In this document: positions 1 through 49,099 of the stretch, in pieces
Numbering within the stretch: the stretch's first letter is position 1
Layout of the letters: each line of letters begins with the position of its first letter
DNA from: Archaeoglobus sp.
GTDB lineage: Archaea; Halobacteriota; Archaeoglobi; Archaeoglobales; Archaeoglobaceae
Assembly: GCA_017656505.1 (NCBI GenBank)
Contig: JACDNU010000016.1
Span: forward strand, 1-49,099
Direction: 5' to 3'
Length of the DNA: 49,099 nt
Notes under the pieces: generated by a model
What the model saw: the letters and a program-made list of their open reading frames with translations, nothing else
Database searches by the model: none
What the model was told of the DNA's origin: nothing
Made by a program: the position numbers and the translations under genes

Positions 1-139
1 TTATATTCCCATCACCGTTAACATCTCCTTTGATTTCCTGGACTTCTTGAGCTGTTACTGTTGTTGTGATTGCTGTGAGGATAAATGCAAGAACAAAAAT
101 TGAAAAAACTGAATTAAAAAATCTGGGGGTTTGCCTCAT
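1..139 (-). CDS. Secreted dockerin protein, N-terminal part (runs off window)
   Basis: The minus strand from 139 reads a basic N-terminus, a hydrophobic signal segment (about residues 9-30, ending near VTAQE), and then KGDVNGDGNI, the first calcium-binding half of a dockerin repeat. The gene runs past base 1, so length and further domains are unknown. Its start lies 13 bp past the stop of the PGF-CTERM cohesin protein in the same direction, so it is probably the last visible gene of the cohesin/dockerin operon. Dockerins bind cohesins, so the neighbouring cohesins are plausible partners (inference). Confidence 0.7.
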   Translation of the reverse strand, partial: MRQTPRFFNSVFSIFVLAFILTAITTTVTAQEVQEIKGDVNGDGNI

Positions 140-152
140 TTTCTCACTTTAT

Positions 153-722
153 CTACCTTCTCCTCCAGGCAGCCACGAGAGCTAAGGCAACCACCGCAAT
201 AGCAATCTCGAAGCCGGGGCTCTTCTTCTCTTCTGGAGCTGGCGTTGGGGTTGAAGTAGTCTCAGCCTTTTCTTCAGCCTTTTCAGCCTTGAAAACTCCA
301 TTCTCAGCTGTCACTTGGATATCCACATGACTTTCAACATCGTAGGCTTTTACATTGGCAACCTCTATCGCGCTCTCCCCAGCCTTGAGGACTTCGAAGG
401 TTATCTTTGCAATTTCACCATCCCCATTGATACCCTTGGAATCGACTATGCCTATGGCTATAACTCCGGCCTTCTCTGTGTTGGATGAGAAGAGTCCTTT
501 GACAAGGCTCCCCTTCTCAACCTTCTTAACCTTCAGAATCTCTGGATCGTAGATTATAACGAGGTCCATGCTGCCCAGGTTCTTTGCATCCTTCACGTTT
601 ATTGCCAAGCTCGCCTCGCTCCCCACAGCTCCCGAGCCGCCCTGGATTTTTACCGTTAAAGCGGATGCTGTGGTGAGCAGGAGGAAAAACATCAGCAATC
701 CGGCTATGATTTTTAATTTCAT
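153..722 (-). CDS. Surface-anchored cohesin-domain protein with PGF-CTERM tail
   Basis: 189 aa. A signal peptide (residues 1-21) is followed by a single cohesin-type beta-sandwich (about 24-145, with the typical NLGSMDLVIIYDP and INGDGEIAKITFEV stretches). Next comes a Thr/Pro/Glu-rich stalk (about 147-168), then SPGFE, a hydrophobic helix and a terminal RRR. The tail matches the archaeal PGF-CTERM sorting signal, which is cleaved by an archaeosortase and lipid-anchored. This makes it the likely wall anchor for dockerin-bearing partners. The ATG at 722 has a GGTGAT ribosome site 4-5 bases upstream. Its neighbours upstream and downstream carry dockerins, so anchor-and-client assembly is likely but inferred. 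Confidence 0.85.
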   Translation of the reverse strand: MKLKIIAGLLMFFLLLTTASALTVKIQGGSGAVGSEASLAINVKDAKNLGSMDLVIIYDPEILKVKKVEKGSLVKGLFSSNTEKAGVIAIGIVDSKGINGDGEIAKITFEVLKAGESAIEVANVKAYDVESHVDIQVTAENGVFKAEKAEEKAETTSTPTPAPEEKKSPGFEIAIAVVALALVAAWRRR

Positions 723-743
723 TCAAATCACCTCAATTACCAA

Positions 744-2621
744 CTACCCTCCAAACGGAAACTTAGGTTTCTTAATTCCCTGCTGGATCATCTGGTAGGT
801 TTTCTCCATCATGTTCTGGGTTGCGATCTTCATTATCTCCATGGCATCGTTCGCTCTCACATTGCCATCGTCATCCATATCTGCCACGGGCTTCGGTTCG
901 AGCTTTCCGACAGCCATCTGCAAAGCCATCAAAGCATCGACGCTCGTTATCTCCCCATCTCCATTTACATCTCCCTTATTTGCCTCCTCCTCGCTTATCA
1001 GCTCGAAGGTGCCGTTTATTTTCAGGGCATTAACTTCTTGGTTGTCTGTGGTGTACACGGCAAGATCCTCGAGGACGAGGTTATACTCGTTACCCCTTGA
1101 GAGACCGGGCAGATTTGGGGTCAGCCCTTCAACCCCAACTCCTATTTCCTTACCAACCTGGGGCAGGTTTTCCGGCATGCTCACCTGCGGATTCTCGGCA
1201 ACCCTGAACTTCATGTAGAAGAGCGAACCATCACCGCTAATTCCGCCGGTCTCAACTATTCCCACCCTGATCTTTCCATCCTCAACGTTGTGCTCAAAAA
1301 GCGAGTTCTGAGTCAGAGAGCCGGGAATGACATCCATAAACTGCAGAATTCCCGACGGATAGCTCAGCACTATGTCCACGCTGCCAACATTGTTTGCATT
1401 CTTTATCTCAATCGGAATCTGCACGACATCGCCGCGAGTTGCTTTGGCTGATGCAACTACAACGCTCGTCATTGGCGGGAATGCCGGGAAGAACTCTATG
1501 TTTATCCCCGGAAGGTTCATCGTCTGCTGGCTGATCATGTATATGTCAAAATCATCATTCCATCTTTCTAACATAAAAACAACCTTGCTTCCATCGTAGT
1601 TCGCAACGGGGGTTCCAATCGTCCACACATTTCCAATGGTGACTACCAGCTCCTTTCCGCTTCCGTCTGTGTTTATCCTGTACACTTTTTCTCTTCCACT
1701 CTTCTTTTCAAAGTAGAACACCTTCGACCCATCACCACTAATCACAGGCACTACTGGACGTTCTGTGGGTGTCAGAAGTCTAATGTTCCCGTTCTCGTAC
1801 AGGAAAACTCCCTTCTTAGCTCCTTCTCCGGGGAACTCTGATTCCATGTAGAAGGCAACCTTACCGTCGTTGCTTATTGATGGAATGATCAATATTTTCT
1901 CCACACCCGTTGTCGTGTAGATGATCTTGTCCGAGAAGGGCGGTGTTGTTGACATCACATGAAGTCTCTGACATTCCTTATCGTTTCCACACGGTACATA
2001 TTCAAGGTACGCAATCTTTGACTTGTCCAAGGACTGCACCATCCAGTTGTAGAAGCCGTAAACAGATGTGTATGCCCCCTTTTGATTTCTAGTGATCATA
2101 TCGAACACTCGGAATCTGTCATGGTCTGTACCAGAAAACATCTCGTAAAAGGTGAGATATCTACCATCCGCACTTAGTAAGGGACAAGTTGAGGAGTAGC
2201 CGTAAGATGCGGTTATGGGGTAGCTCTGATTCCATCCATTACTTTCGCTGACGACGTAAACCACCCTCACCTCATCTGTATCACTTATAGGCTCAATCTC
2301 AACAAAAGCAACTTTGGAGCCGTCAGCAGATACTGCCGCACATAAATCCTGGTGGAGGTTGTCTGTGATCCTCTCAACCTCCAGCGTTTCAAGATCCATC
2401 ATGAACACTTCGCGATCCCATATGGTGGCGTAGTTGCCATCAGTGTCGGTGATGTATACTATCCTTCCATCCGCAGTCATTCCGTATGGAGAGAACTTGT
2501 CATCGACATCATTTTCAGTCAGTTTTATAAGGTTCCATTCCTCTGCAGACGCGGGAAATATCCACAAACTTGAAAATAAAACCGCAGATATGATTGTATA
2601 GATTTTATATTTACTTGACAT
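744..2621 (-). CDS. Secreted beta-propeller / cohesin / dockerin protein
   Basis: About 625 aa. A signal peptide (about 1-27, ending SAEEW) leads into a TolB/WD40-like propeller (about 30-375) with repeated S-x-DGS/DGRxVxF blades. A cohesin domain follows (about 385-545, with GSVDIVLSYP and ISGDGSLFYMKF), and a dockerin (about 560-615) with two calcium loops, GDVNGDGEITSVDAL and ADMDDDGNVRANDAM. One chain therefore carries both the receptor and the ligand module and could polymerise or bridge partners. This architecture is known from A. fulgidus; its physiological role is unknown. The ATG at 2621 is preferred over the in-frame GTG at 2624. It lies 21 bp upstream of the anchor gene in the same direction. 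Confidence 0.85.
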   Translation of the reverse strand: MSSKYKIYTIISAVLFSSLWIFPASAEEWNLIKLTENDVDDKFSPYGMTADGRIVYITDTDGNYATIWDREVFMMDLETLEVERITDNLHQDLCAAVSADGSKVAFVEIEPISDTDEVRVVYVVSESNGWNQSYPITASYGYSSTCPLLSADGRYLTFYEMFSGTDHDRFRVFDMITRNQKGAYTSVYGFYNWMVQSLDKSKIAYLEYVPCGNDKECQRLHVMSTTPPFSDKIIYTTTGVEKILIIPSISNDGKVAFYMESEFPGEGAKKGVFLYENGNIRLLTPTERPVVPVISGDGSKVFYFEKKSGREKVYRINTDGSGKELVVTIGNVWTIGTPVANYDGSKVVFMLERWNDDFDIYMISQQTMNLPGINIEFFPAFPPMTSVVVASAKATRGDVVQIPIEIKNANNVGSVDIVLSYPSGILQFMDVIPGSLTQNSLFEHNVEDGKIRVGIVETGGISGDGSLFYMKFRVAENPQVSMPENLPQVGKEIGVGVEGLTPNLPGLSRGNEYNLVLEDLAVYTTDNQEVNALKINGTFELISEEEANKGDVNGDGEITSVDALMALQMAVGKLEPKPVADMDDDGNVRANDAMEIMKIATQNMMEKTYQMIQQGIKKPKFPFGG

Positions 2622-2831
2622 CACTCATTCACTCTCCGTTCGGCATTCAGAAATCCTCTGTAAACATCGAATTTCCAAACCGAGAAAACCGGTCGAAATC
2701 GATGCTATAATCGCGGAAGAAAAATTAGAATATAACTCTTTTGGTTATAAAGTTGGTAATAATAATCACAAAAAAATTTGAAAGAGATCTGGATACTCAT
2801 AATAAAGGTTCGAAGCTTGAAGTCTCAATGG

Positions 2832-4671
2832 CTACTTTTCAGCTCGAATCCCGGCTTCGTCGAAGTGCATAAACATCTGGCTTTTAATTGTCATTTGCCG
2901 GGTTGAAATCTTCATTATTTCAAGGGCATCCTTGGAGGTTATTTTTCCCATCTCCGTCTGTATCAGCAGTTATAGATGCTTTTAGCTTTCCGACAGCCAT
3001 CTGCAGAGCCAACAAGGCATCAACGCTCGTTCTCTCTCCATCTCCATTCACATCTCCCTTATTTGCCTCCCCCTCTTTCAGGAGTTTGAAGGTGCCGTTA
3101 ATCAAAGTTACTTCAATCTCAGAACCGTTGACGTGGTTTAGCATGGCCTCCCTTATCAGAAGTGGATGGGTATCCGAAAATTTTATTCTTGGCGCGGATT
3201 CCATCTTAAAGCGACCCCTTAAACTGTCTGGATTTTCTGACCTGTATAAGCCATCTGAACTTTCTGCATCAGATTTTCCTGCGATAACCCTGAACTTCAC
3301 ATAAAGCAGCGAACCATCTCCGCTTATGCCGTTTGTGTCAACAATCCCGACGCTTATTCTTCCATTTCTGATATTGTATTCGAAAAGGGAATTCTGCGTA
3401 AGCGATCCCGGTATGACGTCTATTGCTTCGAGAACATCCGGACACTCCAGCTCCAGATTCATGCTCCCGATACTATTGGCATTCCTTACGTTAACTGGTA
3501 TCTGCACATCGCCAGAAGAGGCTGAAGATTGGAACACGATCGTTGTTTCAGCCGGAAAGGCAGGCATAAAATTGCCGGGGTTGAAGCTTAGCTGATCGAT
3601 GGGCTGGGTTTGATCGGATTCCCTTATAAGCACGTAGATATCCGAATACCCCGAGACATACCGCTTCGCAACTATTGTGCTACCATCCTCATCAACGTCT
3701 CCGAGCAGCATCCTATCCTCTACAAGCTCCAGCTGCCCGTTCAGAACTTCGTATATCACGCTGTAAGGCTGGCTGATCGTATCGTTCCAGCCCTGATAGA
3801 AAACCTTTGAACCGTCTCCGCTTACCCGAACCCTGTCAAAGGGAGGCAGGATAAACCCACTGTGTTTCTGTACGATTATGCTGCCCTCGTGGAGGTAAAT
3901 CCCGCTTTGCTTAGGGCTTTCCAGTGATAAAAGCAGGAATGCCATCGCACCATCCGAGCTGACATCAAAGCTTCTGCCAATGTATTCGCCTTCTCCAGCA
4001 TAGTACGTTACTCCGGCTGTATCGGGAAGATCAAGAACTTTTAGTCTTGAGGGGTATAGATTACCCTCGGATTGATAGAATTTCGTATTTGGAGCATAAA
4101 CAAATTGGTTTCCCGAAATTTTGCCGTAGGTGTAGGCTCTGGGAAACTCTCCCAAAGCATTGCCAGACGCATCCAAGAGATACCAAGCATCATCGCAGCC
4201 AACTGCCACGATTTCATCGGAAATTTGAACGACCGGATGGATGCAAGCATCCCTTTCGAAGGAAGCAATGCTTCGCGAACCCCAGGAATCGTTCAATTCA
4301 GCCACGTTTACCTCTATTATCCAGATGTACATCCCCCAGGCGTTTCTCAAGTACTTCTCCGTTAGGTAAGCTATCTTGTCTCCATCCTCAGAAATGCTCG
4401 CGTAAGGCTCTGCAAAAATGTTGTAGGTAATTCTTACTGTATCTCCAGTTGTCAAATCTGCCAAAAACACCTCGAGATCCCAGTTTGAGTTATCGTTGTA
4501 ATCAGTTTCGGATATGTAGAGAACTTTGCTACCATCGGCCGTAATTCCCATCGGCCAGTCTTGCTGGATGGGATTATTTGTGATTCTCTTCAGAACCCAA
4601 TCGTCGGCGCTTGCTGGATTAATGGCTATAATAGCCGGAAAAATTATCAATATAACCAAAATTTTTCTCAT
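2832..4671 (-). CDS. Secreted beta-propeller / cohesin / dockerin protein, frameshifted in the second dockerin repeat
   Basis: Paralogue of the downstream propeller protein. The ATG at 4671 starts a clean signal peptide (MRKILVILIIFPAIIAINPA, then SADDW). A propeller (about 30-370), a cohesin (about 380-530) and a dockerin follow. As sequenced, the frame ends at 2920 with TDGDGKNNLQGCP. Removing one A from the A5 run (T5 on the plus strand at 2942-2946) restores DGKITSKDALEIMKIS and extends the protein to a stop at 2832-2834, matching the intact paralogue. The frameshift is either real (losing half the dockerin, possibly slippage) or a sequencing error. An in-frame upstream start at 4704 exists but would spoil the signal peptide. 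Confidence 0.8.
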
Positions 4672-4853
4672 CTTTCTTTTCACTCCAATACTACCGCTCA
4701 GCAAAATTTTTTAATATTTTATTAATTTTTCTATTTAAATTTACATCATAATAATTAAGGTGAAGCGATTTAAATTCAGATTTCAAAAAAATTTCAAAAA
4801 ATCAAAAAAAATCAAAACCGAAAAATTTTTTGAGTGGTCATTGAGCTAAAGCC

Positions 4854-5804
4854 ATGCGAGCTAAACACTTTATTTTAGGATTAATTTTGATCCTGGCCCT
4901 CACTGGACTCACTGGATGCTCTCAACAGCAGCCTAAAGAGAAGATAAAAGTGGGCATTTTACCTATCGAGGATGCTTTGCCCTTTGTTGTGGCCGATGAG
5001 GAAGGAATTTTCGAGAAACATGGTGTGGATGTTGAAGTTATTAAGTTCCAGAGTGCCATGGAAAGGGATGCTGCTCTGACATCTGGCCAAATAAATGCCG
5101 TGCTTACAGACCCGCTCGCCGTAATCCTTCTGAAGAATGGTGGGGTTGATGTTAAGATCGTTTCGCTCTGTCTTGGAAAAACACCCCAGGAAGGAGTTTT
5201 TACGATCCTTGCTGCCCCAAACTCCTCGATTAACAAGCTCGAAGATTTAGAAGGAAAGAAGATAGCGATTTCCAGCAATACAATAATAGAGTACGTTACA
5301 GACAAAATGCTGGACGGGGTGAAAGCAGAGAAGGTTGAAATTAAGAGTATCCCTCTCAGGCTCCAAACTTTGCTCGAGGGAAAGATAGATGCAGCAACAC
5401 TTCCAGAGCCTTTAGCGAGTTTAGCCGCTATGAAAGGTGCAAAGAAGATAATTTCCGATGCCGATCTGCCGGAAAGCATATCTCAGACAGTCATAGTATT
5501 CAAGGGCGATTTCATTAAATCCAATCCGGATGAGGTGAAGAAGTTCTTGGCTGCTTACGATGAGGTTGTCGAGAGAATAAATTCAGATCCAGTAAAATAC
5601 AGACAGAAGTTTATAGAAATAGCAAGAGTTCCCAAGCCTTTGGCTGAGAGCTACAAGATGCCAAAGTATCCGGAATCTCAAGTTTTCCCGAAAGAATTCT
5701 ATGAAAGCTATTTGAAATGGACAATGGAGAAAAAGTTAATAAAAGAGGAGATATCATACGAAGAGGCGGTTTATAGGTTGAGTAAAGGGGTAAGTAAAGG
5801 ATAG
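4854..5804 (+). CDS. ABC transporter substrate-binding lipoprotein, NitT/TauT (SsuA/NMT1-like) type
   Basis: 316 aa. A signal peptide ends in a lipobox (LTGC, Cys22), so the protein should be lipid-anchored outside the membrane. The mature part is a type-2 periplasmic-binding fold of the nitrate/sulfonate/taurine/NMT1 group: KVGILPIEDALPFVVADEEGIF at the start, DAALTSGQINAV, and TLLEGKIDAATLPEPLA near the hinge. ATPase and permease genes follow immediately, making a complete SsuABC-like importer. The ligand cannot be read from the sequence (sulfonate, nitrate, vitamin precursor and others are all served by this family). An A-rich tract (4780-4845) precedes the gene, and no clear ribosome site is seen. 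Confidence 0.85.
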   Translation: MRAKHFILGLILILALTGLTGCSQQQPKEKIKVGILPIEDALPFVVADEEGIFEKHGVDVEVIKFQSAMERDAALTSGQINAVLTDPLAVILLKNGGVDVKIVSLCLGKTPQEGVFTILAAPNSSINKLEDLEGKKIAISSNTIIEYVTDKMLDGVKAEKVEIKSIPLRLQTLLEGKIDAATLPEPLASLAAMKGAKKIISDADLPESISQTVIVFKGDFIKSNPDEVKKFLAAYDEVVERINSDPVKYRQKFIEIARVPKPLAESYKMPKYPESQVFPKEFYESYLKWTMEKKLIKEEISYEEAVYRLSKGVSKG

Positions 5805-5853
5805 AATAAACGGAAACTACTTCTCAGCCAAGAGCCAAAGGAAGAAAATAGAG

Positions 5854-6597
5854 ATGATCGAGGCAAGAAGAATCTCAATGGTATACCCAGATGGAACCGA
5901 AGCTTTACGAGAGGTGAGCTTCAGAGTTGGAAAAGGTGAGATCTGCTCCATTATCGGCCCCTCGGGCTGTGGAAAATCAACCCTCTTATTCATATTTTCT
6001 GGACTTCTCAAGCCAACGGCTGGTGAAGTTTTCATAGATGGAGAGCGGGTGAACTCTCCGAGGAAGGATGTATCGCTAATCCTCCAGGACTACGGTCTTT
6101 TTCCGTGGAAAAATGTGAGGGATAACATAGCCGTTGGAATGAGAGTTCAGGGATTCAGCGAGGAAGTAATTAGTGAAACCGTTTCGAAGCTTATCAAAAA
6201 AATTGGACTTGAGGGGTTTGAGAAAGCGTATCCAAAGCAGCTTTCCGGCGGCATGAGGCAGAGGGTTGCGTTCGCAAGGGCTCTGGCTTTAAAGCCCTCC
6301 ATAATGCTGATGGATGAACCCTTCTCTTCTCTTGATGCGTTATCGAGAGAGAAAATGCAGGACTTTCTTATTCAGATATGGAAAGAGACTTTCACGACCA
6401 TTATTCTGGTAACCCACAACATCGAGGAAGCGGTGTTGCTGGGGAGGAAAATCATAGTGCTAAGCGATAGGCCCGGAACGGTGAAGGAGATTGTTGAAAA
6501 TGATGGAGCGGCAAGAAGCAAATATCGATACGAAGAGGAGTACTTCGAGAAGTGCAGGGAAGTGAGAAGACTGGTGGGTTTGAAGGATTATGGTTAA
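5854..6597 (+). CDS. ABC transporter ATP-binding protein, NitT/TauT type
   Basis: 247 aa. All ABC motifs are visible: Walker A GPSGCGKST (about residue 35), Q-loop LILQDYG, signature LSGGMRQR, Walker B IMLMDEP, and the H-loop VTHNIEEAV. The helical-domain sequence GLFPWKNVRDNIAVGM is characteristic of the SsuB/TauB subfamily. It energises import of the ligand bound by the preceding lipoprotein. The gene ends in KDYG with a short tandem repeat (AAGGATTATGG units) running into the permease gene. Confidence 0.92.
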   Translation: MIEARRISMVYPDGTEALREVSFRVGKGEICSIIGPSGCGKSTLLFIFSGLLKPTAGEVFIDGERVNSPRKDVSLILQDYGLFPWKNVRDNIAVGMRVQGFSEEVISETVSKLIKKIGLEGFEKAYPKQLSGGMRQRVAFARALALKPSIMLMDEPFSSLDALSREKMQDFLIQIWKETFTTIILVTHNIEEAVLLGRKIIVLSDRPGTVKEIVENDGAARSKYRYEEEYFEKCREVRRLVGLKDYG

Positions 6598-6615
6598 GGA
6601 TTATGGCTAAGGGTT

Positions 6616-7386
6616 ATGGTTTTGGGAATTATGGCTGAAGTGATTGCCAAAATCGGTTTCGGCAGAAAAGTAAAAGGATACATCTTAGCAATCATTGCAA
6701 TCCTGATTCTTTGGTGGGTAGGAGCCTCTCTTTACTCTTCTCCAGCTTTGCCTTCCCCCCTCGTTGTTGTGGCATCCTTCTTTTCCGATCTGCCTTTACT
6801 CGCTCCTCACATGCTGGTCAGCGCTTGCAGAGTAATATACTCAATACTTCTGGCTCTTTCGTTTGCTATCCCCATCGGTTTGATAAGTTACAAGGAAAGA
6901 GTGGATAGCCTTGTTGCTCCCTTTATATATTTGCTCTATCCTATTCCGCACATAGTTCTGCTTCCCATGATCATACTACTTTTTGGTATAGGGGATGCAT
7001 CCAAGATATTTCTCATCTCGATGATCGTGTTCTTTCAGATTCTTGTGACAGCCAGAGATGCGGCGAGAAATGTAAGCGATTATTACATCTTATCCCTAAA
7101 ATCTCTAGGGGCAAATGAATTTGATGTCTTCAAGCATGTGATATTCCCAGCCACGCTTCCGAAGATCCTGACCGCGATGAGAATTAGCATTGGGACAGCA
7201 ATCGCCGTTCTCTTCTTTGCCGAATCATTTGCAACTTCCAGCGGATTAGGCTACTTCATCCTCGACTCATGGAGCAGAGCGGACTACAACAGCCTTTATG
7301 CAGGGATAATTTCGATGGCCTTGCTGGGTTTCCTCCTTTATCTGTTTGTGGAGTTTCTTGAAAAGAGATTTTGCAGATGGGTTTAA
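6616..7386 (+). CDS. ABC transporter permease, NitT/TauT (SsuC-like) type
   Basis: 256 aa, hydrophobic, about six membrane spans. The cytoplasmic coupling loop (EAA motif) is visible around SLGANEFDVFKHVIFPATLP. It completes the three-gene importer. The start is ambiguous: the ATG at 6616 lies within a short tandem repeat containing several ATGs, and the in-frame ATG at 6631 is an alternative. No strong ribosome site is seen, so translation may be coupled to the ATPase gene, whose stop is 18 bp upstream. The gene converges on gatE. Confidence 0.9.
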   Translation: MVLGIMAEVIAKIGFGRKVKGYILAIIAILILWWVGASLYSSPALPSPLVVVASFFSDLPLLAPHMLVSACRVIYSILLALSFAIPIGLISYKERVDSLVAPFIYLLYPIPHIVLLPMIILLFGIGDASKIFLISMIVFFQILVTARDAARNVSDYYILSLKSLGANEFDVFKHVIFPATLPKILTAMRISIGTAIAVLFFAESFATSSGLGYFILDSWSRADYNSLYAGIISMALLGFLLYLFVEFLEKRFCRWV

Positions 7387-7450
7387 TTTGATTGAAATTT
7401 AAGATTTTTAAGATTTTTATATTTGAATAAATAAGAAAGCTAGTAATTAT

Positions 7451-9349
7451 TCAATTCAACTTTTCAATGAATTCTCTGATTCTGCTTTGCAAGAGTTCAG
7501 CAATCACCTTTCCGTCCACTTTCCCCCTGAACTCCTTCATCACAAGCCCCATCAGAGGCTTGAAGGATTTTTCTTTTTTATCGGCGATAAAATCCTTCTT
7601 TTCTAGGAGAAGCTTGTCAATAAAACTCTCAAGTTCTTTCTCGGCCTCTTCAGAAGTTTCTATCCTTTTAAGCACCTCATCTTTGGCAACATCTGGATTT
7701 TCACAGAAAAGCTTCAGAACATCGTAAACCCCCTCTTTTGCTATTCTTCCCTCTTTTAGTAGGCTAAGGGTGAGTGTAAGATGGTCTCTTCTCAGGTTTT
7801 CAACTTTGAACCCATCCTTCTTAAGCTCAGCTGGGGCCAGGTATAGAACTCTAGCAGCCAGAGATGGCTGCAGTTCTTTCGAGTACTCTTCGAAAATATC
7901 GGTGTACGGGGAGTCTGCTATTATGTATGCCAGATCTTTTGATAAGCCCAATTTCTCGTACCTTTCAGCTCTCTCATCTATGAGCTCCGGAATCTCGAGA
8001 TCCATCAAACTTTCATCGATCACCACAGGTGAAACATCCGTTTCCGGATACATTCTTGCAGCACCAGGCAGAGGACGGAGATAGGAGGTAGTGCCATCTT
8101 CATTCGCCTTTCTGGTTTCTTCAGGCACTCCTGAAAGGCACAGTTTGGCTCTCTCTGCTATTCTCATCAACGCCCTCTCAACCCTCTCCCTTTTGCCTGC
8201 TGCAATTATTATCGCATCTGCATCGCTAGCTGAAAGCTTCTCCTTAAGCTCCTCAACCTCCTCCTGGCTGATGCCATAGGAAGGAAGCTCGTCGGTGTGG
8301 AAAATCCCTCCAAGTCCAAAATTCTTCGCTATATCCGAGAACTCCGTTCCAAGCCTCCTGTTAGGCTGAATTTCAGCTCCAACCAGACTAGCAAATTTTT
8401 TCAGCTTTATCGCCCCAATAAAGCCTGCTCTTCTCAGAATCTTCGACTTCGTGTTTTTGAAAACTTTTCCTACATCGTAAACATTTGCCTCAACCTCGGC
8501 ATTCCTGTGCAAAAGCTCATCCCTAATCTTTAACAAATTCATCTGCCTCAAAACCTCGTATTCTACTATTTTATCAAGGATATCTAGAGACTGAACCCCT
8601 TTTATCTCAACCCTCGCTCCTTCTCTTATCGAGATGTTTACATCTTGTCTGATCGTCCCGAGTCCACGCTTAACCATTCCCGTGGAGCGGAGAATCATTC
8701 CAAGCTTTCTTGCAGCCTCTATCGCATCTTTCGGATGTCTTATGTCTGGTTCGGTTCCTATTTCGATGAGAGGAATGCCCAGCCTGTCGAGGGAGTAAAC
8801 GACGTAGTCTTCACCCTCTTCGATTTTTCTGCATGCCTCCTCCTCAACACAGAGAGTCGAAACCCCTATCTCCTTCCCGTTCACCTCGTAATGTCCATCG
8901 TAAGCGATAAGCGCTGTCCTCTGGAAGCCGGTGGTGTTGCTGCCATCAATAACGATCTTCCTCATCACGTGAACCTCATCGACAAGCTTCATGTTGAGCA
9001 TTCTTGCAATCAAAACAGCTATTCTGATGGCCTCGCGATTAATCTCCGACGGAGGTTCTTCGTCTGCCTCAACAAGGCACGTGGTATCGTAAAACTTGTA
9101 AATGAACCTTTTACTCCTCAAAACCTCCTCTCTCGCAGCTCTATCCTCTTCTCCCATCTCGCTTTTTTTAGCTCTCAGATAGCGGAAAAACTCGAAGCTT
9201 GACTCCTCAGCATCTCTCTGGATCGTGGGACATCTGCAAAAGAGCTTTTCCTTTGTATCAAGCTGCTGGTGGATCTCAATTCCAACCATCAAGCCTATGC
9301 TGCTGTAATCCATTTTCTTTAGATCTTCAGTGGTGAAAAAGTCTGTCAT
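7451..9349 (-). CDS. gatE: Glutamyl-tRNA(Gln) amidotransferase subunit E
   Basis: GatE is the archaea-specific partner of GatD. The GatDE complex converts Glu-tRNA(Gln) to Gln-tRNA(Gln) using glutamine-derived ammonia. The N-terminal GatB/E cradle is clear (GLMVGIEIHQQLDTKEKLFCRCP), with KIVIDGSNTTGFQRT, an internal AspRS-like insertion (about 300-430) and a C-terminal YqeY-like helical tail. The open frame reaches 9421, but the Asn/Gln-rich residues 1-24 look non-native. I favour the Met at 9349 (MTDFFTTEDLKK), with 9313 (MDYSSIG) as the alternative. No convincing ribosome site decides it. gatD is not in this window. Confidence 0.92.
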   Translation of the reverse strand: MTDFFTTEDLKKMDYSSIGLMVGIEIHQQLDTKEKLFCRCPTIQRDAEESSFEFFRYLRAKKSEMGEEDRAAREEVLRSKRFIYKFYDTTCLVEADEEPPSEINREAIRIAVLIARMLNMKLVDEVHVMRKIVIDGSNTTGFQRTALIAYDGHYEVNGKEIGVSTLCVEEEACRKIEEGEDYVVYSLDRLGIPLIEIGTEPDIRHPKDAIEAARKLGMILRSTGMVKRGLGTIRQDVNISIREGARVEIKGVQSLDILDKIVEYEVLRQMNLLKIRDELLHRNAEVEANVYDVGKVFKNTKSKILRRAGFIGAIKLKKFASLVGAEIQPNRRLGTEFSDIAKNFGLGGIFHTDELPSYGISQEEVEELKEKLSASDADAIIIAAGKRERVERALMRIAERAKLCLSGVPEETRKANEDGTTSYLRPLPGAARMYPETDVSPVVIDESLMDLEIPELIDERAERYEKLGLSKDLAYIIADSPYTDIFEEYSKELQPSLAARVLYLAPAELKKDGFKVENLRRDHLTLTLSLLKEGRIAKEGVYDVLKLFCENPDVAKDEVLKRIETSEEAEKELESFIDKLLLEKKDFIADKKEKSFKPLMGLVMKEFRGKVDGKVIAELLQSRIREFIEKLN

Positions 9350-9504
9350 TTGATTTTGCTTGGTTGGGGGACTTTTAAAATTTTGCTGATTATTGTAACT
9401 TGGGTTATTAACGTTGGCCAAATAAGGTTAGATTAGGTTCAACCAAAAATTCTGAAAAAATAAAAAATAAATGGGTTTACGCCTTATGGGATGCCTTATA
9501 GGCC

Positions 9505-11121
9505 TTACTCTAGCAGGTAGTACCTGAACAGCATCGTTGGATCTAGGATTATTCCCTTTACGTCCTTCTTTGCGACAACGAAGAGCTTACCCTGTAGCAG
9601 CGGAATAATTGGAGCATCCTCTTTCAGCTTGTCCTGGATCTGCTCGTAGTACTTTGTCCTCTCTTCTTGGGTCGGAGCTATAGCAGCTTGTTCTAGCAAC
9701 TTATCCATATCTGGATCGCTATATGGATATCCAAGCCATCTGTTCGAGCCTGATTTGAGGAATGGAGTTGTATAATCATCTGGGTCGATGTAGTCCGGAT
9801 ACCAGCCGAAGAACGATGCCATCATAGCACTCTTTCTCGCGTAGTCGACGTAGGTTGACCACTCTGCACTCTTGAGCTCAACTTCAATAACTCCAGTTGC
9901 CTCAAGCTGCTCTTTGACTACTTGAGCAACGTCCTTCTCTGTGTCACCATAGTGGGTCGGTGTCCACCACAGCTCAACTTTTAACTTGTTGTTCTCATCG
10001 TAGCCAGCTTTTGCGAGATACTGTTTCGCAAGCTCGATGTTTCCATCTCCGTAATCCTTGAACACCGGCTTGTAGCTCCACATGCCTTTCGGCACGAGGG
10101 AGTACAAAGGCTCCATCGTTCCAAGGAAGACCCTCTGATTCAGATCGTTTCTGTCTATGGCAGCGGCAATTCCACGCCTTACATTAACATCCTTTGTTGG
10201 GAAGGCTGTTGACTCGTTTCCGTTAAGCACGAGGTATCTTATGAAGGCTCCGGGAACTTCTATAACATTCAGATTCGGATTCTTCTTCAAGGACTCTAGA
10301 TCGACAGGTGCTAGCGTTCTCCATGCAATATCGATTTCTCCCTTTTCAATGGCCAGCCTCAAAGTTGTCGCATCCTGATAGAACCTTATGATTATCCTCT
10401 CCGTTTTCGGTTTTTCTCCAAAGAAGTTCGGGTTGGCTTCGAGTATGAGCTCCTGATCTCTCACCCACTTCGTAATCTTATACGGCCCGACACCGCCTGC
10501 AGTTTGATCACTATCTATCTCGTCAGCCTTGTAAGCTGGATGTGCTGGGAAGTAGGGTGGAGTTGCTACAAGGGCCAAGAAGTAGGCTATCGGTGCCTTC
10601 AGTGTGAACTTAACCGTGTAGTCATCCAAAGCCTCTACATCTTCAACGAAATCAGTTACGAGCCAAGAAGGATCTCCTGCAATCTTCATCACTCTCTTTA
10701 TGCTTCTCACCACATCCTGAGCCTTGCATGGAGTACCATCCGCGAACTTCAGATCTTTCCTGAGGTGGAAGATGTAAACCTTCCCGTTTTCTTGAACTTC
10801 ATAACTCTCAGCCAAGTAAGGCTCTAGCTCGGTGGTGCCAGGCTTATAGCGGTAAAGCCCACCCATAACGTTGTTCATAACTTCCCAAGTAAAGAAGTCG
10901 TAGGCGTTTGATGTGTCCATGTCGGTTACTTTATCGGTAACTCCTATAACGTAGGTTTTTGTTGGCTTTGGAGTTGGAGTTGCCGCTGGCGTAGCTGTTG
11001 GTGTTGCTGCTGGCGTTGCAGTGGGCTTTGGAGTTGGAGCCGGTTGTTCTCCGGCGCAACCGCTGAATACCACTACTGCAGCAACCAGCAAAACGAGAAT
11101 CAACATTTTTTTCGTTTTCAT
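9505..11121 (-). CDS. Extracellular solute-binding lipoprotein, family 5 (oligopeptide/nickel type)
   Basis: 538 aa. A signal peptide with lipobox FSGC (Cys21) is followed by a Thr/Pro/Ala-rich linker of repeated TPAAT units (about 27-55), then an SBP_bac_5 domain typical of peptide/nickel importers (LAESYEVQENGKVYIFHLRK, VGPYKITKW, INRNDL-like INDL region). No permease or ATPase is adjacent, so it is an orphan binding protein or its partners lie elsewhere. The ATG at 11121 has a GGGGG ribosome site. Just past its stop, short TAAGGC repeats supply extra stop codons. Confidence 0.88.
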   Translation of the reverse strand: MKTKKMLILVLLVAAVVVFSGCAGEQPAPTPKPTATPAATPTATPAATPTPKPTKTYVIGVTDKVTDMDTSNAYDFFTWEVMNNVMGGLYRYKPGTTELEPYLAESYEVQENGKVYIFHLRKDLKFADGTPCKAQDVVRSIKRVMKIAGDPSWLVTDFVEDVEALDDYTVKFTLKAPIAYFLALVATPPYFPAHPAYKADEIDSDQTAGGVGPYKITKWVRDQELILEANPNFFGEKPKTERIIIRFYQDATTLRLAIEKGEIDIAWRTLAPVDLESLKKNPNLNVIEVPGAFIRYLVLNGNESTAFPTKDVNVRRGIAAAIDRNDLNQRVFLGTMEPLYSLVPKGMWSYKPVFKDYGDGNIELAKQYLAKAGYDENNKLKVELWWTPTHYGDTEKDVAQVVKEQLEATGVIEVELKSAEWSTYVDYARKSAMMASFFGWYPDYIDPDDYTTPFLKSGSNRWLGYPYSDPDMDKLLEQAAIAPTQEERTKYYEQIQDKLKEDAPIIPLLQGKLFVVAKKDVKGIILDPTMLFRYYLLE

Positions 11122-11240
11122 TTCTAATCCCCCTTCTATAATATTATGAGAACTTAATAAGTCTTCTGATTAAAAAGCTTTTCAAGGCGGAATGTATATT
11201 AAAAAGTAAAATTATAAAATCTAGATAATTCTGGAAAGGC

Positions 11241-12095
11241 TTAATCCTCAAGATATTTTGAGAGAAAAATCCCAAGCTTCTCTTTGACACTCTCGGGAAT
11301 TGCTTCTTTTGCGGTTGTAATTGCAAACTTCAATGAGTTTCTGCATTCACAGCTCTTGTCCTCCTCTATCGATGGAATGAGTTTCTTCAATAGCTCTCTT
11401 ACTTTCTCCTCATTTTTTGCAGCGTTCTCTAAGACTGTTGCAACATCAACCTCTGTATCCTTCCAAACATCATAGTCTGTGACTGTTGCGATCGTCGCAT
11501 AGCAGATCTCTGCCTCTCTGGCAAGTTTGGCTTCTGGCAAGGCTGTCATGCCGATTATGTCGAATCCTAAAGCTCTGTAAACTGCTGATTCCGCTTTAGT
11601 CGAAAATTGCGGCCCTTCTATGCATACGTACGTTCCTTTTGAATGAACCGAATAACCGAGAGATTCGGCGGTTTTTGCTATGAGATCGGAAACTCTTTGG
11701 CAGAAAGGATTTGCGAAGCCGATGTGGACAACGACATCATCAAAGAACGTGTTTACCCTCTGTCTAGTTCTGTCGAAAAGCTGGTCTGGGATGACGATGT
11801 CTAAGGGTTTGATTTCCTCTTTGAGTGATCCAACCGCAGCTATGCTCAGAATTGTGTGCACACCAAGCTTTTTCAGCGCGTATATGTTCGCTCTGTACGG
11901 AACATTCGTCGGGGAGTAAACATGCCCTTTCCCGTGCCTTGGGAGGAAAGCAACCTTTTTTCCTGAAAATTTCCCTATTACAATTTCGCTGGATGGCTCA
12001 CCGAATGGAGTGTCTATGGATACCTCCTCCACATCCTTAAACGCCTTGGGATCGTAAACTCCCGTTCCACCAATAATTCCGATTTCCGCTCTCAT
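11241..12095 (-). CDS. mtnP: S-methyl-5'-thioadenosine phosphorylase (purine nucleoside phosphorylase family)
   Basis: 284 aa. Phosphorolysis of methylthioadenosine (and possibly adenosine) gives adenine plus a ribose 1-phosphate. Family signatures are GIIGGTGVYDP, FLPRHGKGHVYSPTNVPYR, the EGPQFSTKAES nucleoside-site stretch, IGMTALPEAKLAREAEI, and DYDVWK. Thr rather than Ser sits in the GGTG phosphate loop, as in MTAPs. It is last of four same-strand genes that together form a route from MTA to a purine nucleotide: this enzyme makes adenine, the deaminase makes hypoxanthine, and the phosphoribosyltransferases could salvage it. It has a GGTGG ribosome site and lies 76 bp after the phosphoribosyltransferase. 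Confidence 0.9.
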   Translation of the reverse strand: MRAEIGIIGGTGVYDPKAFKDVEEVSIDTPFGEPSSEIVIGKFSGKKVAFLPRHGKGHVYSPTNVPYRANIYALKKLGVHTILSIAAVGSLKEEIKPLDIVIPDQLFDRTRQRVNTFFDDVVVHIGFANPFCQRVSDLIAKTAESLGYSVHSKGTYVCIEGPQFSTKAESAVYRALGFDIIGMTALPEAKLAREAEICYATIATVTDYDVWKDTEVDVATVLENAAKNEEKVRELLKKLIPSIEEDKSCECRNSLKFAITTAKEAIPESVKEKLGIFLSKYLED

Positions 12096-12171
12096 TTTCC
12101 ACCTTCGTTTTTAATTTTAAAATTCTTAATTTCAGGTTTACGGACTTATTATCTTATCACCTTAAAGCTCG

Positions 12172-12876
12172 TCACTCCGAAAGAACCCATCCACCCCTCC
12201 CATCTTCTTTGATATATTTTACCAGCCCTCTCCTCTGCATTTCCTCCATTATCTCGTAAAATCTTCCCGGCTGGGCGATTTCCAGATGGATGGGATCGAC
12301 TTGGTGGTTGTTGTAGAGTCCCCACTTTATGTCCCATTCAGTCCAGAATTCTTTTCTCTCCCTCGCCATCATTCGCGAGATGATATCGATCATGTCCTCT
12401 ATGAAGTTCCAGGGGAAAACAACCCAGGACCATTCCTCCATGTACTCTCCAAAGTAGTCGGGTATAAATTCAGATGTGTAGAGGAGTTGGAGTGTAGCCG
12501 TTTTTACTGCAGCAGCGCCCTCTTCCACCACATGCTCCTTTGCGATTCTCAGGCTCTCACCCGTATCAGCGATGTCATCAACTACCAAAACATCTTTTCC
12601 TTCAACGGAGCCAGCTGGAAGGGGATATCTTATCTTAACTTCTCCGCTTTTTGCAGCCGTACCAACGTAGTGCTCTATTTTCAGGCTGGTAAGATCATTC
12701 AAATTAAGCAGATCGCAAAGAACTCTGCCAGCAAACCATCCTCCTCTAGCAAGAGCTACGATCATCTCCGGTTTGAAGCCATCTTCTTTTACTTGAGTGG
12801 CAACTCTTCTGCATAACCTGTCCATGTATTCCCAATTCGTTATCAGACACTTGAACTTCTCGGGAAACGTGCTCAT
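12172..12876 (-). CDS. Purine-type phosphoribosyltransferase with C-terminal extension
   Basis: About 234 aa from the ATG at 12876, which has a strong GGGTGATC ribosome site. The longer frame to 12966 is rejected because it overlaps the deaminase stop. Core: MIVALARGGWFAGRVLCDLL and the PRPP loop VLVVDDIADTGES, then VVFPWNFIEDM. This resembles xanthine/hypoxanthine/guanine (Gpt-like) enzymes, which attach a free base to PRPP. A 60-residue C-terminal region beyond the usual fold (about 165-234) ends in a winged-helix-like stretch, FYEIMEEMQRRGLVKYI. It is a paralogue of the first gene in the operon. The base used cannot be read, but the operon points to hypoxanthine or guanine. Confidence 0.85.
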   Translation of the reverse strand: MSTFPEKFKCLITNWEYMDRLCRRVATQVKEDGFKPEMIVALARGGWFAGRVLCDLLNLNDLTSLKIEHYVGTAAKSGEVKIRYPLPAGSVEGKDVLVVDDIADTGESLRIAKEHVVEEGAAAVKTATLQLLYTSEFIPDYFGEYMEEWSWVVFPWNFIEDMIDIISRMMARERKEFWTEWDIKWGLYNNHQVDPIHLEIAQPGRFYEIMEEMQRRGLVKYIKEDGRGGWVLSE

Positions 12877-12946
12877 GCGATCACCCTTGAATGAAGAAAA
12901 GATAATCAAATATAAGGTTTCTGATTTTTTTCTGATTTTTAGCCTT

Positions 12947-14677
12947 CTACGCGAAAATGCTGACAACTTTTCCTTCTTTAACGTCGATCAAACCAAAATC
13001 GGTTATCTTGAGTTCGGGTATGACGGGGAGGGCCAAAAAGCTGAGGGAAATTATGGGTGATTTAAGTTTGCAGCCAAGCTCCCTGAGCAATTTATGTATT
13101 CTCTTTACCTTTTCGAGCACCTCTTCTGCGCTTTTCTCCGTCATAAGGCCGGCTATTTCAAGCTGAAGTTCCTCATTGCCTTTTGGGCTGACAACGACTA
13201 TTCCTCCTTGCAGTTCGATTACTCTGTTCACAGCCCTGCAAATCGACTCATCGTCAGCTCCGACAGCTATCAAATTGTGAGAGTCATGGGAGATGGAAGA
13301 TGCTACCGCTCCAGCTTTAAGTCCGAAACCTTTTACGAAGCCTTTTCCGATTCTCCCGCTGCCCTTATGCCTCTCCAAAACAATGATCTTGAGTATGTCT
13401 CTTTCCGGTTTAATTCCGTCGATTTCTTCAATTATCTCCTCGGTTACAATCTCTCCTTCAACAATTCCTATTACTCTTGCTCTTTTCCTCTTTCTTTCAC
13501 CCTCTAAATCGATTTTGATGTCTTCTGGTTTTATCTTGTTAGCTTTTACACTCCTCTTTGCTTTTTCTGGATAAACAAACCTTTTTCCTTTGAAAATTCC
13601 TTCGAAAACCTTCTGAACTTCCTCTCCGCCAAAGAAAATTTTCTTAACTCTAAATCTCTCGAGATTTTCCAGAAGAACTATGTCCGCATACCTTGAAGGG
13701 GCTATAGCCCCGAGGCTCAGGTTGTAGTGAGAAGCAGGATTTATCGTACACATCTGAAGGGCTTTTATCGGATCAACTCCCTCCTCAACTGCTCTCCGGA
13801 AAACATGGTCGAGATAGCCTTCTTCAATTAAATCGTTGAGGTTTCTGTCGCCATCGGTGACCAGCATGAGATTTCTGTTTCCTGTTTTTGCCAGCTCGAC
13901 CAAATCCTTAAGATTTCGTGCAGCACTTCCTTCTCTGATCATTATCTTCATTCCAAGCCTGAGCTTTTCGAGAGCCTCGTTGTAAGATATGGATTCGTGA
14001 TCCGTTTCAATTCCAGCAGCAACGTATGCGTTAAGCTCTTTACCAGAAAGCAAGGGTGCATGCCCATCCTTTTTCTCCGCAGCCAGAATCTTTTTGAGCA
14101 CATCCTCTTTTCCGGCTATCACATCCGGGAAGCTCATGACTTCTGCAAGCCCGAGCACCTCGTCCAAAGTCAGAAGCTCTTTGATTTCCTTCTCGGAAAT
14201 TCTGGCCCCACTCGTTTCCAAGCTTGATGATGGCACGCATGAAGGGACCATGCAGTAAAATCTGATGGGAATCGTTTTGGCTTCCTCAATAAGGTACTTT
14301 ATCCCCTCAACTCCCAAAACGTTTGCAATCTCGTGGGGATCTGCTATGATTGCAGTCGTCCCCTTCGGTACGATAATCTTTGCAAATTCTGAGAGAGTGA
14401 GCATCGACATTTCCACGTGCGTGTGGGCATCTATTAAGCCCGGAACGGCGTAAAGATTTCTGGCATCAACCTCTTTTATCCCCTCATAGCTTCCCACTCC
14501 GGCTATTTTTCCATCTGCTATTGCTATGTCGGCCTTGTAAATCTCCTCGGTAAATACGTTAACAATCTCCGCTTTCTTGATAACCAAGTCCGCCTTCCTT
14601 CTACCTGCAGCAACATCAATCAGTCTCCTGATCTCCTCAATCCCTCTCTTCCTAATCTCTTCCGCTTGAGAGGACAT
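12947..14677 (-). CDS. ade: Adenine deaminase
   Basis: About 576 aa. It deaminates adenine to hypoxanthine. Amidohydrolase features are AVPGLIDAHTHVEMSM (HxH metal pair), the ADPHEIANVLG stretch characteristic of Ade, and DGDRNLNDL. A C-terminal Ade domain includes SHDSHNLIAVGADD. The frame could start at TTG 14683; the ATG at 14677 is preferred. It overlaps the end of the upstream phosphoribosyltransferase gene by about 26 bp, indicating translational coupling. Within the operon it links MTA phosphorylase (making adenine) to phosphoribosyltransferases (using hypoxanthine). Confidence 0.92.
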   Translation of the reverse strand: MSSQAEEIRKRGIEEIRRLIDVAAGRRKADLVIKKAEIVNVFTEEIYKADIAIADGKIAGVGSYEGIKEVDARNLYAVPGLIDAHTHVEMSMLTLSEFAKIIVPKGTTAIIADPHEIANVLGVEGIKYLIEEAKTIPIRFYCMVPSCVPSSSLETSGARISEKEIKELLTLDEVLGLAEVMSFPDVIAGKEDVLKKILAAEKKDGHAPLLSGKELNAYVAAGIETDHESISYNEALEKLRLGMKIMIREGSAARNLKDLVELAKTGNRNLMLVTDGDRNLNDLIEEGYLDHVFRRAVEEGVDPIKALQMCTINPASHYNLSLGAIAPSRYADIVLLENLERFRVKKIFFGGEEVQKVFEGIFKGKRFVYPEKAKRSVKANKIKPEDIKIDLEGERKRKRARVIGIVEGEIVTEEIIEEIDGIKPERDILKIIVLERHKGSGRIGKGFVKGFGLKAGAVASSISHDSHNLIAVGADDESICRAVNRVIELQGGIVVVSPKGNEELQLEIAGLMTEKSAEEVLEKVKRIHKLLRELGCKLKSPIISLSFLALPVIPELKITDFGLIDVKEGKVVSIFA

Positions 14678-15245
14678 ATTCAATAACTCTCAAATCAACA
14701 TCAAAATCGTACTTTTCTTTCAGCTCTCTCTGAATCTCTGTCGCATCCTTGTCTCCCATTTCATGCTTCTCTATGAAATCTCTGGTATCTTCGTAATAGC
14801 TCCACGGATATACTATCCACTTCCATGCTTCCATTTTTCTTACAAAATAGTCAGGCAAGAATTTTGAAGTCGATTTGTGATCAAGAACAGCTATTCTCAC
14901 CTCTTTTGCCCCGAGCGAACTTAAATGATCTTTAACGATGAGGCACGTCTCTCCCGTGTCGGTAACATCGTCCACAAGGAGAACGGATTTGTTGCTGAGA
15001 TCCACGTTCAAAGCTTGAACAAGCTTCGCCTCTCCGGGAGTCGCAACTCTCCCCCAGTGCTCAGCCTTCACGCTGTAAAGCTCTCTGACATCGAGAACGT
15101 CGCAGAGGATTCTCGCTGGCACCCATCCACCCCTTGCAATGGCAACTATCACATCGGGTTTAAAGCCGGAAGAATCGATTTTCCTGCCCAGCTCTTCACA
15201 CATTTCGTAGATCTCTTTCCAGCTATACACAACACACTTCAGCAT
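14652..15245 (-). CDS. Purine-type phosphoribosyltransferase, first gene of the salvage operon
   Basis: 197 aa. The type I phosphoribosyltransferase core is clear: VIVAIARGGWVPARILCDVL and the PRPP loop VLLVDDVTDTGET, followed by WIVYPWSYYEDT. It is a shorter paralogue of the third operon gene, lacking the C-terminal extension. Two such enzymes in one operon suggest different base specificities, for example hypoxanthine/guanine versus adenine/xanthine (inference). A TATA box (TTATAAAC, minus strand, 15268-15276) lies about 25 bp before the ATG, so the mRNA is probably leaderless. Confidence 0.85.
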   Translation of the reverse strand: MLKCVVYSWKEIYEMCEELGRKIDSSGFKPDVIVAIARGGWVPARILCDVLDVRELYSVKAEHWGRVATPGEAKLVQALNVDLSNKSVLLVDDVTDTGETCLIVKDHLSSLGAKEVRIAVLDHKSTSKFLPDYFVRKMEAWKWIVYPWSYYEDTRDFIEKHEMGDKDATEIQRELKEKYDFDVDLRVIEYVLSSGRD

Positions 15246-15261
15246 TCGGTATATATTTTAT

Positions 15262-15285
15262 CGGAATAAGTTTATAACAATTCCG
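15262..15285 (-). promoter_or_regulatory. TATA box inside a palindrome: promoter/operator of the purine salvage operon
   Basis: CGGAAT (15262-15267) and ATTCCG (15280-15285) form perfect inverted arms around a 12-bp core that contains the TATA box GTTATAAAC for the minus-strand operon. A dimeric regulator bound here would block TBP/TFB. The regulator is not identified. Confidence 0.55.
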
Positions 15286-15315
15286 TTAATTAGTCTTGAG
15301 TGTATTTGATGTATG

Positions 15316-15340
15316 ACTAATATATCACTAATGTATTAGT
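15316..15340. promoter_or_regulatory. Inverted repeat between divergent promoters
   Basis: ACTAATA (15316-15322) and TATTAGT (15334-15340) are perfect 7-bp arms with an 11-bp spacer. They lie between the purine-operon TATA box (15268-15276) and the CBS-gene TATA box (15399-15406). Placement suits an operator serving either or both genes. Confidence 0.4.
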
Positions 15341-15398
15341 TTCTGATATGTTTTCTGAGATATCATGATTAAATCCATGATCAGATCCTCTCCTTTAA

Positions 15399-15428
15399 GC
15401 TTTTATACATGGAAGGGGATTGAGCTTT
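15399..15428 (+). promoter_or_regulatory. TATA box for the CBS-ParB gene (leaderless)
   Basis: TTTATAC around 15399-15406 places the transcription start near 15428, just before the GTG at 15429. This supports GTG over the upstream TTG as the start. Confidence 0.45.
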
Positions 15429-16211
15429 GTGTCGAAGGTCAGAGTGAACAACTACATGACCAGGAGCGTCATCACTCTCAGCCCTGAAAACACGGTAGAA
15501 GATGCTATAGATCTCATTCAGAAAACTGGCCATGATGGTTTTCCCGTTGTAGATTCGGATATGAAAGTTCTTGGTTACATTTCATCCATAGATCTGCTTA
15601 AAAAAGATCCTAAAACTAAGATAAAGGACATAATGGCGAGACAGCTTTATGTTGCTAGGGAATTTATGGATTTACGGGATGCAGCACGAGTTATGTTCAG
15701 AACTGGCCATTCAAAGCTTCCCGTTGTTGATGAGACGGGAAGGTTAGTCGGAATAATCTCAAACTCCGATGTCATTAGAAGTCAGATTGAAAGGGTAGAT
15801 CCAGTCAAGGTTGAGAAGTTCAAGCGAACCATTGAGAAGGTTCACGGAGTTAAGGTTGAGTTGAGAAGGGGCGAGGTGGAGGTTGACAGGCTCATTCCAA
15901 CCCAAACGAAAGTTTTCGCCGATGAGCTTAAAGGGAGGGTTTATGAGATAAGGAGGGGATTGGCGGAGCCCATTCTCGTTATAAAGAAGGGGAAGAGGTA
16001 CTACCTCATCGATGGGCATCATCGCGTTGTTGCAGCGAAAAGAATGGGAATTAGATATCTGGATGCTTACATTATTGATGTGCCCACGAAGATCGAACTC
16101 GGGATTGAAAGGCTGATAAAGAGCAAAGGGATAAAATCTCTGAAAGACGTAGAAATCATAGAAGATGTCTCCCATCCTCTTGTGGAGATCACATTTAAGA
16201 ACACAAAGTAA
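15429..16211 (+). CDS. CBS-domain protein with C-terminal ParB/sulfiredoxin-fold domain
   Basis: About 260 aa. Two CBS repeats (about 8-60 and 68-122) form a nucleotide-sensing Bateman module. A ParB/Srx-like domain follows (about 150-225) with ILVIKKGKRYYLIDGHHRVVAAKRMG. The DGHHR motif is shared by ParB CTPases and by the archaeal ADP-dependent serine kinase SerK, a ParB-fold enzyme, so ligand-regulated kinase or nuclease activity is possible; DNA segregation is not implied. The GTG at 15429 is chosen because of TATA spacing; TTG at 15420 also opens the frame. It is followed closely by SRP19 and the tRNA methyltransferase genes on the same strand. Confidence 0.75.
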   Translation: MSKVRVNNYMTRSVITLSPENTVEDAIDLIQKTGHDGFPVVDSDMKVLGYISSIDLLKKDPKTKIKDIMARQLYVAREFMDLRDAARVMFRTGHSKLPVVDETGRLVGIISNSDVIRSQIERVDPVKVEKFKRTIEKVHGVKVELRRGEVEVDRLIPTQTKVFADELKGRVYEIRRGLAEPILVIKKGKRYYLIDGHHRVVAAKRMGIRYLDAYIIDVPTKIELGIERLIKSKGIKSLKDVEIIEDVSHPLVEITFKNTK

Positions 16212-16278
16212 GGAAAAGTGAGGATGGGTGATAGGAAAGTGATAGGAAAATGAAGGAAAATGATAGGTAAGTGATAGG

Positions 16279-16632
16279 ATGAAAGAATGCGTTATTTGGA
16301 CGGCAAATCTCGATAAGAGAAAATCACGGAAAGAAGGAAGAAAAATTCCGAAAAGGTTCTCGGTTCCCGGTGTTAGGCTCTCAGAGCTCGAAGCGGCATG
16401 CAAGGCTTTGGGCATCGATTGCACTGCTGAACAAAAGAAGTATCCAAGGAGCTGGTGGGAGGAGGGAGGCAGAGTTTTGGTTGGGAAAACGTCATCGAAA
16501 ACCCAGCTGATGATAAAGCTAGCCCAGAAGATTTCCGAACTCAGGGAGATCGAAGAGCAAAAGAGGGCTAAAAAGGAAAAAGGAAAGAAAAAGGCGAAGG
16601 AGAAAAAGAAGAAAAAGGGGAAAAAGAAGTAG
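16279..16632 (+). CDS. srp19: Signal recognition particle 19-kDa protein
   Basis: 117 aa. SRP19 binds 7S RNA helices 6/8 and primes SRP54 loading for co-translational membrane targeting. Typical features are CVIWTANLDKRKSRKEGRKIP at the start, a PRSWWEEGGRVLV centre, and SSKTQLMIKLAQKI. The last 35 residues are an almost pure Lys/Glu/Lys tail, longer than in most archaeal SRP19. The region just upstream (16213-16278) is a run of degenerate GTGATAGGAAA repeats, one of which supplies the ribosome site. Confidence 0.9.
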   Translation: MKECVIWTANLDKRKSRKEGRKIPKRFSVPGVRLSELEAACKALGIDCTAEQKKYPRSWWEEGGRVLVGKTSSKTQLMIKLAQKISELREIEEQKRAKKEKGKKKAKEKKKKKGKKK

Positions 16633-16691
16633 GAATTAGATAGAGAAGTAGATTAAGCTGATTAAGCCGATTAAAATTACGTAATGAGATA

Positions 16692-17681
16692 ATGAGATAT
16701 GGTTTTTTCTTATCGGGTGAATTTCCCGAACTTGCCCGGCTTGAGATTCTCAACCTTCTGCCATCCTATTCTGAATTTAAGGTAATTCTCGAAGAGCCGA
16801 GAATTCTGATCGTTGAGTCCGAAGTTTTGCCAGAAGAATTCTTTTCGAGGCTTGCTTTAACAAGAGAGGCTTTTATACATTTAGAAAGTTTAGATCTGGA
16901 TGGGATATGGGCTGTGTTTTCTCAAATCACGGATAAATTCACAGGCAAAAGGGTATGTGTGAGGGTTAAGAAACTCGATAAGCGTTATAAAATCAAATCT
17001 CCGGAGCTTGAAAGAGAGCTTGGAGCTATTCTGTGGAGAGAAGGCGCAAAAATAGATTTGAAAAATCCTCAGAAGATGGTTAAGGTTTATATCTCAGAGA
17101 AATGTCATGTCGGCGTGCTTAGGCATGTAACGGATACGAGGCAATTCCTCGAAAGAAGACCGGATTTAAAACCATTCTTTAAACCAGGAGCATTAAAACC
17201 GAGGTTTGGTAGAGCTTTAGTTAACTTAAGTGGGATAAGGGATGGAATTTTGCTCGATCCCATGTGCGGGACTGGAACGATACTGATTGAAGCGGGGCTA
17301 ATAGGCTTAGATTTTTGTGGAATCGAAGCTTTCCGCAAAGTTGCATACGGATGTGTTTTGAATCTTGAGTTCTATGGCCTCCCGCTAAACGTTTTGATAG
17401 GAGATGTGAGGAGAATTCCCTTTAAAGATGAAACCGTTGACGGAATCGTTACAGACTACCCATACCTCCGCTCCTCAAAGAGTTTGGGCGAGCTTGAAAG
17501 TCTTTACGAGAAATCTTTGGTTGAAATCTATCGAGTCCTCAAATCCGGAAAAAAGGCGGTTTTAATTTCTAACAGAGATCTTGATGATTCTCTGAAAGAA
17601 TTCAACTTTAAAATAGAGACAAAACTCCAGCAGGAGGTTCACAGGAGTTTATCGAGGAAGATTTACGTGCTTAAAAAATAA
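16692..17681 (+). CDS. tRNA (guanine-N2)-methyltransferase, Trm-G10/Trm11 family (THUMP + Rossmann MTase)
   Basis: 329 aa. It should methylate G10 of tRNA using S-adenosylmethionine. An N-terminal THUMP-type RNA-binding region (about 50-140) contains CVRVKKLDKRYKIKSPELERELG. The MTase domain (about 160-329) has motif I ILLDPMCGTGTILIEAGL, an acidic motif FCGIEA, and GDVRRIPF. The catalytic loop reads TDYPYLRSS, where the family usually has DPPYG, so the first Pro is Tyr here. Short tandem repeats (GATTAAGC-like and ATGAGATA) lie directly before the start. Confidence 0.85.
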   Translation: MRYGFFLSGEFPELARLEILNLLPSYSEFKVILEEPRILIVESEVLPEEFFSRLALTREAFIHLESLDLDGIWAVFSQITDKFTGKRVCVRVKKLDKRYKIKSPELERELGAILWREGAKIDLKNPQKMVKVYISEKCHVGVLRHVTDTRQFLERRPDLKPFFKPGALKPRFGRALVNLSGIRDGILLDPMCGTGTILIEAGLIGLDFCGIEAFRKVAYGCVLNLEFYGLPLNVLIGDVRRIPFKDETVDGIVTDYPYLRSSKSLGELESLYEKSLVEIYRVLKSGKKAVLISNRDLDDSLKEFNFKIETKLQQEVHRSLSRKIYVLKK

Positions 17682-17712
17682 GGATAGTGAAGTTTTTGCT
17701 TGAAGTTTTGCC

Positions 17713-18519
17713 TCACTCTTTTTTCTCCTCTTTTGCGGCAAGCTTGAAGTATTCCAGAATCTCGATTGGGATTGGGAAGACGATCTTCGTCGCCTGATCA
17801 GATGCGGCCTCGTTAATTGTTTGGAGAATCCTGAGCATCATAGCCCCCTTGCTTTCCATCATAATGGTCGATGCATCTTTAAGCTTCATCGCTGCCTGCA
17901 ACTCTCCGTCAGCCCTTATCACTTTCGCCCTCCTCTCTCTTTCCGCCTCCGCCTGCATTGCCATTGCCCTCTGCATCTCCTTCGGAAGCTCTACATCCTT
18001 GATTTCTACAGCCGAAACTTTAATCCCCCAGGGATTCGTTGCCTCATCGATTATCTGCTGTAGCTCCACATTAAGCTTCTCCCTCTCCGAAAGAACTTCG
18101 TCCAGCTCGGCTTGCCCTATAACGCTTCTTAGCGTTGTCTGAGCGATTTGGGCTGTGGCATATCTGAAATCATAGACTTCCGTCACCGCCTTTTCCGGTT
18201 CAACAACGCGATAGTAAACGACCGCATTCACTCTGACTGTAACGTTGTCTCTCGTTACAACCTCCTGAGCTGGGACATCGTAGGTTACGGTTCGTAGATC
18301 GACGATGTTCATGTTTTCGAGAATAGGGATAACAAAGAAGAGTCCCGGACCTCTCGCCCCTACGAGTCTTCCAAGCCTGAAAATTACACCCCTTTCGTAT
18401 TCCTTAACGACCCTGATTCCTGAGAAAATGAATAGTGCAACCACTATTACGATTCCTACCAACACCAGATCTACCATGGGGAAGAGGTAAACTCCATTCG
18501 ATATAAGCATTCCTCTCAA
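17713..18519 (-). CDS. SPFH-domain membrane protein, slipin/stomatin family
   Basis: About 268 aa, or about 254 aa if the Met at 18477 (MVDLVLVGI) is used. One N-terminal membrane segment (about 16-36) is followed by a full SPFH/band-7 domain: [45 protein letters not shown], and the helical tail with [17 protein letters not shown]. Slipins oligomerise in the membrane and often pair with NfeD-type proteases, none of which is adjacent. It is divergent from the surface-protein gene at 18574. Confidence 0.9.
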
Positions 18520-18573
18520 TTCCGAAGTTGGAAAATAGAAAATAAAAACAAAATTTTTATTTTAGAAGTCAAA

Positions 18574-19887
18574 ATGAGATTGATGAGCAGGCTTACAATC
18601 CTATTGGTGCTATTGGGACTAATTCTTTTCATCAATACCTCTTCTGCCATCATAATCCAGCCTGATAAGACGGAATACTTTTTGGGTGAGCCCATAAAGC
18701 TACAAGTTTATACAGCTGGGAATGCAACGATTCAGCTCATAAAGAATGGCATCGTTGTCTGGGAAAAAAGGATGGACGAGAGTGGAACGGTCTACATCTC
18801 AACATCTTCAATGGCTGAGGGGAATTACACGGTATATGCGGCTGATGATAGGGGAGAAGTCGTCGAATTCATCCGGCTCGAAAAAGTGAGCGCGACAGCA
18901 ACCCTTGAAATAAAGTCCAAAATCGAAGGAAATCTGACTTTGTGCGGTAAAACAAATCTTCCAGATGGATATAAGCTGAAAGTTAAGGTTGATGGGGCTG
19001 AGAAGGAAGTTGAGATATTCAAATCATCCTATTGTGCGAATTTTGATGTTGAAGAGGGTGTTTACACAGCTAAAGTCCTTTTCGCAAATGAAACCCTCAA
19101 TGAAAGCAGGATTTACGTTGAGGGATTCAAGATCCGATCGGTGAGATTTCAGCCCGAGCTTTTCGTTGGAGAGCCTTTGAATATAAAAGTTTCAGCCAAT
19201 CTAAAGGGATTTGATGTAAAAATTGCCATTTACAGCAACAAGACGGAAAAGAAACTCTCCAAGCACGTTTACTCTGATAGCGGTGAGATAGTTTTTAACG
19301 CATGGTTACCTCCGGCAGATTACAGCGTTATGATCCTGGTAATCCATGGAAATTCAACGGACATAATGAAATTGCCCCTGAAGATCAAGGAGAGTTTTCT
19401 CTCGGCGAGTATAGAAAACCTCAGCGATGGAAAGGCTGTTATTCTTGCAAAAGCCCCGATAGGCCATGTTCTGTGGTTCGTCTCCGGATCGAAGGTTAAA
19501 AAATCGATTGTTGGGGAGGAAAGGAAAGTTCTTGCCTCGATTGAAACGGAAGGTAAAGAGGTGATGATTCTCGACCAGCTTAACAGGAGTGAGGATGAAG
19601 TTCTTGAAATGCTGAACACTGGCGAAATCGAGGTACCTCATGTTAAACTTTACCTAAATCAGACTTTAAAGGTGGAAAAAACCCCTGAAAGCGGTGTTGG
19701 AGAATCTGGAGAAAACGCTGGAGAGAAGATTGAGGAGGGCATAAAGGAAACCGAAGAAAAAGAAACCAAAGAAAATGTAACTGAAAGCCAGGAAATGTTC
19801 GAAGGCGTGAACGTTTTTGCAGCAGTGCTGACGGTTTTAATCGTCGGCGGAATTCTTGCCGCTCTCGTGGTGATGATAAGAGGTTAG
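18574..19887 (+). CDS. Secreted, C-terminally membrane-anchored protein with Ig-like repeats
   Basis: 437 aa, family not recognised. A signal peptide (about 1-26) precedes beta-rich, Ig/macroglobulin-like modules (DKTEYFLGEPIKLQVYT recurs as FQPELFVGEPLNIKVSA). An acidic Glu/Lys/Thr stalk (about 365-408) and a C-terminal membrane helix ending VVMIRG follow. Several N-x-S/T sites suit surface glycosylation. It is transcribed away from the slipin. It is likely an envelope protein; function is unknown. Confidence 0.7.
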   Translation: MRLMSRLTILLVLLGLILFINTSSAIIIQPDKTEYFLGEPIKLQVYTAGNATIQLIKNGIVVWEKRMDESGTVYISTSSMAEGNYTVYAADDRGEVVEFIRLEKVSATATLEIKSKIEGNLTLCGKTNLPDGYKLKVKVDGAEKEVEIFKSSYCANFDVEEGVYTAKVLFANETLNESRIYVEGFKIRSVRFQPELFVGEPLNIKVSANLKGFDVKIAIYSNKTEKKLSKHVYSDSGEIVFNAWLPPADYSVMILVIHGNSTDIMKLPLKIKESFLSASIENLSDGKAVILAKAPIGHVLWFVSGSKVKKSIVGEERKVLASIETEGKEVMILDQLNRSEDEVLEMLNTGEIEVPHVKLYLNQTLKVEKTPESGVGESGENAGEKIEEGIKETEEKETKENVTESQEMFEGVNVFAAVLTVLIVGGILAALVVMIRG

Positions 19888-19955
19888 TGATAATTATTGA
19901 TTAGTTGACATTAATCAATGGAGAAATCCACTTATTGAATTGAGTTTGAGAAACT

Positions 19956-20780
19956 CTAATCCTTGCTTCGATTAGTTTTGTCTATTTTGTCTATAGCGCT
20001 TCTCGCAGCCTCCCTAACTTCCAAATCTTCATCTTCCAACATTTTCTTGAGATGCCTGATCGATTTTTCATTTCCTATCTCACCCAAAGCATACACTGCA
20101 CTTTTCCTCACAAACCATAGATCGCTATTCAAAGCAGAAATTAAAGTATCAACCGCATCTTCTCCGATTTTCACAATAATTTCCGTGATCGCATCTCTTA
20201 TTCTTGGATCGGTGGTTTTTAGAGAGTCCACCAGTTCGCTCACACATCTTTTCCCCATGAAGGCGAGGGCCCAAGCAGCTTTCTCGTTCACTTTGGCATC
20301 AGCCAAAGCATCGATTAAAGGTTTAATTGACCTTTTATCTCCTATCTCACCAAGCAGTTCTGCAGCCTTAGCCCTTGCAAATTCGTTCTCGTCTTTTAAA
20401 GCCTTTAATAGGGAATCGACTACCCAAGGTCTTTTGATTCTCGGATCTGCTATTAGTGAAAGACACTTCTCGGCATTATCTCTTAACTCGGGCTCTTTTA
20501 ATGCTTTGAGGAGTTCGTTTATTGCTGGCTCCCTAACGGTTTCAGAAATTCTCGAGATCGCGAGGATAATTTTCCACTTCTTTCTCTCATCCTTTTCGGC
20601 CAGAAATGGGATGAGGGCTTTAATTGCTTCCTCTCTGAACTCGGAAAGGTTTGAAACAGAGCTCGCCCAGTTATCCTCCAATAAAGATTCTATGAGGGTT
20701 TTTATCTCCGTTTGTGAAATGGTAGAGCGTGCAGAGTGTGTAGAGTGTCTGGATTCTTTGTTCATCTTTTCTTTGTTCAT
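19956..20780 (-). CDS. HEAT-repeat (PBS-lyase type) protein
   Basis: 274 aa, about six HEAT/PBS-lyase repeats from residue 50 onward (for example KAAELLGEIGDKRSIKPLIDAL, KSAVYALGEIGNEKSIRHLKKM). These form an alpha-solenoid used for protein-protein contacts. No enzymatic residues are apparent. The N-terminus is built from two microduplications: MNKEKMNKES, where the 12-base start region is repeated, and a His/Ser/Thr triplet run from three 9-base units. Two candidate ATGs (20780, 20765) result. Partner unknown. Confidence 0.8.
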   Translation of the reverse strand: MNKEKMNKESRHSTHSARSTISQTEIKTLIESLLEDNWASSVSNLSEFREEAIKALIPFLAEKDERKKWKIILAISRISETVREPAINELLKALKEPELRDNAEKCLSLIADPRIKRPWVVDSLLKALKDENEFARAKAAELLGEIGDKRSIKPLIDALADAKVNEKAAWALAFMGKRCVSELVDSLKTTDPRIRDAITEIIVKIGEDAVDTLISALNSDLWFVRKSAVYALGEIGNEKSIRHLKKMLEDEDLEVREAARSAIDKIDKTNRSKD

Positions 20781-20920
20781 CTTCGAATTTTTAGCTAAGG
20801 TGTTTTTAATCTGTTTTGATTTGGGTTATTAGATTATTATTGACTATTGGTTCCTAGCAAAGAGCAGGTTCATCATGAGGTAAAAGTAAATTATAAAGGT
20901 GAAAAATCAAATTCGGAGGC

Positions 20921-22183
20921 ATGAAATGGATAACGCTCACGTTACTGGTAATCATTTTACTTTCAGTTCAACTCTCGGGCTGTTCCGAACTGAAGGAAAA
21001 AGTAAGTTGGGCAACCCATGAAGTAAATCAAAATCTCAAAAATCTTAAAAATCTTAACCAGCCCGATTCAGCTCAAACAACGCCAAGCCCTCCAGAAGCT
21101 CCGGTTATCGAGTCTACCTCATCTCCCGCATCAGGTACTCAAACCATCCAAAAAATGGAATTACTGACAAATTCAACCGTTCTAATTTCACCTGAATTTT
21201 GTAGGGATGAAATTAGGTGGCGTTACGTCGTGGAAAATGCTATTTTCTGTGCAATAAATCAGAATGAACTCCTTAATCTATCTTCTTTGGCTTTGGAACT
21301 TAGAAGAAATGACATTCGGGAGTCAGTGTGGAACATTCTGGAGTGGGAAAATGCTACAATAGAATACGATTGGGAAAAAGCCTCTTTGCCATCTCCGGAG
21401 ATAGTTTACTGGAGTGATGGCAGAGTTGAGGTTGTTAAGGGGAAAGAGAATATCATCCAAACCCCAACAGAAACGATTAAGCGAGGAAAGGGTATTTGCA
21501 GCGATTATGCGATTCTCACGGTTGCATTGCTTCTGGAAATGGGCTATCAGCCAGTGTATCTGTTCGATATAAAATTCGAGAACAATCCAGTTGGCCATAC
21601 GACAGCCGCGATAAAAATCGATAGCAGCTATTTCCCAATCGATCAGCTTCCCCCGGTGCTGGATTTGGGAAGTTATTACGAGAAATGGGCGGAGCATCAA
21701 GAACGGTTCGGGAATAGAATCGGGAATAAGAAGATCTCAACCATCACGGTTTATCAGATAAAGGTAAACGAAAGCGGAAAAAGCAGGATTGAAGTTGTGA
21801 ATCTTGGAAATCTTACTGCTGAGGAGATAAAACAATTTGACTATGCTGTAAGCGAGAAAGATCTGGAGACTATAAGCTCATCAATAATTGCGCTGGTTGA
21901 AAAGAACTTCGCCATTAGAAGAGATCCAAATCTGAATGATCTTGATAAAATGAAATACATGCCACCCGGCTACAGAGACGGAGGCTCTTGGAAAATACAG
22001 CTTCAATATTTTGCAGATTACTACAACCCCGTTTTCCACAAGCAGTTCTCTGAATACGTTTTTAAACAAATGTTGAAGGCAGAGATCGTGAAGGATCTAA
22101 AGAAAAGCAATCGATTCTGGGTTAAGGTTGAGAAAGAGGAAGGGGATTTGGTTGTGAAGCTTTATTTCGCGAGGAGGGTTTGA
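20921..22183 (+). CDS. Transglutaminase-like lipoprotein
   Basis: 420 aa. The signal peptide ends in lipobox LSGC (Cys21), and a Pro/Ser/Thr linker follows. A transglutaminase-like cysteine-protease fold holds the likely triad Cys193 (GKGICSDYA), His226 (PVGHTTAA) and Asp241 (FPIDQ). Archaeal members are usually extracytoplasmic peptidases or amidases rather than cross-linkers. The C-terminal 150 residues have no recognised domain. TATA-like AAATTATAAAG (20890-20900) lies about 25 bp upstream, with GGAGG directly before the ATG. It is probably attached to the outer membrane face. Confidence 0.8.
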   Translation: MKWITLTLLVIILLSVQLSGCSELKEKVSWATHEVNQNLKNLKNLNQPDSAQTTPSPPEAPVIESTSSPASGTQTIQKMELLTNSTVLISPEFCRDEIRWRYVVENAIFCAINQNELLNLSSLALELRRNDIRESVWNILEWENATIEYDWEKASLPSPEIVYWSDGRVEVVKGKENIIQTPTETIKRGKGICSDYAILTVALLLEMGYQPVYLFDIKFENNPVGHTTAAIKIDSSYFPIDQLPPVLDLGSYYEKWAEHQERFGNRIGNKKISTITVYQIKVNESGKSRIEVVNLGNLTAEEIKQFDYAVSEKDLETISSSIIALVEKNFAIRRDPNLNDLDKMKYMPPGYRDGGSWKIQLQYFADYYNPVFHKQFSEYVFKQMLKAEIVKDLKKSNRFWVKVEKEEGDLVVKLYFARRV

Positions 22184-22221
22184 ATTACTCTGGCACATGG
22201 GAAATAATTTAAAGACATACC

Positions 22222-22638
22222 TCATTTTTGCCTTACGAGGATTCCATTGTCAACTTTCTCAAACAATTTTCTATCTGAGGTGGCGAGTGGGAGGTTATAT
22301 TTTGCAGAGAGGGCGACAAAGAGAGAATCATAGGCACTGAGATTCCTTTCAACGGCAATTTTAAAGGCAAAATCATAAAGTTCAGCGGAGCTAACAACTT
22401 CACAAACGGAAGTTATGAACTCGATACTTTTCTCCAATCCGTTCTTGACTATCTCAACTGGCTCCCTCTCGAACACAACCTTCTTCCACGCAACGTTCGT
22501 TATCTCAGCGATTGCAAGATCGAGTGTGTAATACGACGAGTATTCCTCCACGATCTTCTCCGCGACCTCACTGACACCATCTTCCCTGAAGAAGATTGCT
22601 GCGATGACATTCGAATCGAGAACGATTTTGCTGGGCAT
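22222..22638 (-). CDS. vapC: VapC toxin, PIN-domain ribonuclease
   Basis: About 138 aa. The PIN domain has the acidic metal site: IVLDSNVIAAIF (first Asp), an LAIAEITNVAWK middle acid, and SAYDSLFVALSAKYNLPLATSDRKL (further Asp residues). The expected activity is Mg-dependent RNA cleavage. The ATG at 22638 with GGTGATAAAA is preferred over the in-frame GTG at 22647. The ribosome site lies over the stop of vapB, the usual toxin-antitoxin coupling. Confidence 0.9.
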   Translation of the reverse strand: MPSKIVLDSNVIAAIFFREDGVSEVAEKIVEEYSSYYTLDLAIAEITNVAWKKVVFEREPVEIVKNGLEKSIEFITSVCEVVSSAELYDFAFKIAVERNLSAYDSLFVALSAKYNLPLATSDRKLFEKVDNGILVRQK

Positions 22639-22643
22639 TTTTA

Positions 22644-22865
22644 TCACCGGCTATCCCTGTCTTCCCTAATCATTTCGGAGATGCTAGAACTCTTCATTTT
22701 CTTCCTAATCTCTTTTGCCTCTTCCAGTAACCTCTTTTTCGTCTCCTGTCTGACCCTCTCTATTATCATCCTCCGTATTTCCTCCTGCCAGTCAATGTCC
22801 TTTGTCTTCTCCATAGCATCACGGATCTCCTTAGGGATTCGTACACTGTATACAGTTGTTGACAT
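22644..22865 (-). CDS. vapB: VapB antitoxin, ribbon-helix-helix/CopG type
   Basis: 73 aa. The N-terminal beta strand TTVYSVRIPKEIRDAME and the following helices fit a ribbon-helix-helix DNA-binding fold. The basic/acidic C-terminal helix (KRLLEEAKEIRKKMK) would bind and block VapC. The gene sits directly before vapC with two TGTATACAG sites around its start, suggesting autoregulation. Confidence 0.85.
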   Translation of the reverse strand: MSTTVYSVRIPKEIRDAMEKTKDIDWQEEIRRMIIERVRQETKKRLLEEAKEIRKKMKSSSISEMIREDRDSR

Positions 22866-22878
22866 ATTTTGTATACAG
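22846..22878 (-). promoter_or_regulatory. Paired TGTATACAG sites at the vapB start (autoregulatory operator)
   Basis: CTGTATACAG (22846-22855, perfect palindrome, inside codons of vapB) and TGTATACAG (22870-22878) are 23 bp apart. They lie just downstream of an AT-rich TATA box (ATATATATA, about 22886-22896). A VapB dimer bound here would cover the transcription start. Confidence 0.5.
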
Positions 22879-22935
22879 ATGAAATTGTATATATATTTTA
22901 TCTGGTATTGCCGTTAGAAAATTAAGATTAGAAAG

Positions 22936-23106
22936 TTGAAAAGCGATAACCCTGTGTGGCTGAAAATCTGGGAAGGTGGGAAATTGCTGTATTCTAAGAA
23001 GCTATCTCACCCAGAGCTACAGGAAGTTTCACTTAGGCTAAAAGTCCGGCATCATCCATTACATGCGTTAACATTTGTTTCTCTCTCACCAAATGTGGAG
23101 CCGTAG
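22936..23106 (+). CDS. Possible small protein (56 aa)
   Basis: A TTG-initiated frame codes for MKSDNPVWLKIWEGGKLLYSK followed by LSHPELQEVSLRLKVRHHPL and more. Composition looks protein-like and it fills an otherwise empty gap between vapBC and the permease. No family recognised, no strong ribosome site. It could equally be a remnant. Confidence 0.25.
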   Translation: MKSDNPVWLKIWEGGKLLYSKKLSHPELQEVSLRLKVRHHPLHALTFVSLSPNVEP

Positions 23107-23174
23107 TATGCCAATACAACATTCGTTTTTGCGAAAAAAGGTTGAGACAGATAGAGAATCATAAGTCTTCGCTC

Positions 23175-23735
23175 TCACTGAATCACTCTTTTATCCCATC
23201 TTTTGATTATCCACTCTACACACACCCCCATAACGATTACAAAAACGATTGTTAAAGATAGCCTCATCGTCATAAATCTCGGCCCAAGAAACTGGAGTTC
23301 TACCAACTCTTGGGGGACCTTGATGCATGCCCATGCTGAAAGAAAGATAACGATGTTAGAAATACGTGCACCTTTTTTGAGCAAAGCAGAAGCCATAGGG
23401 AAGGCAACGTAAAGCGGGCCAGTAGGCAGCGAACCAACGAGTATCGCAAGGAAAAATCCTTTTATCCCAGCACTCTTTCCGAGATATTTCACTATCATAT
23501 CTTTTGGCACAAATACGGTAAAAATCCCCATTATCACCATTACTGCAGGGAGTATCAGAATCATTTCGATGAAGAACTCCCATGAGGCTGTAATTACCGC
23601 TTCTTGCCTGTTGGGAAAAATCGATAGCAAAATTATCGCAATTGCGAAGGTAATTCCCAAAAGGATTGCGTCTCGCATCGTTCCTTTTCTTTGTTTCTCT
23701 TTCGCTTCTTTTGGTTTTTTGGGTGTCTCTTTCAC
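23175..23735 (-). CDS. Predicted permease, ArsP/DUF318 family (C-terminal half-size protein)
   Basis: 186 aa from a GTG start at 23735. A Lys-rich N-terminus is followed by four or five membrane spans, including VGSLPTGPLYVAFPMASALLKKGA and FLSAWACIKVPQELVEL, the conserved core of the YraQ/ArsP-like permeases. In archaea these are often split into two half genes. The start codon overlaps the TGA of an upstream frame (GTGA), so an upstream half once existed; only its tail remains. Substrate unknown (arsenicals or metal complexes in characterised relatives). Confidence 0.8.
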   Translation of the reverse strand: MKETPKKPKEAKEKQRKGTMRDAILLGITFAIAIILLSIFPNRQEAVITASWEFFIEMILILPAVMVIMGIFTVFVPKDMIVKYLGKSAGIKGFFLAILVGSLPTGPLYVAFPMASALLKKGARISNIVIFLSAWACIKVPQELVELQFLGPRFMTMRLSLTIVFVIVMGVCVEWIIKRWDKRVIQ

Positions 23736-23881
23736 AGTATCGCTCCCATAACAAGCCCGATAACGATTGCGATGATGAAACTTGTAAATTTGAAAAAGAA
23801 CCGAGGGACCTCTTCTCCCCTATCACGAGGGCGTATTTTGACGGCCGCGTGGAGATTGGAGAAGATGGAATTAGAATAAAG
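23732..23881 (-). pseudogene. 3' remnant of an upstream permease half gene
   Basis: In frame before the GTGA overlap the minus strand reads AAVKIRPRDRGEEVPRFFF, then a membrane helix (FIIAIVIGLVMGAIL) and the stop. No ATG, GTG or TTG occurs in this frame back to the stop at 23930, so the N-terminal part is missing. It ends close to the island's left attachment site, which suggests loss during a rearrangement there. Confidence 0.5.
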
Positions 23882-24021
23882 TAACTTATTTCCTATTGTT
23901 TTTTTATTTTTAAAGTAAAATAAAATAACTTATTGAGACAAAAACCGCCAGAAAGTTTTTATTTTCTCAATGCAATTTTAAATAAGAGGGAAAAAGGTTA
24001 AAAGGGCTTTAACTTCCTCAA

Positions 24022-24039
24022 ATAAGCCAGGGCCCGGAT
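24022..24039. repeat. Left attachment site (partial tRNA-Cys 3' end)
   Basis: ATAAGCCAGGGCCCGGAT, identical to 47861-47878. It contains 14 bases of the tRNA-Cys 3' end without the rest of the tRNA, as left by site-specific integration. Confidence 0.75.
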
Positions 24040-24070
24040 ATTATAAAAAGGTGTAAAGCCGATAATAAAG

Positions 24071-24099
24071 TTTATAAAGAATCGCTTCCAAGAACGATT
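24071..24099 (+). promoter_or_regulatory. Integrase promoter with inverted repeat at the start codon
   Basis: The TATA box TTTATAAAG (24071-24079) is about 25 bp before the ATG, so the mRNA is leaderless. AATCG (24080-24084) and CGATT (24095-24099) form inverted arms between TATA and ATG, a likely repressor site. Confidence 0.5.
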
Positions 24100-25326
24100 A
24101 TGCTATACGATGTTGAGAGAAGTCTTAGAAATCAATACGCACTTTTAGAGAAGGAGAACTTCTGCTCTGAGGACAAAGAGCTAATAATGAGGTTTACGAG
24201 GGATTTGAAGGTTAAAGGAATTTCAGACTACCGAATTAGCCGATATATCCAGACATTGAGGATAATTCATAGATGGAAGGCTGATAAGCCATTCAAGGAG
24301 TGGACAGCTGAGGATTTGAAGGATATACTCTTCGAGATTTCAGAAAACGGTTACAAGGCTCACTCAATTAACGAATTCAAGAAAGGAATGCGAATGTTCT
24401 TCAGGTGGCTGAGAGGAGAGGACTGGCAGGGGTTAAAGGTTCTCAGGGGGGAGAAGAGGGAAAAAAGAAAACCCGACGTTCTCACGGTAGAGGAGATAAG
24501 CAGAATGATTGAGGCTGCCATAAACTCCAGAGATCAGGCGATAATCGCCACAGGATATGAAGCTGGATTAAGGATCGGTGAATTAGCAACCTTAACATGG
24601 GGAAACATAACCTGGACTGAGTGGGGAGCAAAGATCAAGGTTCATGGTAAGACGGGGGAGAGAGTTATCCCCATCGTCATGGCAGCAAGCTACCTCAGAA
24701 GGTGGTTGATTGACCACCCATATTACGACCTAAAAACAAACTCTGTGGATCCAAATGTTCTAGTTTTCGTAAGAGTAAATGGGAAGGATGCAGGAAAGCC
24801 GTTAAGCTATAACATGTATGCAAAGATTGTTAAACAGACTGCAAAGAAAGCAGGAATCAAGAAGAGAGTTTATCCTCACATACTGAGACATTCAAGGGCT
24901 ACAGTGCTAGCAAACAAGCTAACCGAGCATCAGATGAACATTTACTTCGGATGGGTTCAGGGAAGTGATATGCCCTCGATCTATGTGCATTTATCAGGTA
25001 GAGATATTGAAGGGGCGATAAAGCAAGTTTACGGCCTTGAGGATAAGGAGGAGGATAAAACTCTCAAACCTGTGAGGTGCCCTCGCTGTGGGGAATTCAA
25101 TACTCCTCACTCTAGGTTCTGTCACAAATGTGGTTTGCTTTTGGACGAGAAAGAAAGGCTAAAGGTCCAGCTTGAGGAAGCTAAAGAAATGCCGGAGATT
25201 ATGGGCAAGATACTTCAAAATCATGAACTAAGAGAAAAGTTCAAAACCATCATAGAGTTGCTTAACTCCTTTGAATCCGATCCGGAAGGCATGAGAAAAT
25301 TAATACAGCTAGTTGAAAAAATTTGA
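24100..25326 (+). CDS. Tyrosine recombinase (integrase) with C-terminal zinc ribbon
   Basis: 408 aa. An N-terminal SAM-like core-binding domain (about 20-110) precedes a catalytic domain (about 125-310) with Arg158 (GLRIGEL), Lys184 (HGKTGER), His260 and Arg263 (HILRHSR), Trp285 in the His/Trp position, and nucleophile Tyr295 (SIYVHLS). A zinc ribbon CPRCGE...CHKCG follows (about 327-345), then a helical tail. It should catalyse integration/excision at the flanking tRNA-Cys site. The complete catalytic set implies it may be active. Zinc-ribbon tails are common in archaeal plasmid integrases. Confidence 0.92.
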   Translation: MLYDVERSLRNQYALLEKENFCSEDKELIMRFTRDLKVKGISDYRISRYIQTLRIIHRWKADKPFKEWTAEDLKDILFEISENGYKAHSINEFKKGMRMFFRWLRGEDWQGLKVLRGEKREKRKPDVLTVEEISRMIEAAINSRDQAIIATGYEAGLRIGELATLTWGNITWTEWGAKIKVHGKTGERVIPIVMAASYLRRWLIDHPYYDLKTNSVDPNVLVFVRVNGKDAGKPLSYNMYAKIVKQTAKKAGIKKRVYPHILRHSRATVLANKLTEHQMNIYFGWVQGSDMPSIYVHLSGRDIEGAIKQVYGLEDKEEDKTLKPVRCPRCGEFNTPHSRFCHKCGLLLDEKERLKVQLEEAKEMPEIMGKILQNHELREKFKTIIELLNSFESDPEGMRKLIQLVEKI

Positions 25327-25502
25327 GAAATACTATCCAGAATAAAGATCTCATTACATTTTATTTTTTCATTTACGATGTCCCAAGCCAATTTTTCTTT
25401 GTAGTATGTTTAGTGAAAGTTGGGAAAATAGATACCATAGTGGGTAAAAAAGGGTAAATTGGGATGATATAGGAAAAGGTATTTATACATTTACCAAATT
25501 TT

Positions 25503-25522
25503 CGCTTAATAATCATTAAGCG
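25503..25522. promoter_or_regulatory. Palindrome GCTTAA-N6-TTAAGC upstream of the RHH gene
   Basis: CGCTTAA and TTAAGCG arms with a 6-bp spacer lie just upstream of a TATA-like TTTATATAC (25534-25542) and about 65 bp before the ribbon-helix-helix gene. The same arms and spacing recur at 47589-47606. Likely an operator or iteron of the element. Confidence 0.5.
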
Positions 25523-25587
25523 ACTATAGATAAGTTTATATACTATATTTCTCAAATTACTAAACAAACAATAAAAAGGTGAAAAGG

Positions 25588-25740
25588 GTGGTTGTGGTTA
25601 CAAAAACCACAAGTATAGGTTTGGAGGATCTTCGATTGATTCAAAAGCTGGCTAAAAAGCTTGGGAAATCAGATAGCGCGGTCATCCGGGAAGCTATTAG
25701 GGAACTAGCTGAGAAAATTCTCGAAGAGGGTGAGAAATGA
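25588..25740 (+). CDS. Small ribbon-helix-helix DNA-binding protein
   Basis: About 50 aa, from a GTG at 25588 with ribosome site GGTGA five bases upstream. It reads VTKTTSIGLEDLRLIQKLAK and then KLGKSDSAVIREAIRELAEK, a CopG/Arc-type fold common in plasmid copy or partition control. The stop overlaps the next ATG (ATGA). It may bind the palindrome upstream. Confidence 0.7.
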   Translation: MVVVTKTTSIGLEDLRLIQKLAKKLGKSDSAVIREAIRELAEKILEEGEK

Positions 25741-25937
25741 CCTCAGATAGTGACCAGATTGAGAAACTGAAGCGTTTGGTTGTGTTTGGCTCACCGATTG
25801 CAAGAGCCGCAGCCCTCACCCTACTCGATGAGGCGATGGACGGAAGACTACTGGACGAGATTCAAAAAATGAATAGAGATGGTAATACCGACAAAAATTA
25901 TTACAAACAGGAAGTATTTAAACATTCCCAATTATAG
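25737..25937 (+). CDS. Small protein of unknown function, coupled to the RHH gene
   Basis: 66 aa, starting in an ATGA overlap with the RHH stop. It is mostly helical (IEKLKRLVVFGSPIARAAALTLLDEAMDG) with a Lys/Asn-rich tail. No family recognised. Position in a regulator-replication operon suggests an element maintenance function. Confidence 0.5.
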   Translation: MTSDSDQIEKLKRLVVFGSPIARAAALTLLDEAMDGRLLDEIQKMNRDGNTDKNYYKQEVFKHSQL

Positions 25938-26097
25938 TGAAAAGCTGCAGAAGCCGGATAACAAGGCAGAATCTATATTTCAGTTTTTATTAGGAGGATT
26001 TTTCAAGATTACCAATTCTGCGTTTTCATTTCTGAGGAAAAAAATCGTTCTCGACCCTGTTAAGCTCGATAATGGCTTTATAGAGGGGAAGGGATGA
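25879..26097 (+). CDS. Small unknown protein preceding the prim-pol relic
   Basis: The open frame spans 72 codons but overlaps the previous gene by 59 bp, so the true start is probably later, near 25940 (a CTG with GTGAAAAG upstream is possible). The downstream part SIFQFLLGGFFKITNSAFSF is hydrophobic. Its stop overlaps the ATG of the prim-pol relic (ATGA), which favours a real gene. Confidence 0.35.
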   Translation: MVIPTKIITNRKYLNIPNYSEKLQKPDNKAESIFQFLLGGFFKITNSAFSFLRKKIVLDPVKLDNGFIEGKG

Positions 26098-26205
26098 TGA
26101 CTCACCTGAGAATTCCAAAACAGCTAGAGACGATGAACGTAATCCCAGTCGAACCCAATAGCAAGAAACCAGCGATTGCTTGGAAGGAATACCAAAGCAA
26201 GCGTT
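26094..26205 (+). pseudogene. N-terminal relic of a primase-polymerase (prim-pol) replication protein
   Basis: From the ATG at 26094 (ribosome site GGGGAAGGG) the protein reads NVIPVEPNSKKPAIAWKEYQ, the typical opening of bifunctional DNA primase/polymerase domains of archaeal plasmids and integrated elements. After about residue 36 the frame becomes antisense aroA sequence and stops at 26369. All catalytic residues are lost. It marks the left arm as an element replication module cut by a recombination junction. Confidence 0.6.
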
Positions 26206-26351
26206 GCCAGAGCGTCATCGGAGATCAGGAAGTTATAGATCTTGCATTTGGTGGAGAGCGACGCAGCTATAAATGCCCTGTGGCTGTAGCTCTTGGGTGG
26301 AGGTGGGGTAGCTTTCCCATCCAGCTCGCTTTTAGATATGATGGCATCCAT
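26200..26351 (-). pseudogene. aroA: 5' fragment of aroA (EPSP synthase)
   Basis: From the ATG at 26351 the minus strand gives MDAIISKSELDG, then KSYSHRAFIAASL and NFLISDDALATL, the start of 3-phosphoshikimate 1-carboxyvinyltransferase (shikimate pathway). Only about 48 residues remain of roughly 400; homology stops at the prim-pol junction. The normal PPSK loop reads PPPK. It lies 58 bp after the aroC fragment in the same direction. Confidence 0.7.
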
Positions 26352-26409
26352 AATCTAACCTTCGTTTAGCTTTTCAGTTTACCAGCTTATCAGTTTATCA
26401 GTTTAAGGT

Positions 26410-27087
26410 TTAAGCAAGAGTCCTAGGAATTAAACCCTGCATGATCATGCAATCGGCAAGAACGATAGCGACCATCGCCTCAATAACAGGAACCGCTCTT
26501 GGCACTATACAGGGATCATGCCTGCCCTTTATTATGACCTCAACTTCCTCCATTCTAGTGAAATCAACCGTCCTCTGTACTTTAGAAATCGAAGGTGTGG
26601 GTTTTATCGCAGCCCTAATAACTATATCTTCGCCGTTCGATATTCCGCCAAGGATTCCACCAGCGTTATTAGAGGCGAAAGCAACCTTACCGTTTTTGAT
26701 TATTATGGGATCGTTGTTTTCACTCCCTTTTAATTTTGAAACTTCAAATCCTCTCCCTATCTCCACACCTTTTACCGCCGGAACTCCCATTACTGCGTAA
26801 GCAAGGTAGGCATCTAGCTTTCCAAAAACCGGCTCTCCAAGGCCTGGAGGGAGGTTTCTGGCTACAACCTCAACGATGCCGCCCAATGAGTCGCCCTCTG
26901 CCATTGTCTGCCTCAACTTATCCTCAACCTCCTTCTCAGCCTTCCTGTCTGGACACCTCAGCGGACTTTTCTCTGCTCTCTCAAAGGCCTTTTCTATGCC
27001 ATCTACTTCACACCTTATTCCAGCGATTTCCCTTGCATAACCGTAAATCTTTATGTTGTAAATTTCAAGAATTTTCTTAGCAATGCT
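26410..27087 (-). pseudogene. aroC: 5'-truncated aroC (chorismate synthase)
   Basis: The frame is open from a stop at 27088-27090 to 26410, giving IAKKILEIYNIKIYGYAREIAG, then MAEGDSLGGIVEVVARNLPPGLGEPVF and GRHDPCIVPRAVPVIEAMVA, the C-terminal two thirds of chorismate synthase. About 130 N-terminal residues, including the FGESHG-type FMN/substrate region, are missing, so no activity is expected. It is followed by the aroA fragment, preserving a piece of a shikimate operon. Confidence 0.8.
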
Positions 27088-27151
27088 TTAATCTTATTGC
27101 ATCCATCCAATAGAAAAGCTTAAATACACTTTTAAAGTCAAAGCTTATTCA

Positions 27152-27190
27152 ATGAGAAAATTCTCTGGTGATGGACTTTGGCCTGAGTGA
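27152..27190 (+). other. Possible 12-codon leader ORF with a Trp codon before trpC
   Basis: ATG at 27152 encodes MRKFSGDGLWPE and stops inside the beginning of trpC. A TATA-like CTTAAATAC (27118-27126) would start transcription near this ATG, so it could be translated from the mRNA end. It may simply be untranslated leader. Confidence 0.25.
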
Positions 27191-27869
27191 TGCGATCAAG
27201 GTTTGCAAAGATCAGCAAATGAACCCCGTGATCGCGGAGATCAAATTCTATTCTCCAAAGCATGGTGATTTGCTTGGAAAAAGAGATCCGCTAAGGCTTT
27301 TGGAAGCTTACGAAAGAGGTGGAGCAGCGGGGATTTCTTACGTAACAGCTAGACAATTTGGGGGAGAGTTTAGCCTTCTCAGAAAAATTTGCAAGGAAAC
27401 AAACCTCCCAGTGCTTAGGAAGGATTTCATTCTTGACAAGTCTGAGATCGAGAGCACAGCTGAGGCTGATGCTTCGGCAATCCTGCTGATTACAAGATTT
27501 CTGAAAGATAGTACAGCAGAATTCGTCGATTACGCTTTGGAGCACGGTTTGGAAACTCTTGTGGAGGTACACAACCTTAACGAGATCGGAATTGCGAACG
27601 AGACTAAGACAACTATGGTAGGCATAAACAATCGGGACATAGCAAAGCTCGAGCTGGATGATGTCTCGGTTGAAGTGGCAGAAAGGCTTTACAGATTCGT
27701 AAAGAATGATGTTGTGAAGGTAAGCGAAAGCGGAATAAGAGGTTTAGAGGAGTTAAATAGGGCTTTGAAGGTTGCTGATGCCGTTCTGATAGGCACGGCA
27801 TCAATGCTTGCTGAAAATATCGAGGAAAAGATAAGGGAATTTGTTGGAGGTGGCGAATTTGGAGATTAG
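27171..27869 (+). CDS. trpC: Indole-3-glycerol phosphate synthase
   Basis: About 232 aa, full length for the short archaeal form. It closes the indole ring of CdRP in tryptophan synthesis. Signatures are NPVIAEIKFYSPKHG (catalytic Lys), LPVLRKDFI (general acid Lys), LVEVHN, GINNRDI and VSESGIRG. The start is the ATG at 27171 or the adjoining GTG at 27168; the only ribosome-site-like sequence (GGTG) overlaps it. It overlaps the start of the trpD fragment, so the pair was once part of a trp operon. It is the only complete aromatic biosynthesis gene in the island. Confidence 0.88.
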   Translation: MDFGLSDAIKVCKDQQMNPVIAEIKFYSPKHGDLLGKRDPLRLLEAYERGGAAGISYVTARQFGGEFSLLRKICKETNLPVLRKDFILDKSEIESTAEADASAILLITRFLKDSTAEFVDYALEHGLETLVEVHNLNEIGIANETKTTMVGINNRDIAKLELDDVSVEVAERLYRFVKNDVVKVSESGIRGLEELNRALKVADAVLIGTASMLAENIEEKIREFVGGGEFGD

Positions 27870-28091
27870 AAACGCCTTAAATAAACTCGTTGAAGGATAT
27901 AATCTGAGTGAGAAAGAAACTTATGACTTTGTTATAGCTTTAAAGGATAAAAAGCTCACTGATGCCCAGATAGGGGCATTTCTTCTCGGTCTTACAGTGA
28001 AAGGCCCAACGATCGAGGAGGTTGCAGGAATAGTCAGGGGGATGAAGGATGTGTGCAATGCCATAAAGCCGAGGGTTGAGAGGTTTGTCGA
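27859..28091 (+). pseudogene. trpD: 5' fragment of trpD (anthranilate phosphoribosyltransferase)
   Basis: A TTG at 27859 has a GGAGGTG ribosome site six bases upstream. The protein reads LNKLVEGYNLSEKETYDFVIA, then DAQIGAFLLGLTVKGPTIEEVAGIVRGM and ends RFVD, exactly where the PRPP motif CGTGGD should follow. The frame then enters transposase sequence and stops at 28143. Only the N-terminal helical domain remains. Confidence 0.75.
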
Positions 28092-28291
28092 CAAACGAAT
28101 GGGGAGATTAAGAGATTCTACAGAACTCTTAAAGTTAAGATGAAGTATTTCGATAGATAGATGAGTTTATTGATTGGTATGAGTCTTGATTTGGAAGAAT
28201 TAGAGACCCCTCATCAGGCTTTTCTGAGAAGGTTACCTCCTGAAAGGGAAAGGGACAATGGGTATGCATGGAGGTTGTTCCATGGCGAGAA
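28092..28291 (+). pseudogene. 3' remnant of a DDE transposase (IS481-like)
   Basis: Shifted frames give QTNGEIKRFYRTLKVKMKYF, then IDWYES, then LEELETPHQAFLRRLPPERE and a stop at 28289-28291. This is the C-terminus (last catalytic Glu region and YxxxRPHxxL-like tail) of an integrase-core transposase. A frameshift/stop lies near 28159. It begins abruptly at the trpD junction, so the 5' part is lost. It borders the catabolic cluster on the left. Confidence 0.6.
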
Positions 28292-28363
28292 ATGATTTTA
28301 GGAAACTACAACATAGCATAGTTAGAGAAAGAGATATATATCTTTGAAGACGGAAAAACTCCA

Positions 28364-29674
28364 ATGCAGAGTGAAGAATACTGGGATCCTAAAATAGAGT
28401 TAATGCAGCGAGGAGAATTGGAGAATTTACAGTTAAAGAGGTTGAAATATCAACTTCGTAGGTGTTATGAGCGATCAGCTTTCTTTAGACTAAAGTTTAA
28501 GAGAGCCGGTGTACAACCGGATGACATAAAAAAGTTGGATGACTTGTCTAAAGTTCCATTTCTTTTTAAAGGTGAGTTGCGAGAAGAGCAAAGGAGATAC
28601 GGTGTAAACAGATATATTATAGAAACAAAAAATTTAAGAGAGGCATATCCAACTTCTGGAACAACAGGGGCTCCAGTTCTGAGTTTTTGGACTGATAATG
28701 ACAAGGAATATATAATCGATGTCACTGCTCGAACACTCTGGAGTATGGGTTTAAGAGGAGAACATAAAGTCCAAAATGCATTTACCTATGAGTTGTGGGC
28801 CGCTGGTTTTTCTATTCATTACGCAGTTCAAAAAATCGGAGGATTTGTTTTACCAATCGGAAGCGGAAAAACAACACTACAAGTTAAGTATTTAATTGAA
28901 TTAGCTCCTGATGTTTTGGTAACAACACCCTCTCTTGCATTACGGATTGGTAGTAGATTGCAGGAACTTGGATTTGATGCTTCAGACCTTTCCTTAAAAT
29001 TTGGTGCATTTGGTGGAGAGCCTGGTACAGCCATACCCTCAACACGGAGGAGAATTGAGGGTATGTTAGGTATTGAGGCCTATGATTATTTTGGAATGGC
29101 TGAAATTGCACCAAGCTTCGCTTCTGAATGTAAAGAGAAGGCTGGATTGCATTGGAGTGAGGATTATCATCTTATTGAGGTAATCGACCCAAAGACTGGT
29201 GAAAGGGTAGAGGAAGGAGAAAAAGGAGTTTTAGTAATTACCCATTTAGTTAAAGAGGCAACACCGATGATAAGATACTGGACTGGGGATATAACAAAAC
29301 TAGAATACGAAAAATGTGCCTGTGGGAGGACCCATGTAAGGTCACCACAAGGCATACTTGGAAGGACTGACGACATGGTGATATATCAAGGAATTAGTTT
29401 CTATCCCAGCGAGGTTGAAGAGATTTTAAGGGAGTTTCCAGAATTGGGGCCTGAATATAAAATTTATTTTGAGAATGGTGGCATGGGTGGATCGAGTAAG
29501 TGTGTTGTAGAAGTTGAATATAATAAAGATTTGCATATAGAGGATCCATCAAAGCTCCAAGAAATTATCTCAGAGAGACTTTATGATTCTCTAGGAGTTT
29601 GGTTACATGTCCGAATTGTAGATAAACTCTTAACACCATATGTCGGATCAAAAATCAGACGCGTTTATCATTAA
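28364..29674 (+). CDS. PaaK-type aryl/acyl-CoA ligase (paralogue 1)
   Basis: 436 aa. Adenylate-forming CoA ligase of the phenylacetate-CoA ligase family: it activates a carboxylic acid with ATP, then forms the CoA thioester. ATP loop TSGTTGAPV (about residue 96), FGAFGGEPGT, AYDYFGMAEIAPSFASEC and YWTGDITKLE are family landmarks, as is the CACGRT cluster near 325. The C-terminal Lys domain is present. It resembles the second ligase at 36239 throughout, so the two are paralogues. A TATA-like GATATATATC (28331-28340) precedes it, and the ribosome site is weak. The acid is not identifiable; phenylacetate itself is not implied. Confidence 0.85.
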   Translation: MQSEEYWDPKIELMQRGELENLQLKRLKYQLRRCYERSAFFRLKFKRAGVQPDDIKKLDDLSKVPFLFKGELREEQRRYGVNRYIIETKNLREAYPTSGTTGAPVLSFWTDNDKEYIIDVTARTLWSMGLRGEHKVQNAFTYELWAAGFSIHYAVQKIGGFVLPIGSGKTTLQVKYLIELAPDVLVTTPSLALRIGSRLQELGFDASDLSLKFGAFGGEPGTAIPSTRRRIEGMLGIEAYDYFGMAEIAPSFASECKEKAGLHWSEDYHLIEVIDPKTGERVEEGEKGVLVITHLVKEATPMIRYWTGDITKLEYEKCACGRTHVRSPQGILGRTDDMVIYQGISFYPSEVEEILREFPELGPEYKIYFENGGMGGSSKCVVEVEYNKDLHIEDPSKLQEIISERLYDSLGVWLHVRIVDKLLTPYVGSKIRRVYH

Positions 29675-29679
29675 ATCTA

Positions 29680-30891
29680 TTATTCTTTACGCTCTAATCT
29701 AAATACCCTAATGAACATTAAAAAACCCAGCAAACTCAAACTGAGGCAAATCCTTATAATAAATGAATAACTTTGTGTAAATTCATAAGTATATCCTGCA
29801 AGATAAGAACCAATTAAACTAGCGAGACCTAAACTGGTAAAAGCTATTCCGTAATTTATACTCACATTTTTCTCTCCAAAATAAATTGCAACGATTACTG
29901 GGAGAGATACTATGAAACCACCATATGTTAAACCAATAAGTAAAGTACTTAGATAAAAAAATGTAGTTATTATTATATAACTTAATTTAGAAATAGTTAC
30001 TATGGAAAGTAGCCCTATAGCGAATAATGACAACAAGTGCAACATACATACAAACTTTATACCTATCAAATCTAGGAAATAACCTGTAATCAATCTTCCA
30101 AAAATGCTTGCGATCGCCAAAAAAATGATTCCCAGAATGTCAGTGAAAAGTATTGAATTTAAAAATTCAGTACTAATGGGTTGAAGATGGGAAGCTGCCA
30201 ACAATCCGTTAGTGAACGCACAAAAAAAAGAGGACCATATAAGAATAAACCTAGTTGTTTTTAACATTTTTAGGGGAGAATAATCAAGAATTTTATCTGA
30301 GTGTCTAGACTTAAACTCATTTATTTTAAGATTTTTAATTAATAGTGTACAAACCATACAAACAATCAAAAACAATATACCAATTATAAAAAAATTAACC
30401 CTCCAAGATGCGAAATTTAAGATTTCTTTTGATAAGATCGCTAGAATGACTGCACCTATACCAAAGCCACTAACAATTATTCCAGTAGCTATCCCTTTCT
30501 TTATTGGATGAATTACTCCTAGAGTAATTGACGTAAAGCTACCTAGTGCCAGCCCTACACCATAAATCACTCCAAAAGATAGATTTATCTGAAAAATTGA
30601 GGATGTTAATGAACTCAACAAAAAACCAATACCCATTAGAAATGTGCTGAGAAATACTGATACTCTAGGTCCATACCTCTTTATGAACCACCCCATAACA
30701 AGGCCGGAGAATCCGAGTATTAGACTTGCTATCATAAAAGGGGATGAAGTTGCAGCCCTACCACAATTAAATGAATCCTCTAAATAACTGACCCAGAGGC
30801 TCCAAATAAAAAAGCTACCAATACAAAATTGTATTAAGAACCCAGAGATTACTGGTCTTACTGCGAACTCTTCTTGAAGCTTTTCATACAT
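29680..30891 (-). CDS. MFS transporter, oxalate/formate antiporter-like (OFA) family
   Basis: 403 aa with about 12 membrane spans. N-terminal FIWSLWVSYLEDSF, the inter-helix loop GWFIKRYGPRVSVF, and GRLITGYFLDLIG in the second half fit the OFA-type monocarboxylate carriers. It is the last gene of the minus-strand operon with the FMN dehydrogenase (42-bp gap), so import of a hydroxy acid or export of a product acid is plausible. It converges on the first CoA ligase with a 5-bp gap. Confidence 0.8.
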   Translation of the reverse strand: MYEKLQEEFAVRPVISGFLIQFCIGSFFIWSLWVSYLEDSFNCGRAATSSPFMIASLILGFSGLVMGWFIKRYGPRVSVFLSTFLMGIGFLLSSLTSSIFQINLSFGVIYGVGLALGSFTSITLGVIHPIKKGIATGIIVSGFGIGAVILAILSKEILNFASWRVNFFIIGILFLIVCMVCTLLIKNLKINEFKSRHSDKILDYSPLKMLKTTRFILIWSSFFCAFTNGLLAASHLQPISTEFLNSILFTDILGIIFLAIASIFGRLITGYFLDLIGIKFVCMLHLLSLFAIGLLSIVTISKLSYIIITTFFYLSTLLIGLTYGGFIVSLPVIVAIYFGEKNVSINYGIAFTSLGLASLIGSYLAGYTYEFTQSYSFIIRICLSLSLLGFLMFIRVFRLERKE

Positions 30892-30933
30892 TTTTTGTTA
30901 AACCCCCAGTCAGTCTTCGGATTGGATTTCAGC

Positions 30934-31929
30934 TCAAAAAACTAGGATATCTTTTGCAACTTTTGCAATTTCGCTTACAGTTTTGCATCCACATATCGCC
31001 ATCGTTCTCCTCAGTTCCTCATTTATAGCATTGAATAGATTTACTATCCCGTCCTTTCCATCGGCAGCTAACCCGAGCATAGTTGCTGTACCCAATAAAA
31101 CACCTTTTGCACCAAGAGCTAAACCTTTTAAAACATCTGTACCTCTCCTAAAACCACTGTCTACTAAGATAGTAACTCCGGTTTCCTGGACATTTTTAAC
31201 TATGTTTGGCAAGACTTCCAACGGATGTGCTGCATAATCTAAAACCGCAGCACCATGATTGGATACAACAATTACATCTGCAAAGTTCGAAGCTTTTTTA
31301 GCATCACTTTCACTTAAAATCCCTTTAACGATAAAGGGGACTTTTAGAGTAGACGCAACATCTTCTAGCTCTTTTATTTTTTTTGGCCCCGTAACAGACT
31401 CAAGTATGAGCTTGTCACCAATCTTTCCCCCGTAAAAAAAGTCAATGTCAATTCCGGCTGCTATTACCCCAGCTTTCTCCGCAAAAGATAGTTCTTCGAT
31501 TATTTTTTCAGTTGCTTTATATGGTTTAGATATTTTTATTACTTTTGCTCCCGTGTCAATCATTTCAACTAATTGGTTTTTACTTCCTATTCCCATCCAA
31601 GCTAGTGTTCCAAGTTCTTTCATAGCCTCGGCAACAATTTTCAAAGGTTTAGATGCGAGATTTGCCATGCCACTGATTGCGCCACTCATTATGGGCATCT
31701 CAAGTTGTTGTCTGAATAGAGTTATTCTTGTGTCAATTTTAGATAAATCGGGTAAATCTTCCAAAAGTCTCATTTTCAAACGTATCCTGTTGAAATACTC
31801 CCTATTAAAAGAGGAAGTATATCCACTTTCAACTCCTCCTGCTTCGCCTAGGTATCTATTTATCCTGTCTACCTCATTGAGTGATTCTAACTTTTTTAAC
31901 CCAGCTTGAATTATTTTGTTATAACTCAT
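30934..31929 (-). CDS. FMN-dependent 2-hydroxyacid dehydrogenase family protein
   Basis: 331 aa. The TIM-barrel FMN family (lactate/glycolate oxidising enzymes, also related to IPP isomerase 2) is shown by MPIMSGAISGMANLA, PFIVKGILSESDA (FMN Lys), VVSNHGAAVLDY (catalytic His) and DSGFRRGTDVLKGLALGAKGVLLG (phosphate site). The usual GGRQLD after SNHG is AAVLD, so substrate may differ from lactate. Ribosome site AGGTGACC. It sits between the winged-helix regulator and the MFS carrier. Electrons would pass to a membrane acceptor (inference). Confidence 0.8.
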   Translation of the reverse strand: MSYNKIIQAGLKKLESLNEVDRINRYLGEAGGVESGYTSSFNREYFNRIRLKMRLLEDLPDLSKIDTRITLFRQQLEMPIMSGAISGMANLASKPLKIVAEAMKELGTLAWMGIGSKNQLVEMIDTGAKVIKISKPYKATEKIIEELSFAEKAGVIAAGIDIDFFYGGKIGDKLILESVTGPKKIKELEDVASTLKVPFIVKGILSESDAKKASNFADVIVVSNHGAAVLDYAAHPLEVLPNIVKNVQETGVTILVDSGFRRGTDVLKGLALGAKGVLLGTATMLGLAADGKDGIVNLFNAINEELRRTMAICGCKTVSEIAKVAKDILVF

Positions 31930-32013
31930 TTTTGGTCACCTTTGAAAACAACTTAAAAAATATGGAAAAAGTTATTCAATCTTCATTAAAGCCTGTGTTT
32001 TAGAAAACATCAT

Positions 32014-32514
32014 TTACGCTTCTTTTGCTGTTTTCTCACCTAATGGAGTCAATCTCACATAAACTCTAAATAGTCCACTCCTAGTAATGTACTTTTTTCC
32101 CTCTAACATCTCGCAAATAGAAGCTATCTCTTCAAGGGGTATGTTCGTCATAGAGGATATCTGATCATAATTGAGGTTTTTTCGCCTCCTCAAAAGCAAC
32201 TTAAGAATATTCAGACCATCCATATCAATGCCATATTTCTCTATAAGTTCTAGCTCTTCAGCCGATAGGTTCTCTGACACAGCTCTCTTTCCCTTTTCTG
32301 TGATTCTAAAGATATACCAGTTAATCCCACCACCGTTGCTCTCAATCATCTGCTCCTTTATAAGTTCGTCAACAAACTCTTTAACCTTCGCCAACCTTAT
32401 ACCTCTAGCCTCCTCACTGAAGCTAATGGAGTCTGTCAGGTCATTAAACTTATTCCTGTTTGTATATATCATTTTTAGTACTTTTATTTTTTGTTTTTCA
32501 ACTTCTTTTGTCAT
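32014..32514 (-). CDS. Winged-helix transcriptional regulator
   Basis: 166 aa with two winged-helix-like units: residues 8-70 (KVLKMIYTNRNKFNDLTDSI) ending WYIFRITEKGKRAV, and 100-166 (ILKLLLRRRKNLNYDQISSM) ending VRLTPLGEKTA. Highly charged, no membrane segment. It is embedded in the operon, starting 3 bp after the symporter stop, so it probably controls this catabolic cluster. Ligand unknown. Confidence 0.7.
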   Translation of the reverse strand: MTKEVEKQKIKVLKMIYTNRNKFNDLTDSISFSEEARGIRLAKVKEFVDELIKEQMIESNGGGINWYIFRITEKGKRAVSENLSAEELELIEKYGIDMDGLNILKLLLRRRKNLNYDQISSMTNIPLEEIASICEMLEGKKYITRSGLFRVYVRLTPLGEKTAKEA

Positions 32515-32517
32515 TTC

Positions 32518-33909
32518 TCACACCTTCCTGCCGATATACACAATGACATAGATGATCACTGCCACTACAATTGTAAGCCAAGTTGGATCTACAGTTTTAG
32601 AGATATAGCTAAACTGTACTATGAGGCCTATAACGGTAGGTACAATCAATAATATAAGAGCTAGTTTCTCGGTTAGTATTCTTAGGTATGCTGCATCAAT
32701 AAGAAGTAACAAAATTGGTGAATACAGCATTGTACCAAACACGTAGAATCTCACAGCTTGATATGGTGCAAATATTGCGAGTAATATTGCTATAGCGGAG
32801 AGCACTAGTACTATGACTCTTATATTCCTCATAGCTTTATCCTCTGGAATTTTCTTAAACTTCTTAATAAAGTCGTTCCACACTACCGTTGCCATACCCA
32901 TTGTTGTAGCGTCTGCAGTAGACATGGTCGCTGCGAAGAGTGCAACAAGCATTAAACCAACTAGCCACGGTATTCCGACTTTAGTAAGGATGTTTCCAAG
33001 TACCCCTACACCCTTAAGCCCAGGTCCTAATAATACATAGCCATAGAGCCCGATAATAGCACCAAGAACTGCAAGTATTATCGCAGCAATTCCTCCAGCA
33101 ATAAAACCCAGTTTTAGTGTTTTCTCACTCCTAACAGCAGCTCCTCTTTGCCAATAGTATGCACCTCCCCATACTAGCAGTAGGTTAAACATTAACATTG
33201 ACATCACTGCAGGACTCTTCCATCCAAAAAATGGGATCGTTCCTATGCCAATTACCAATTTCTGAGGAGATATTGGATGTGGCCCTGTAAACAAGTAATC
33301 CCATCCAAAAGTAGATACGAAATATATAACAAGTCCGAGTATACCCACTGTTGCGAAAATTATTTGGAGCACATCAGTTACAGTTACTGACCATAACCCA
33401 CCAGTAGCAATATACAGTGACATTAGTATGCCCACTAGCAAAATACCTAAGTTTCTGTCTATTCCAAAAAACCCACTTAACACGCTTCCCACACCTACAT
33501 ACTGGATTGCGGTTAGGAAGAACAAAGAGTACACCAACAAAGCTCCCACTATTACTCTAGAGGAAGTGCCATGAAAGGCTTCAATAGCTTCTGCAGGAGT
33601 ATAAGCACCACTTCTCCTTGAGAATATCCCTATAACAAAGGGGTAGGCGAGAGTCATTATCCCCCATGCCCACCAAATCCATACCCCTCCAAATCCAAAT
33701 ACGTAAGAATATGCAATTAAAAGGGGAAGGAATCCTCCTGATACACAAATGGATACTTGTGCAGCTGCTGTCACAAACGCTCCTACTTCTCTACCACACA
33801 CAATCAATGAACTTTCTCTTGTAGCCCATTTTCGTACAAATACGATTCCAGCCAATATTATTGCTAAGCTATATATCAGGATAGCCATTAACACCTCAAT
33901 ATTAGCCAT
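32518..33909 (-). CDS. Sodium:solute symporter (SSS family)
   Basis: 463 aa, about 13 membrane helices. The SSS core is seen in GFGGVWIWWAWGIMTLAYPFV, RSGAYTPAEAIEAFHG, YIATGGLWSVTVTDVLQ (helix 5 signature) and FAATMSTADATTMGMATVV, where the conserved Ser/Thr bind sodium. It imports an organic solute with sodium. Ribosome site GGTGGTG. It lies between the M24 hydrolase and the regulator, so its solute is probably what the hydrolase acts on (inference). Confidence 0.88.
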   Translation of the reverse strand: MANIEVLMAILIYSLAIILAGIVFVRKWATRESSLIVCGREVGAFVTAAAQVSICVSGGFLPLLIAYSYVFGFGGVWIWWAWGIMTLAYPFVIGIFSRRSGAYTPAEAIEAFHGTSSRVIVGALLVYSLFFLTAIQYVGVGSVLSGFFGIDRNLGILLVGILMSLYIATGGLWSVTVTDVLQIIFATVGILGLVIYFVSTFGWDYLFTGPHPISPQKLVIGIGTIPFFGWKSPAVMSMLMFNLLLVWGGAYYWQRGAAVRSEKTLKLGFIAGGIAAIILAVLGAIIGLYGYVLLGPGLKGVGVLGNILTKVGIPWLVGLMLVALFAATMSTADATTMGMATVVWNDFIKKFKKIPEDKAMRNIRVIVLVLSAIAILLAIFAPYQAVRFYVFGTMLYSPILLLLIDAAYLRILTEKLALILLIVPTVIGLIVQFSYISKTVDPTWLTIVVAVIIYVIVYIGRKV

Positions 33910-33972
33910 TCTTACACCACCTTCCCTGTTGTTTGTTAATCTTTAAATATTATAAACGATTGAAAAAAAAAT

Positions 33973-35289
33973 TTAGAACTTTAGCGGACAACACTCGATG
34001 ATGTGGTCGTCTGGAAACTTATCCAAGTCTTCCCATCCTGTCTCCGTTACGACAATCATTTTTTCTATTCTCACTCCCTGTCCATACTTACAGCCTTCTT
34101 GGGTCTCTATAGCAAACACATGTCCTGGTTCAAGGCGGTAAGGATGCTCAATAGACCAGATTGTATTACCTTGTGGTGGTCCATAATTGACAAGGCCAAG
34201 ACCATGCATAAGATTGTCTCCCCAGGCCCAATCTGGTTCTACTCCCCAGTATTCTCGTTCATCAAGCCATGCCTCAGCCATGTCTTTGGTGGTATTTCCT
34301 GGTTTACATTTCTTAAGAGCAGCATATAGGCGATCATATGCTCTTTGATAAGCATCTTTATACTCTTCGCGCATAGGCCTTCCTGCACTACAATAAAAGG
34401 TTCGGTAGTAACATGTTAGATATCCATTCCATGATATTTGAATGTTATCAGCAAATATCAAATCTCCAGGTCTAATGAATCTATCTGTCATATTTCGATA
34501 ATTAGGCCACGTATTCTCACCGGAAGCTACAAAACTTTCTCCTGTAGTTTCTGCCCCCATTTTCATGGCTGTATACCTCATAAGGCCTGCAAGTTCATAT
34601 TCTGTTCTACCAGGTTTTATATTATTCGCAAGCACGTAATGGCACACATCACCTATAGCTGCTGCCATCCTAAGACACTCTATCTCATCTCTAGTTTTTA
34701 TTTCTTGGGCCTTAATCCACACTTCTGGTTTTACATCTGTCTTTATACCGACTTTTTCGAGAGCAGAGATGGCATGAGGATCCTGTGAATCTAATACTAA
34801 AGTTTCTTTCTCCAGCCCCATCTCTTTGAGAGTCTCTTTTATTTGCTCTCCAAACTTTCTCAATTGTACTGCATGTGCTTCAGGATGGACAACTAAACCC
34901 AAAGCCATACCTCCTACGCAAGAAGGAATTGCGTATCGAAGATTCTTTGGATCTAACCATTTCATATGCCTCCGATCATGTATTGTTGGTGTTCCATGAC
35001 CAAATACTACGGGTTGTATATCTTCTCTAGGAACTACACTGTAAGTTAATCCACTTGTATAAGCCATACACTTGTGCCCCGTAGCGTATCTAGTATTGTG
35101 TGGAAGCAGATTCAGCATCACTTCTACACCATATTCCTTCATTTTACTTCTAAGCCTCTCAAGTCTTTCTTTTCTCATTCTATCCATGTTAATGCGCTCT
35201 CTGAAGTCCACTATCTGCCTCCCAAAACACCTTCCGTCGTATTGTGGATACACTTCGTTGTATACTACATACGGATCTAATTCTCCCAC
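33973..35289 (-). CDS. M24-family hydrolase (creatinase/prolidase fold) with altered metal site
   Basis: About 438 aa. The N-terminal creatinase-like domain (about 40-190) is followed by a pita-bread domain (about 205-435). Metal-site positions read Asp (FADNIQI), Cys where the second Asp of SDxTRTF belongs (TCYYRTF), His (MHGLGLV), Glu (AIETQEG) and Glu (VRIEKMI). Creatinase shows that this fold can work without metals. The substrate may be an imino-N compound or dipeptide-like solute (inference). Start: GTG at 35289 with GGGGGTGA upstream is preferred over TTG at 35304. First gene of the five-gene operon. Confidence 0.8.
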   Translation of the reverse strand: MGELDPYVVYNEVYPQYDGRCFGRQIVDFRERINMDRMRKERLERLRSKMKEYGVEVMLNLLPHNTRYATGHKCMAYTSGLTYSVVPREDIQPVVFGHGTPTIHDRRHMKWLDPKNLRYAIPSCVGGMALGLVVHPEAHAVQLRKFGEQIKETLKEMGLEKETLVLDSQDPHAISALEKVGIKTDVKPEVWIKAQEIKTRDEIECLRMAAAIGDVCHYVLANNIKPGRTEYELAGLMRYTAMKMGAETTGESFVASGENTWPNYRNMTDRFIRPGDLIFADNIQISWNGYLTCYYRTFYCSAGRPMREEYKDAYQRAYDRLYAALKKCKPGNTTKDMAEAWLDEREYWGVEPDWAWGDNLMHGLGLVNYGPPQGNTIWSIEHPYRLEPGHVFAIETQEGCKYGQGVRIEKMIVVTETGWEDLDKFPDDHIIECCPLKF

Positions 35290-35304
35290 ATTTTTCACCC
35301 CCAA

Positions 35305-36200
35305 ACGATCAATGTGTTTAAGCTTCTAATATTTAAATTTTTCTTTCAGATAGTATTGATAAAAATAAAAATTCTTTATAAATATATAGTTTCCGAAACT
35401 GTTCTCAGCCAACCTCTGCAAAGTCATCTTTTCACTAATCCCAAACAACAATCTCTATTAAAAGAAGATTCGTTCAATGTAGCAAACTTATAAACAGATC
35501 TCATTGTATATTTTCCTAAACTCATCTTTTATAATTAATTTTATTGGTTTGAAATCCTTCCAATTCCTTAGCGATAGCAATCTGATCTTCAAAAAACTTA
35601 AATCTCTTTCCTCAAACTCTTAGACTTGAACATGGCCAAAAGATAAACTTAGCAATCTATCCAATCTTTCTTATTTTGATGTTATTCTGGAAAAGATTTA
35701 AAGGAACAATCCTGTATTCATTTAATAAAAACCCACGCTAAATTAAAACATCCTCTCATTTAGTATTTTTCTTCTTTTCAGTTTATAACATAATCGTTGG
35801 ATAATTAAAGTGAAATTTATTTCAAATCTACCGTTAAATCACATTTTTCTTTCTCAAAGTGCTTAGCTGATAAAGGTTGAAGCTGAAACAAGCCAATAAC
35901 ATTTTAATTCCTGCTCTGGCAAAGTAAATTGTATGTGCTGGAATTATAATACTTACTTTACTATAGCAAAGGTCTCTCACCTAGGTTCTCTTCCTAGTAA
36001 CTCTTTTGTCGTGAAGCTTATTTTTCTCTTCTATTGTAAAAAGAATGTCCCCTGACCTTCTCGTTGTAGCATCTTAAACCTTCGAATTTTACTTCGAGTA
36101 TTCTTTATCCTTATGCACTACACCAATCTAATTTAAGATCTTATTTGTTAAATTAATTTCTTAATAAAAACAAAATAACCGAAAAATTTAAATATAAAAA
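35305..36200. other. Long AT-rich divergent intergenic region
   Basis: About 0.9 kb between the divergent catabolic operons with no convincing intact gene. It should hold both promoters. On the minus strand around 35834-36090 there are two coding-like stretches, one reading ATTRRSGDILFTIEEKNKL, the other FARAGIKMLLACFSFNLYQL before a stop. They resemble the tail of an IS transposase but are broken by stops. The upstream part (35340-35830) shows nothing I can name. Confidence 0.4.
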
Positions 36201-36238
36201 TTTAGATTGAGGGAATAGTTTATGTAGGAGGTGAAGAG
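36190..36238 (+). promoter_or_regulatory. Promoter and ribosome site of the ligase-F420-dehydratase operon
   Basis: TATA-like TTTAAATATA (36187-36197) precedes the TTG start by about 45 bp. A strong GGAGGTGA (36227-36234) lies five bases before TTG at 36239, which decides that start. Confidence 0.5.
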
Positions 36239-37570
36239 TTGAAAGGGGAATATTGGGATCCTGAAATTGAAAAAATGCATAGAGATGAACTAGAGAAACT
36301 TCAACTAAAAAAGCTAAAGTGGCAAGTAGAGAGAGCATACAACAACTCCGAATTTTACAGAGAGAAATTCAAAGGAGCAGGTGTTACACCTGAAGATATA
36401 AAAAAGCTTGATGACGTCTCTAAATTACCCATTTTGACGAAAACTGATTTAAGAAAGGAGCAGACCAAATTTCCTCCATTTGGCAGATATACAGTTGCTC
36501 CAAAATCGGAATGGAGTGAGTTACATCCATCCACAGGAACAACTGGAATTCCGGTAAACACAATTTGGTCGTTTAATGATGTTGACACAATAACTGATCA
36601 TACTGCCAGAATAATGTGGGGATTTGGTGTAAGAAAAGAAGATATAGCACAGAATGCTTACAGCTATGGTCTATGGGTTGCAGGTTTGGCCGTTCATTAT
36701 GCTTGCAGAAAAATCGGTTCATTCGTTATTCCAATAGGTGCTACATCTTCTGAGAGACAGATATACTTTTTACAAAATGCTGGTTCAACAGTTTTGCTCG
36801 CTACCCCATCATTTGGTTTATACATAGCCGAAAAGCTGAAAGAAAAGAATGTTAACCCCAAGGATATCGAACTGAGAATTGGATCCTTTGGAGGGGAAGC
36901 TGGAACTGAAAATCCGGCTACGAGAAGAAGGTTAGAAGAGGGATTGGGAATTGATGCCTATGACATTTATGGGCTGGCTGAAATTGGTCCAACTTTTGCT
37001 GCAGAATGTAAAGAGAAAGCAGGACTCCATTTTGTTGAAGACCACTACTTGCTGGAAGTTTTAGATCCAGAGACTAAAGAGCCGTTAAGCCCGGGAGAGA
37101 AAGGTGTCCTTGTTATAACTCATTTGAGTAGAGAAGCAACTCCAATGATAAGGTATTGGACAAACGATATTGTAAAATTAGAAGATGAGAAGTGCGGATG
37201 TGGGAGAACACATGTAAGGGCTGTTGGTGGAATACTAGGAAGAGCCGATGACATGATTGTTTTTAAGGGAGAGAACATCTATCCAACCCAGGTGGAAGAG
37301 GTAGTGAGATCTTTTAAGGAGTTAAGCAACGAGTACAAAATAGTAGTCACAAAAGATAGAAAAACAGGAATTGTAAAAGAGGTGAAAGCTATCGTTGAGG
37401 TTGTAAGCGACAAATATGATATTCAACATCTAAAGACCAAGGTTGCAAAGGCTTTGCGGGATGCCTTAATGGTAAGAGTTGATGTAGACATTTTACCTCC
37501 TAACTCCTTGGAGAGGACAGAGTTCAAAGCTAAAAGAGTAGAGTTTGTGGAAGGAGGTGAAAACTCCTGA
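36239..37570 (+). CDS. PaaK-type aryl/acyl-CoA ligase (paralogue 2)
   Basis: 443 aa, TTG start with a near-perfect ribosome site. Same family and length as the ligase at 28364: ATP loop STGTTGIPV, IGSFGGEAGT, AYDIYGLAEIGPTFAAEC, RYWTNDIVKL, CGCGRT, and a C-terminal RM/ACT-like domain ending KAKRVEF. It should generate a CoA thioester from a carboxylic acid. The next gene starts by overlapping its stop codon (CTGA), so the product likely works with the F420-type oxidoreductase and, further down, 4-hydroxybutyryl-CoA dehydratase. Substrate not determined. Confidence 0.87.
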   Translation: MKGEYWDPEIEKMHRDELEKLQLKKLKWQVERAYNNSEFYREKFKGAGVTPEDIKKLDDVSKLPILTKTDLRKEQTKFPPFGRYTVAPKSEWSELHPSTGTTGIPVNTIWSFNDVDTITDHTARIMWGFGVRKEDIAQNAYSYGLWVAGLAVHYACRKIGSFVIPIGATSSERQIYFLQNAGSTVLLATPSFGLYIAEKLKEKNVNPKDIELRIGSFGGEAGTENPATRRRLEEGLGIDAYDIYGLAEIGPTFAAECKEKAGLHFVEDHYLLEVLDPETKEPLSPGEKGVLVITHLSREATPMIRYWTNDIVKLEDEKCGCGRTHVRAVGGILGRADDMIVFKGENIYPTQVEEVVRSFKELSNEYKIVVTKDRKTGIVKEVKAIVEVVSDKYDIQHLKTKVAKALRDALMVRVDVDILPPNSLERTEFKAKRVEFVEGGENS

Positions 37571-38607
37571 TAAAGTTTGGAAATTTACTCCCAATTCCAG
37601 CAGCTCCTGTTGATAGTCTAATAAAAATTGCTCAGAGATCAGAAAAAGCTGGGTTTAATTCCATATGGGTTGCAGACCACTTACTAATGATCCCAACAGG
37701 AATTGTGCCTGAGGCTTTCACCCTTCTGAGCGCGATTGCAATGGTTACAGAGAGAGCTCAAATTGGAACGTGTGTTTCAGACCCTCACAGAAGGCATCCA
37801 GCAGTTTTCGCCCAGATGGTCGCAACTCTTGATCAGATATCCAGAGGCAGAACGATCGTTGGATTAGGGCCAGGAGAGGCTATGAACCTTGAACAGTTCA
37901 GTATATCATGGAACAAACCCGTTGCAAGAATGGCTGAATTCGTTGAGATTATCAGAGAATTATGGAATGGCAATAAACTCACTTATAATGGAAAGTTTTG
38001 GAGGTTGCGTGATGCGTTGCTTCAAATAAAACCTGCCAAAAGAATTCCGATATACTTTGGAGCCAACGGACCTAGAACAAGAGAACTAACTGCAAAGCTT
38101 GCTAATGGTTGGCTACCCACTCCAAGAACCCCCCAACTATATAAAAAGCATCTGAGCGAGATAAAAAGGACTGCTGAAAAAATAAATAGATCTCTTGGAG
38201 ATTTTGATCCTGCATTATATGTATACACAGCAGTAAGTGAAAGGTATGAAAATGCTTTTCTACAGCTCAAAAAAATAAAGCCACAAATTGCATTTTTCCC
38301 CAAGGTTATTGAAGAGGCGGGATACAACGTGGAAATACCAGAACACCTCGGAAAAAATCTGTATTCGGAAATAATCCTCAGCAACGAAGGACTGAAAAAA
38401 TATGAGGAATTCGGTAAATACATCCCTGATGAGGTTGTCGAGGATTTCTCAATCGTTGGAACCCCTGAAGACTGTATTTCGAGAGTGGAAGAATTCGTAA
38501 AAGCTGGAGTGAGACACTTTATTCTCATAAACATGGGTCCTGATCCGAGGTACGTCTTAGAAATTTACTCTAAAAAGATAATCCCCAGTTTCCATGAAAT
38601 TCACTGA
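37567..38607 (+). CDS. LLM-class F420-dependent oxidoreductase (Mer/luciferase fold), CTG start
   Basis: 346 aa if started at CTG 37567. The first ATG (37687) would delete forty conserved residues (IKFGNLLPIP, AEKAGFNSIWVADH-type region). GGAGGTGA ends six bases before this CTG, which overlaps the ligase stop as CTGA. The TIM-barrel bacterial-luciferase family is clear: GTCVSDPHRRHPAVFAQ, LDQISRGRTIVGLGPGE, IPIYFGANGPRTREL, VGTPEDCISRVEEF. In F420-containing archaea such proteins transfer hydride between F420 and a substrate such as methylene-H4MPT. Here an operon role in acid degradation is more likely (inference). Confidence 0.85.
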   Translation: MIKFGNLLPIPAAPVDSLIKIAQRSEKAGFNSIWVADHLLMIPTGIVPEAFTLLSAIAMVTERAQIGTCVSDPHRRHPAVFAQMVATLDQISRGRTIVGLGPGEAMNLEQFSISWNKPVARMAEFVEIIRELWNGNKLTYNGKFWRLRDALLQIKPAKRIPIYFGANGPRTRELTAKLANGWLPTPRTPQLYKKHLSEIKRTAEKINRSLGDFDPALYVYTAVSERYENAFLQLKKIKPQIAFFPKVIEEAGYNVEIPEHLGKNLYSEIILSNEGLKKYEEFGKYIPDEVVEDFSIVGTPEDCISRVEEFVKAGVRHFILINMGPDPRYVLEIYSKKIIPSFHEIH

Positions 38608-38661
38608 TGTATTTGAATGTAGTGGTTAGGATGTTTATTAAAGAAGTTTTAAGGTGGAAAG

Positions 38662-38817
38662 ATGATGACATTGATTCCGGTAGGACACAGATACTTGAGC
38701 TTTAAAGCTCTAAAAGTTGCGATAGAGGATGCTAAGTTACACTCCCTTTCTTCATTCAATACTATATATAATTTAATTTCTAAATTTAATAAAATTTTTG
38801 GAGGTGAAATGAAATGA
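38662..38817 (+). CDS. Possible small protein before the dehydratase gene
   Basis: 51 codons from ATG 38662 (GGTGG five bases upstream), reading LIPVGHRYLSFKALKVAIED and ending NKIFGGEMK. Its stop overlaps the dehydratase ATG (ATGA). A TATA-like ACTATATATAA (38761-38771) lies inside it, so it may instead be promoter sequence for the dehydratase. Confidence 0.25.
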   Translation: MMTLIPVGHRYLSFKALKVAIEDAKLHSLSSFNTIYNLISKFNKIFGGEMK

Positions 38818-40343
38818 TGAACGGAAAGGAATACATCGAGAGTTTGAGAAAATATAAACCTATGATATATTTTCTTGGCAGAAAGATCGATAGTGTTGTG
38901 GATGAACCAATGTTCAGACCTCACATACATGCAGCAGCAATGACTTATGAGCTTGCATATGATCCCAGATATGAGGATGTGATGACTGCAACCTCCCACC
39001 TAACTGGTGAGAAAATCAATCGCTTCACCCATATCCATCAGGGTGTTGAGGATCTCGTTAAGAAAGTAAGGATGATGAGATTACTTGGCCAAAAAACAGG
39101 TACTTGCTTCCAGAGATGCGTTGGCTTTGATGCTTTGAATGCCATCTACATAACTACTTACGATATTGACAAAAAACATGGGACGGACTACCACCAGAGA
39201 TTCGTTGAATATCTCAAAGAAGTTCAGAAAAATGATCTGATGTGTGTGGGAGCTATGACCGATGTTAAGGGGGATCGCGGCAAAAGGCCACATGAACAAG
39301 CAGATCCTGATTTATACGTTCACCTCGTGGAAAAAAGAGAGGATGGAATAGTGGTGAGGGGAGCAAAGGCCCACATGACGGGGGCTATGAACTCGCATGA
39401 AGTTATAGTGATGCCAACTAGGGCTTTAGGCCCGGAAGATAAGGATTATGCTATTTCTTTTGCCGTACCAATAGATGCTGAAGGATTGGTAAACATCTTT
39501 GTTAGGCAAACGAACGACACGAGGAGGCTTGATGGCGACATAGATTGTGGGAATGCAAAATATGGAATAGTTGGTGGAGAGACTTTGATGATTTTCAACG
39601 ATGTCTTTGTGCCTTGGGATCGCGTATTCATGTGCGGGGAATACGACTTTGCCTACGAACTCGTTGAAACTTTCGCAACCTTCCATAGGCAGAATTATGG
39701 CGGCTGCAAGGTTGGTGTTGCTGATGTTCTAATTGGTGGGGCAGCAAATCTAGCAGAATACAATGGGGTTCCCAAGGCCTCGCACATAATTGACAAACTT
39801 ACAGAGATGATTCATATGGCAGAAACCTGCTGGTGCTGCTCCCTAGCATGCTCAAGTGAGGGATACAAAACACCTTCTGGTGCTTACGTTCCAAATCCTT
39901 TGCTTGCGAATGTGACCAAATTAAACGTTACTAGATTTCCGTATGAGTGGTCAAGACTCGCCCAAGACATTGCTGGCGGTTTTGTCATTACAACACCTTC
40001 GGAGAGAGACTACAAGAATCCCGAGACAAGAGAACTCGTGGAGAAGTACATGAAAGGAATAGCTGATTTGCCAACCGAACAGAGGTTAAGAATGTTCAGA
40101 CTTGTGGAGAATCTTGCTGTTGGAGCCCAGCTTCCAGAATCGATGCACGGAGCGGGATCGCCGGCAGCGCAGAAGATAATGATATGGAGAAGAGGTAATG
40201 TAGACATGAAAAAAGAGTTGGCAAAAGTCATAGCGGGGATAAAACCAGATGAAAACTTCCAGAAAATAACGGGAAAGACTGAGGAGGAGTTCTTCAAAGA
40301 AATCGTTGAAAAGGCGAGGAGAGAGTGGTATGGAGGGGAATAA
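38814..40343 (+). CDS. abfD: 4-hydroxybutyryl-CoA dehydratase / vinylacetyl-CoA isomerase
   Basis: 509 aa, full length. The [4Fe-4S]/FAD enzyme dehydrates 4-hydroxybutyryl-CoA to crotonyl-CoA. The cluster ligands known from the clostridial enzyme are all present at nearly identical numbering: Cys98 and Cys102 (CFQRC), His291 and Cys298 (HRQNYGGC). FAD-site stretches and MTGAMNSHEV also match. Strong ribosome site GAGGTGA. The upstream ligases could make the CoA ester substrate. The family also includes HpaB-type oxygenases, which lack these ligands, so the call is firm at enzyme level. Crotonyl-CoA would enter beta-oxidation encoded elsewhere. Confidence 0.93.
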   Translation: MMNGKEYIESLRKYKPMIYFLGRKIDSVVDEPMFRPHIHAAAMTYELAYDPRYEDVMTATSHLTGEKINRFTHIHQGVEDLVKKVRMMRLLGQKTGTCFQRCVGFDALNAIYITTYDIDKKHGTDYHQRFVEYLKEVQKNDLMCVGAMTDVKGDRGKRPHEQADPDLYVHLVEKREDGIVVRGAKAHMTGAMNSHEVIVMPTRALGPEDKDYAISFAVPIDAEGLVNIFVRQTNDTRRLDGDIDCGNAKYGIVGGETLMIFNDVFVPWDRVFMCGEYDFAYELVETFATFHRQNYGGCKVGVADVLIGGAANLAEYNGVPKASHIIDKLTEMIHMAETCWCCSLACSSEGYKTPSGAYVPNPLLANVTKLNVTRFPYEWSRLAQDIAGGFVITTPSERDYKNPETRELVEKYMKGIADLPTEQRLRMFRLVENLAVGAQLPESMHGAGSPAAQKIMIWRRGNVDMKKELAKVIAGIKPDENFQKITGKTEEEFFKEIVEKARREWYGGE

Positions 40344-40480
40344 AGTGGATAGTTGTAGAGACAGGGCTATGCTAGGAAAGTATTCAGTAGGAGATGCAAG
40401 TGTAACACAAGATTATAATGCAAAAGATTCATGAACCACCGGAAAACCATGAGGATTTTTGAAATTAAGGTATTGGGGGG

Positions 40481-40750
40481 ATGAAGATCGGAATAAAGTA
40501 CTGTGGAGGCTGTAATCCCACTTACGAGAGGGAAAAAATAGAAAAAACGATCAGGAAGAACTTCAATGCCGAAATCGTTTACACATCTAGCCTAGAAAAC
40601 GTTGATGTGCTTGTGTTCATTAATGGTTGCAAACATGCATGTGCAATCGAGTCGATTGGATCACCTGAAAGCAGGAGGGTTGTCTTATTTGATGAACTAA
40701 AAGATGAGTTAGAACTCATCAATGAAATAAAATCAGCTCTGAAGAGATAA
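40481..40750 (+). CDS. Small CGGC/Cys-motif protein linked to the dehydratase gene
   Basis: 89 aa. It opens MKIGIKYCGGCNPTYEREK and has a second cysteine pair in FINGCKHACAI, separated by a small alpha/beta segment. The four cysteines could bind a metal or Fe-S cluster. I have the impression that YCGGCNP-type proteins recur in anaerobe operons, but function is not known to me. It lies 137 bp after abfD and ends 1 bp before the next gene. A role in cluster insertion or protection of the dehydratase is speculation. Confidence 0.6.
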   Translation: MKIGIKYCGGCNPTYEREKIEKTIRKNFNAEIVYTSSLENVDVLVFINGCKHACAIESIGSPESRRVVLFDELKDELELINEIKSALKR

Positions 40751-40751
40751 A

Positions 40752-41243
40752 ATGTCTTGCATGAACCTCAAGGACTTAGATTTGAAAAAAGCTTTAAAAG
40801 ACATATTTGATGATGAGTTTAGGGAAAAAGCTAGAAAATTGAAAGAAATAGGTCCATTCGATCCATTATCTCTTATAATTTTTACAAGAGCTGCTGAGTT
40901 TTCTGCAATCAAAAATGATCTTGTGATTCCCTCTAAACTTGATCTTCAAAAGATGTTTGATACCAGAGATGGTTTTTCGTGTGCGATTCTTAATACCTTA
41001 AAAGATATAATCTTCAACCAGTACATTTCAGAAATCAGACAAGGAAAAGGACCCTTGCTGGAGTGCATTGAAGATTTGGTTTATGTGCTCAATCGAATCG
41101 AAGAAATTCAGTTCAGAATAGATAATGTCATCCTGAATCTAAGGGATGAAATACTTTGGAAAAAGAACGAAATTCTAGAGGTTTATATAAAGCTGATTAA
41201 TCTGCTACTTGAGTGGTGTCTTATCCCAAATTTATTTCAGTAA
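40752..41243 (+). CDS. Unknown helical protein, 3' end altered by an IS insertion
   Basis: 163 aa, no family recognised, mostly helical (LKKALKDIFDDEFREKARKL, FDPLSLIIFTRAAEFSAI). The last nine residues (WCLIPNLFQ) are encoded by the left end of the IS beginning at 41217. Without the insertion the frame would run LLLEI and stop just beyond the IS, so only the tail was changed. It follows the CGGC gene with a 1-bp gap and is probably in the same operon. Confidence 0.5.
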   Translation: MSCMNLKDLDLKKALKDIFDDEFREKARKLKEIGPFDPLSLIIFTRAAEFSAIKNDLVIPSKLDLQKMFDTRDGFSCAILNTLKDIIFNQYISEIRQGKGPLLECIEDLVYVLNRIEEIQFRIDNVILNLRDEILWKKNEILEVYIKLINLLLEWCLIPNLFQ

Positions 41244-41927
41244 GCATTTTTCAACATGCGTGAGAAAACTAACGAACAAGAAGATCAGATGGATAATCAG
41301 ACAGCTCAACAAGAAAACACCAATTAAAGAAATAGCAGCTGTGATGAGAGTAACAGAGAGAAGAATCTACCAGCTGCAAAAAGAGTTCAGAGAAACAGAC
41401 AGAATCCCTGAGCTAAAACAACCGGGAAGAAAAGCAAAGCCAATTACGAAGGAAACAGAGGAAATAATTCTTAAGGCTTACAGAAAATCCAAACTAAGTC
41501 CAGTAACCCTAGAAAAGATAATAGAGAAGGAATACGACATTCACATACCTCACAACACCATCTACAAAGTTATGCTAAAACATGGTTTGGTGAAAGAGAA
41601 CATGAACAAGAAAAGGCAGAGGAAGTGGGTTAGGTATGAAAGAGAACATTCATAGCTATGGCAGGGAGACTGGAAAAGGATCAGTTTGACTGGAAGAAGC
41701 AAGTGGATAATAGCCTTCATAGACGATGCTAGTCGTTTAATCACCTATTATGGCATTTTTGATAGAGCAACTACCGAGAACACAATAAAAGTCCTGCGGA
41801 AAGGTTTTATTGAATATGGAACTCCTGATGAAATACTCACAGATCTTGAACAGTTCATTGCTGAGATAGTTCTTGATTACAGCAGGAGGTGGTTTTTTGA
41901 AGAGTGAAATTAATTCGGGATAAGACA
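41217..41927 (+). mobile_element. Degenerate insertion sequence with 24-bp terminal inverted repeats
   Basis: Left end TGTCTTATCCCAAATTTATT (from 41217) and right end (reverse strand from 41927) TGTCTTATCCCGAATTAATT match at 22 of 24 positions. The 711-bp interior carries a broken transposase lacking its C-terminal third, so it is a deleted copy. A possible TGAG duplication (left copy three bases from the repeat) is weak. Confidence 0.75.
41260..41907 (+). pseudogene. Broken DDE transposase of the 41217 IS
   Basis: GTG at 41260 begins a helix-turn-helix region (IRQLNKKTPIKEIAAVMRVT, RIYQLQKEF), then IHIPHNTIYKVMLKHGLV. A TAG at 41653-41655 interrupts the frame before LWQGDW, and the catalytic core resumes (WIIAFIDDASRLITYYGIFD, YGTPDEILTD). 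After ILTD the usual NG-xQF is reduced to LEQF and the C-terminus is lost. IS481/integrase-core type, inactive. Confidence 0.75.
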
Positions 41928-41984
41928 TGAGATTTGAAGAGATTTAAAGAATTAAAATAATAAATTCAGAACAGATGTGAGAAG

Positions 41985-42731
41985 ATGGAGATTGAAATCG
42001 CCGAACTCACTCCCTTCCAAAAGGAGATACTCAAAACTTTGCTCAGCCTGCACAAGAAGATAGGGCTTGTTAAGAGCAAGAGGATTGCCAGACTTCTAGG
42101 TCGGAATGAGGTGGCGGTAAGAAACCAGATGCAGGTTTTGAGGGTCTTAGGACTGGTAGAAGGGGTTCCCGGGCCGAAGGGAGGATACAAACCCACAGCA
42201 AAAGCTTACGAGACACTCTGCATGGCATCATCATTGAGTGTAGCCTTGATAAAAGATGGGGAGTTACTCAACTGCGGTGTTAATGAGGTAAGCCTTCTCT
42301 CGATTTCAGATGAGGTGCGGCTCAGGATCAGGGTTTTTGGTGATGCAGCAGTATCAGCTGGTGACACTTTGCTGATCCTGACCCCATGGGTTGTGTTTGA
42401 AGGAGAGATAAGCTGGAGAGATGATGGTGTTCTGCTTTTCAGCGGAAAGGCCAGAGAGGAAGTTTCCAAGGTAAGAGGAGGAACATCTGTAAGAGATGCT
42501 GCAAAGTTTGGATTCTGTCTTGTGAAGGTTGAGGATGGGATAGCTGGTATCATCACCCCCGAACTTCTTGTAAAGGCTATTTCAGAGGGGAAACTCGAGG
42601 TTAAAGTTGAGGAGATAATGGAAGGGGTAGCTGTTGTGGATAGGGAGGCTTCCTTCAGAGAAGTAACAGAACTTTTAGAGAACTGCAGATTCTTGGTGGT
42701 GGGCGAGAGCCTTGTTCTCAGAAAGCTTTGA
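41985..42731 (+). CDS. HTH regulator with C-terminal ligand-binding region
   Basis: 248 aa. An N-terminal winged helix (about 8-75: ILKTLLSLHKKIGLVKSKRI, AVRNQMQVLRVLGLVEG, GGYKPTAKAYE) is followed by an unassigned beta-rich domain and a last segment (VEEIMEGVAVVDREASFREVTELL) resembling half a CBS domain. Archaeal regulators of this layout exist. It lies just outside the IS next to the aroK fragment. Target unknown. Confidence 0.65.
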   Translation: MEIEIAELTPFQKEILKTLLSLHKKIGLVKSKRIARLLGRNEVAVRNQMQVLRVLGLVEGVPGPKGGYKPTAKAYETLCMASSLSVALIKDGELLNCGVNEVSLLSISDEVRLRIRVFGDAAVSAGDTLLILTPWVVFEGEISWRDDGVLLFSGKAREEVSKVRGGTSVRDAAKFGFCLVKVEDGIAGIITPELLVKAISEGKLEVKVEEIMEGVAVVDREASFREVTELLENCRFLVVGESLVLRKL

Positions 42732-42857
42732 TTTCTGGAGCTTCTGGAGTTATTTTCAAAATGGGAAATGAAAACTGTTATGGTCGGTTATGGTTGGATA
42801 TCCAATCTTTCGATCTTTCGATTTTCGTAAGGTAATAGAGTAATAAAGTAACAAAGA

Positions 42858-43220
42858 CTACTCGAACAGAGTGTCAGGGATTTTAACGTTTTCTGCTGGG
42901 CTTACAGCGATCCTGGTTTTTATGATCTCTCCAAACTCCGACCAAGCGTTCTGCAACTCCCCAACCGAATCACCGAACGCAGCGTAAGCGGGGCCGTTGC
43001 CAGACAGTCCCCCACAAACCCCAATCTCCAAGCTTTCCTCCACTGGAGCTAGCGGATAACCTATAGCATTGCAGTAATGGATCGAATTTCTCAGCATTGC
43101 GCTGCAGAAGTCTCCTTCCATCACATCCCTCAAAGCCTGCTCGATCAGGGTTGTGTTTTCCCTGATTCTCGCAAGGGAGATCTCTCCCCTCTTCCAACTT
43201 GGGAGAGAAAGGAGATAGAT
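42858..43220 (-). pseudogene. aroK: 5'-truncated archaeal shikimate kinase (GHMP type)
   Basis: The minus-strand frame, open from 43220, reads RGEISLARIRENTTLIEQAL, then LRNSIHYCNAIGYPLAPVEE and VCGGLSGNGPAYAAFGD, the C-terminal third of the archaeal GHMP shikimate kinase. The N-terminal ATP loop is missing; upstream sequence is an MFS relic on the other strand. It belongs with the aroA, aroC and trpD fragments. Confidence 0.65.
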
Positions 43221-43798
43221 TTACCATCGTTAACTGTAAAAGAAAGCCTTAGAAAATCCAGTTTCTGGTTTTTATGGCTTATCTGGGCATTACAGGGAGC
43301 GGCAGGGATATCAATGGTCAGCTTGTCGGTTCCATTAGGAATATCAAAGGGACTATCCCCTCAATCAGCCATTCTTGTCCTGACATCATTTAACCTAACG
43401 AACGGAGTCAGCAGATTGATTTCAGGAGTAATCTCAGACCACTTTGGAAGGAATAACTGAACCTAAGCTTCTTACTCGCTGGAGTTGCGTATTTTTTTGC
43501 TTATAGCTTCTAACTCCCTCTGGTTTATTTATTAGCAGCTTTCATGGGCTTTGCCTTTGGTACGATGACTGCTGTCTCGGCACCCTTGACAAGTGATTGC
43601 TTCGGTTTAAAGCATTTTGGAGCAATTTTCGGGCTTGTTTTCACAGCCTATGGATTCATTGCTGGAATAATCGGACCATCGCTGAGTGGTTACATCCTCG
43701 ATTTTACGGGTAATTTCAAACTCGTTCTGCTTTACTTGGGAATCTTCTGCCTACTCTCTTCTTTCCTGATTTTGAAGGTTAGACCTACGGCAAGATAA
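43205..43798 (+). pseudogene. MFS transporter relic (OFA-like, C-terminal half)
   Basis: SSFWFLWLIWALQGAAGISM, then SRLISGVISDHFGRN, a frameshift near 43457, LSFLLAGVAYFFAYSF, an in-frame TAA (43511-43513), and FGLKHFGAIFGLVFTAYGFI to the stop at 43798. This is the second half of an oxalate/formate-type carrier. It abuts the aroK fragment head to head, so one recombination joined both. Confidence 0.75.
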
Positions 43799-43974
43799 TC
43801 ATTGGATGGATCATTTGGTAACTCAGGCCAAAAATTTTGCTAAATCAAATCTTAAAAGGAAGCATAACATTTCAGTCGTAGAGGTTTCAAGAGATGCATC
43901 TATGAGTCTTCTCATTTAAGGATATCACGAGCCTCTGTTTAAAGGCCATAATGAGCTGTTTAAAAGCAAGATTT

Positions 43975-44955
43975 CTACAAAAGGATCTCTATCGCTAGCT
44001 TCTCTGATAGCTCCCTGTACCTGTTCCTTACCGTTACCTCAGTAACTCCAGCGATCTCAGCTACCTTCTTCTGAGTTCTTCTCTCTCCGTAGAGTATTGA
44101 GGCTATATAGATGGCTGCCGCAGCAACTCCAGCAGGCCCCTTGCCGGAGACGAGTTCCCTCTCTTCGGCTTTCTTTATGATTTCGATGGCCTTCTTCTGC
44201 ACGTCTCTGCTTAGGTTAAGCATACCACAAAACCTAGAGATGTATTCCAAAGGACTCACAGGCATGAGCTTTAAACCCATCTCCCTTATGAGATATCTGT
44301 AGGTCCTTCCTATCTCCTTTTTCTTGATCTTGGAGAAGGCTGCAATCTCATCCAGCGTTCTGGGGATCTTTGCCTCTCTGCATGCAGCGTAGAGAGATGC
44401 AGCGGCAACACCCTCTATGCTTCTCCCCTTTATCAGATTTTTTTCTAGGGCTTTTCTGTAGATGATCGAAGCTATCTCCTTTATGCTCCTTGGCAGGCCG
44501 AGAGCCGACACCATCCTGTCAATCTCGCTTAAGGCGAAGGTGAGGTTCCTCTCCGATGCGTTGCTTATTCTGATCCTTTTCTGCCACCTTCTCAGCCTGA
44601 AAAACCATGCTCTGTTTCTTACTGAGATCGATTTGCCGTGAAAGTCTTTGTTGTTATAGCTGATAATCGTAGAAAGCCCTTTGTCATGGAATGCATACGT
44701 TACGGGGGCTCCCGCTCTTGATCTCTTCTCCTTCTGCTCGCTATCGAAGGCCCTCCATTCGGGGCCTGCATCGATGTAGGTATCTTCAAGAACAAGTCCG
44801 CAATCTTGGCAGACGAATTCTCCTCGCCTGTAATCCAAAATAAGTCTGGGACTCCCGCACTCAGGGCAGAGCTCTAAAGCCTCCTCCCTCTCTACCTCTC
44901 TTTCCAATCTTTCTATCTCTCTCCATTCGATCTCCTTTGTCCTCTCAACCTCCAA
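43975..44955 (-). CDS. tfb: Transcription initiation factor TFB
   Basis: 326 aa from TTG 44955 with a GGTGG ribosome site. The N-terminal zinc ribbon ([23 protein letters not shown], split motif CxxC...CxxC), the B-reader/linker ([12 protein letters not shown]), and two cyclin-like repeats (about 125-215 and 220-326, the second with [19 protein letters not shown] and [12 protein letters not shown]) are all complete. TFB recruits RNA polymerase to TBP-TATA. Its location inside the island raises the question of whether it is the main TFB or an accessory paralogue. Confidence 0.93.
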
Positions 44956-45541
44956 ACAACCACCTTAGAATTGCTTTTGGTTTAATCTTCTCAAGGACTT
45001 CGAGAATAACCTTGAAGGCAGGAATTAGACATGGCACCCCCCTTAAGTTTCGGTTTATTTTCTTTCAATCTTGATCTTTAACCTGCCCAGAAACTTCATA
45101 TTTAATTTATATAAAGCTTGCGAAAACCTCTTTGAAGGTTTCCTTTATGCTGGAGATTTATTGCATCCTTTTTTAGTCTCGTGTTTTAATGAAAGCAAAA
45201 TCCCTTGAAAATTTAGGTTAAAAACTTAGATGAGCAGTTATGTACTATGTTTCTCTCAAAAAGGTCAATGAACTTATACTTTATACCTCTTAAGCTCCCT
45301 CTTCATAAGCACTCTTCTCAACACCTTTTTTGCGAGAGATCTAGGGGTGCTATCAACGAATTCGACCTCACTCATTCTCTTGTATTCCGTTATTCTTGCT
45401 CAGAGCGCGCGGCCTCACTCAGTCCATTTCTAAAAGGGAAAAAGAAAAAGATTTCTTACGCAATTCATCCCGCAAGCTGAAGCTTGGGGATTTCTTGCTG
45501 ATCAGTGGTTAAAGAATTGAGGTGAAGATGGTGTCAACTCA
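44956..45541. other. Intergenic region with IS200/IS605-type end
   Basis: About 585 bp. The left half should contain the tfb promoter. A minus-strand 33-codon frame (45274-45375, MSEVEFVDSTPRSLAKKVLR) looks codon-like but has no recognised family. The right end (45464-45498) carries a TnpB-element-like terminus. No intact gene is seen. Confidence 0.4.
45464..45498 (+). mobile_element. Solo IS200/IS605-type right end (hairpin, omega-RNA-like)
   Basis: TTCATCC, then a hairpin whose stem is CAAGCT/AGCTTG with a GA loop extended by CCC/GGG, then GGGGATTTCTTGC. This matches the form of TnpB-element right ends. No TnpA or TnpB frame is recognisable beside it, so it is a scar or MITE-like copy. Confidence 0.5.
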
Positions 45542-46069
45542 TTGACCCTAAGAGGAGAGGGAAAGAGATTAGAAGACACATGCCCAAATTGTGGAACAAA
45601 AATTGTCTCTAAGACAAAGAAGGGATTTCTAACTTCTAAAACTTGGCTCGAATGTCCTGAATGTGGAAAAATTTGGAAAAACAAAGAAGAGTATAACAAA
45701 GACTTCAGACTTGCTATGGACAAAGAAGAACTTGAGAGGATCCAAGAAACTGGAAAATTGCCCGTGCTTTATACAGATGATGCTAGAATAATTCTCAGGA
45801 AAAATGAAGAACTACACCTCTATGAAGCTCCAGTTGGTCTACTTGAGGAAAGAACCCGTTCTTACTCTTATAGGTCCAAGAGTATGGGGCTGAGGATAAA
45901 AGTTGCTAGGGGTGTTTACCTGACTCCTCGGATTGGTGGAGGGACTGGTCTTTTTACAATGAAAGATACAGAACAGACGAAAGGATTAGAGAAGCCCTTA
46001 TCCAGTGTATTGAGAATGAAAATACAATCTACTACATTGGTGCAAGATTTAACGATAAAGGCTATTTGA
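45542..46069 (+). CDS. Zinc-ribbon protein with PH-like domain, disrupted 3' end
   Basis: 175 aa from TTG. The zinc ribbon CPNCGTK...CPECGKIW (about 14-43) is followed by LRKNEELHLYEAPVGLLEER and LRIKVARGVYLTPRIGGGTG, the pattern of a short PH/GRAM-like domain in prokaryotic zinc-ribbon proteins. After about residue 138 the frame turns atypical, while the +2 frame becomes strongly protein-like (WSFYNERYRTDERIREALIQ through YLKKLTSR, stop near 46088). This suggests a frameshift or a fusion with another gene's end. Function unknown. Confidence 0.5.
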   Translation: MTLRGEGKRLEDTCPNCGTKIVSKTKKGFLTSKTWLECPECGKIWKNKEEYNKDFRLAMDKEELERIQETGKLPVLYTDDARIILRKNEELHLYEAPVGLLEERTRSYSYRSKSMGLRIKVARGVYLTPRIGGGTGLFTMKDTEQTKGLEKPLSSVLRMKIQSTTLVQDLTIKAI

Positions 46070-46784
46070 AAAAACTCACTAGCCGTTGAAAAATAAAATT
46101 TGAAACTAACCCTAATCAAAAATTTATCTTTTACTCTTTCGCCATTATTCATGGGAATACTAGCAAATCCGGACGTGCTGGAAGAAGATTACATACCTCA
46201 TGAAATTTCGTGCTGCAGATAGAATAACTTCCCTATAATGTGACCTAGTCTTAAAGGAATTAAGAGTAAAATTCTTTTAGGAGAAAATTAAATATGTACA
46301 TGATTACGGGAAAAAACCCTGAATTGCTGGAATTAACTCATCAAGAAGAGCGAGTTTAATTTTTGAAAGTCTACTTCACGGTGGTCAAAAGAGAGAAAAA
46401 CAAACGGAAAATAGATAGTTATCATCAATTCGGAGGAGATAATATTCAGAAAAGATTAAATAACCATTAGTTTATACAACAAAACATAGTAATCGAAATT
46501 CACTGCACTAATAAAAATCTAGTTCATCATTACTATACTTTTCTAGTTTCCTAGTTAGAATCAATAAATAAAACCATTACATTTTTGATTCTTAAGCATA
46601 GTAAACAACCTTACTCATGGAAGTTTACACTTTAGAACTAAGCTAAACCTACCGACAACACAAGAAAACAGGAAAAATCCCAATTATAAGCTAGTGTATA
46701 ATTTTCGTTTTCTGGTTGCTGCCAAATCTATCCTACTTTCATTTACGAAAAGTATATAAAAAAAATAAAAAATAATTTACAACC
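46070..46784. other. Gene-poor region with decayed sequence
   Basis: About 0.7 kb, very AT-rich. Apart from the Cdc6 N-terminal relic at 46151-46226 I see no gene, RNA or repeat. Confidence 0.5.
46151..46330 (+). pseudogene. N-terminal relic of an Orc1/Cdc6 replication initiator
   Basis: ATG 46151 reads ILANPDVLEEDYIPHEISC and then stops. This is the opening of archaeal Cdc6 proteins just before the AAA+ domain (usually DYIPxxxxHRExQ). Further on, AATATGTACATGATTACGGG near 46291 resembles a decayed IYGKTGTGKT P-loop region. A TATA-like AATTTATCTT lies 25-30 bp before the ATG. It matches the loss of the prim-pol at the other end. Confidence 0.45.
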
Positions 46785-47171
46785 ATGAAGACGAAGAACC
46801 GATCGAAAGCCAGATACGACGAGCTCAATCCACCCATTACTTTCCGCCTGTCCAGAGAAGAAAGAAATGAGCTGAAGCAATTCTTGGTGGAAGAAGGGAT
46901 TACGCTTGCAGAGTTTGTGAGAAGAGCGATTCGAAACAGAAAAGAAATTAACGAGATCAATGACGAATTAAATTATCTCAGAGTAGAAGTAAACAGGTTC
47001 AGAGTAGAAATTAGTAAAATGAAGAAAGTCCGGTTTGTGCCTCGCTGCAGCAAGTGCGGAAGAGATTTTTGTTACGGACCAGAACTGCCTGGATGGGATA
47101 GAGTAGGACCGATTCTGGAGAGGGCTTTTAAAGGACATGTGTGGAATATGTTACAGAAACTGGTAACATGA
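46785..47171 (+). CDS. Ribbon-helix-helix protein with coiled coil and Cys pair
   Basis: 128 aa. PITFRLSREERNELKQFLVE then LAEFVRRAIRNRKE is a ribbon-helix-helix DNA-binding unit. A coiled coil (about 55-82) and CSKCGRDFCYG (possible zinc site) follow. Such proteins are common on archaeal plasmids and viruses. The stop overlaps the ATG of the next gene (ATGA), so the two are coupled. Confidence 0.65.
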   Translation: MKTKNRSKARYDELNPPITFRLSREERNELKQFLVEEGITLAEFVRRAIRNRKEINEINDELNYLRVEVNRFRVEISKMKKVRFVPRCSKCGRDFCYGPELPGWDRVGPILERAFKGHVWNMLQKLVT

Positions 47172-47497
47172 GAAGGGGTAAGAATTACTACGATGAACCC
47201 GTGTATAAGATACCGGAAAATTTACCTTTAAGTGTTGTTCTGCTGGCTATTGTTGCTAAATACTATCCACGCCCCGTCAGCTATAGAGTTTTACTGCGTG
47301 ACTGGACTTTTTTCGTCCCACACGAGAAAGCATACTACATGATGGCCTCTTACATCCGCAGATCTTCGCATATCAAAAGAGTTGGACGTGGAGAGGTGGT
47401 TATGAATCCCTCGGGCTGGATGAAGCTGGCTTATTACGATAAGAAAGTAGGTCTGCCCTATATCTTGAAGGAACCAATTGAGACTGCTCTTGAATAA
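47168..47497 (+). CDS. Small unknown protein of the island's right end
   Basis: 109 aa from ATG 47168 in an ATGA overlap with the RHH gene. It reads YKIPENLPLSVVLLAIVAKY, then YRVLLRDWTFFVPHEKAYYM and IRRSSHIKRVGRGEV, suggesting a winged-helix-like fold (conserved basic tail region), but I do not recognise a family. Possibly an accessory replication or excision factor. Confidence 0.5.
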   Translation: MRRGKNYYDEPVYKIPENLPLSVVLLAIVAKYYPRPVSYRVLLRDWTFFVPHEKAYYMMASYIRRSSHIKRVGRGEVVMNPSGWMKLAYYDKKVGLPYILKEPIETALE

Positions 47498-47529
47498 TTC
47501 AAGGGTATAGCTCCTAGATAGAGTAATTC

Positions 47530-47692
47530 TTTTTGATATGGACATCAAAAATAAACTTGTGATTTAATAAAATCTTAATGTCAGTTTCGCTTAAAAAGTA
47601 TTAAGCAAAAATAATGCCATTTTTAATTATTCATAAATTTTATATTAATATATCGAATTAACGATTATTTCGGTTTTTGATATGGACATCAA
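47530..47692. repeat. Two 19-bp direct repeats with internal dyad, TTGATATGGACATCAA
   Basis: TTTTTGATATGGACATCAA occurs at 47530-47548 and 47674-47692. Each contains TTGAT-N6-ATCAA. The palindrome GCTTAA-N6-TTAAGC (47589-47606) lies between them in very AT-rich DNA. Candidate iterons, integrase arm sites or origin elements near the right end of the island. Confidence 0.55.
47589..47606. promoter_or_regulatory. Palindrome GCTTAA-N6-TTAAGC (right-end copy)
   Basis: Same arms and spacing as 25504-25521 near the left end of the island; spacers differ. Possibly bound by an element-encoded ribbon-helix-helix regulator. Confidence 0.45.
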
Positions 47693-47860
47693 GTAAAAAC
47701 TTATAATTAGCTAAATATATCCCTATTTTCATAATCCTCTAAGAAGGTGGAAAGGAGGTTTTATTTTAATATTGAACAAATAAAAACAGAAAAGCTTTTA
47801 TTTTTCAAGTGCAATTTTAAAAAAAGAGGAAGAAAACAAAACGGCTTTATACTTTCTCCG

Positions 47861-47878
47861 ATAAGCCAGGGCCCGGAT
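47861..47878. repeat. Right attachment site inside tRNA-Cys
   Basis: ATAAGCCAGGGCCCGGAT, identical to 24022-24039. It covers the tRNA 3' end, so integration keeps the tRNA functional. Confidence 0.75.
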
Positions 47879-47935
47879 TCGAACCGGGGTAAAGTGGATC
47901 TGCAGTCCACCGCATAGCCCCTCTGCCACCCTGGC
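47864..47935 (-). tRNA. tRNA-Cys (GCA)
   Basis: On the minus strand a complete cloverleaf folds: acceptor GCCAGGG/CCCTGGC, anticodon stem GTGGA/TCCAC with loop CTGCAGA (anticodon GCA), T arm CCGGG-TTCGAAT-CCCGG type. Discriminator T (U73) is the usual identity base for Cys. CCA is not encoded. A TATA-like TTTAATAAA lies about 45-50 bp upstream (47979-47990). It is the integration target of the island. Confidence 0.95.
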
Positions 47936-48318
47936 TTGGGGTAGTTAGATGTTTGATGTTACATCTTCTACTTTTCCAAATAAGTTTATTAAATTTATGG
48001 TCTTGCTTACGTTCTTGATGTTGCTTACTTATTGCTGTTTGCCTTTGTGAAATTCTAATCAATACAATCCTTTCGTGGAATGAAAATGGAATTGGTGATT
48101 TAACTAATTTTAATTCCTTGGAATTCTCGAATCCTCGGGTCCTCAAAATTTTCAGAAGCTTTGGAATCCTTCGAAGCCGATAAAATCGATATAACCAGTA
48201 ACCAAAGTAATCAAAATAAAAAAGAAACCATCACCGAGTGATTTGGTGACCGTAAATTTAACCTTAGACTTTCAAACTTTTTTCCTTTCCATCAATCGAT
48301 TTTTTAGATCGAACTGGG
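47936..48318. other. Intergenic region between tRNA-Cys and the RRM gene
   Basis: About 380 bp. The left end holds the tRNA-Cys promoter on the minus strand; otherwise I see nothing. Confidence 0.5.
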
Positions 48319-48579
48319 TTAAAATCGCCTTCTTTCCGTTCTTGGCCTTGCGACATTAACCTTAATTTCCCTGCCGTTCAGATAGCTTCCGTCGATTGCT
48401 TCGATCGCTGCCTTAGCTTCATCTTCTGTAGGCATCTCAACGAACGCAAATCCTCTCGACTTTCCTGAGAACCGATCCTTGATTATGTTCACGGACTCAA
48501 CTTCTCCGTATGCTTCAAAGACTTTTCTCAAGTCGTCTTCTTTTGCCTCAAATGGCAGGTTTCCGACATAGATGTTCAT
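48319..48579 (-). CDS. Small RNA-recognition-motif (RRM) RNA-binding protein
   Basis: 86 aa, a single RRM. RNP2 reads IYVGNLPF and RNP1 reads KSRGFAFVEM, followed by an Arg-rich tail (ARPRTERRRF). It resembles the bacterial/cyanobacterial Rbp family, which binds RNA and is often cold-induced. RRM proteins are rare in Archaea, so horizontal acquisition is likely. It has ribosome site GGAGG seven bases before the ATG and a TATA-like TTTATATTAT (48606-48616). It stands alone between tRNA-Cys and 23S rRNA. Confidence 0.9.
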   Translation of the reverse strand: MNIYVGNLPFEAKEDDLRKVFEAYGEVESVNIIKDRFSGKSRGFAFVEMPTEDEAKAAIEAIDGSYLNGREIKVNVARPRTERRRF

Positions 48580-48750
48580 TTACTAACCTCCTAACTTTTC
48601 AGGAATAATATAAACAAAAGTCTATACATTCCCTCAATCTCCATCGCCTTAAGGGTATAAATAGTTATCTGGGTAGGTGAGATGACTGACCAAAGCGATT
48701 AGTCGGGGGATTAACTAGAATTAAATGGAGGTTAACCGGAAATTACCAAG

Positions 48751-48757
48751 AAAAAAA
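48751..48757 (-). terminator. Oligo-T terminator after 23S rRNA
   Basis: Seven T residues on the minus strand, about 50 bp past the predicted 23S 3' end. This is the usual archaeal termination signal. Confidence 0.45.
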
Positions 48758-48802
48758 TCAGCGCCATGAGAGGTCCATTTCCCAGCATGTACCTGGAACC
48801 AG

Positions 48803-49099
48803 CCAAGCTAAACCGGCACGGGCGTTAGTGACCGCGGGCTGAACGGGTCGTTGCCTTCCCGCTTACACCCCGGTCCTATCAACCCCGTCTTCTACGGGAG
48901 CCCTTATGGGAGGCTCTTTTCAGGGGCGGTTTCAGGCTTAGATGCTTTCAGCCTTTAACCGCGTAGCGCGTAGCTGCCCGGCAATGCCCTGCCGGACAAC
49001 CGGTCGACCAGTGGCGCCGGAGGCTCGTTCCTCTCGTACTAGAGCCTCCTTCCCCTCAGCCGCCCTGACACCCCCGTTAGATAGCAACCGACCTGTCTC
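48803..49099 (-). rRNA. 23S rRNA, 3' end (partial)
   Basis: The minus strand contains universal large-subunit motifs: the sarcin-ricin loop AGTACGAGAGGAAC, and later GTTGATAGG and GTGTAAGCG near the 3' terminus, ending about GGTTTAGCTT by analogy with the E. coli end. The gene runs beyond the right edge. The exact 3' end is estimated. Confidence 0.92.

Follow-up and report, generated by a model that had tools for sequence, protein, structure and literature searches.

A candidate modular catabolic island in Archaeoglobus: a conserved, putative acyl-CoA dehydration core with an apparently exchanged front end

Does the gene cluster at positions 28364-41243 of the window (the complete 49,099-nucleotide stretch of Archaeoglobus DNA analyzed here) encode a single catabolic pathway, and what kind of substrate would such a pathway consume? 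A first-pass annotation had read the locus as one route from an imported, hydrolyzed compound to crotonyl-CoA. Every gene named in that annotation is an intact frame within this interval, and family searches concur (Table 1); the small CGGC protein and the open reading frame X163 are further members of the cluster.

Table 1. Features of the cluster and its right flank, with positions in the window
Feature	Position	Strand	Basis
PaaK1, PaaK-type (phenylacetate-CoA-ligase-like) acyl-CoA ligase	28364..29674	+	AMP-binding and AMP-binding_C_2 domains
MFS carrier resembling the oxalate/formate/L-lactate subfamily	29680..30891	-	NCBIfam SfMCT, 218 bits (cut-off 320)
FMN enzyme, 2-hydroxyacid dehydrogenase superfamily, without the carboxylate-binding Arg	30934..31929	-	PF01070
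Winged-helix-like putative regulator (HTH)	32014..32514	-	PF24409, weak, below cut-off; 3 bp downstream of symporter gene
SSS-family sodium:solute symporter	32518..33909	-	PF00474
Cys-substituted M24-family enzyme (D286, C298, H367, E400, E414)	33973..35304	-	PF00557, AlphaFold model, alignment
PaaK2, PaaK-type acyl-CoA ligase	36239..37570	+	NCBIfam and Pfam domain matches
Luciferase-like (LLM) F420-type oxidoreductase, Mer-like, without the catalytic Glu of Mer	37567..38607	+	CTG start
HpaB-family Fe-S/FAD protein, 4-hydroxybutyryl-CoA dehydratase type, AF0333 group	38814..40343	+	AbfD match, tree
Small CGGC protein, four invariant Cys, recurrent HpaB partner	40481..40750	+	Alignment of 18 sequences
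X163, open reading frame, function unassigned	40752..41243	+	No matches in Pfam or in sibling loci
Transposase-like HTH fragment, right end	41209..41655	+	HTH_32, HTH_28 and related domains, scores near or under Pfam cut-offs

Gene Content and Conservation

Judged by gene order and orthology, the gene set is composed of two modules: an Archaeoglobaceae core, consisting of PaaK1, PaaK2, the Mer-like LLM, the Fe-S/FAD HpaB protein and the CGGC protein, and a genome-specific block on the opposite strand, which lies between PaaK1 and PaaK2 and holds the M24 enzyme, the sodium symporter, the HTH regulator, the FMN enzyme and the MFS carrier. The earlier placement of the cluster between IS relics applies to its right end, where a transposase-like HTH fragment gives weak Pfam matches, but not to its left end, where remnants of aroC and trpD surround trpC and a tyrosine recombinase is found further left.

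The core was found wholly or partly in six other genomes of five genera. All five core genes occur together in four of these (G010, G012, G029, G031), in the order PaaK2-LLM-HpaB-CGGC with PaaK1 nearby; partial cores are present in G020 (LLM-HpaB-CGGC) and G051 (LLM-HpaB). Since this gene order repeats in other genera, the core is conserved beyond chance. Ortholog identities reach 78-91% for PaaK2 in the four complete loci, 64-88% for the LLM protein, and 57-69% for PaaK1 in five sibling loci. The first-pass annotation had made its proposal depend on co-occurrence of these genes elsewhere, which was found for the core.

In the four genomes with a complete core, the space between PaaK1 and PaaK2 is occupied by LivKHMGF-type importer genes; the window genome has no LivK ortholog (best match 30%). 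The M24, SSS and MFS proteins have no orthologs in 58 other Archaeoglobi genomes (no match to the symporter at E<=1e-40; best other matches to the MFS carrier at 32% or below). Because the M24-SSS-HTH-FMN-MFS block occupies the Liv position of the siblings and three of its members lack class orthologs, the front end has been swapped; on the evidence of gene position and orthology, the usual LivKHMGF importer is exchanged for this block in the window genome. With most of the block genome-specific and at this position, the whole set is not a single ancestral pathway. The joining of the two modules rests on their position in one genome, since no other Archaeoglobi genome shows an arrangement of M24 with the core.

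The Core Enzymes

The HpaB-family protein matches AbfD, the dehydratase of clostridial 4-hydroxybutyrate fermentation (1U8V), over its full length (phmmer E 1.3e-184). All four Fe-S ligands that had been noted in it are indeed present: C98, C102, H291 and C298 correspond to C99, C103, H292 and C299, the [4Fe-4S] ligands of AbfD, and the AbfD active-site residues T190, Y296 and K300 are identical at the aligned positions. The CFQRC and HxxxxxxC motifs recur in 20 of 20 AF0333-type rows. The HpaB proteins linked to the core cluster form one clade in the tree (support 100/100), and G051 has both a cluster-type and a stand-alone copy; of the 19 HpaB loci in sibling genomes, 17 have a CGGC gene close by. 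Recoding of in-frame stops in sibling HpaB genes was considered and rejected; as the frames are open through the HpaB homology, these stops appear to fall at the C-terminal ends of over-extended alignments.

Both PaaK-type ligases contain the expected Pfam domains and score below the equivalog cut-off for phenylacetate-CoA ligase (316.7 and 358.9 vs. 646.3 bits for PaaK1 and PaaK2); PaaK1 reaches 317-332 bits against the NCBIfam PaaK models, whose cut-offs are 646-700. PaaK2 matches the 2-hydroxyisobutyryl-CoA synthetase 6hdw at 247 bits; that a PaaK-type ligase acting on a hydroxy acid is known from a solved structure counts in favor of the proposed role of the core.

The F420-type oxidoreductase is present as annotated, with a corrected start: the gene begins with the CTG at 37567, which overlaps the PaaK2 stop, and not with the ATG at 37687, since homology spans the entire N-terminus, a TGA closes the frame immediately upstream, and the CTG recurs in two sibling genomes. 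Its nearest solved structure is the F420-dependent methylene-H4MPT reductase Mer (8QPM), likewise of the luciferase-like family; in contrast to Mer, it has Leu aligned with the catalytic Glu6 of jMer and GPGE in place of GPGD, and it stays under both NCBIfam Mer cut-offs (198.7 and 187.3 bits vs. 276 and 348.7). Since the Gln variant of catalytic Glu6 in jMer retains 0.4% of kcat (PMC11094777), methylene-H4MPT reduction is unlikely, and Mer was ruled out as the identity of this protein by the loss of Glu6. Two other LLM relatives (G046, G047) adjoin a BaiCD/OYE-type reductase, not HpaB; such neighbors would also be compatible with a role in enoate reduction or ring processing.

The Genome-Specific Block

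The M24 protein, previously called a hydrolase, belongs to this family by sequence (PF00557, 109.7 bits, cut-off 23) and by fold (AlphaFold pLDDT 80.7; TM 0.6-0.8 to M24 structures), but its metal site is not canonical: Cys298 replaces the metal-binding Asp at the second conserved ligand position, and Cys occupies this position in all 91 sequences of its widespread M24 subfamily. The DMSP lyase DddP (4RZY, 4S01) is its nearest solved fold (TM 0.75-0.77) and nearest named sequence family. DddP has six metal ligands, D295, D297, D307, H371, E406 and E421 (PMC4108388); the window protein keeps D295, H371, E406 and E421, whereas D297 is replaced by I288, D307 by C298, and D377 (mutated in 4S01) by Asn. 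DMSP lyase was ruled out as its identity by these differences in metal ligands and at D377; the score against the curated NCBIfam DddP model is 87.7 bits (cut-off 600). No description of the Cys-type subfamily, or of the present gene set, was found in the literature consulted, mostly outside subscription journals.

Relatives of the M24 enzyme are encoded beside importers of several types: Liv genes in Desulfarculus (L152), an SSS-like gene (L101), an MFS gene in Caldivirga (L112), and TRAP/TTT-like genes in several Proteobacteria; near these loci, no relatives of the window SSS, MFS, HTH and FMN proteins were detected at E 1e-8. In one crenarchaeote (L110), three consecutive genes encode a Mer-like LLM, an HpaB-family protein and an M24 protein; as this HpaB protein is without the CxxxC ligands, the parallel with the window cluster concerns a different reaction.

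The FMN enzyme resembles the glycolate/lactate oxidase family (FMN_dh) in its FMN domain, its SNHG motif with the catalytic His, and its VKG lysine. Its designation as a 2-hydroxyacid dehydrogenase is tenable at the superfamily level only: the carboxylate-binding Arg, retained by its paralogs (SNHGGRVLD), is replaced by Ala (SNHGAAVLD), and by Thr in its single ortholog in the class (G033, 74%), so that an ordinary 2-hydroxyacid dehydrogenase was ruled out.

Proposed Pathway and Alternatives

From this gene content we infer the reactions, the substrate and the union of both modules, and tentatively prefer a modular catabolic island in which the core and its swapped front end would serve one route. 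The island would probably take up and process a 4-hydroxy (or 4-oxo) acid, activate it with CoA and dehydrate it to a 2-enoyl-CoA. The symporter would import a larger precursor that is cleaved by the Cys-type M24 enzyme, and the released acid would feed the core; the FMN enzyme could oxidize another precursor fragment, and the MFS carrier could move a monocarboxylate. The PaaK-type ligases would convert the imported organic acid to its CoA thioester; the LLM protein may interconvert a carbonyl and an alcohol on the route, converting for instance a 4-oxo into a 4-hydroxy acid. The HpaB protein would then dehydrate the 4-hydroxyacyl-CoA by the radical mechanism of AbfD, possibly with the four-Cys CGGC protein as carrier or redox partner for its Fe-S cluster, and the resulting 2-enoyl-CoA, which in the case of a C4 acid would be crotonyl-CoA, would enter beta-oxidation. 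CoA activation followed by dehydration, as originally suggested, agrees with the residues; import and hydrolysis survive as a plausible front end, though not with a standard M24 hydrolase, given the G051 cluster, where an SSS symporter, a CoA-transferase and a C45-family autoproteolytic acyltransferase/hydrolase accompany LLM and HpaB.

The two modules could instead be unrelated, the block having been inserted between the ligases with a pathway of its own, while the core acts on something else or has lost its importer; this is a real, if doubtful, prospect. The opposite strands, the 934-bp gap between the modules and the genome-specific genes count against a single pathway, rearrangement is evident from the trpD and aroC remnants at the left end, and the FMN ortholog in G033 has a different gene context. 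Yet the block itself holds importers at the position of the siblings' importer genes, and M24 relatives elsewhere adjoin importers and, in the crenarchaeote, LLM and HpaB-family genes.

The orthology of HpaB to AbfD would agree with the plain C4 pathway of the first-pass annotation, in which a precursor yields 4-hydroxybutyrate or GABA for activation and dehydration to crotonyl-CoA; this is unlikely, as the cluster is without a GABA transaminase or a succinate-semialdehyde enzyme, the LLM and second ligase would be superfluous for plain 4-hydroxybutyrate, and the sequence does not fix the size of the substrate. Degradation of aromatic or cyclic acids by the core, with PaaK ligases activating aryl acids and LLM and HpaB acting on ring intermediates, appears improbable. 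Phenylacetate-CoA ligases are closest to the PaaK proteins, the HpaB protein of L110 belongs to the monooxygenase type, and BaiCD/OYE-type reductases adjoin LLM relatives; but the window HpaB carries every dehydratase Fe-S ligand, a CoA-transferase replaces PaaK2 in G051, and the cluster showed no ring-reducing enzyme.

A bolder extension of the modular-island reading, somewhat unlikely in our estimation, would make the Cys-type M24 proteins of haloarchaea, thermophilic crenarchaea and many Proteobacteria an undescribed enzyme class that cleaves an imported compound at its Cys-for-Asp metal site, here joined to an exchangeable, F420-using core for 4-hydroxyacyl-CoA dehydration, so that the two make up a complete degradation route. 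As this subfamily is widespread and its reaction unassigned, a single biochemical result would serve to annotate its members in several phyla. The exchange of importer and front end may show how an archaeal catabolic island switches substrate while its core chemistry is kept.

Comparison with Known Systems

Clostridial 4-hydroxybutyrate fermentation uses a CoA-transferase and an NAD-dependent 4-hydroxybutyrate dehydrogenase. The window cluster likewise has CoA-activation genes near HpaB; it differs in its PaaK-type ligases in place of the CoA-transferase, its F420-type LLM in place of the NAD-dependent dehydrogenase, its additional CGGC protein and M24 enzyme, and the swap of its importer. Within the cluster, no succinyl-CoA reductase or succinic semialdehyde reductase (3HP/4HB and DC/4HB cycles) was seen. 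Archaeoglobus fulgidus has three homologs of 4-hydroxybutyryl-CoA dehydratase, AF0333 among them, and the role of all three is unsettled (PMC3949148); one of these homolog groups gains a putative catabolic context here, beside an F420-type oxidoreductase and CoA ligases, and with it a class of substrates that can be tested. The G001 HpaB protein, putatively AF0333 itself, is 79% identical to the window protein and is likewise followed by a CGGC protein; in contrast to the window gene, it stands without LLM and PaaK, and the window HpaB belongs to a separate, cluster-linked clade.

Gene Content and Boundaries of the Cluster

Open frames of the whole region were listed and scanned against NCBIfam and Pfam, and the gene list of the first-pass annotation stands. 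The left edge of the cluster, previously taken for an insertion-sequence relic, consists instead of aroC and trpD fragments flanking trpC; a second, separate trpD-like gene is found on contig C63 of the same genome. A full-length tyrosine recombinase gene lies left of the cluster, and the divergent M24 and PaaK2 genes are separated by an AT-rich gap. The gene annotated as an FMN 2-hydroxyacid dehydrogenase is present, but its product carries the motif SNHGAAVLD and not the SNHGGRVLD of its paralogs within the class.

Locations of features in the window and at loci in other genomes
Feature	Location	Remarks
Tyrosine recombinase	24100-25326	Phage_integrase family; with zinc ribbon
aroC, trpC, trpD	26410-28143	aroC C-terminal fragment, trpC, trpD N-terminal fragment; left edge
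MFS	29680-30891	minus strand
FMN	30934-31929	minus strand
SSS	32518-33909	minus strand
M24	33973-35304	minus strand
Intergenic gap	35305-36238	934 bp; 28.8% GC
PaaK2	36239-37570	
In-frame TGA	37558-37560	
LLM start codon	37567-37569	CTG
HpaB	38814-40343	
CGGC protein	40481-40750	
Crenarchaeote locus	L110:869-5620	single-cell contig
Flavoenzyme and LLM relative	L108:6471-9397	G047
Flavoenzyme and LLM relative	L109:5809-8707	G046
PPDK_N/PEP-utiliser protein	L117:11263-12585	example, bacterial M24 locus

The start codon of LLM, the F420 oxidoreductase gene, is apparently a CTG that overlaps the PaaK2 stop codon and is conserved in two sibling genomes (G010 and G012), where the CTGATAAA context is identical; a GGAGG motif lies 5' of this codon, an upstream start is excluded by the in-frame TGA, and the ATG of the LLM gene in genome G051 aligns with the CTG.

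A Conserved Core in a Composite Cluster

The window genome (2.52 Mb, 95 contigs, of which the window is C16; 99.6% complete) was compared with 58 other genomes of the same class, and the neighborhood check proposed earlier showed that the core recurs. The order PaaK2-LLM-HpaB-CGGC, with PaaK1 approximately 5–8 kb away or less, is found in G010, G012, G031, and G029; LLM-HpaB-CGGC is retained on a short contig of G020, and LLM-HpaB, with PaaK1 nearby, in G051. In a tree of 25 sequences, the seven HpaB proteins that belong to such clusters make up a single clade with 100/100 support; G051 has two HpaB copies, one in the cluster and one stand-alone. At other loci of the family, HpaB is accompanied by the CGGC protein alone, and no LLM or PaaK match occurs near three out-of-class HpaB matches (G073, G082, and G189) in a 393-genome phylum sample. 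The HpaB positions in genome G001 are consistent with Archaeoglobus fulgidus AF0333 and its two paralogs. The CGGC protein, which adjoins AF0333-type HpaB at most Archaeoglobaceae loci and is at or near HpaB in 17 of 19 fetched sibling loci of this type, has four invariant cysteines in an alignment of 18 sequences and matches no Pfam or NCBIfam family. The association of the core genes goes beyond chance; the whole cluster is composite.

Five Liv-type ABC importer genes sit between PaaK1 and PaaK2 in G010 and G012, as do Liv-type genes in G031 and G029, with PaaK1 inverted (the substrate-binding protein was called by Pfam, permeases and ATPases by eye); in the window, this position is occupied on the opposite strand by the MFS, FMN, HTH, SSS, and M24 genes. 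Among the 58 other class genomes, M24 has no match at E 1e-20 and SSS none at E 1e-40; MFS finds nothing above 32% identity in other genomes of the class, and the FMN protein has one ortholog there (G033, 74%). The closest relative of the binding protein LivK within the window genome is merely 30% identical. Third-position GC (GC3) is 0.26–0.40 for PaaK1, this block, and PaaK2-LLM, 0.44 for HpaB, and 0.47–0.57 for four flanking genes, in line with a mobile origin for the whole island; the block is not set apart by GC3 from the rest.

Partial parallels occur elsewhere. Consecutive genes in a crenarchaeote (L110) encode a Mer-like LLM protein (34% identical), an HpaB-family protein lacking, unlike the window HpaB, the CxxxC (Fe-S) ligands, a Cys-type M24 protein, a second LLM-like protein, and a Zn-alcohol-dehydrogenase-like protein; the assembled sequence here looks mirrored (palindromic). 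The G051 cluster also encodes a symporter of the SSS family, subunits of a CoA-transferase, and an autoproteolytic acyltransferase/hydrolase of the C45 family. Both loci point to an exchangeable importer, front-end enzyme, and CoA-activation step around LLM-HpaB. In G047 and G046, an LLM relative lies 3' of a 620-aa BaiCD/OYE-type flavoenzyme gene.

Proposed Route

Judging from their residues, HpaB would be a radical dehydratase of the AbfD type (the clostridial 4-hydroxybutyryl-CoA dehydratase), LLM a non-Mer hydride transferase that depends on F420 (for the range of its family, see PMC8498797), and PaaK1 and PaaK2 acid-CoA ligases of a family that includes a hydroxy-acid member (6hdw). We infer that these activities may join into one route, in which import would be followed by optional cleavage of a precursor, and the acid would then be activated to its CoA thioester, adjusted at the carbonyl/alcohol level, and dehydrated to a 2-enoyl-CoA. 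The first-pass annotation had read the cluster as a single pathway for C4 acids; the cluster is real, but it is composite, and that reading is one option among several.

The Cys-Type M24 Protein

Within the phylum sample, 22 genomes that look haloarchaeal by sequence character carry relatives of the M24 protein (36–39% identity). Others occur in a crenarchaeote single-cell genome and Caldivirga (43%) and, at 36–43%, among Desulfarculus, SAR324, Rokubacteria, and many Proteobacteria. In a genome scan of 79 bacterial M24 loci, a PPDK_N/PEP-utiliser protein stood beside M24 in 49 and a D-2-hydroxyacid dehydrogenase in 33; transporters were judged by eye, save where Pfam was run. Residues D286, C298, Y299, Y300, R301, T302, H367, E400, and E414 are invariant in 91 aligned sequences, a sample biased to close kin because relatives were chosen by two conserved motifs. 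The AlphaFold model (pLDDT 80.7, pTM 0.83) has its best structural match in DddP (TM 0.75–0.77); compared with the DddP metal ligands (PMC4108388), M24 has C298 in place of D307 and I288 in place of D297, and the site geometry at C298 is one that we infer from the alignment.
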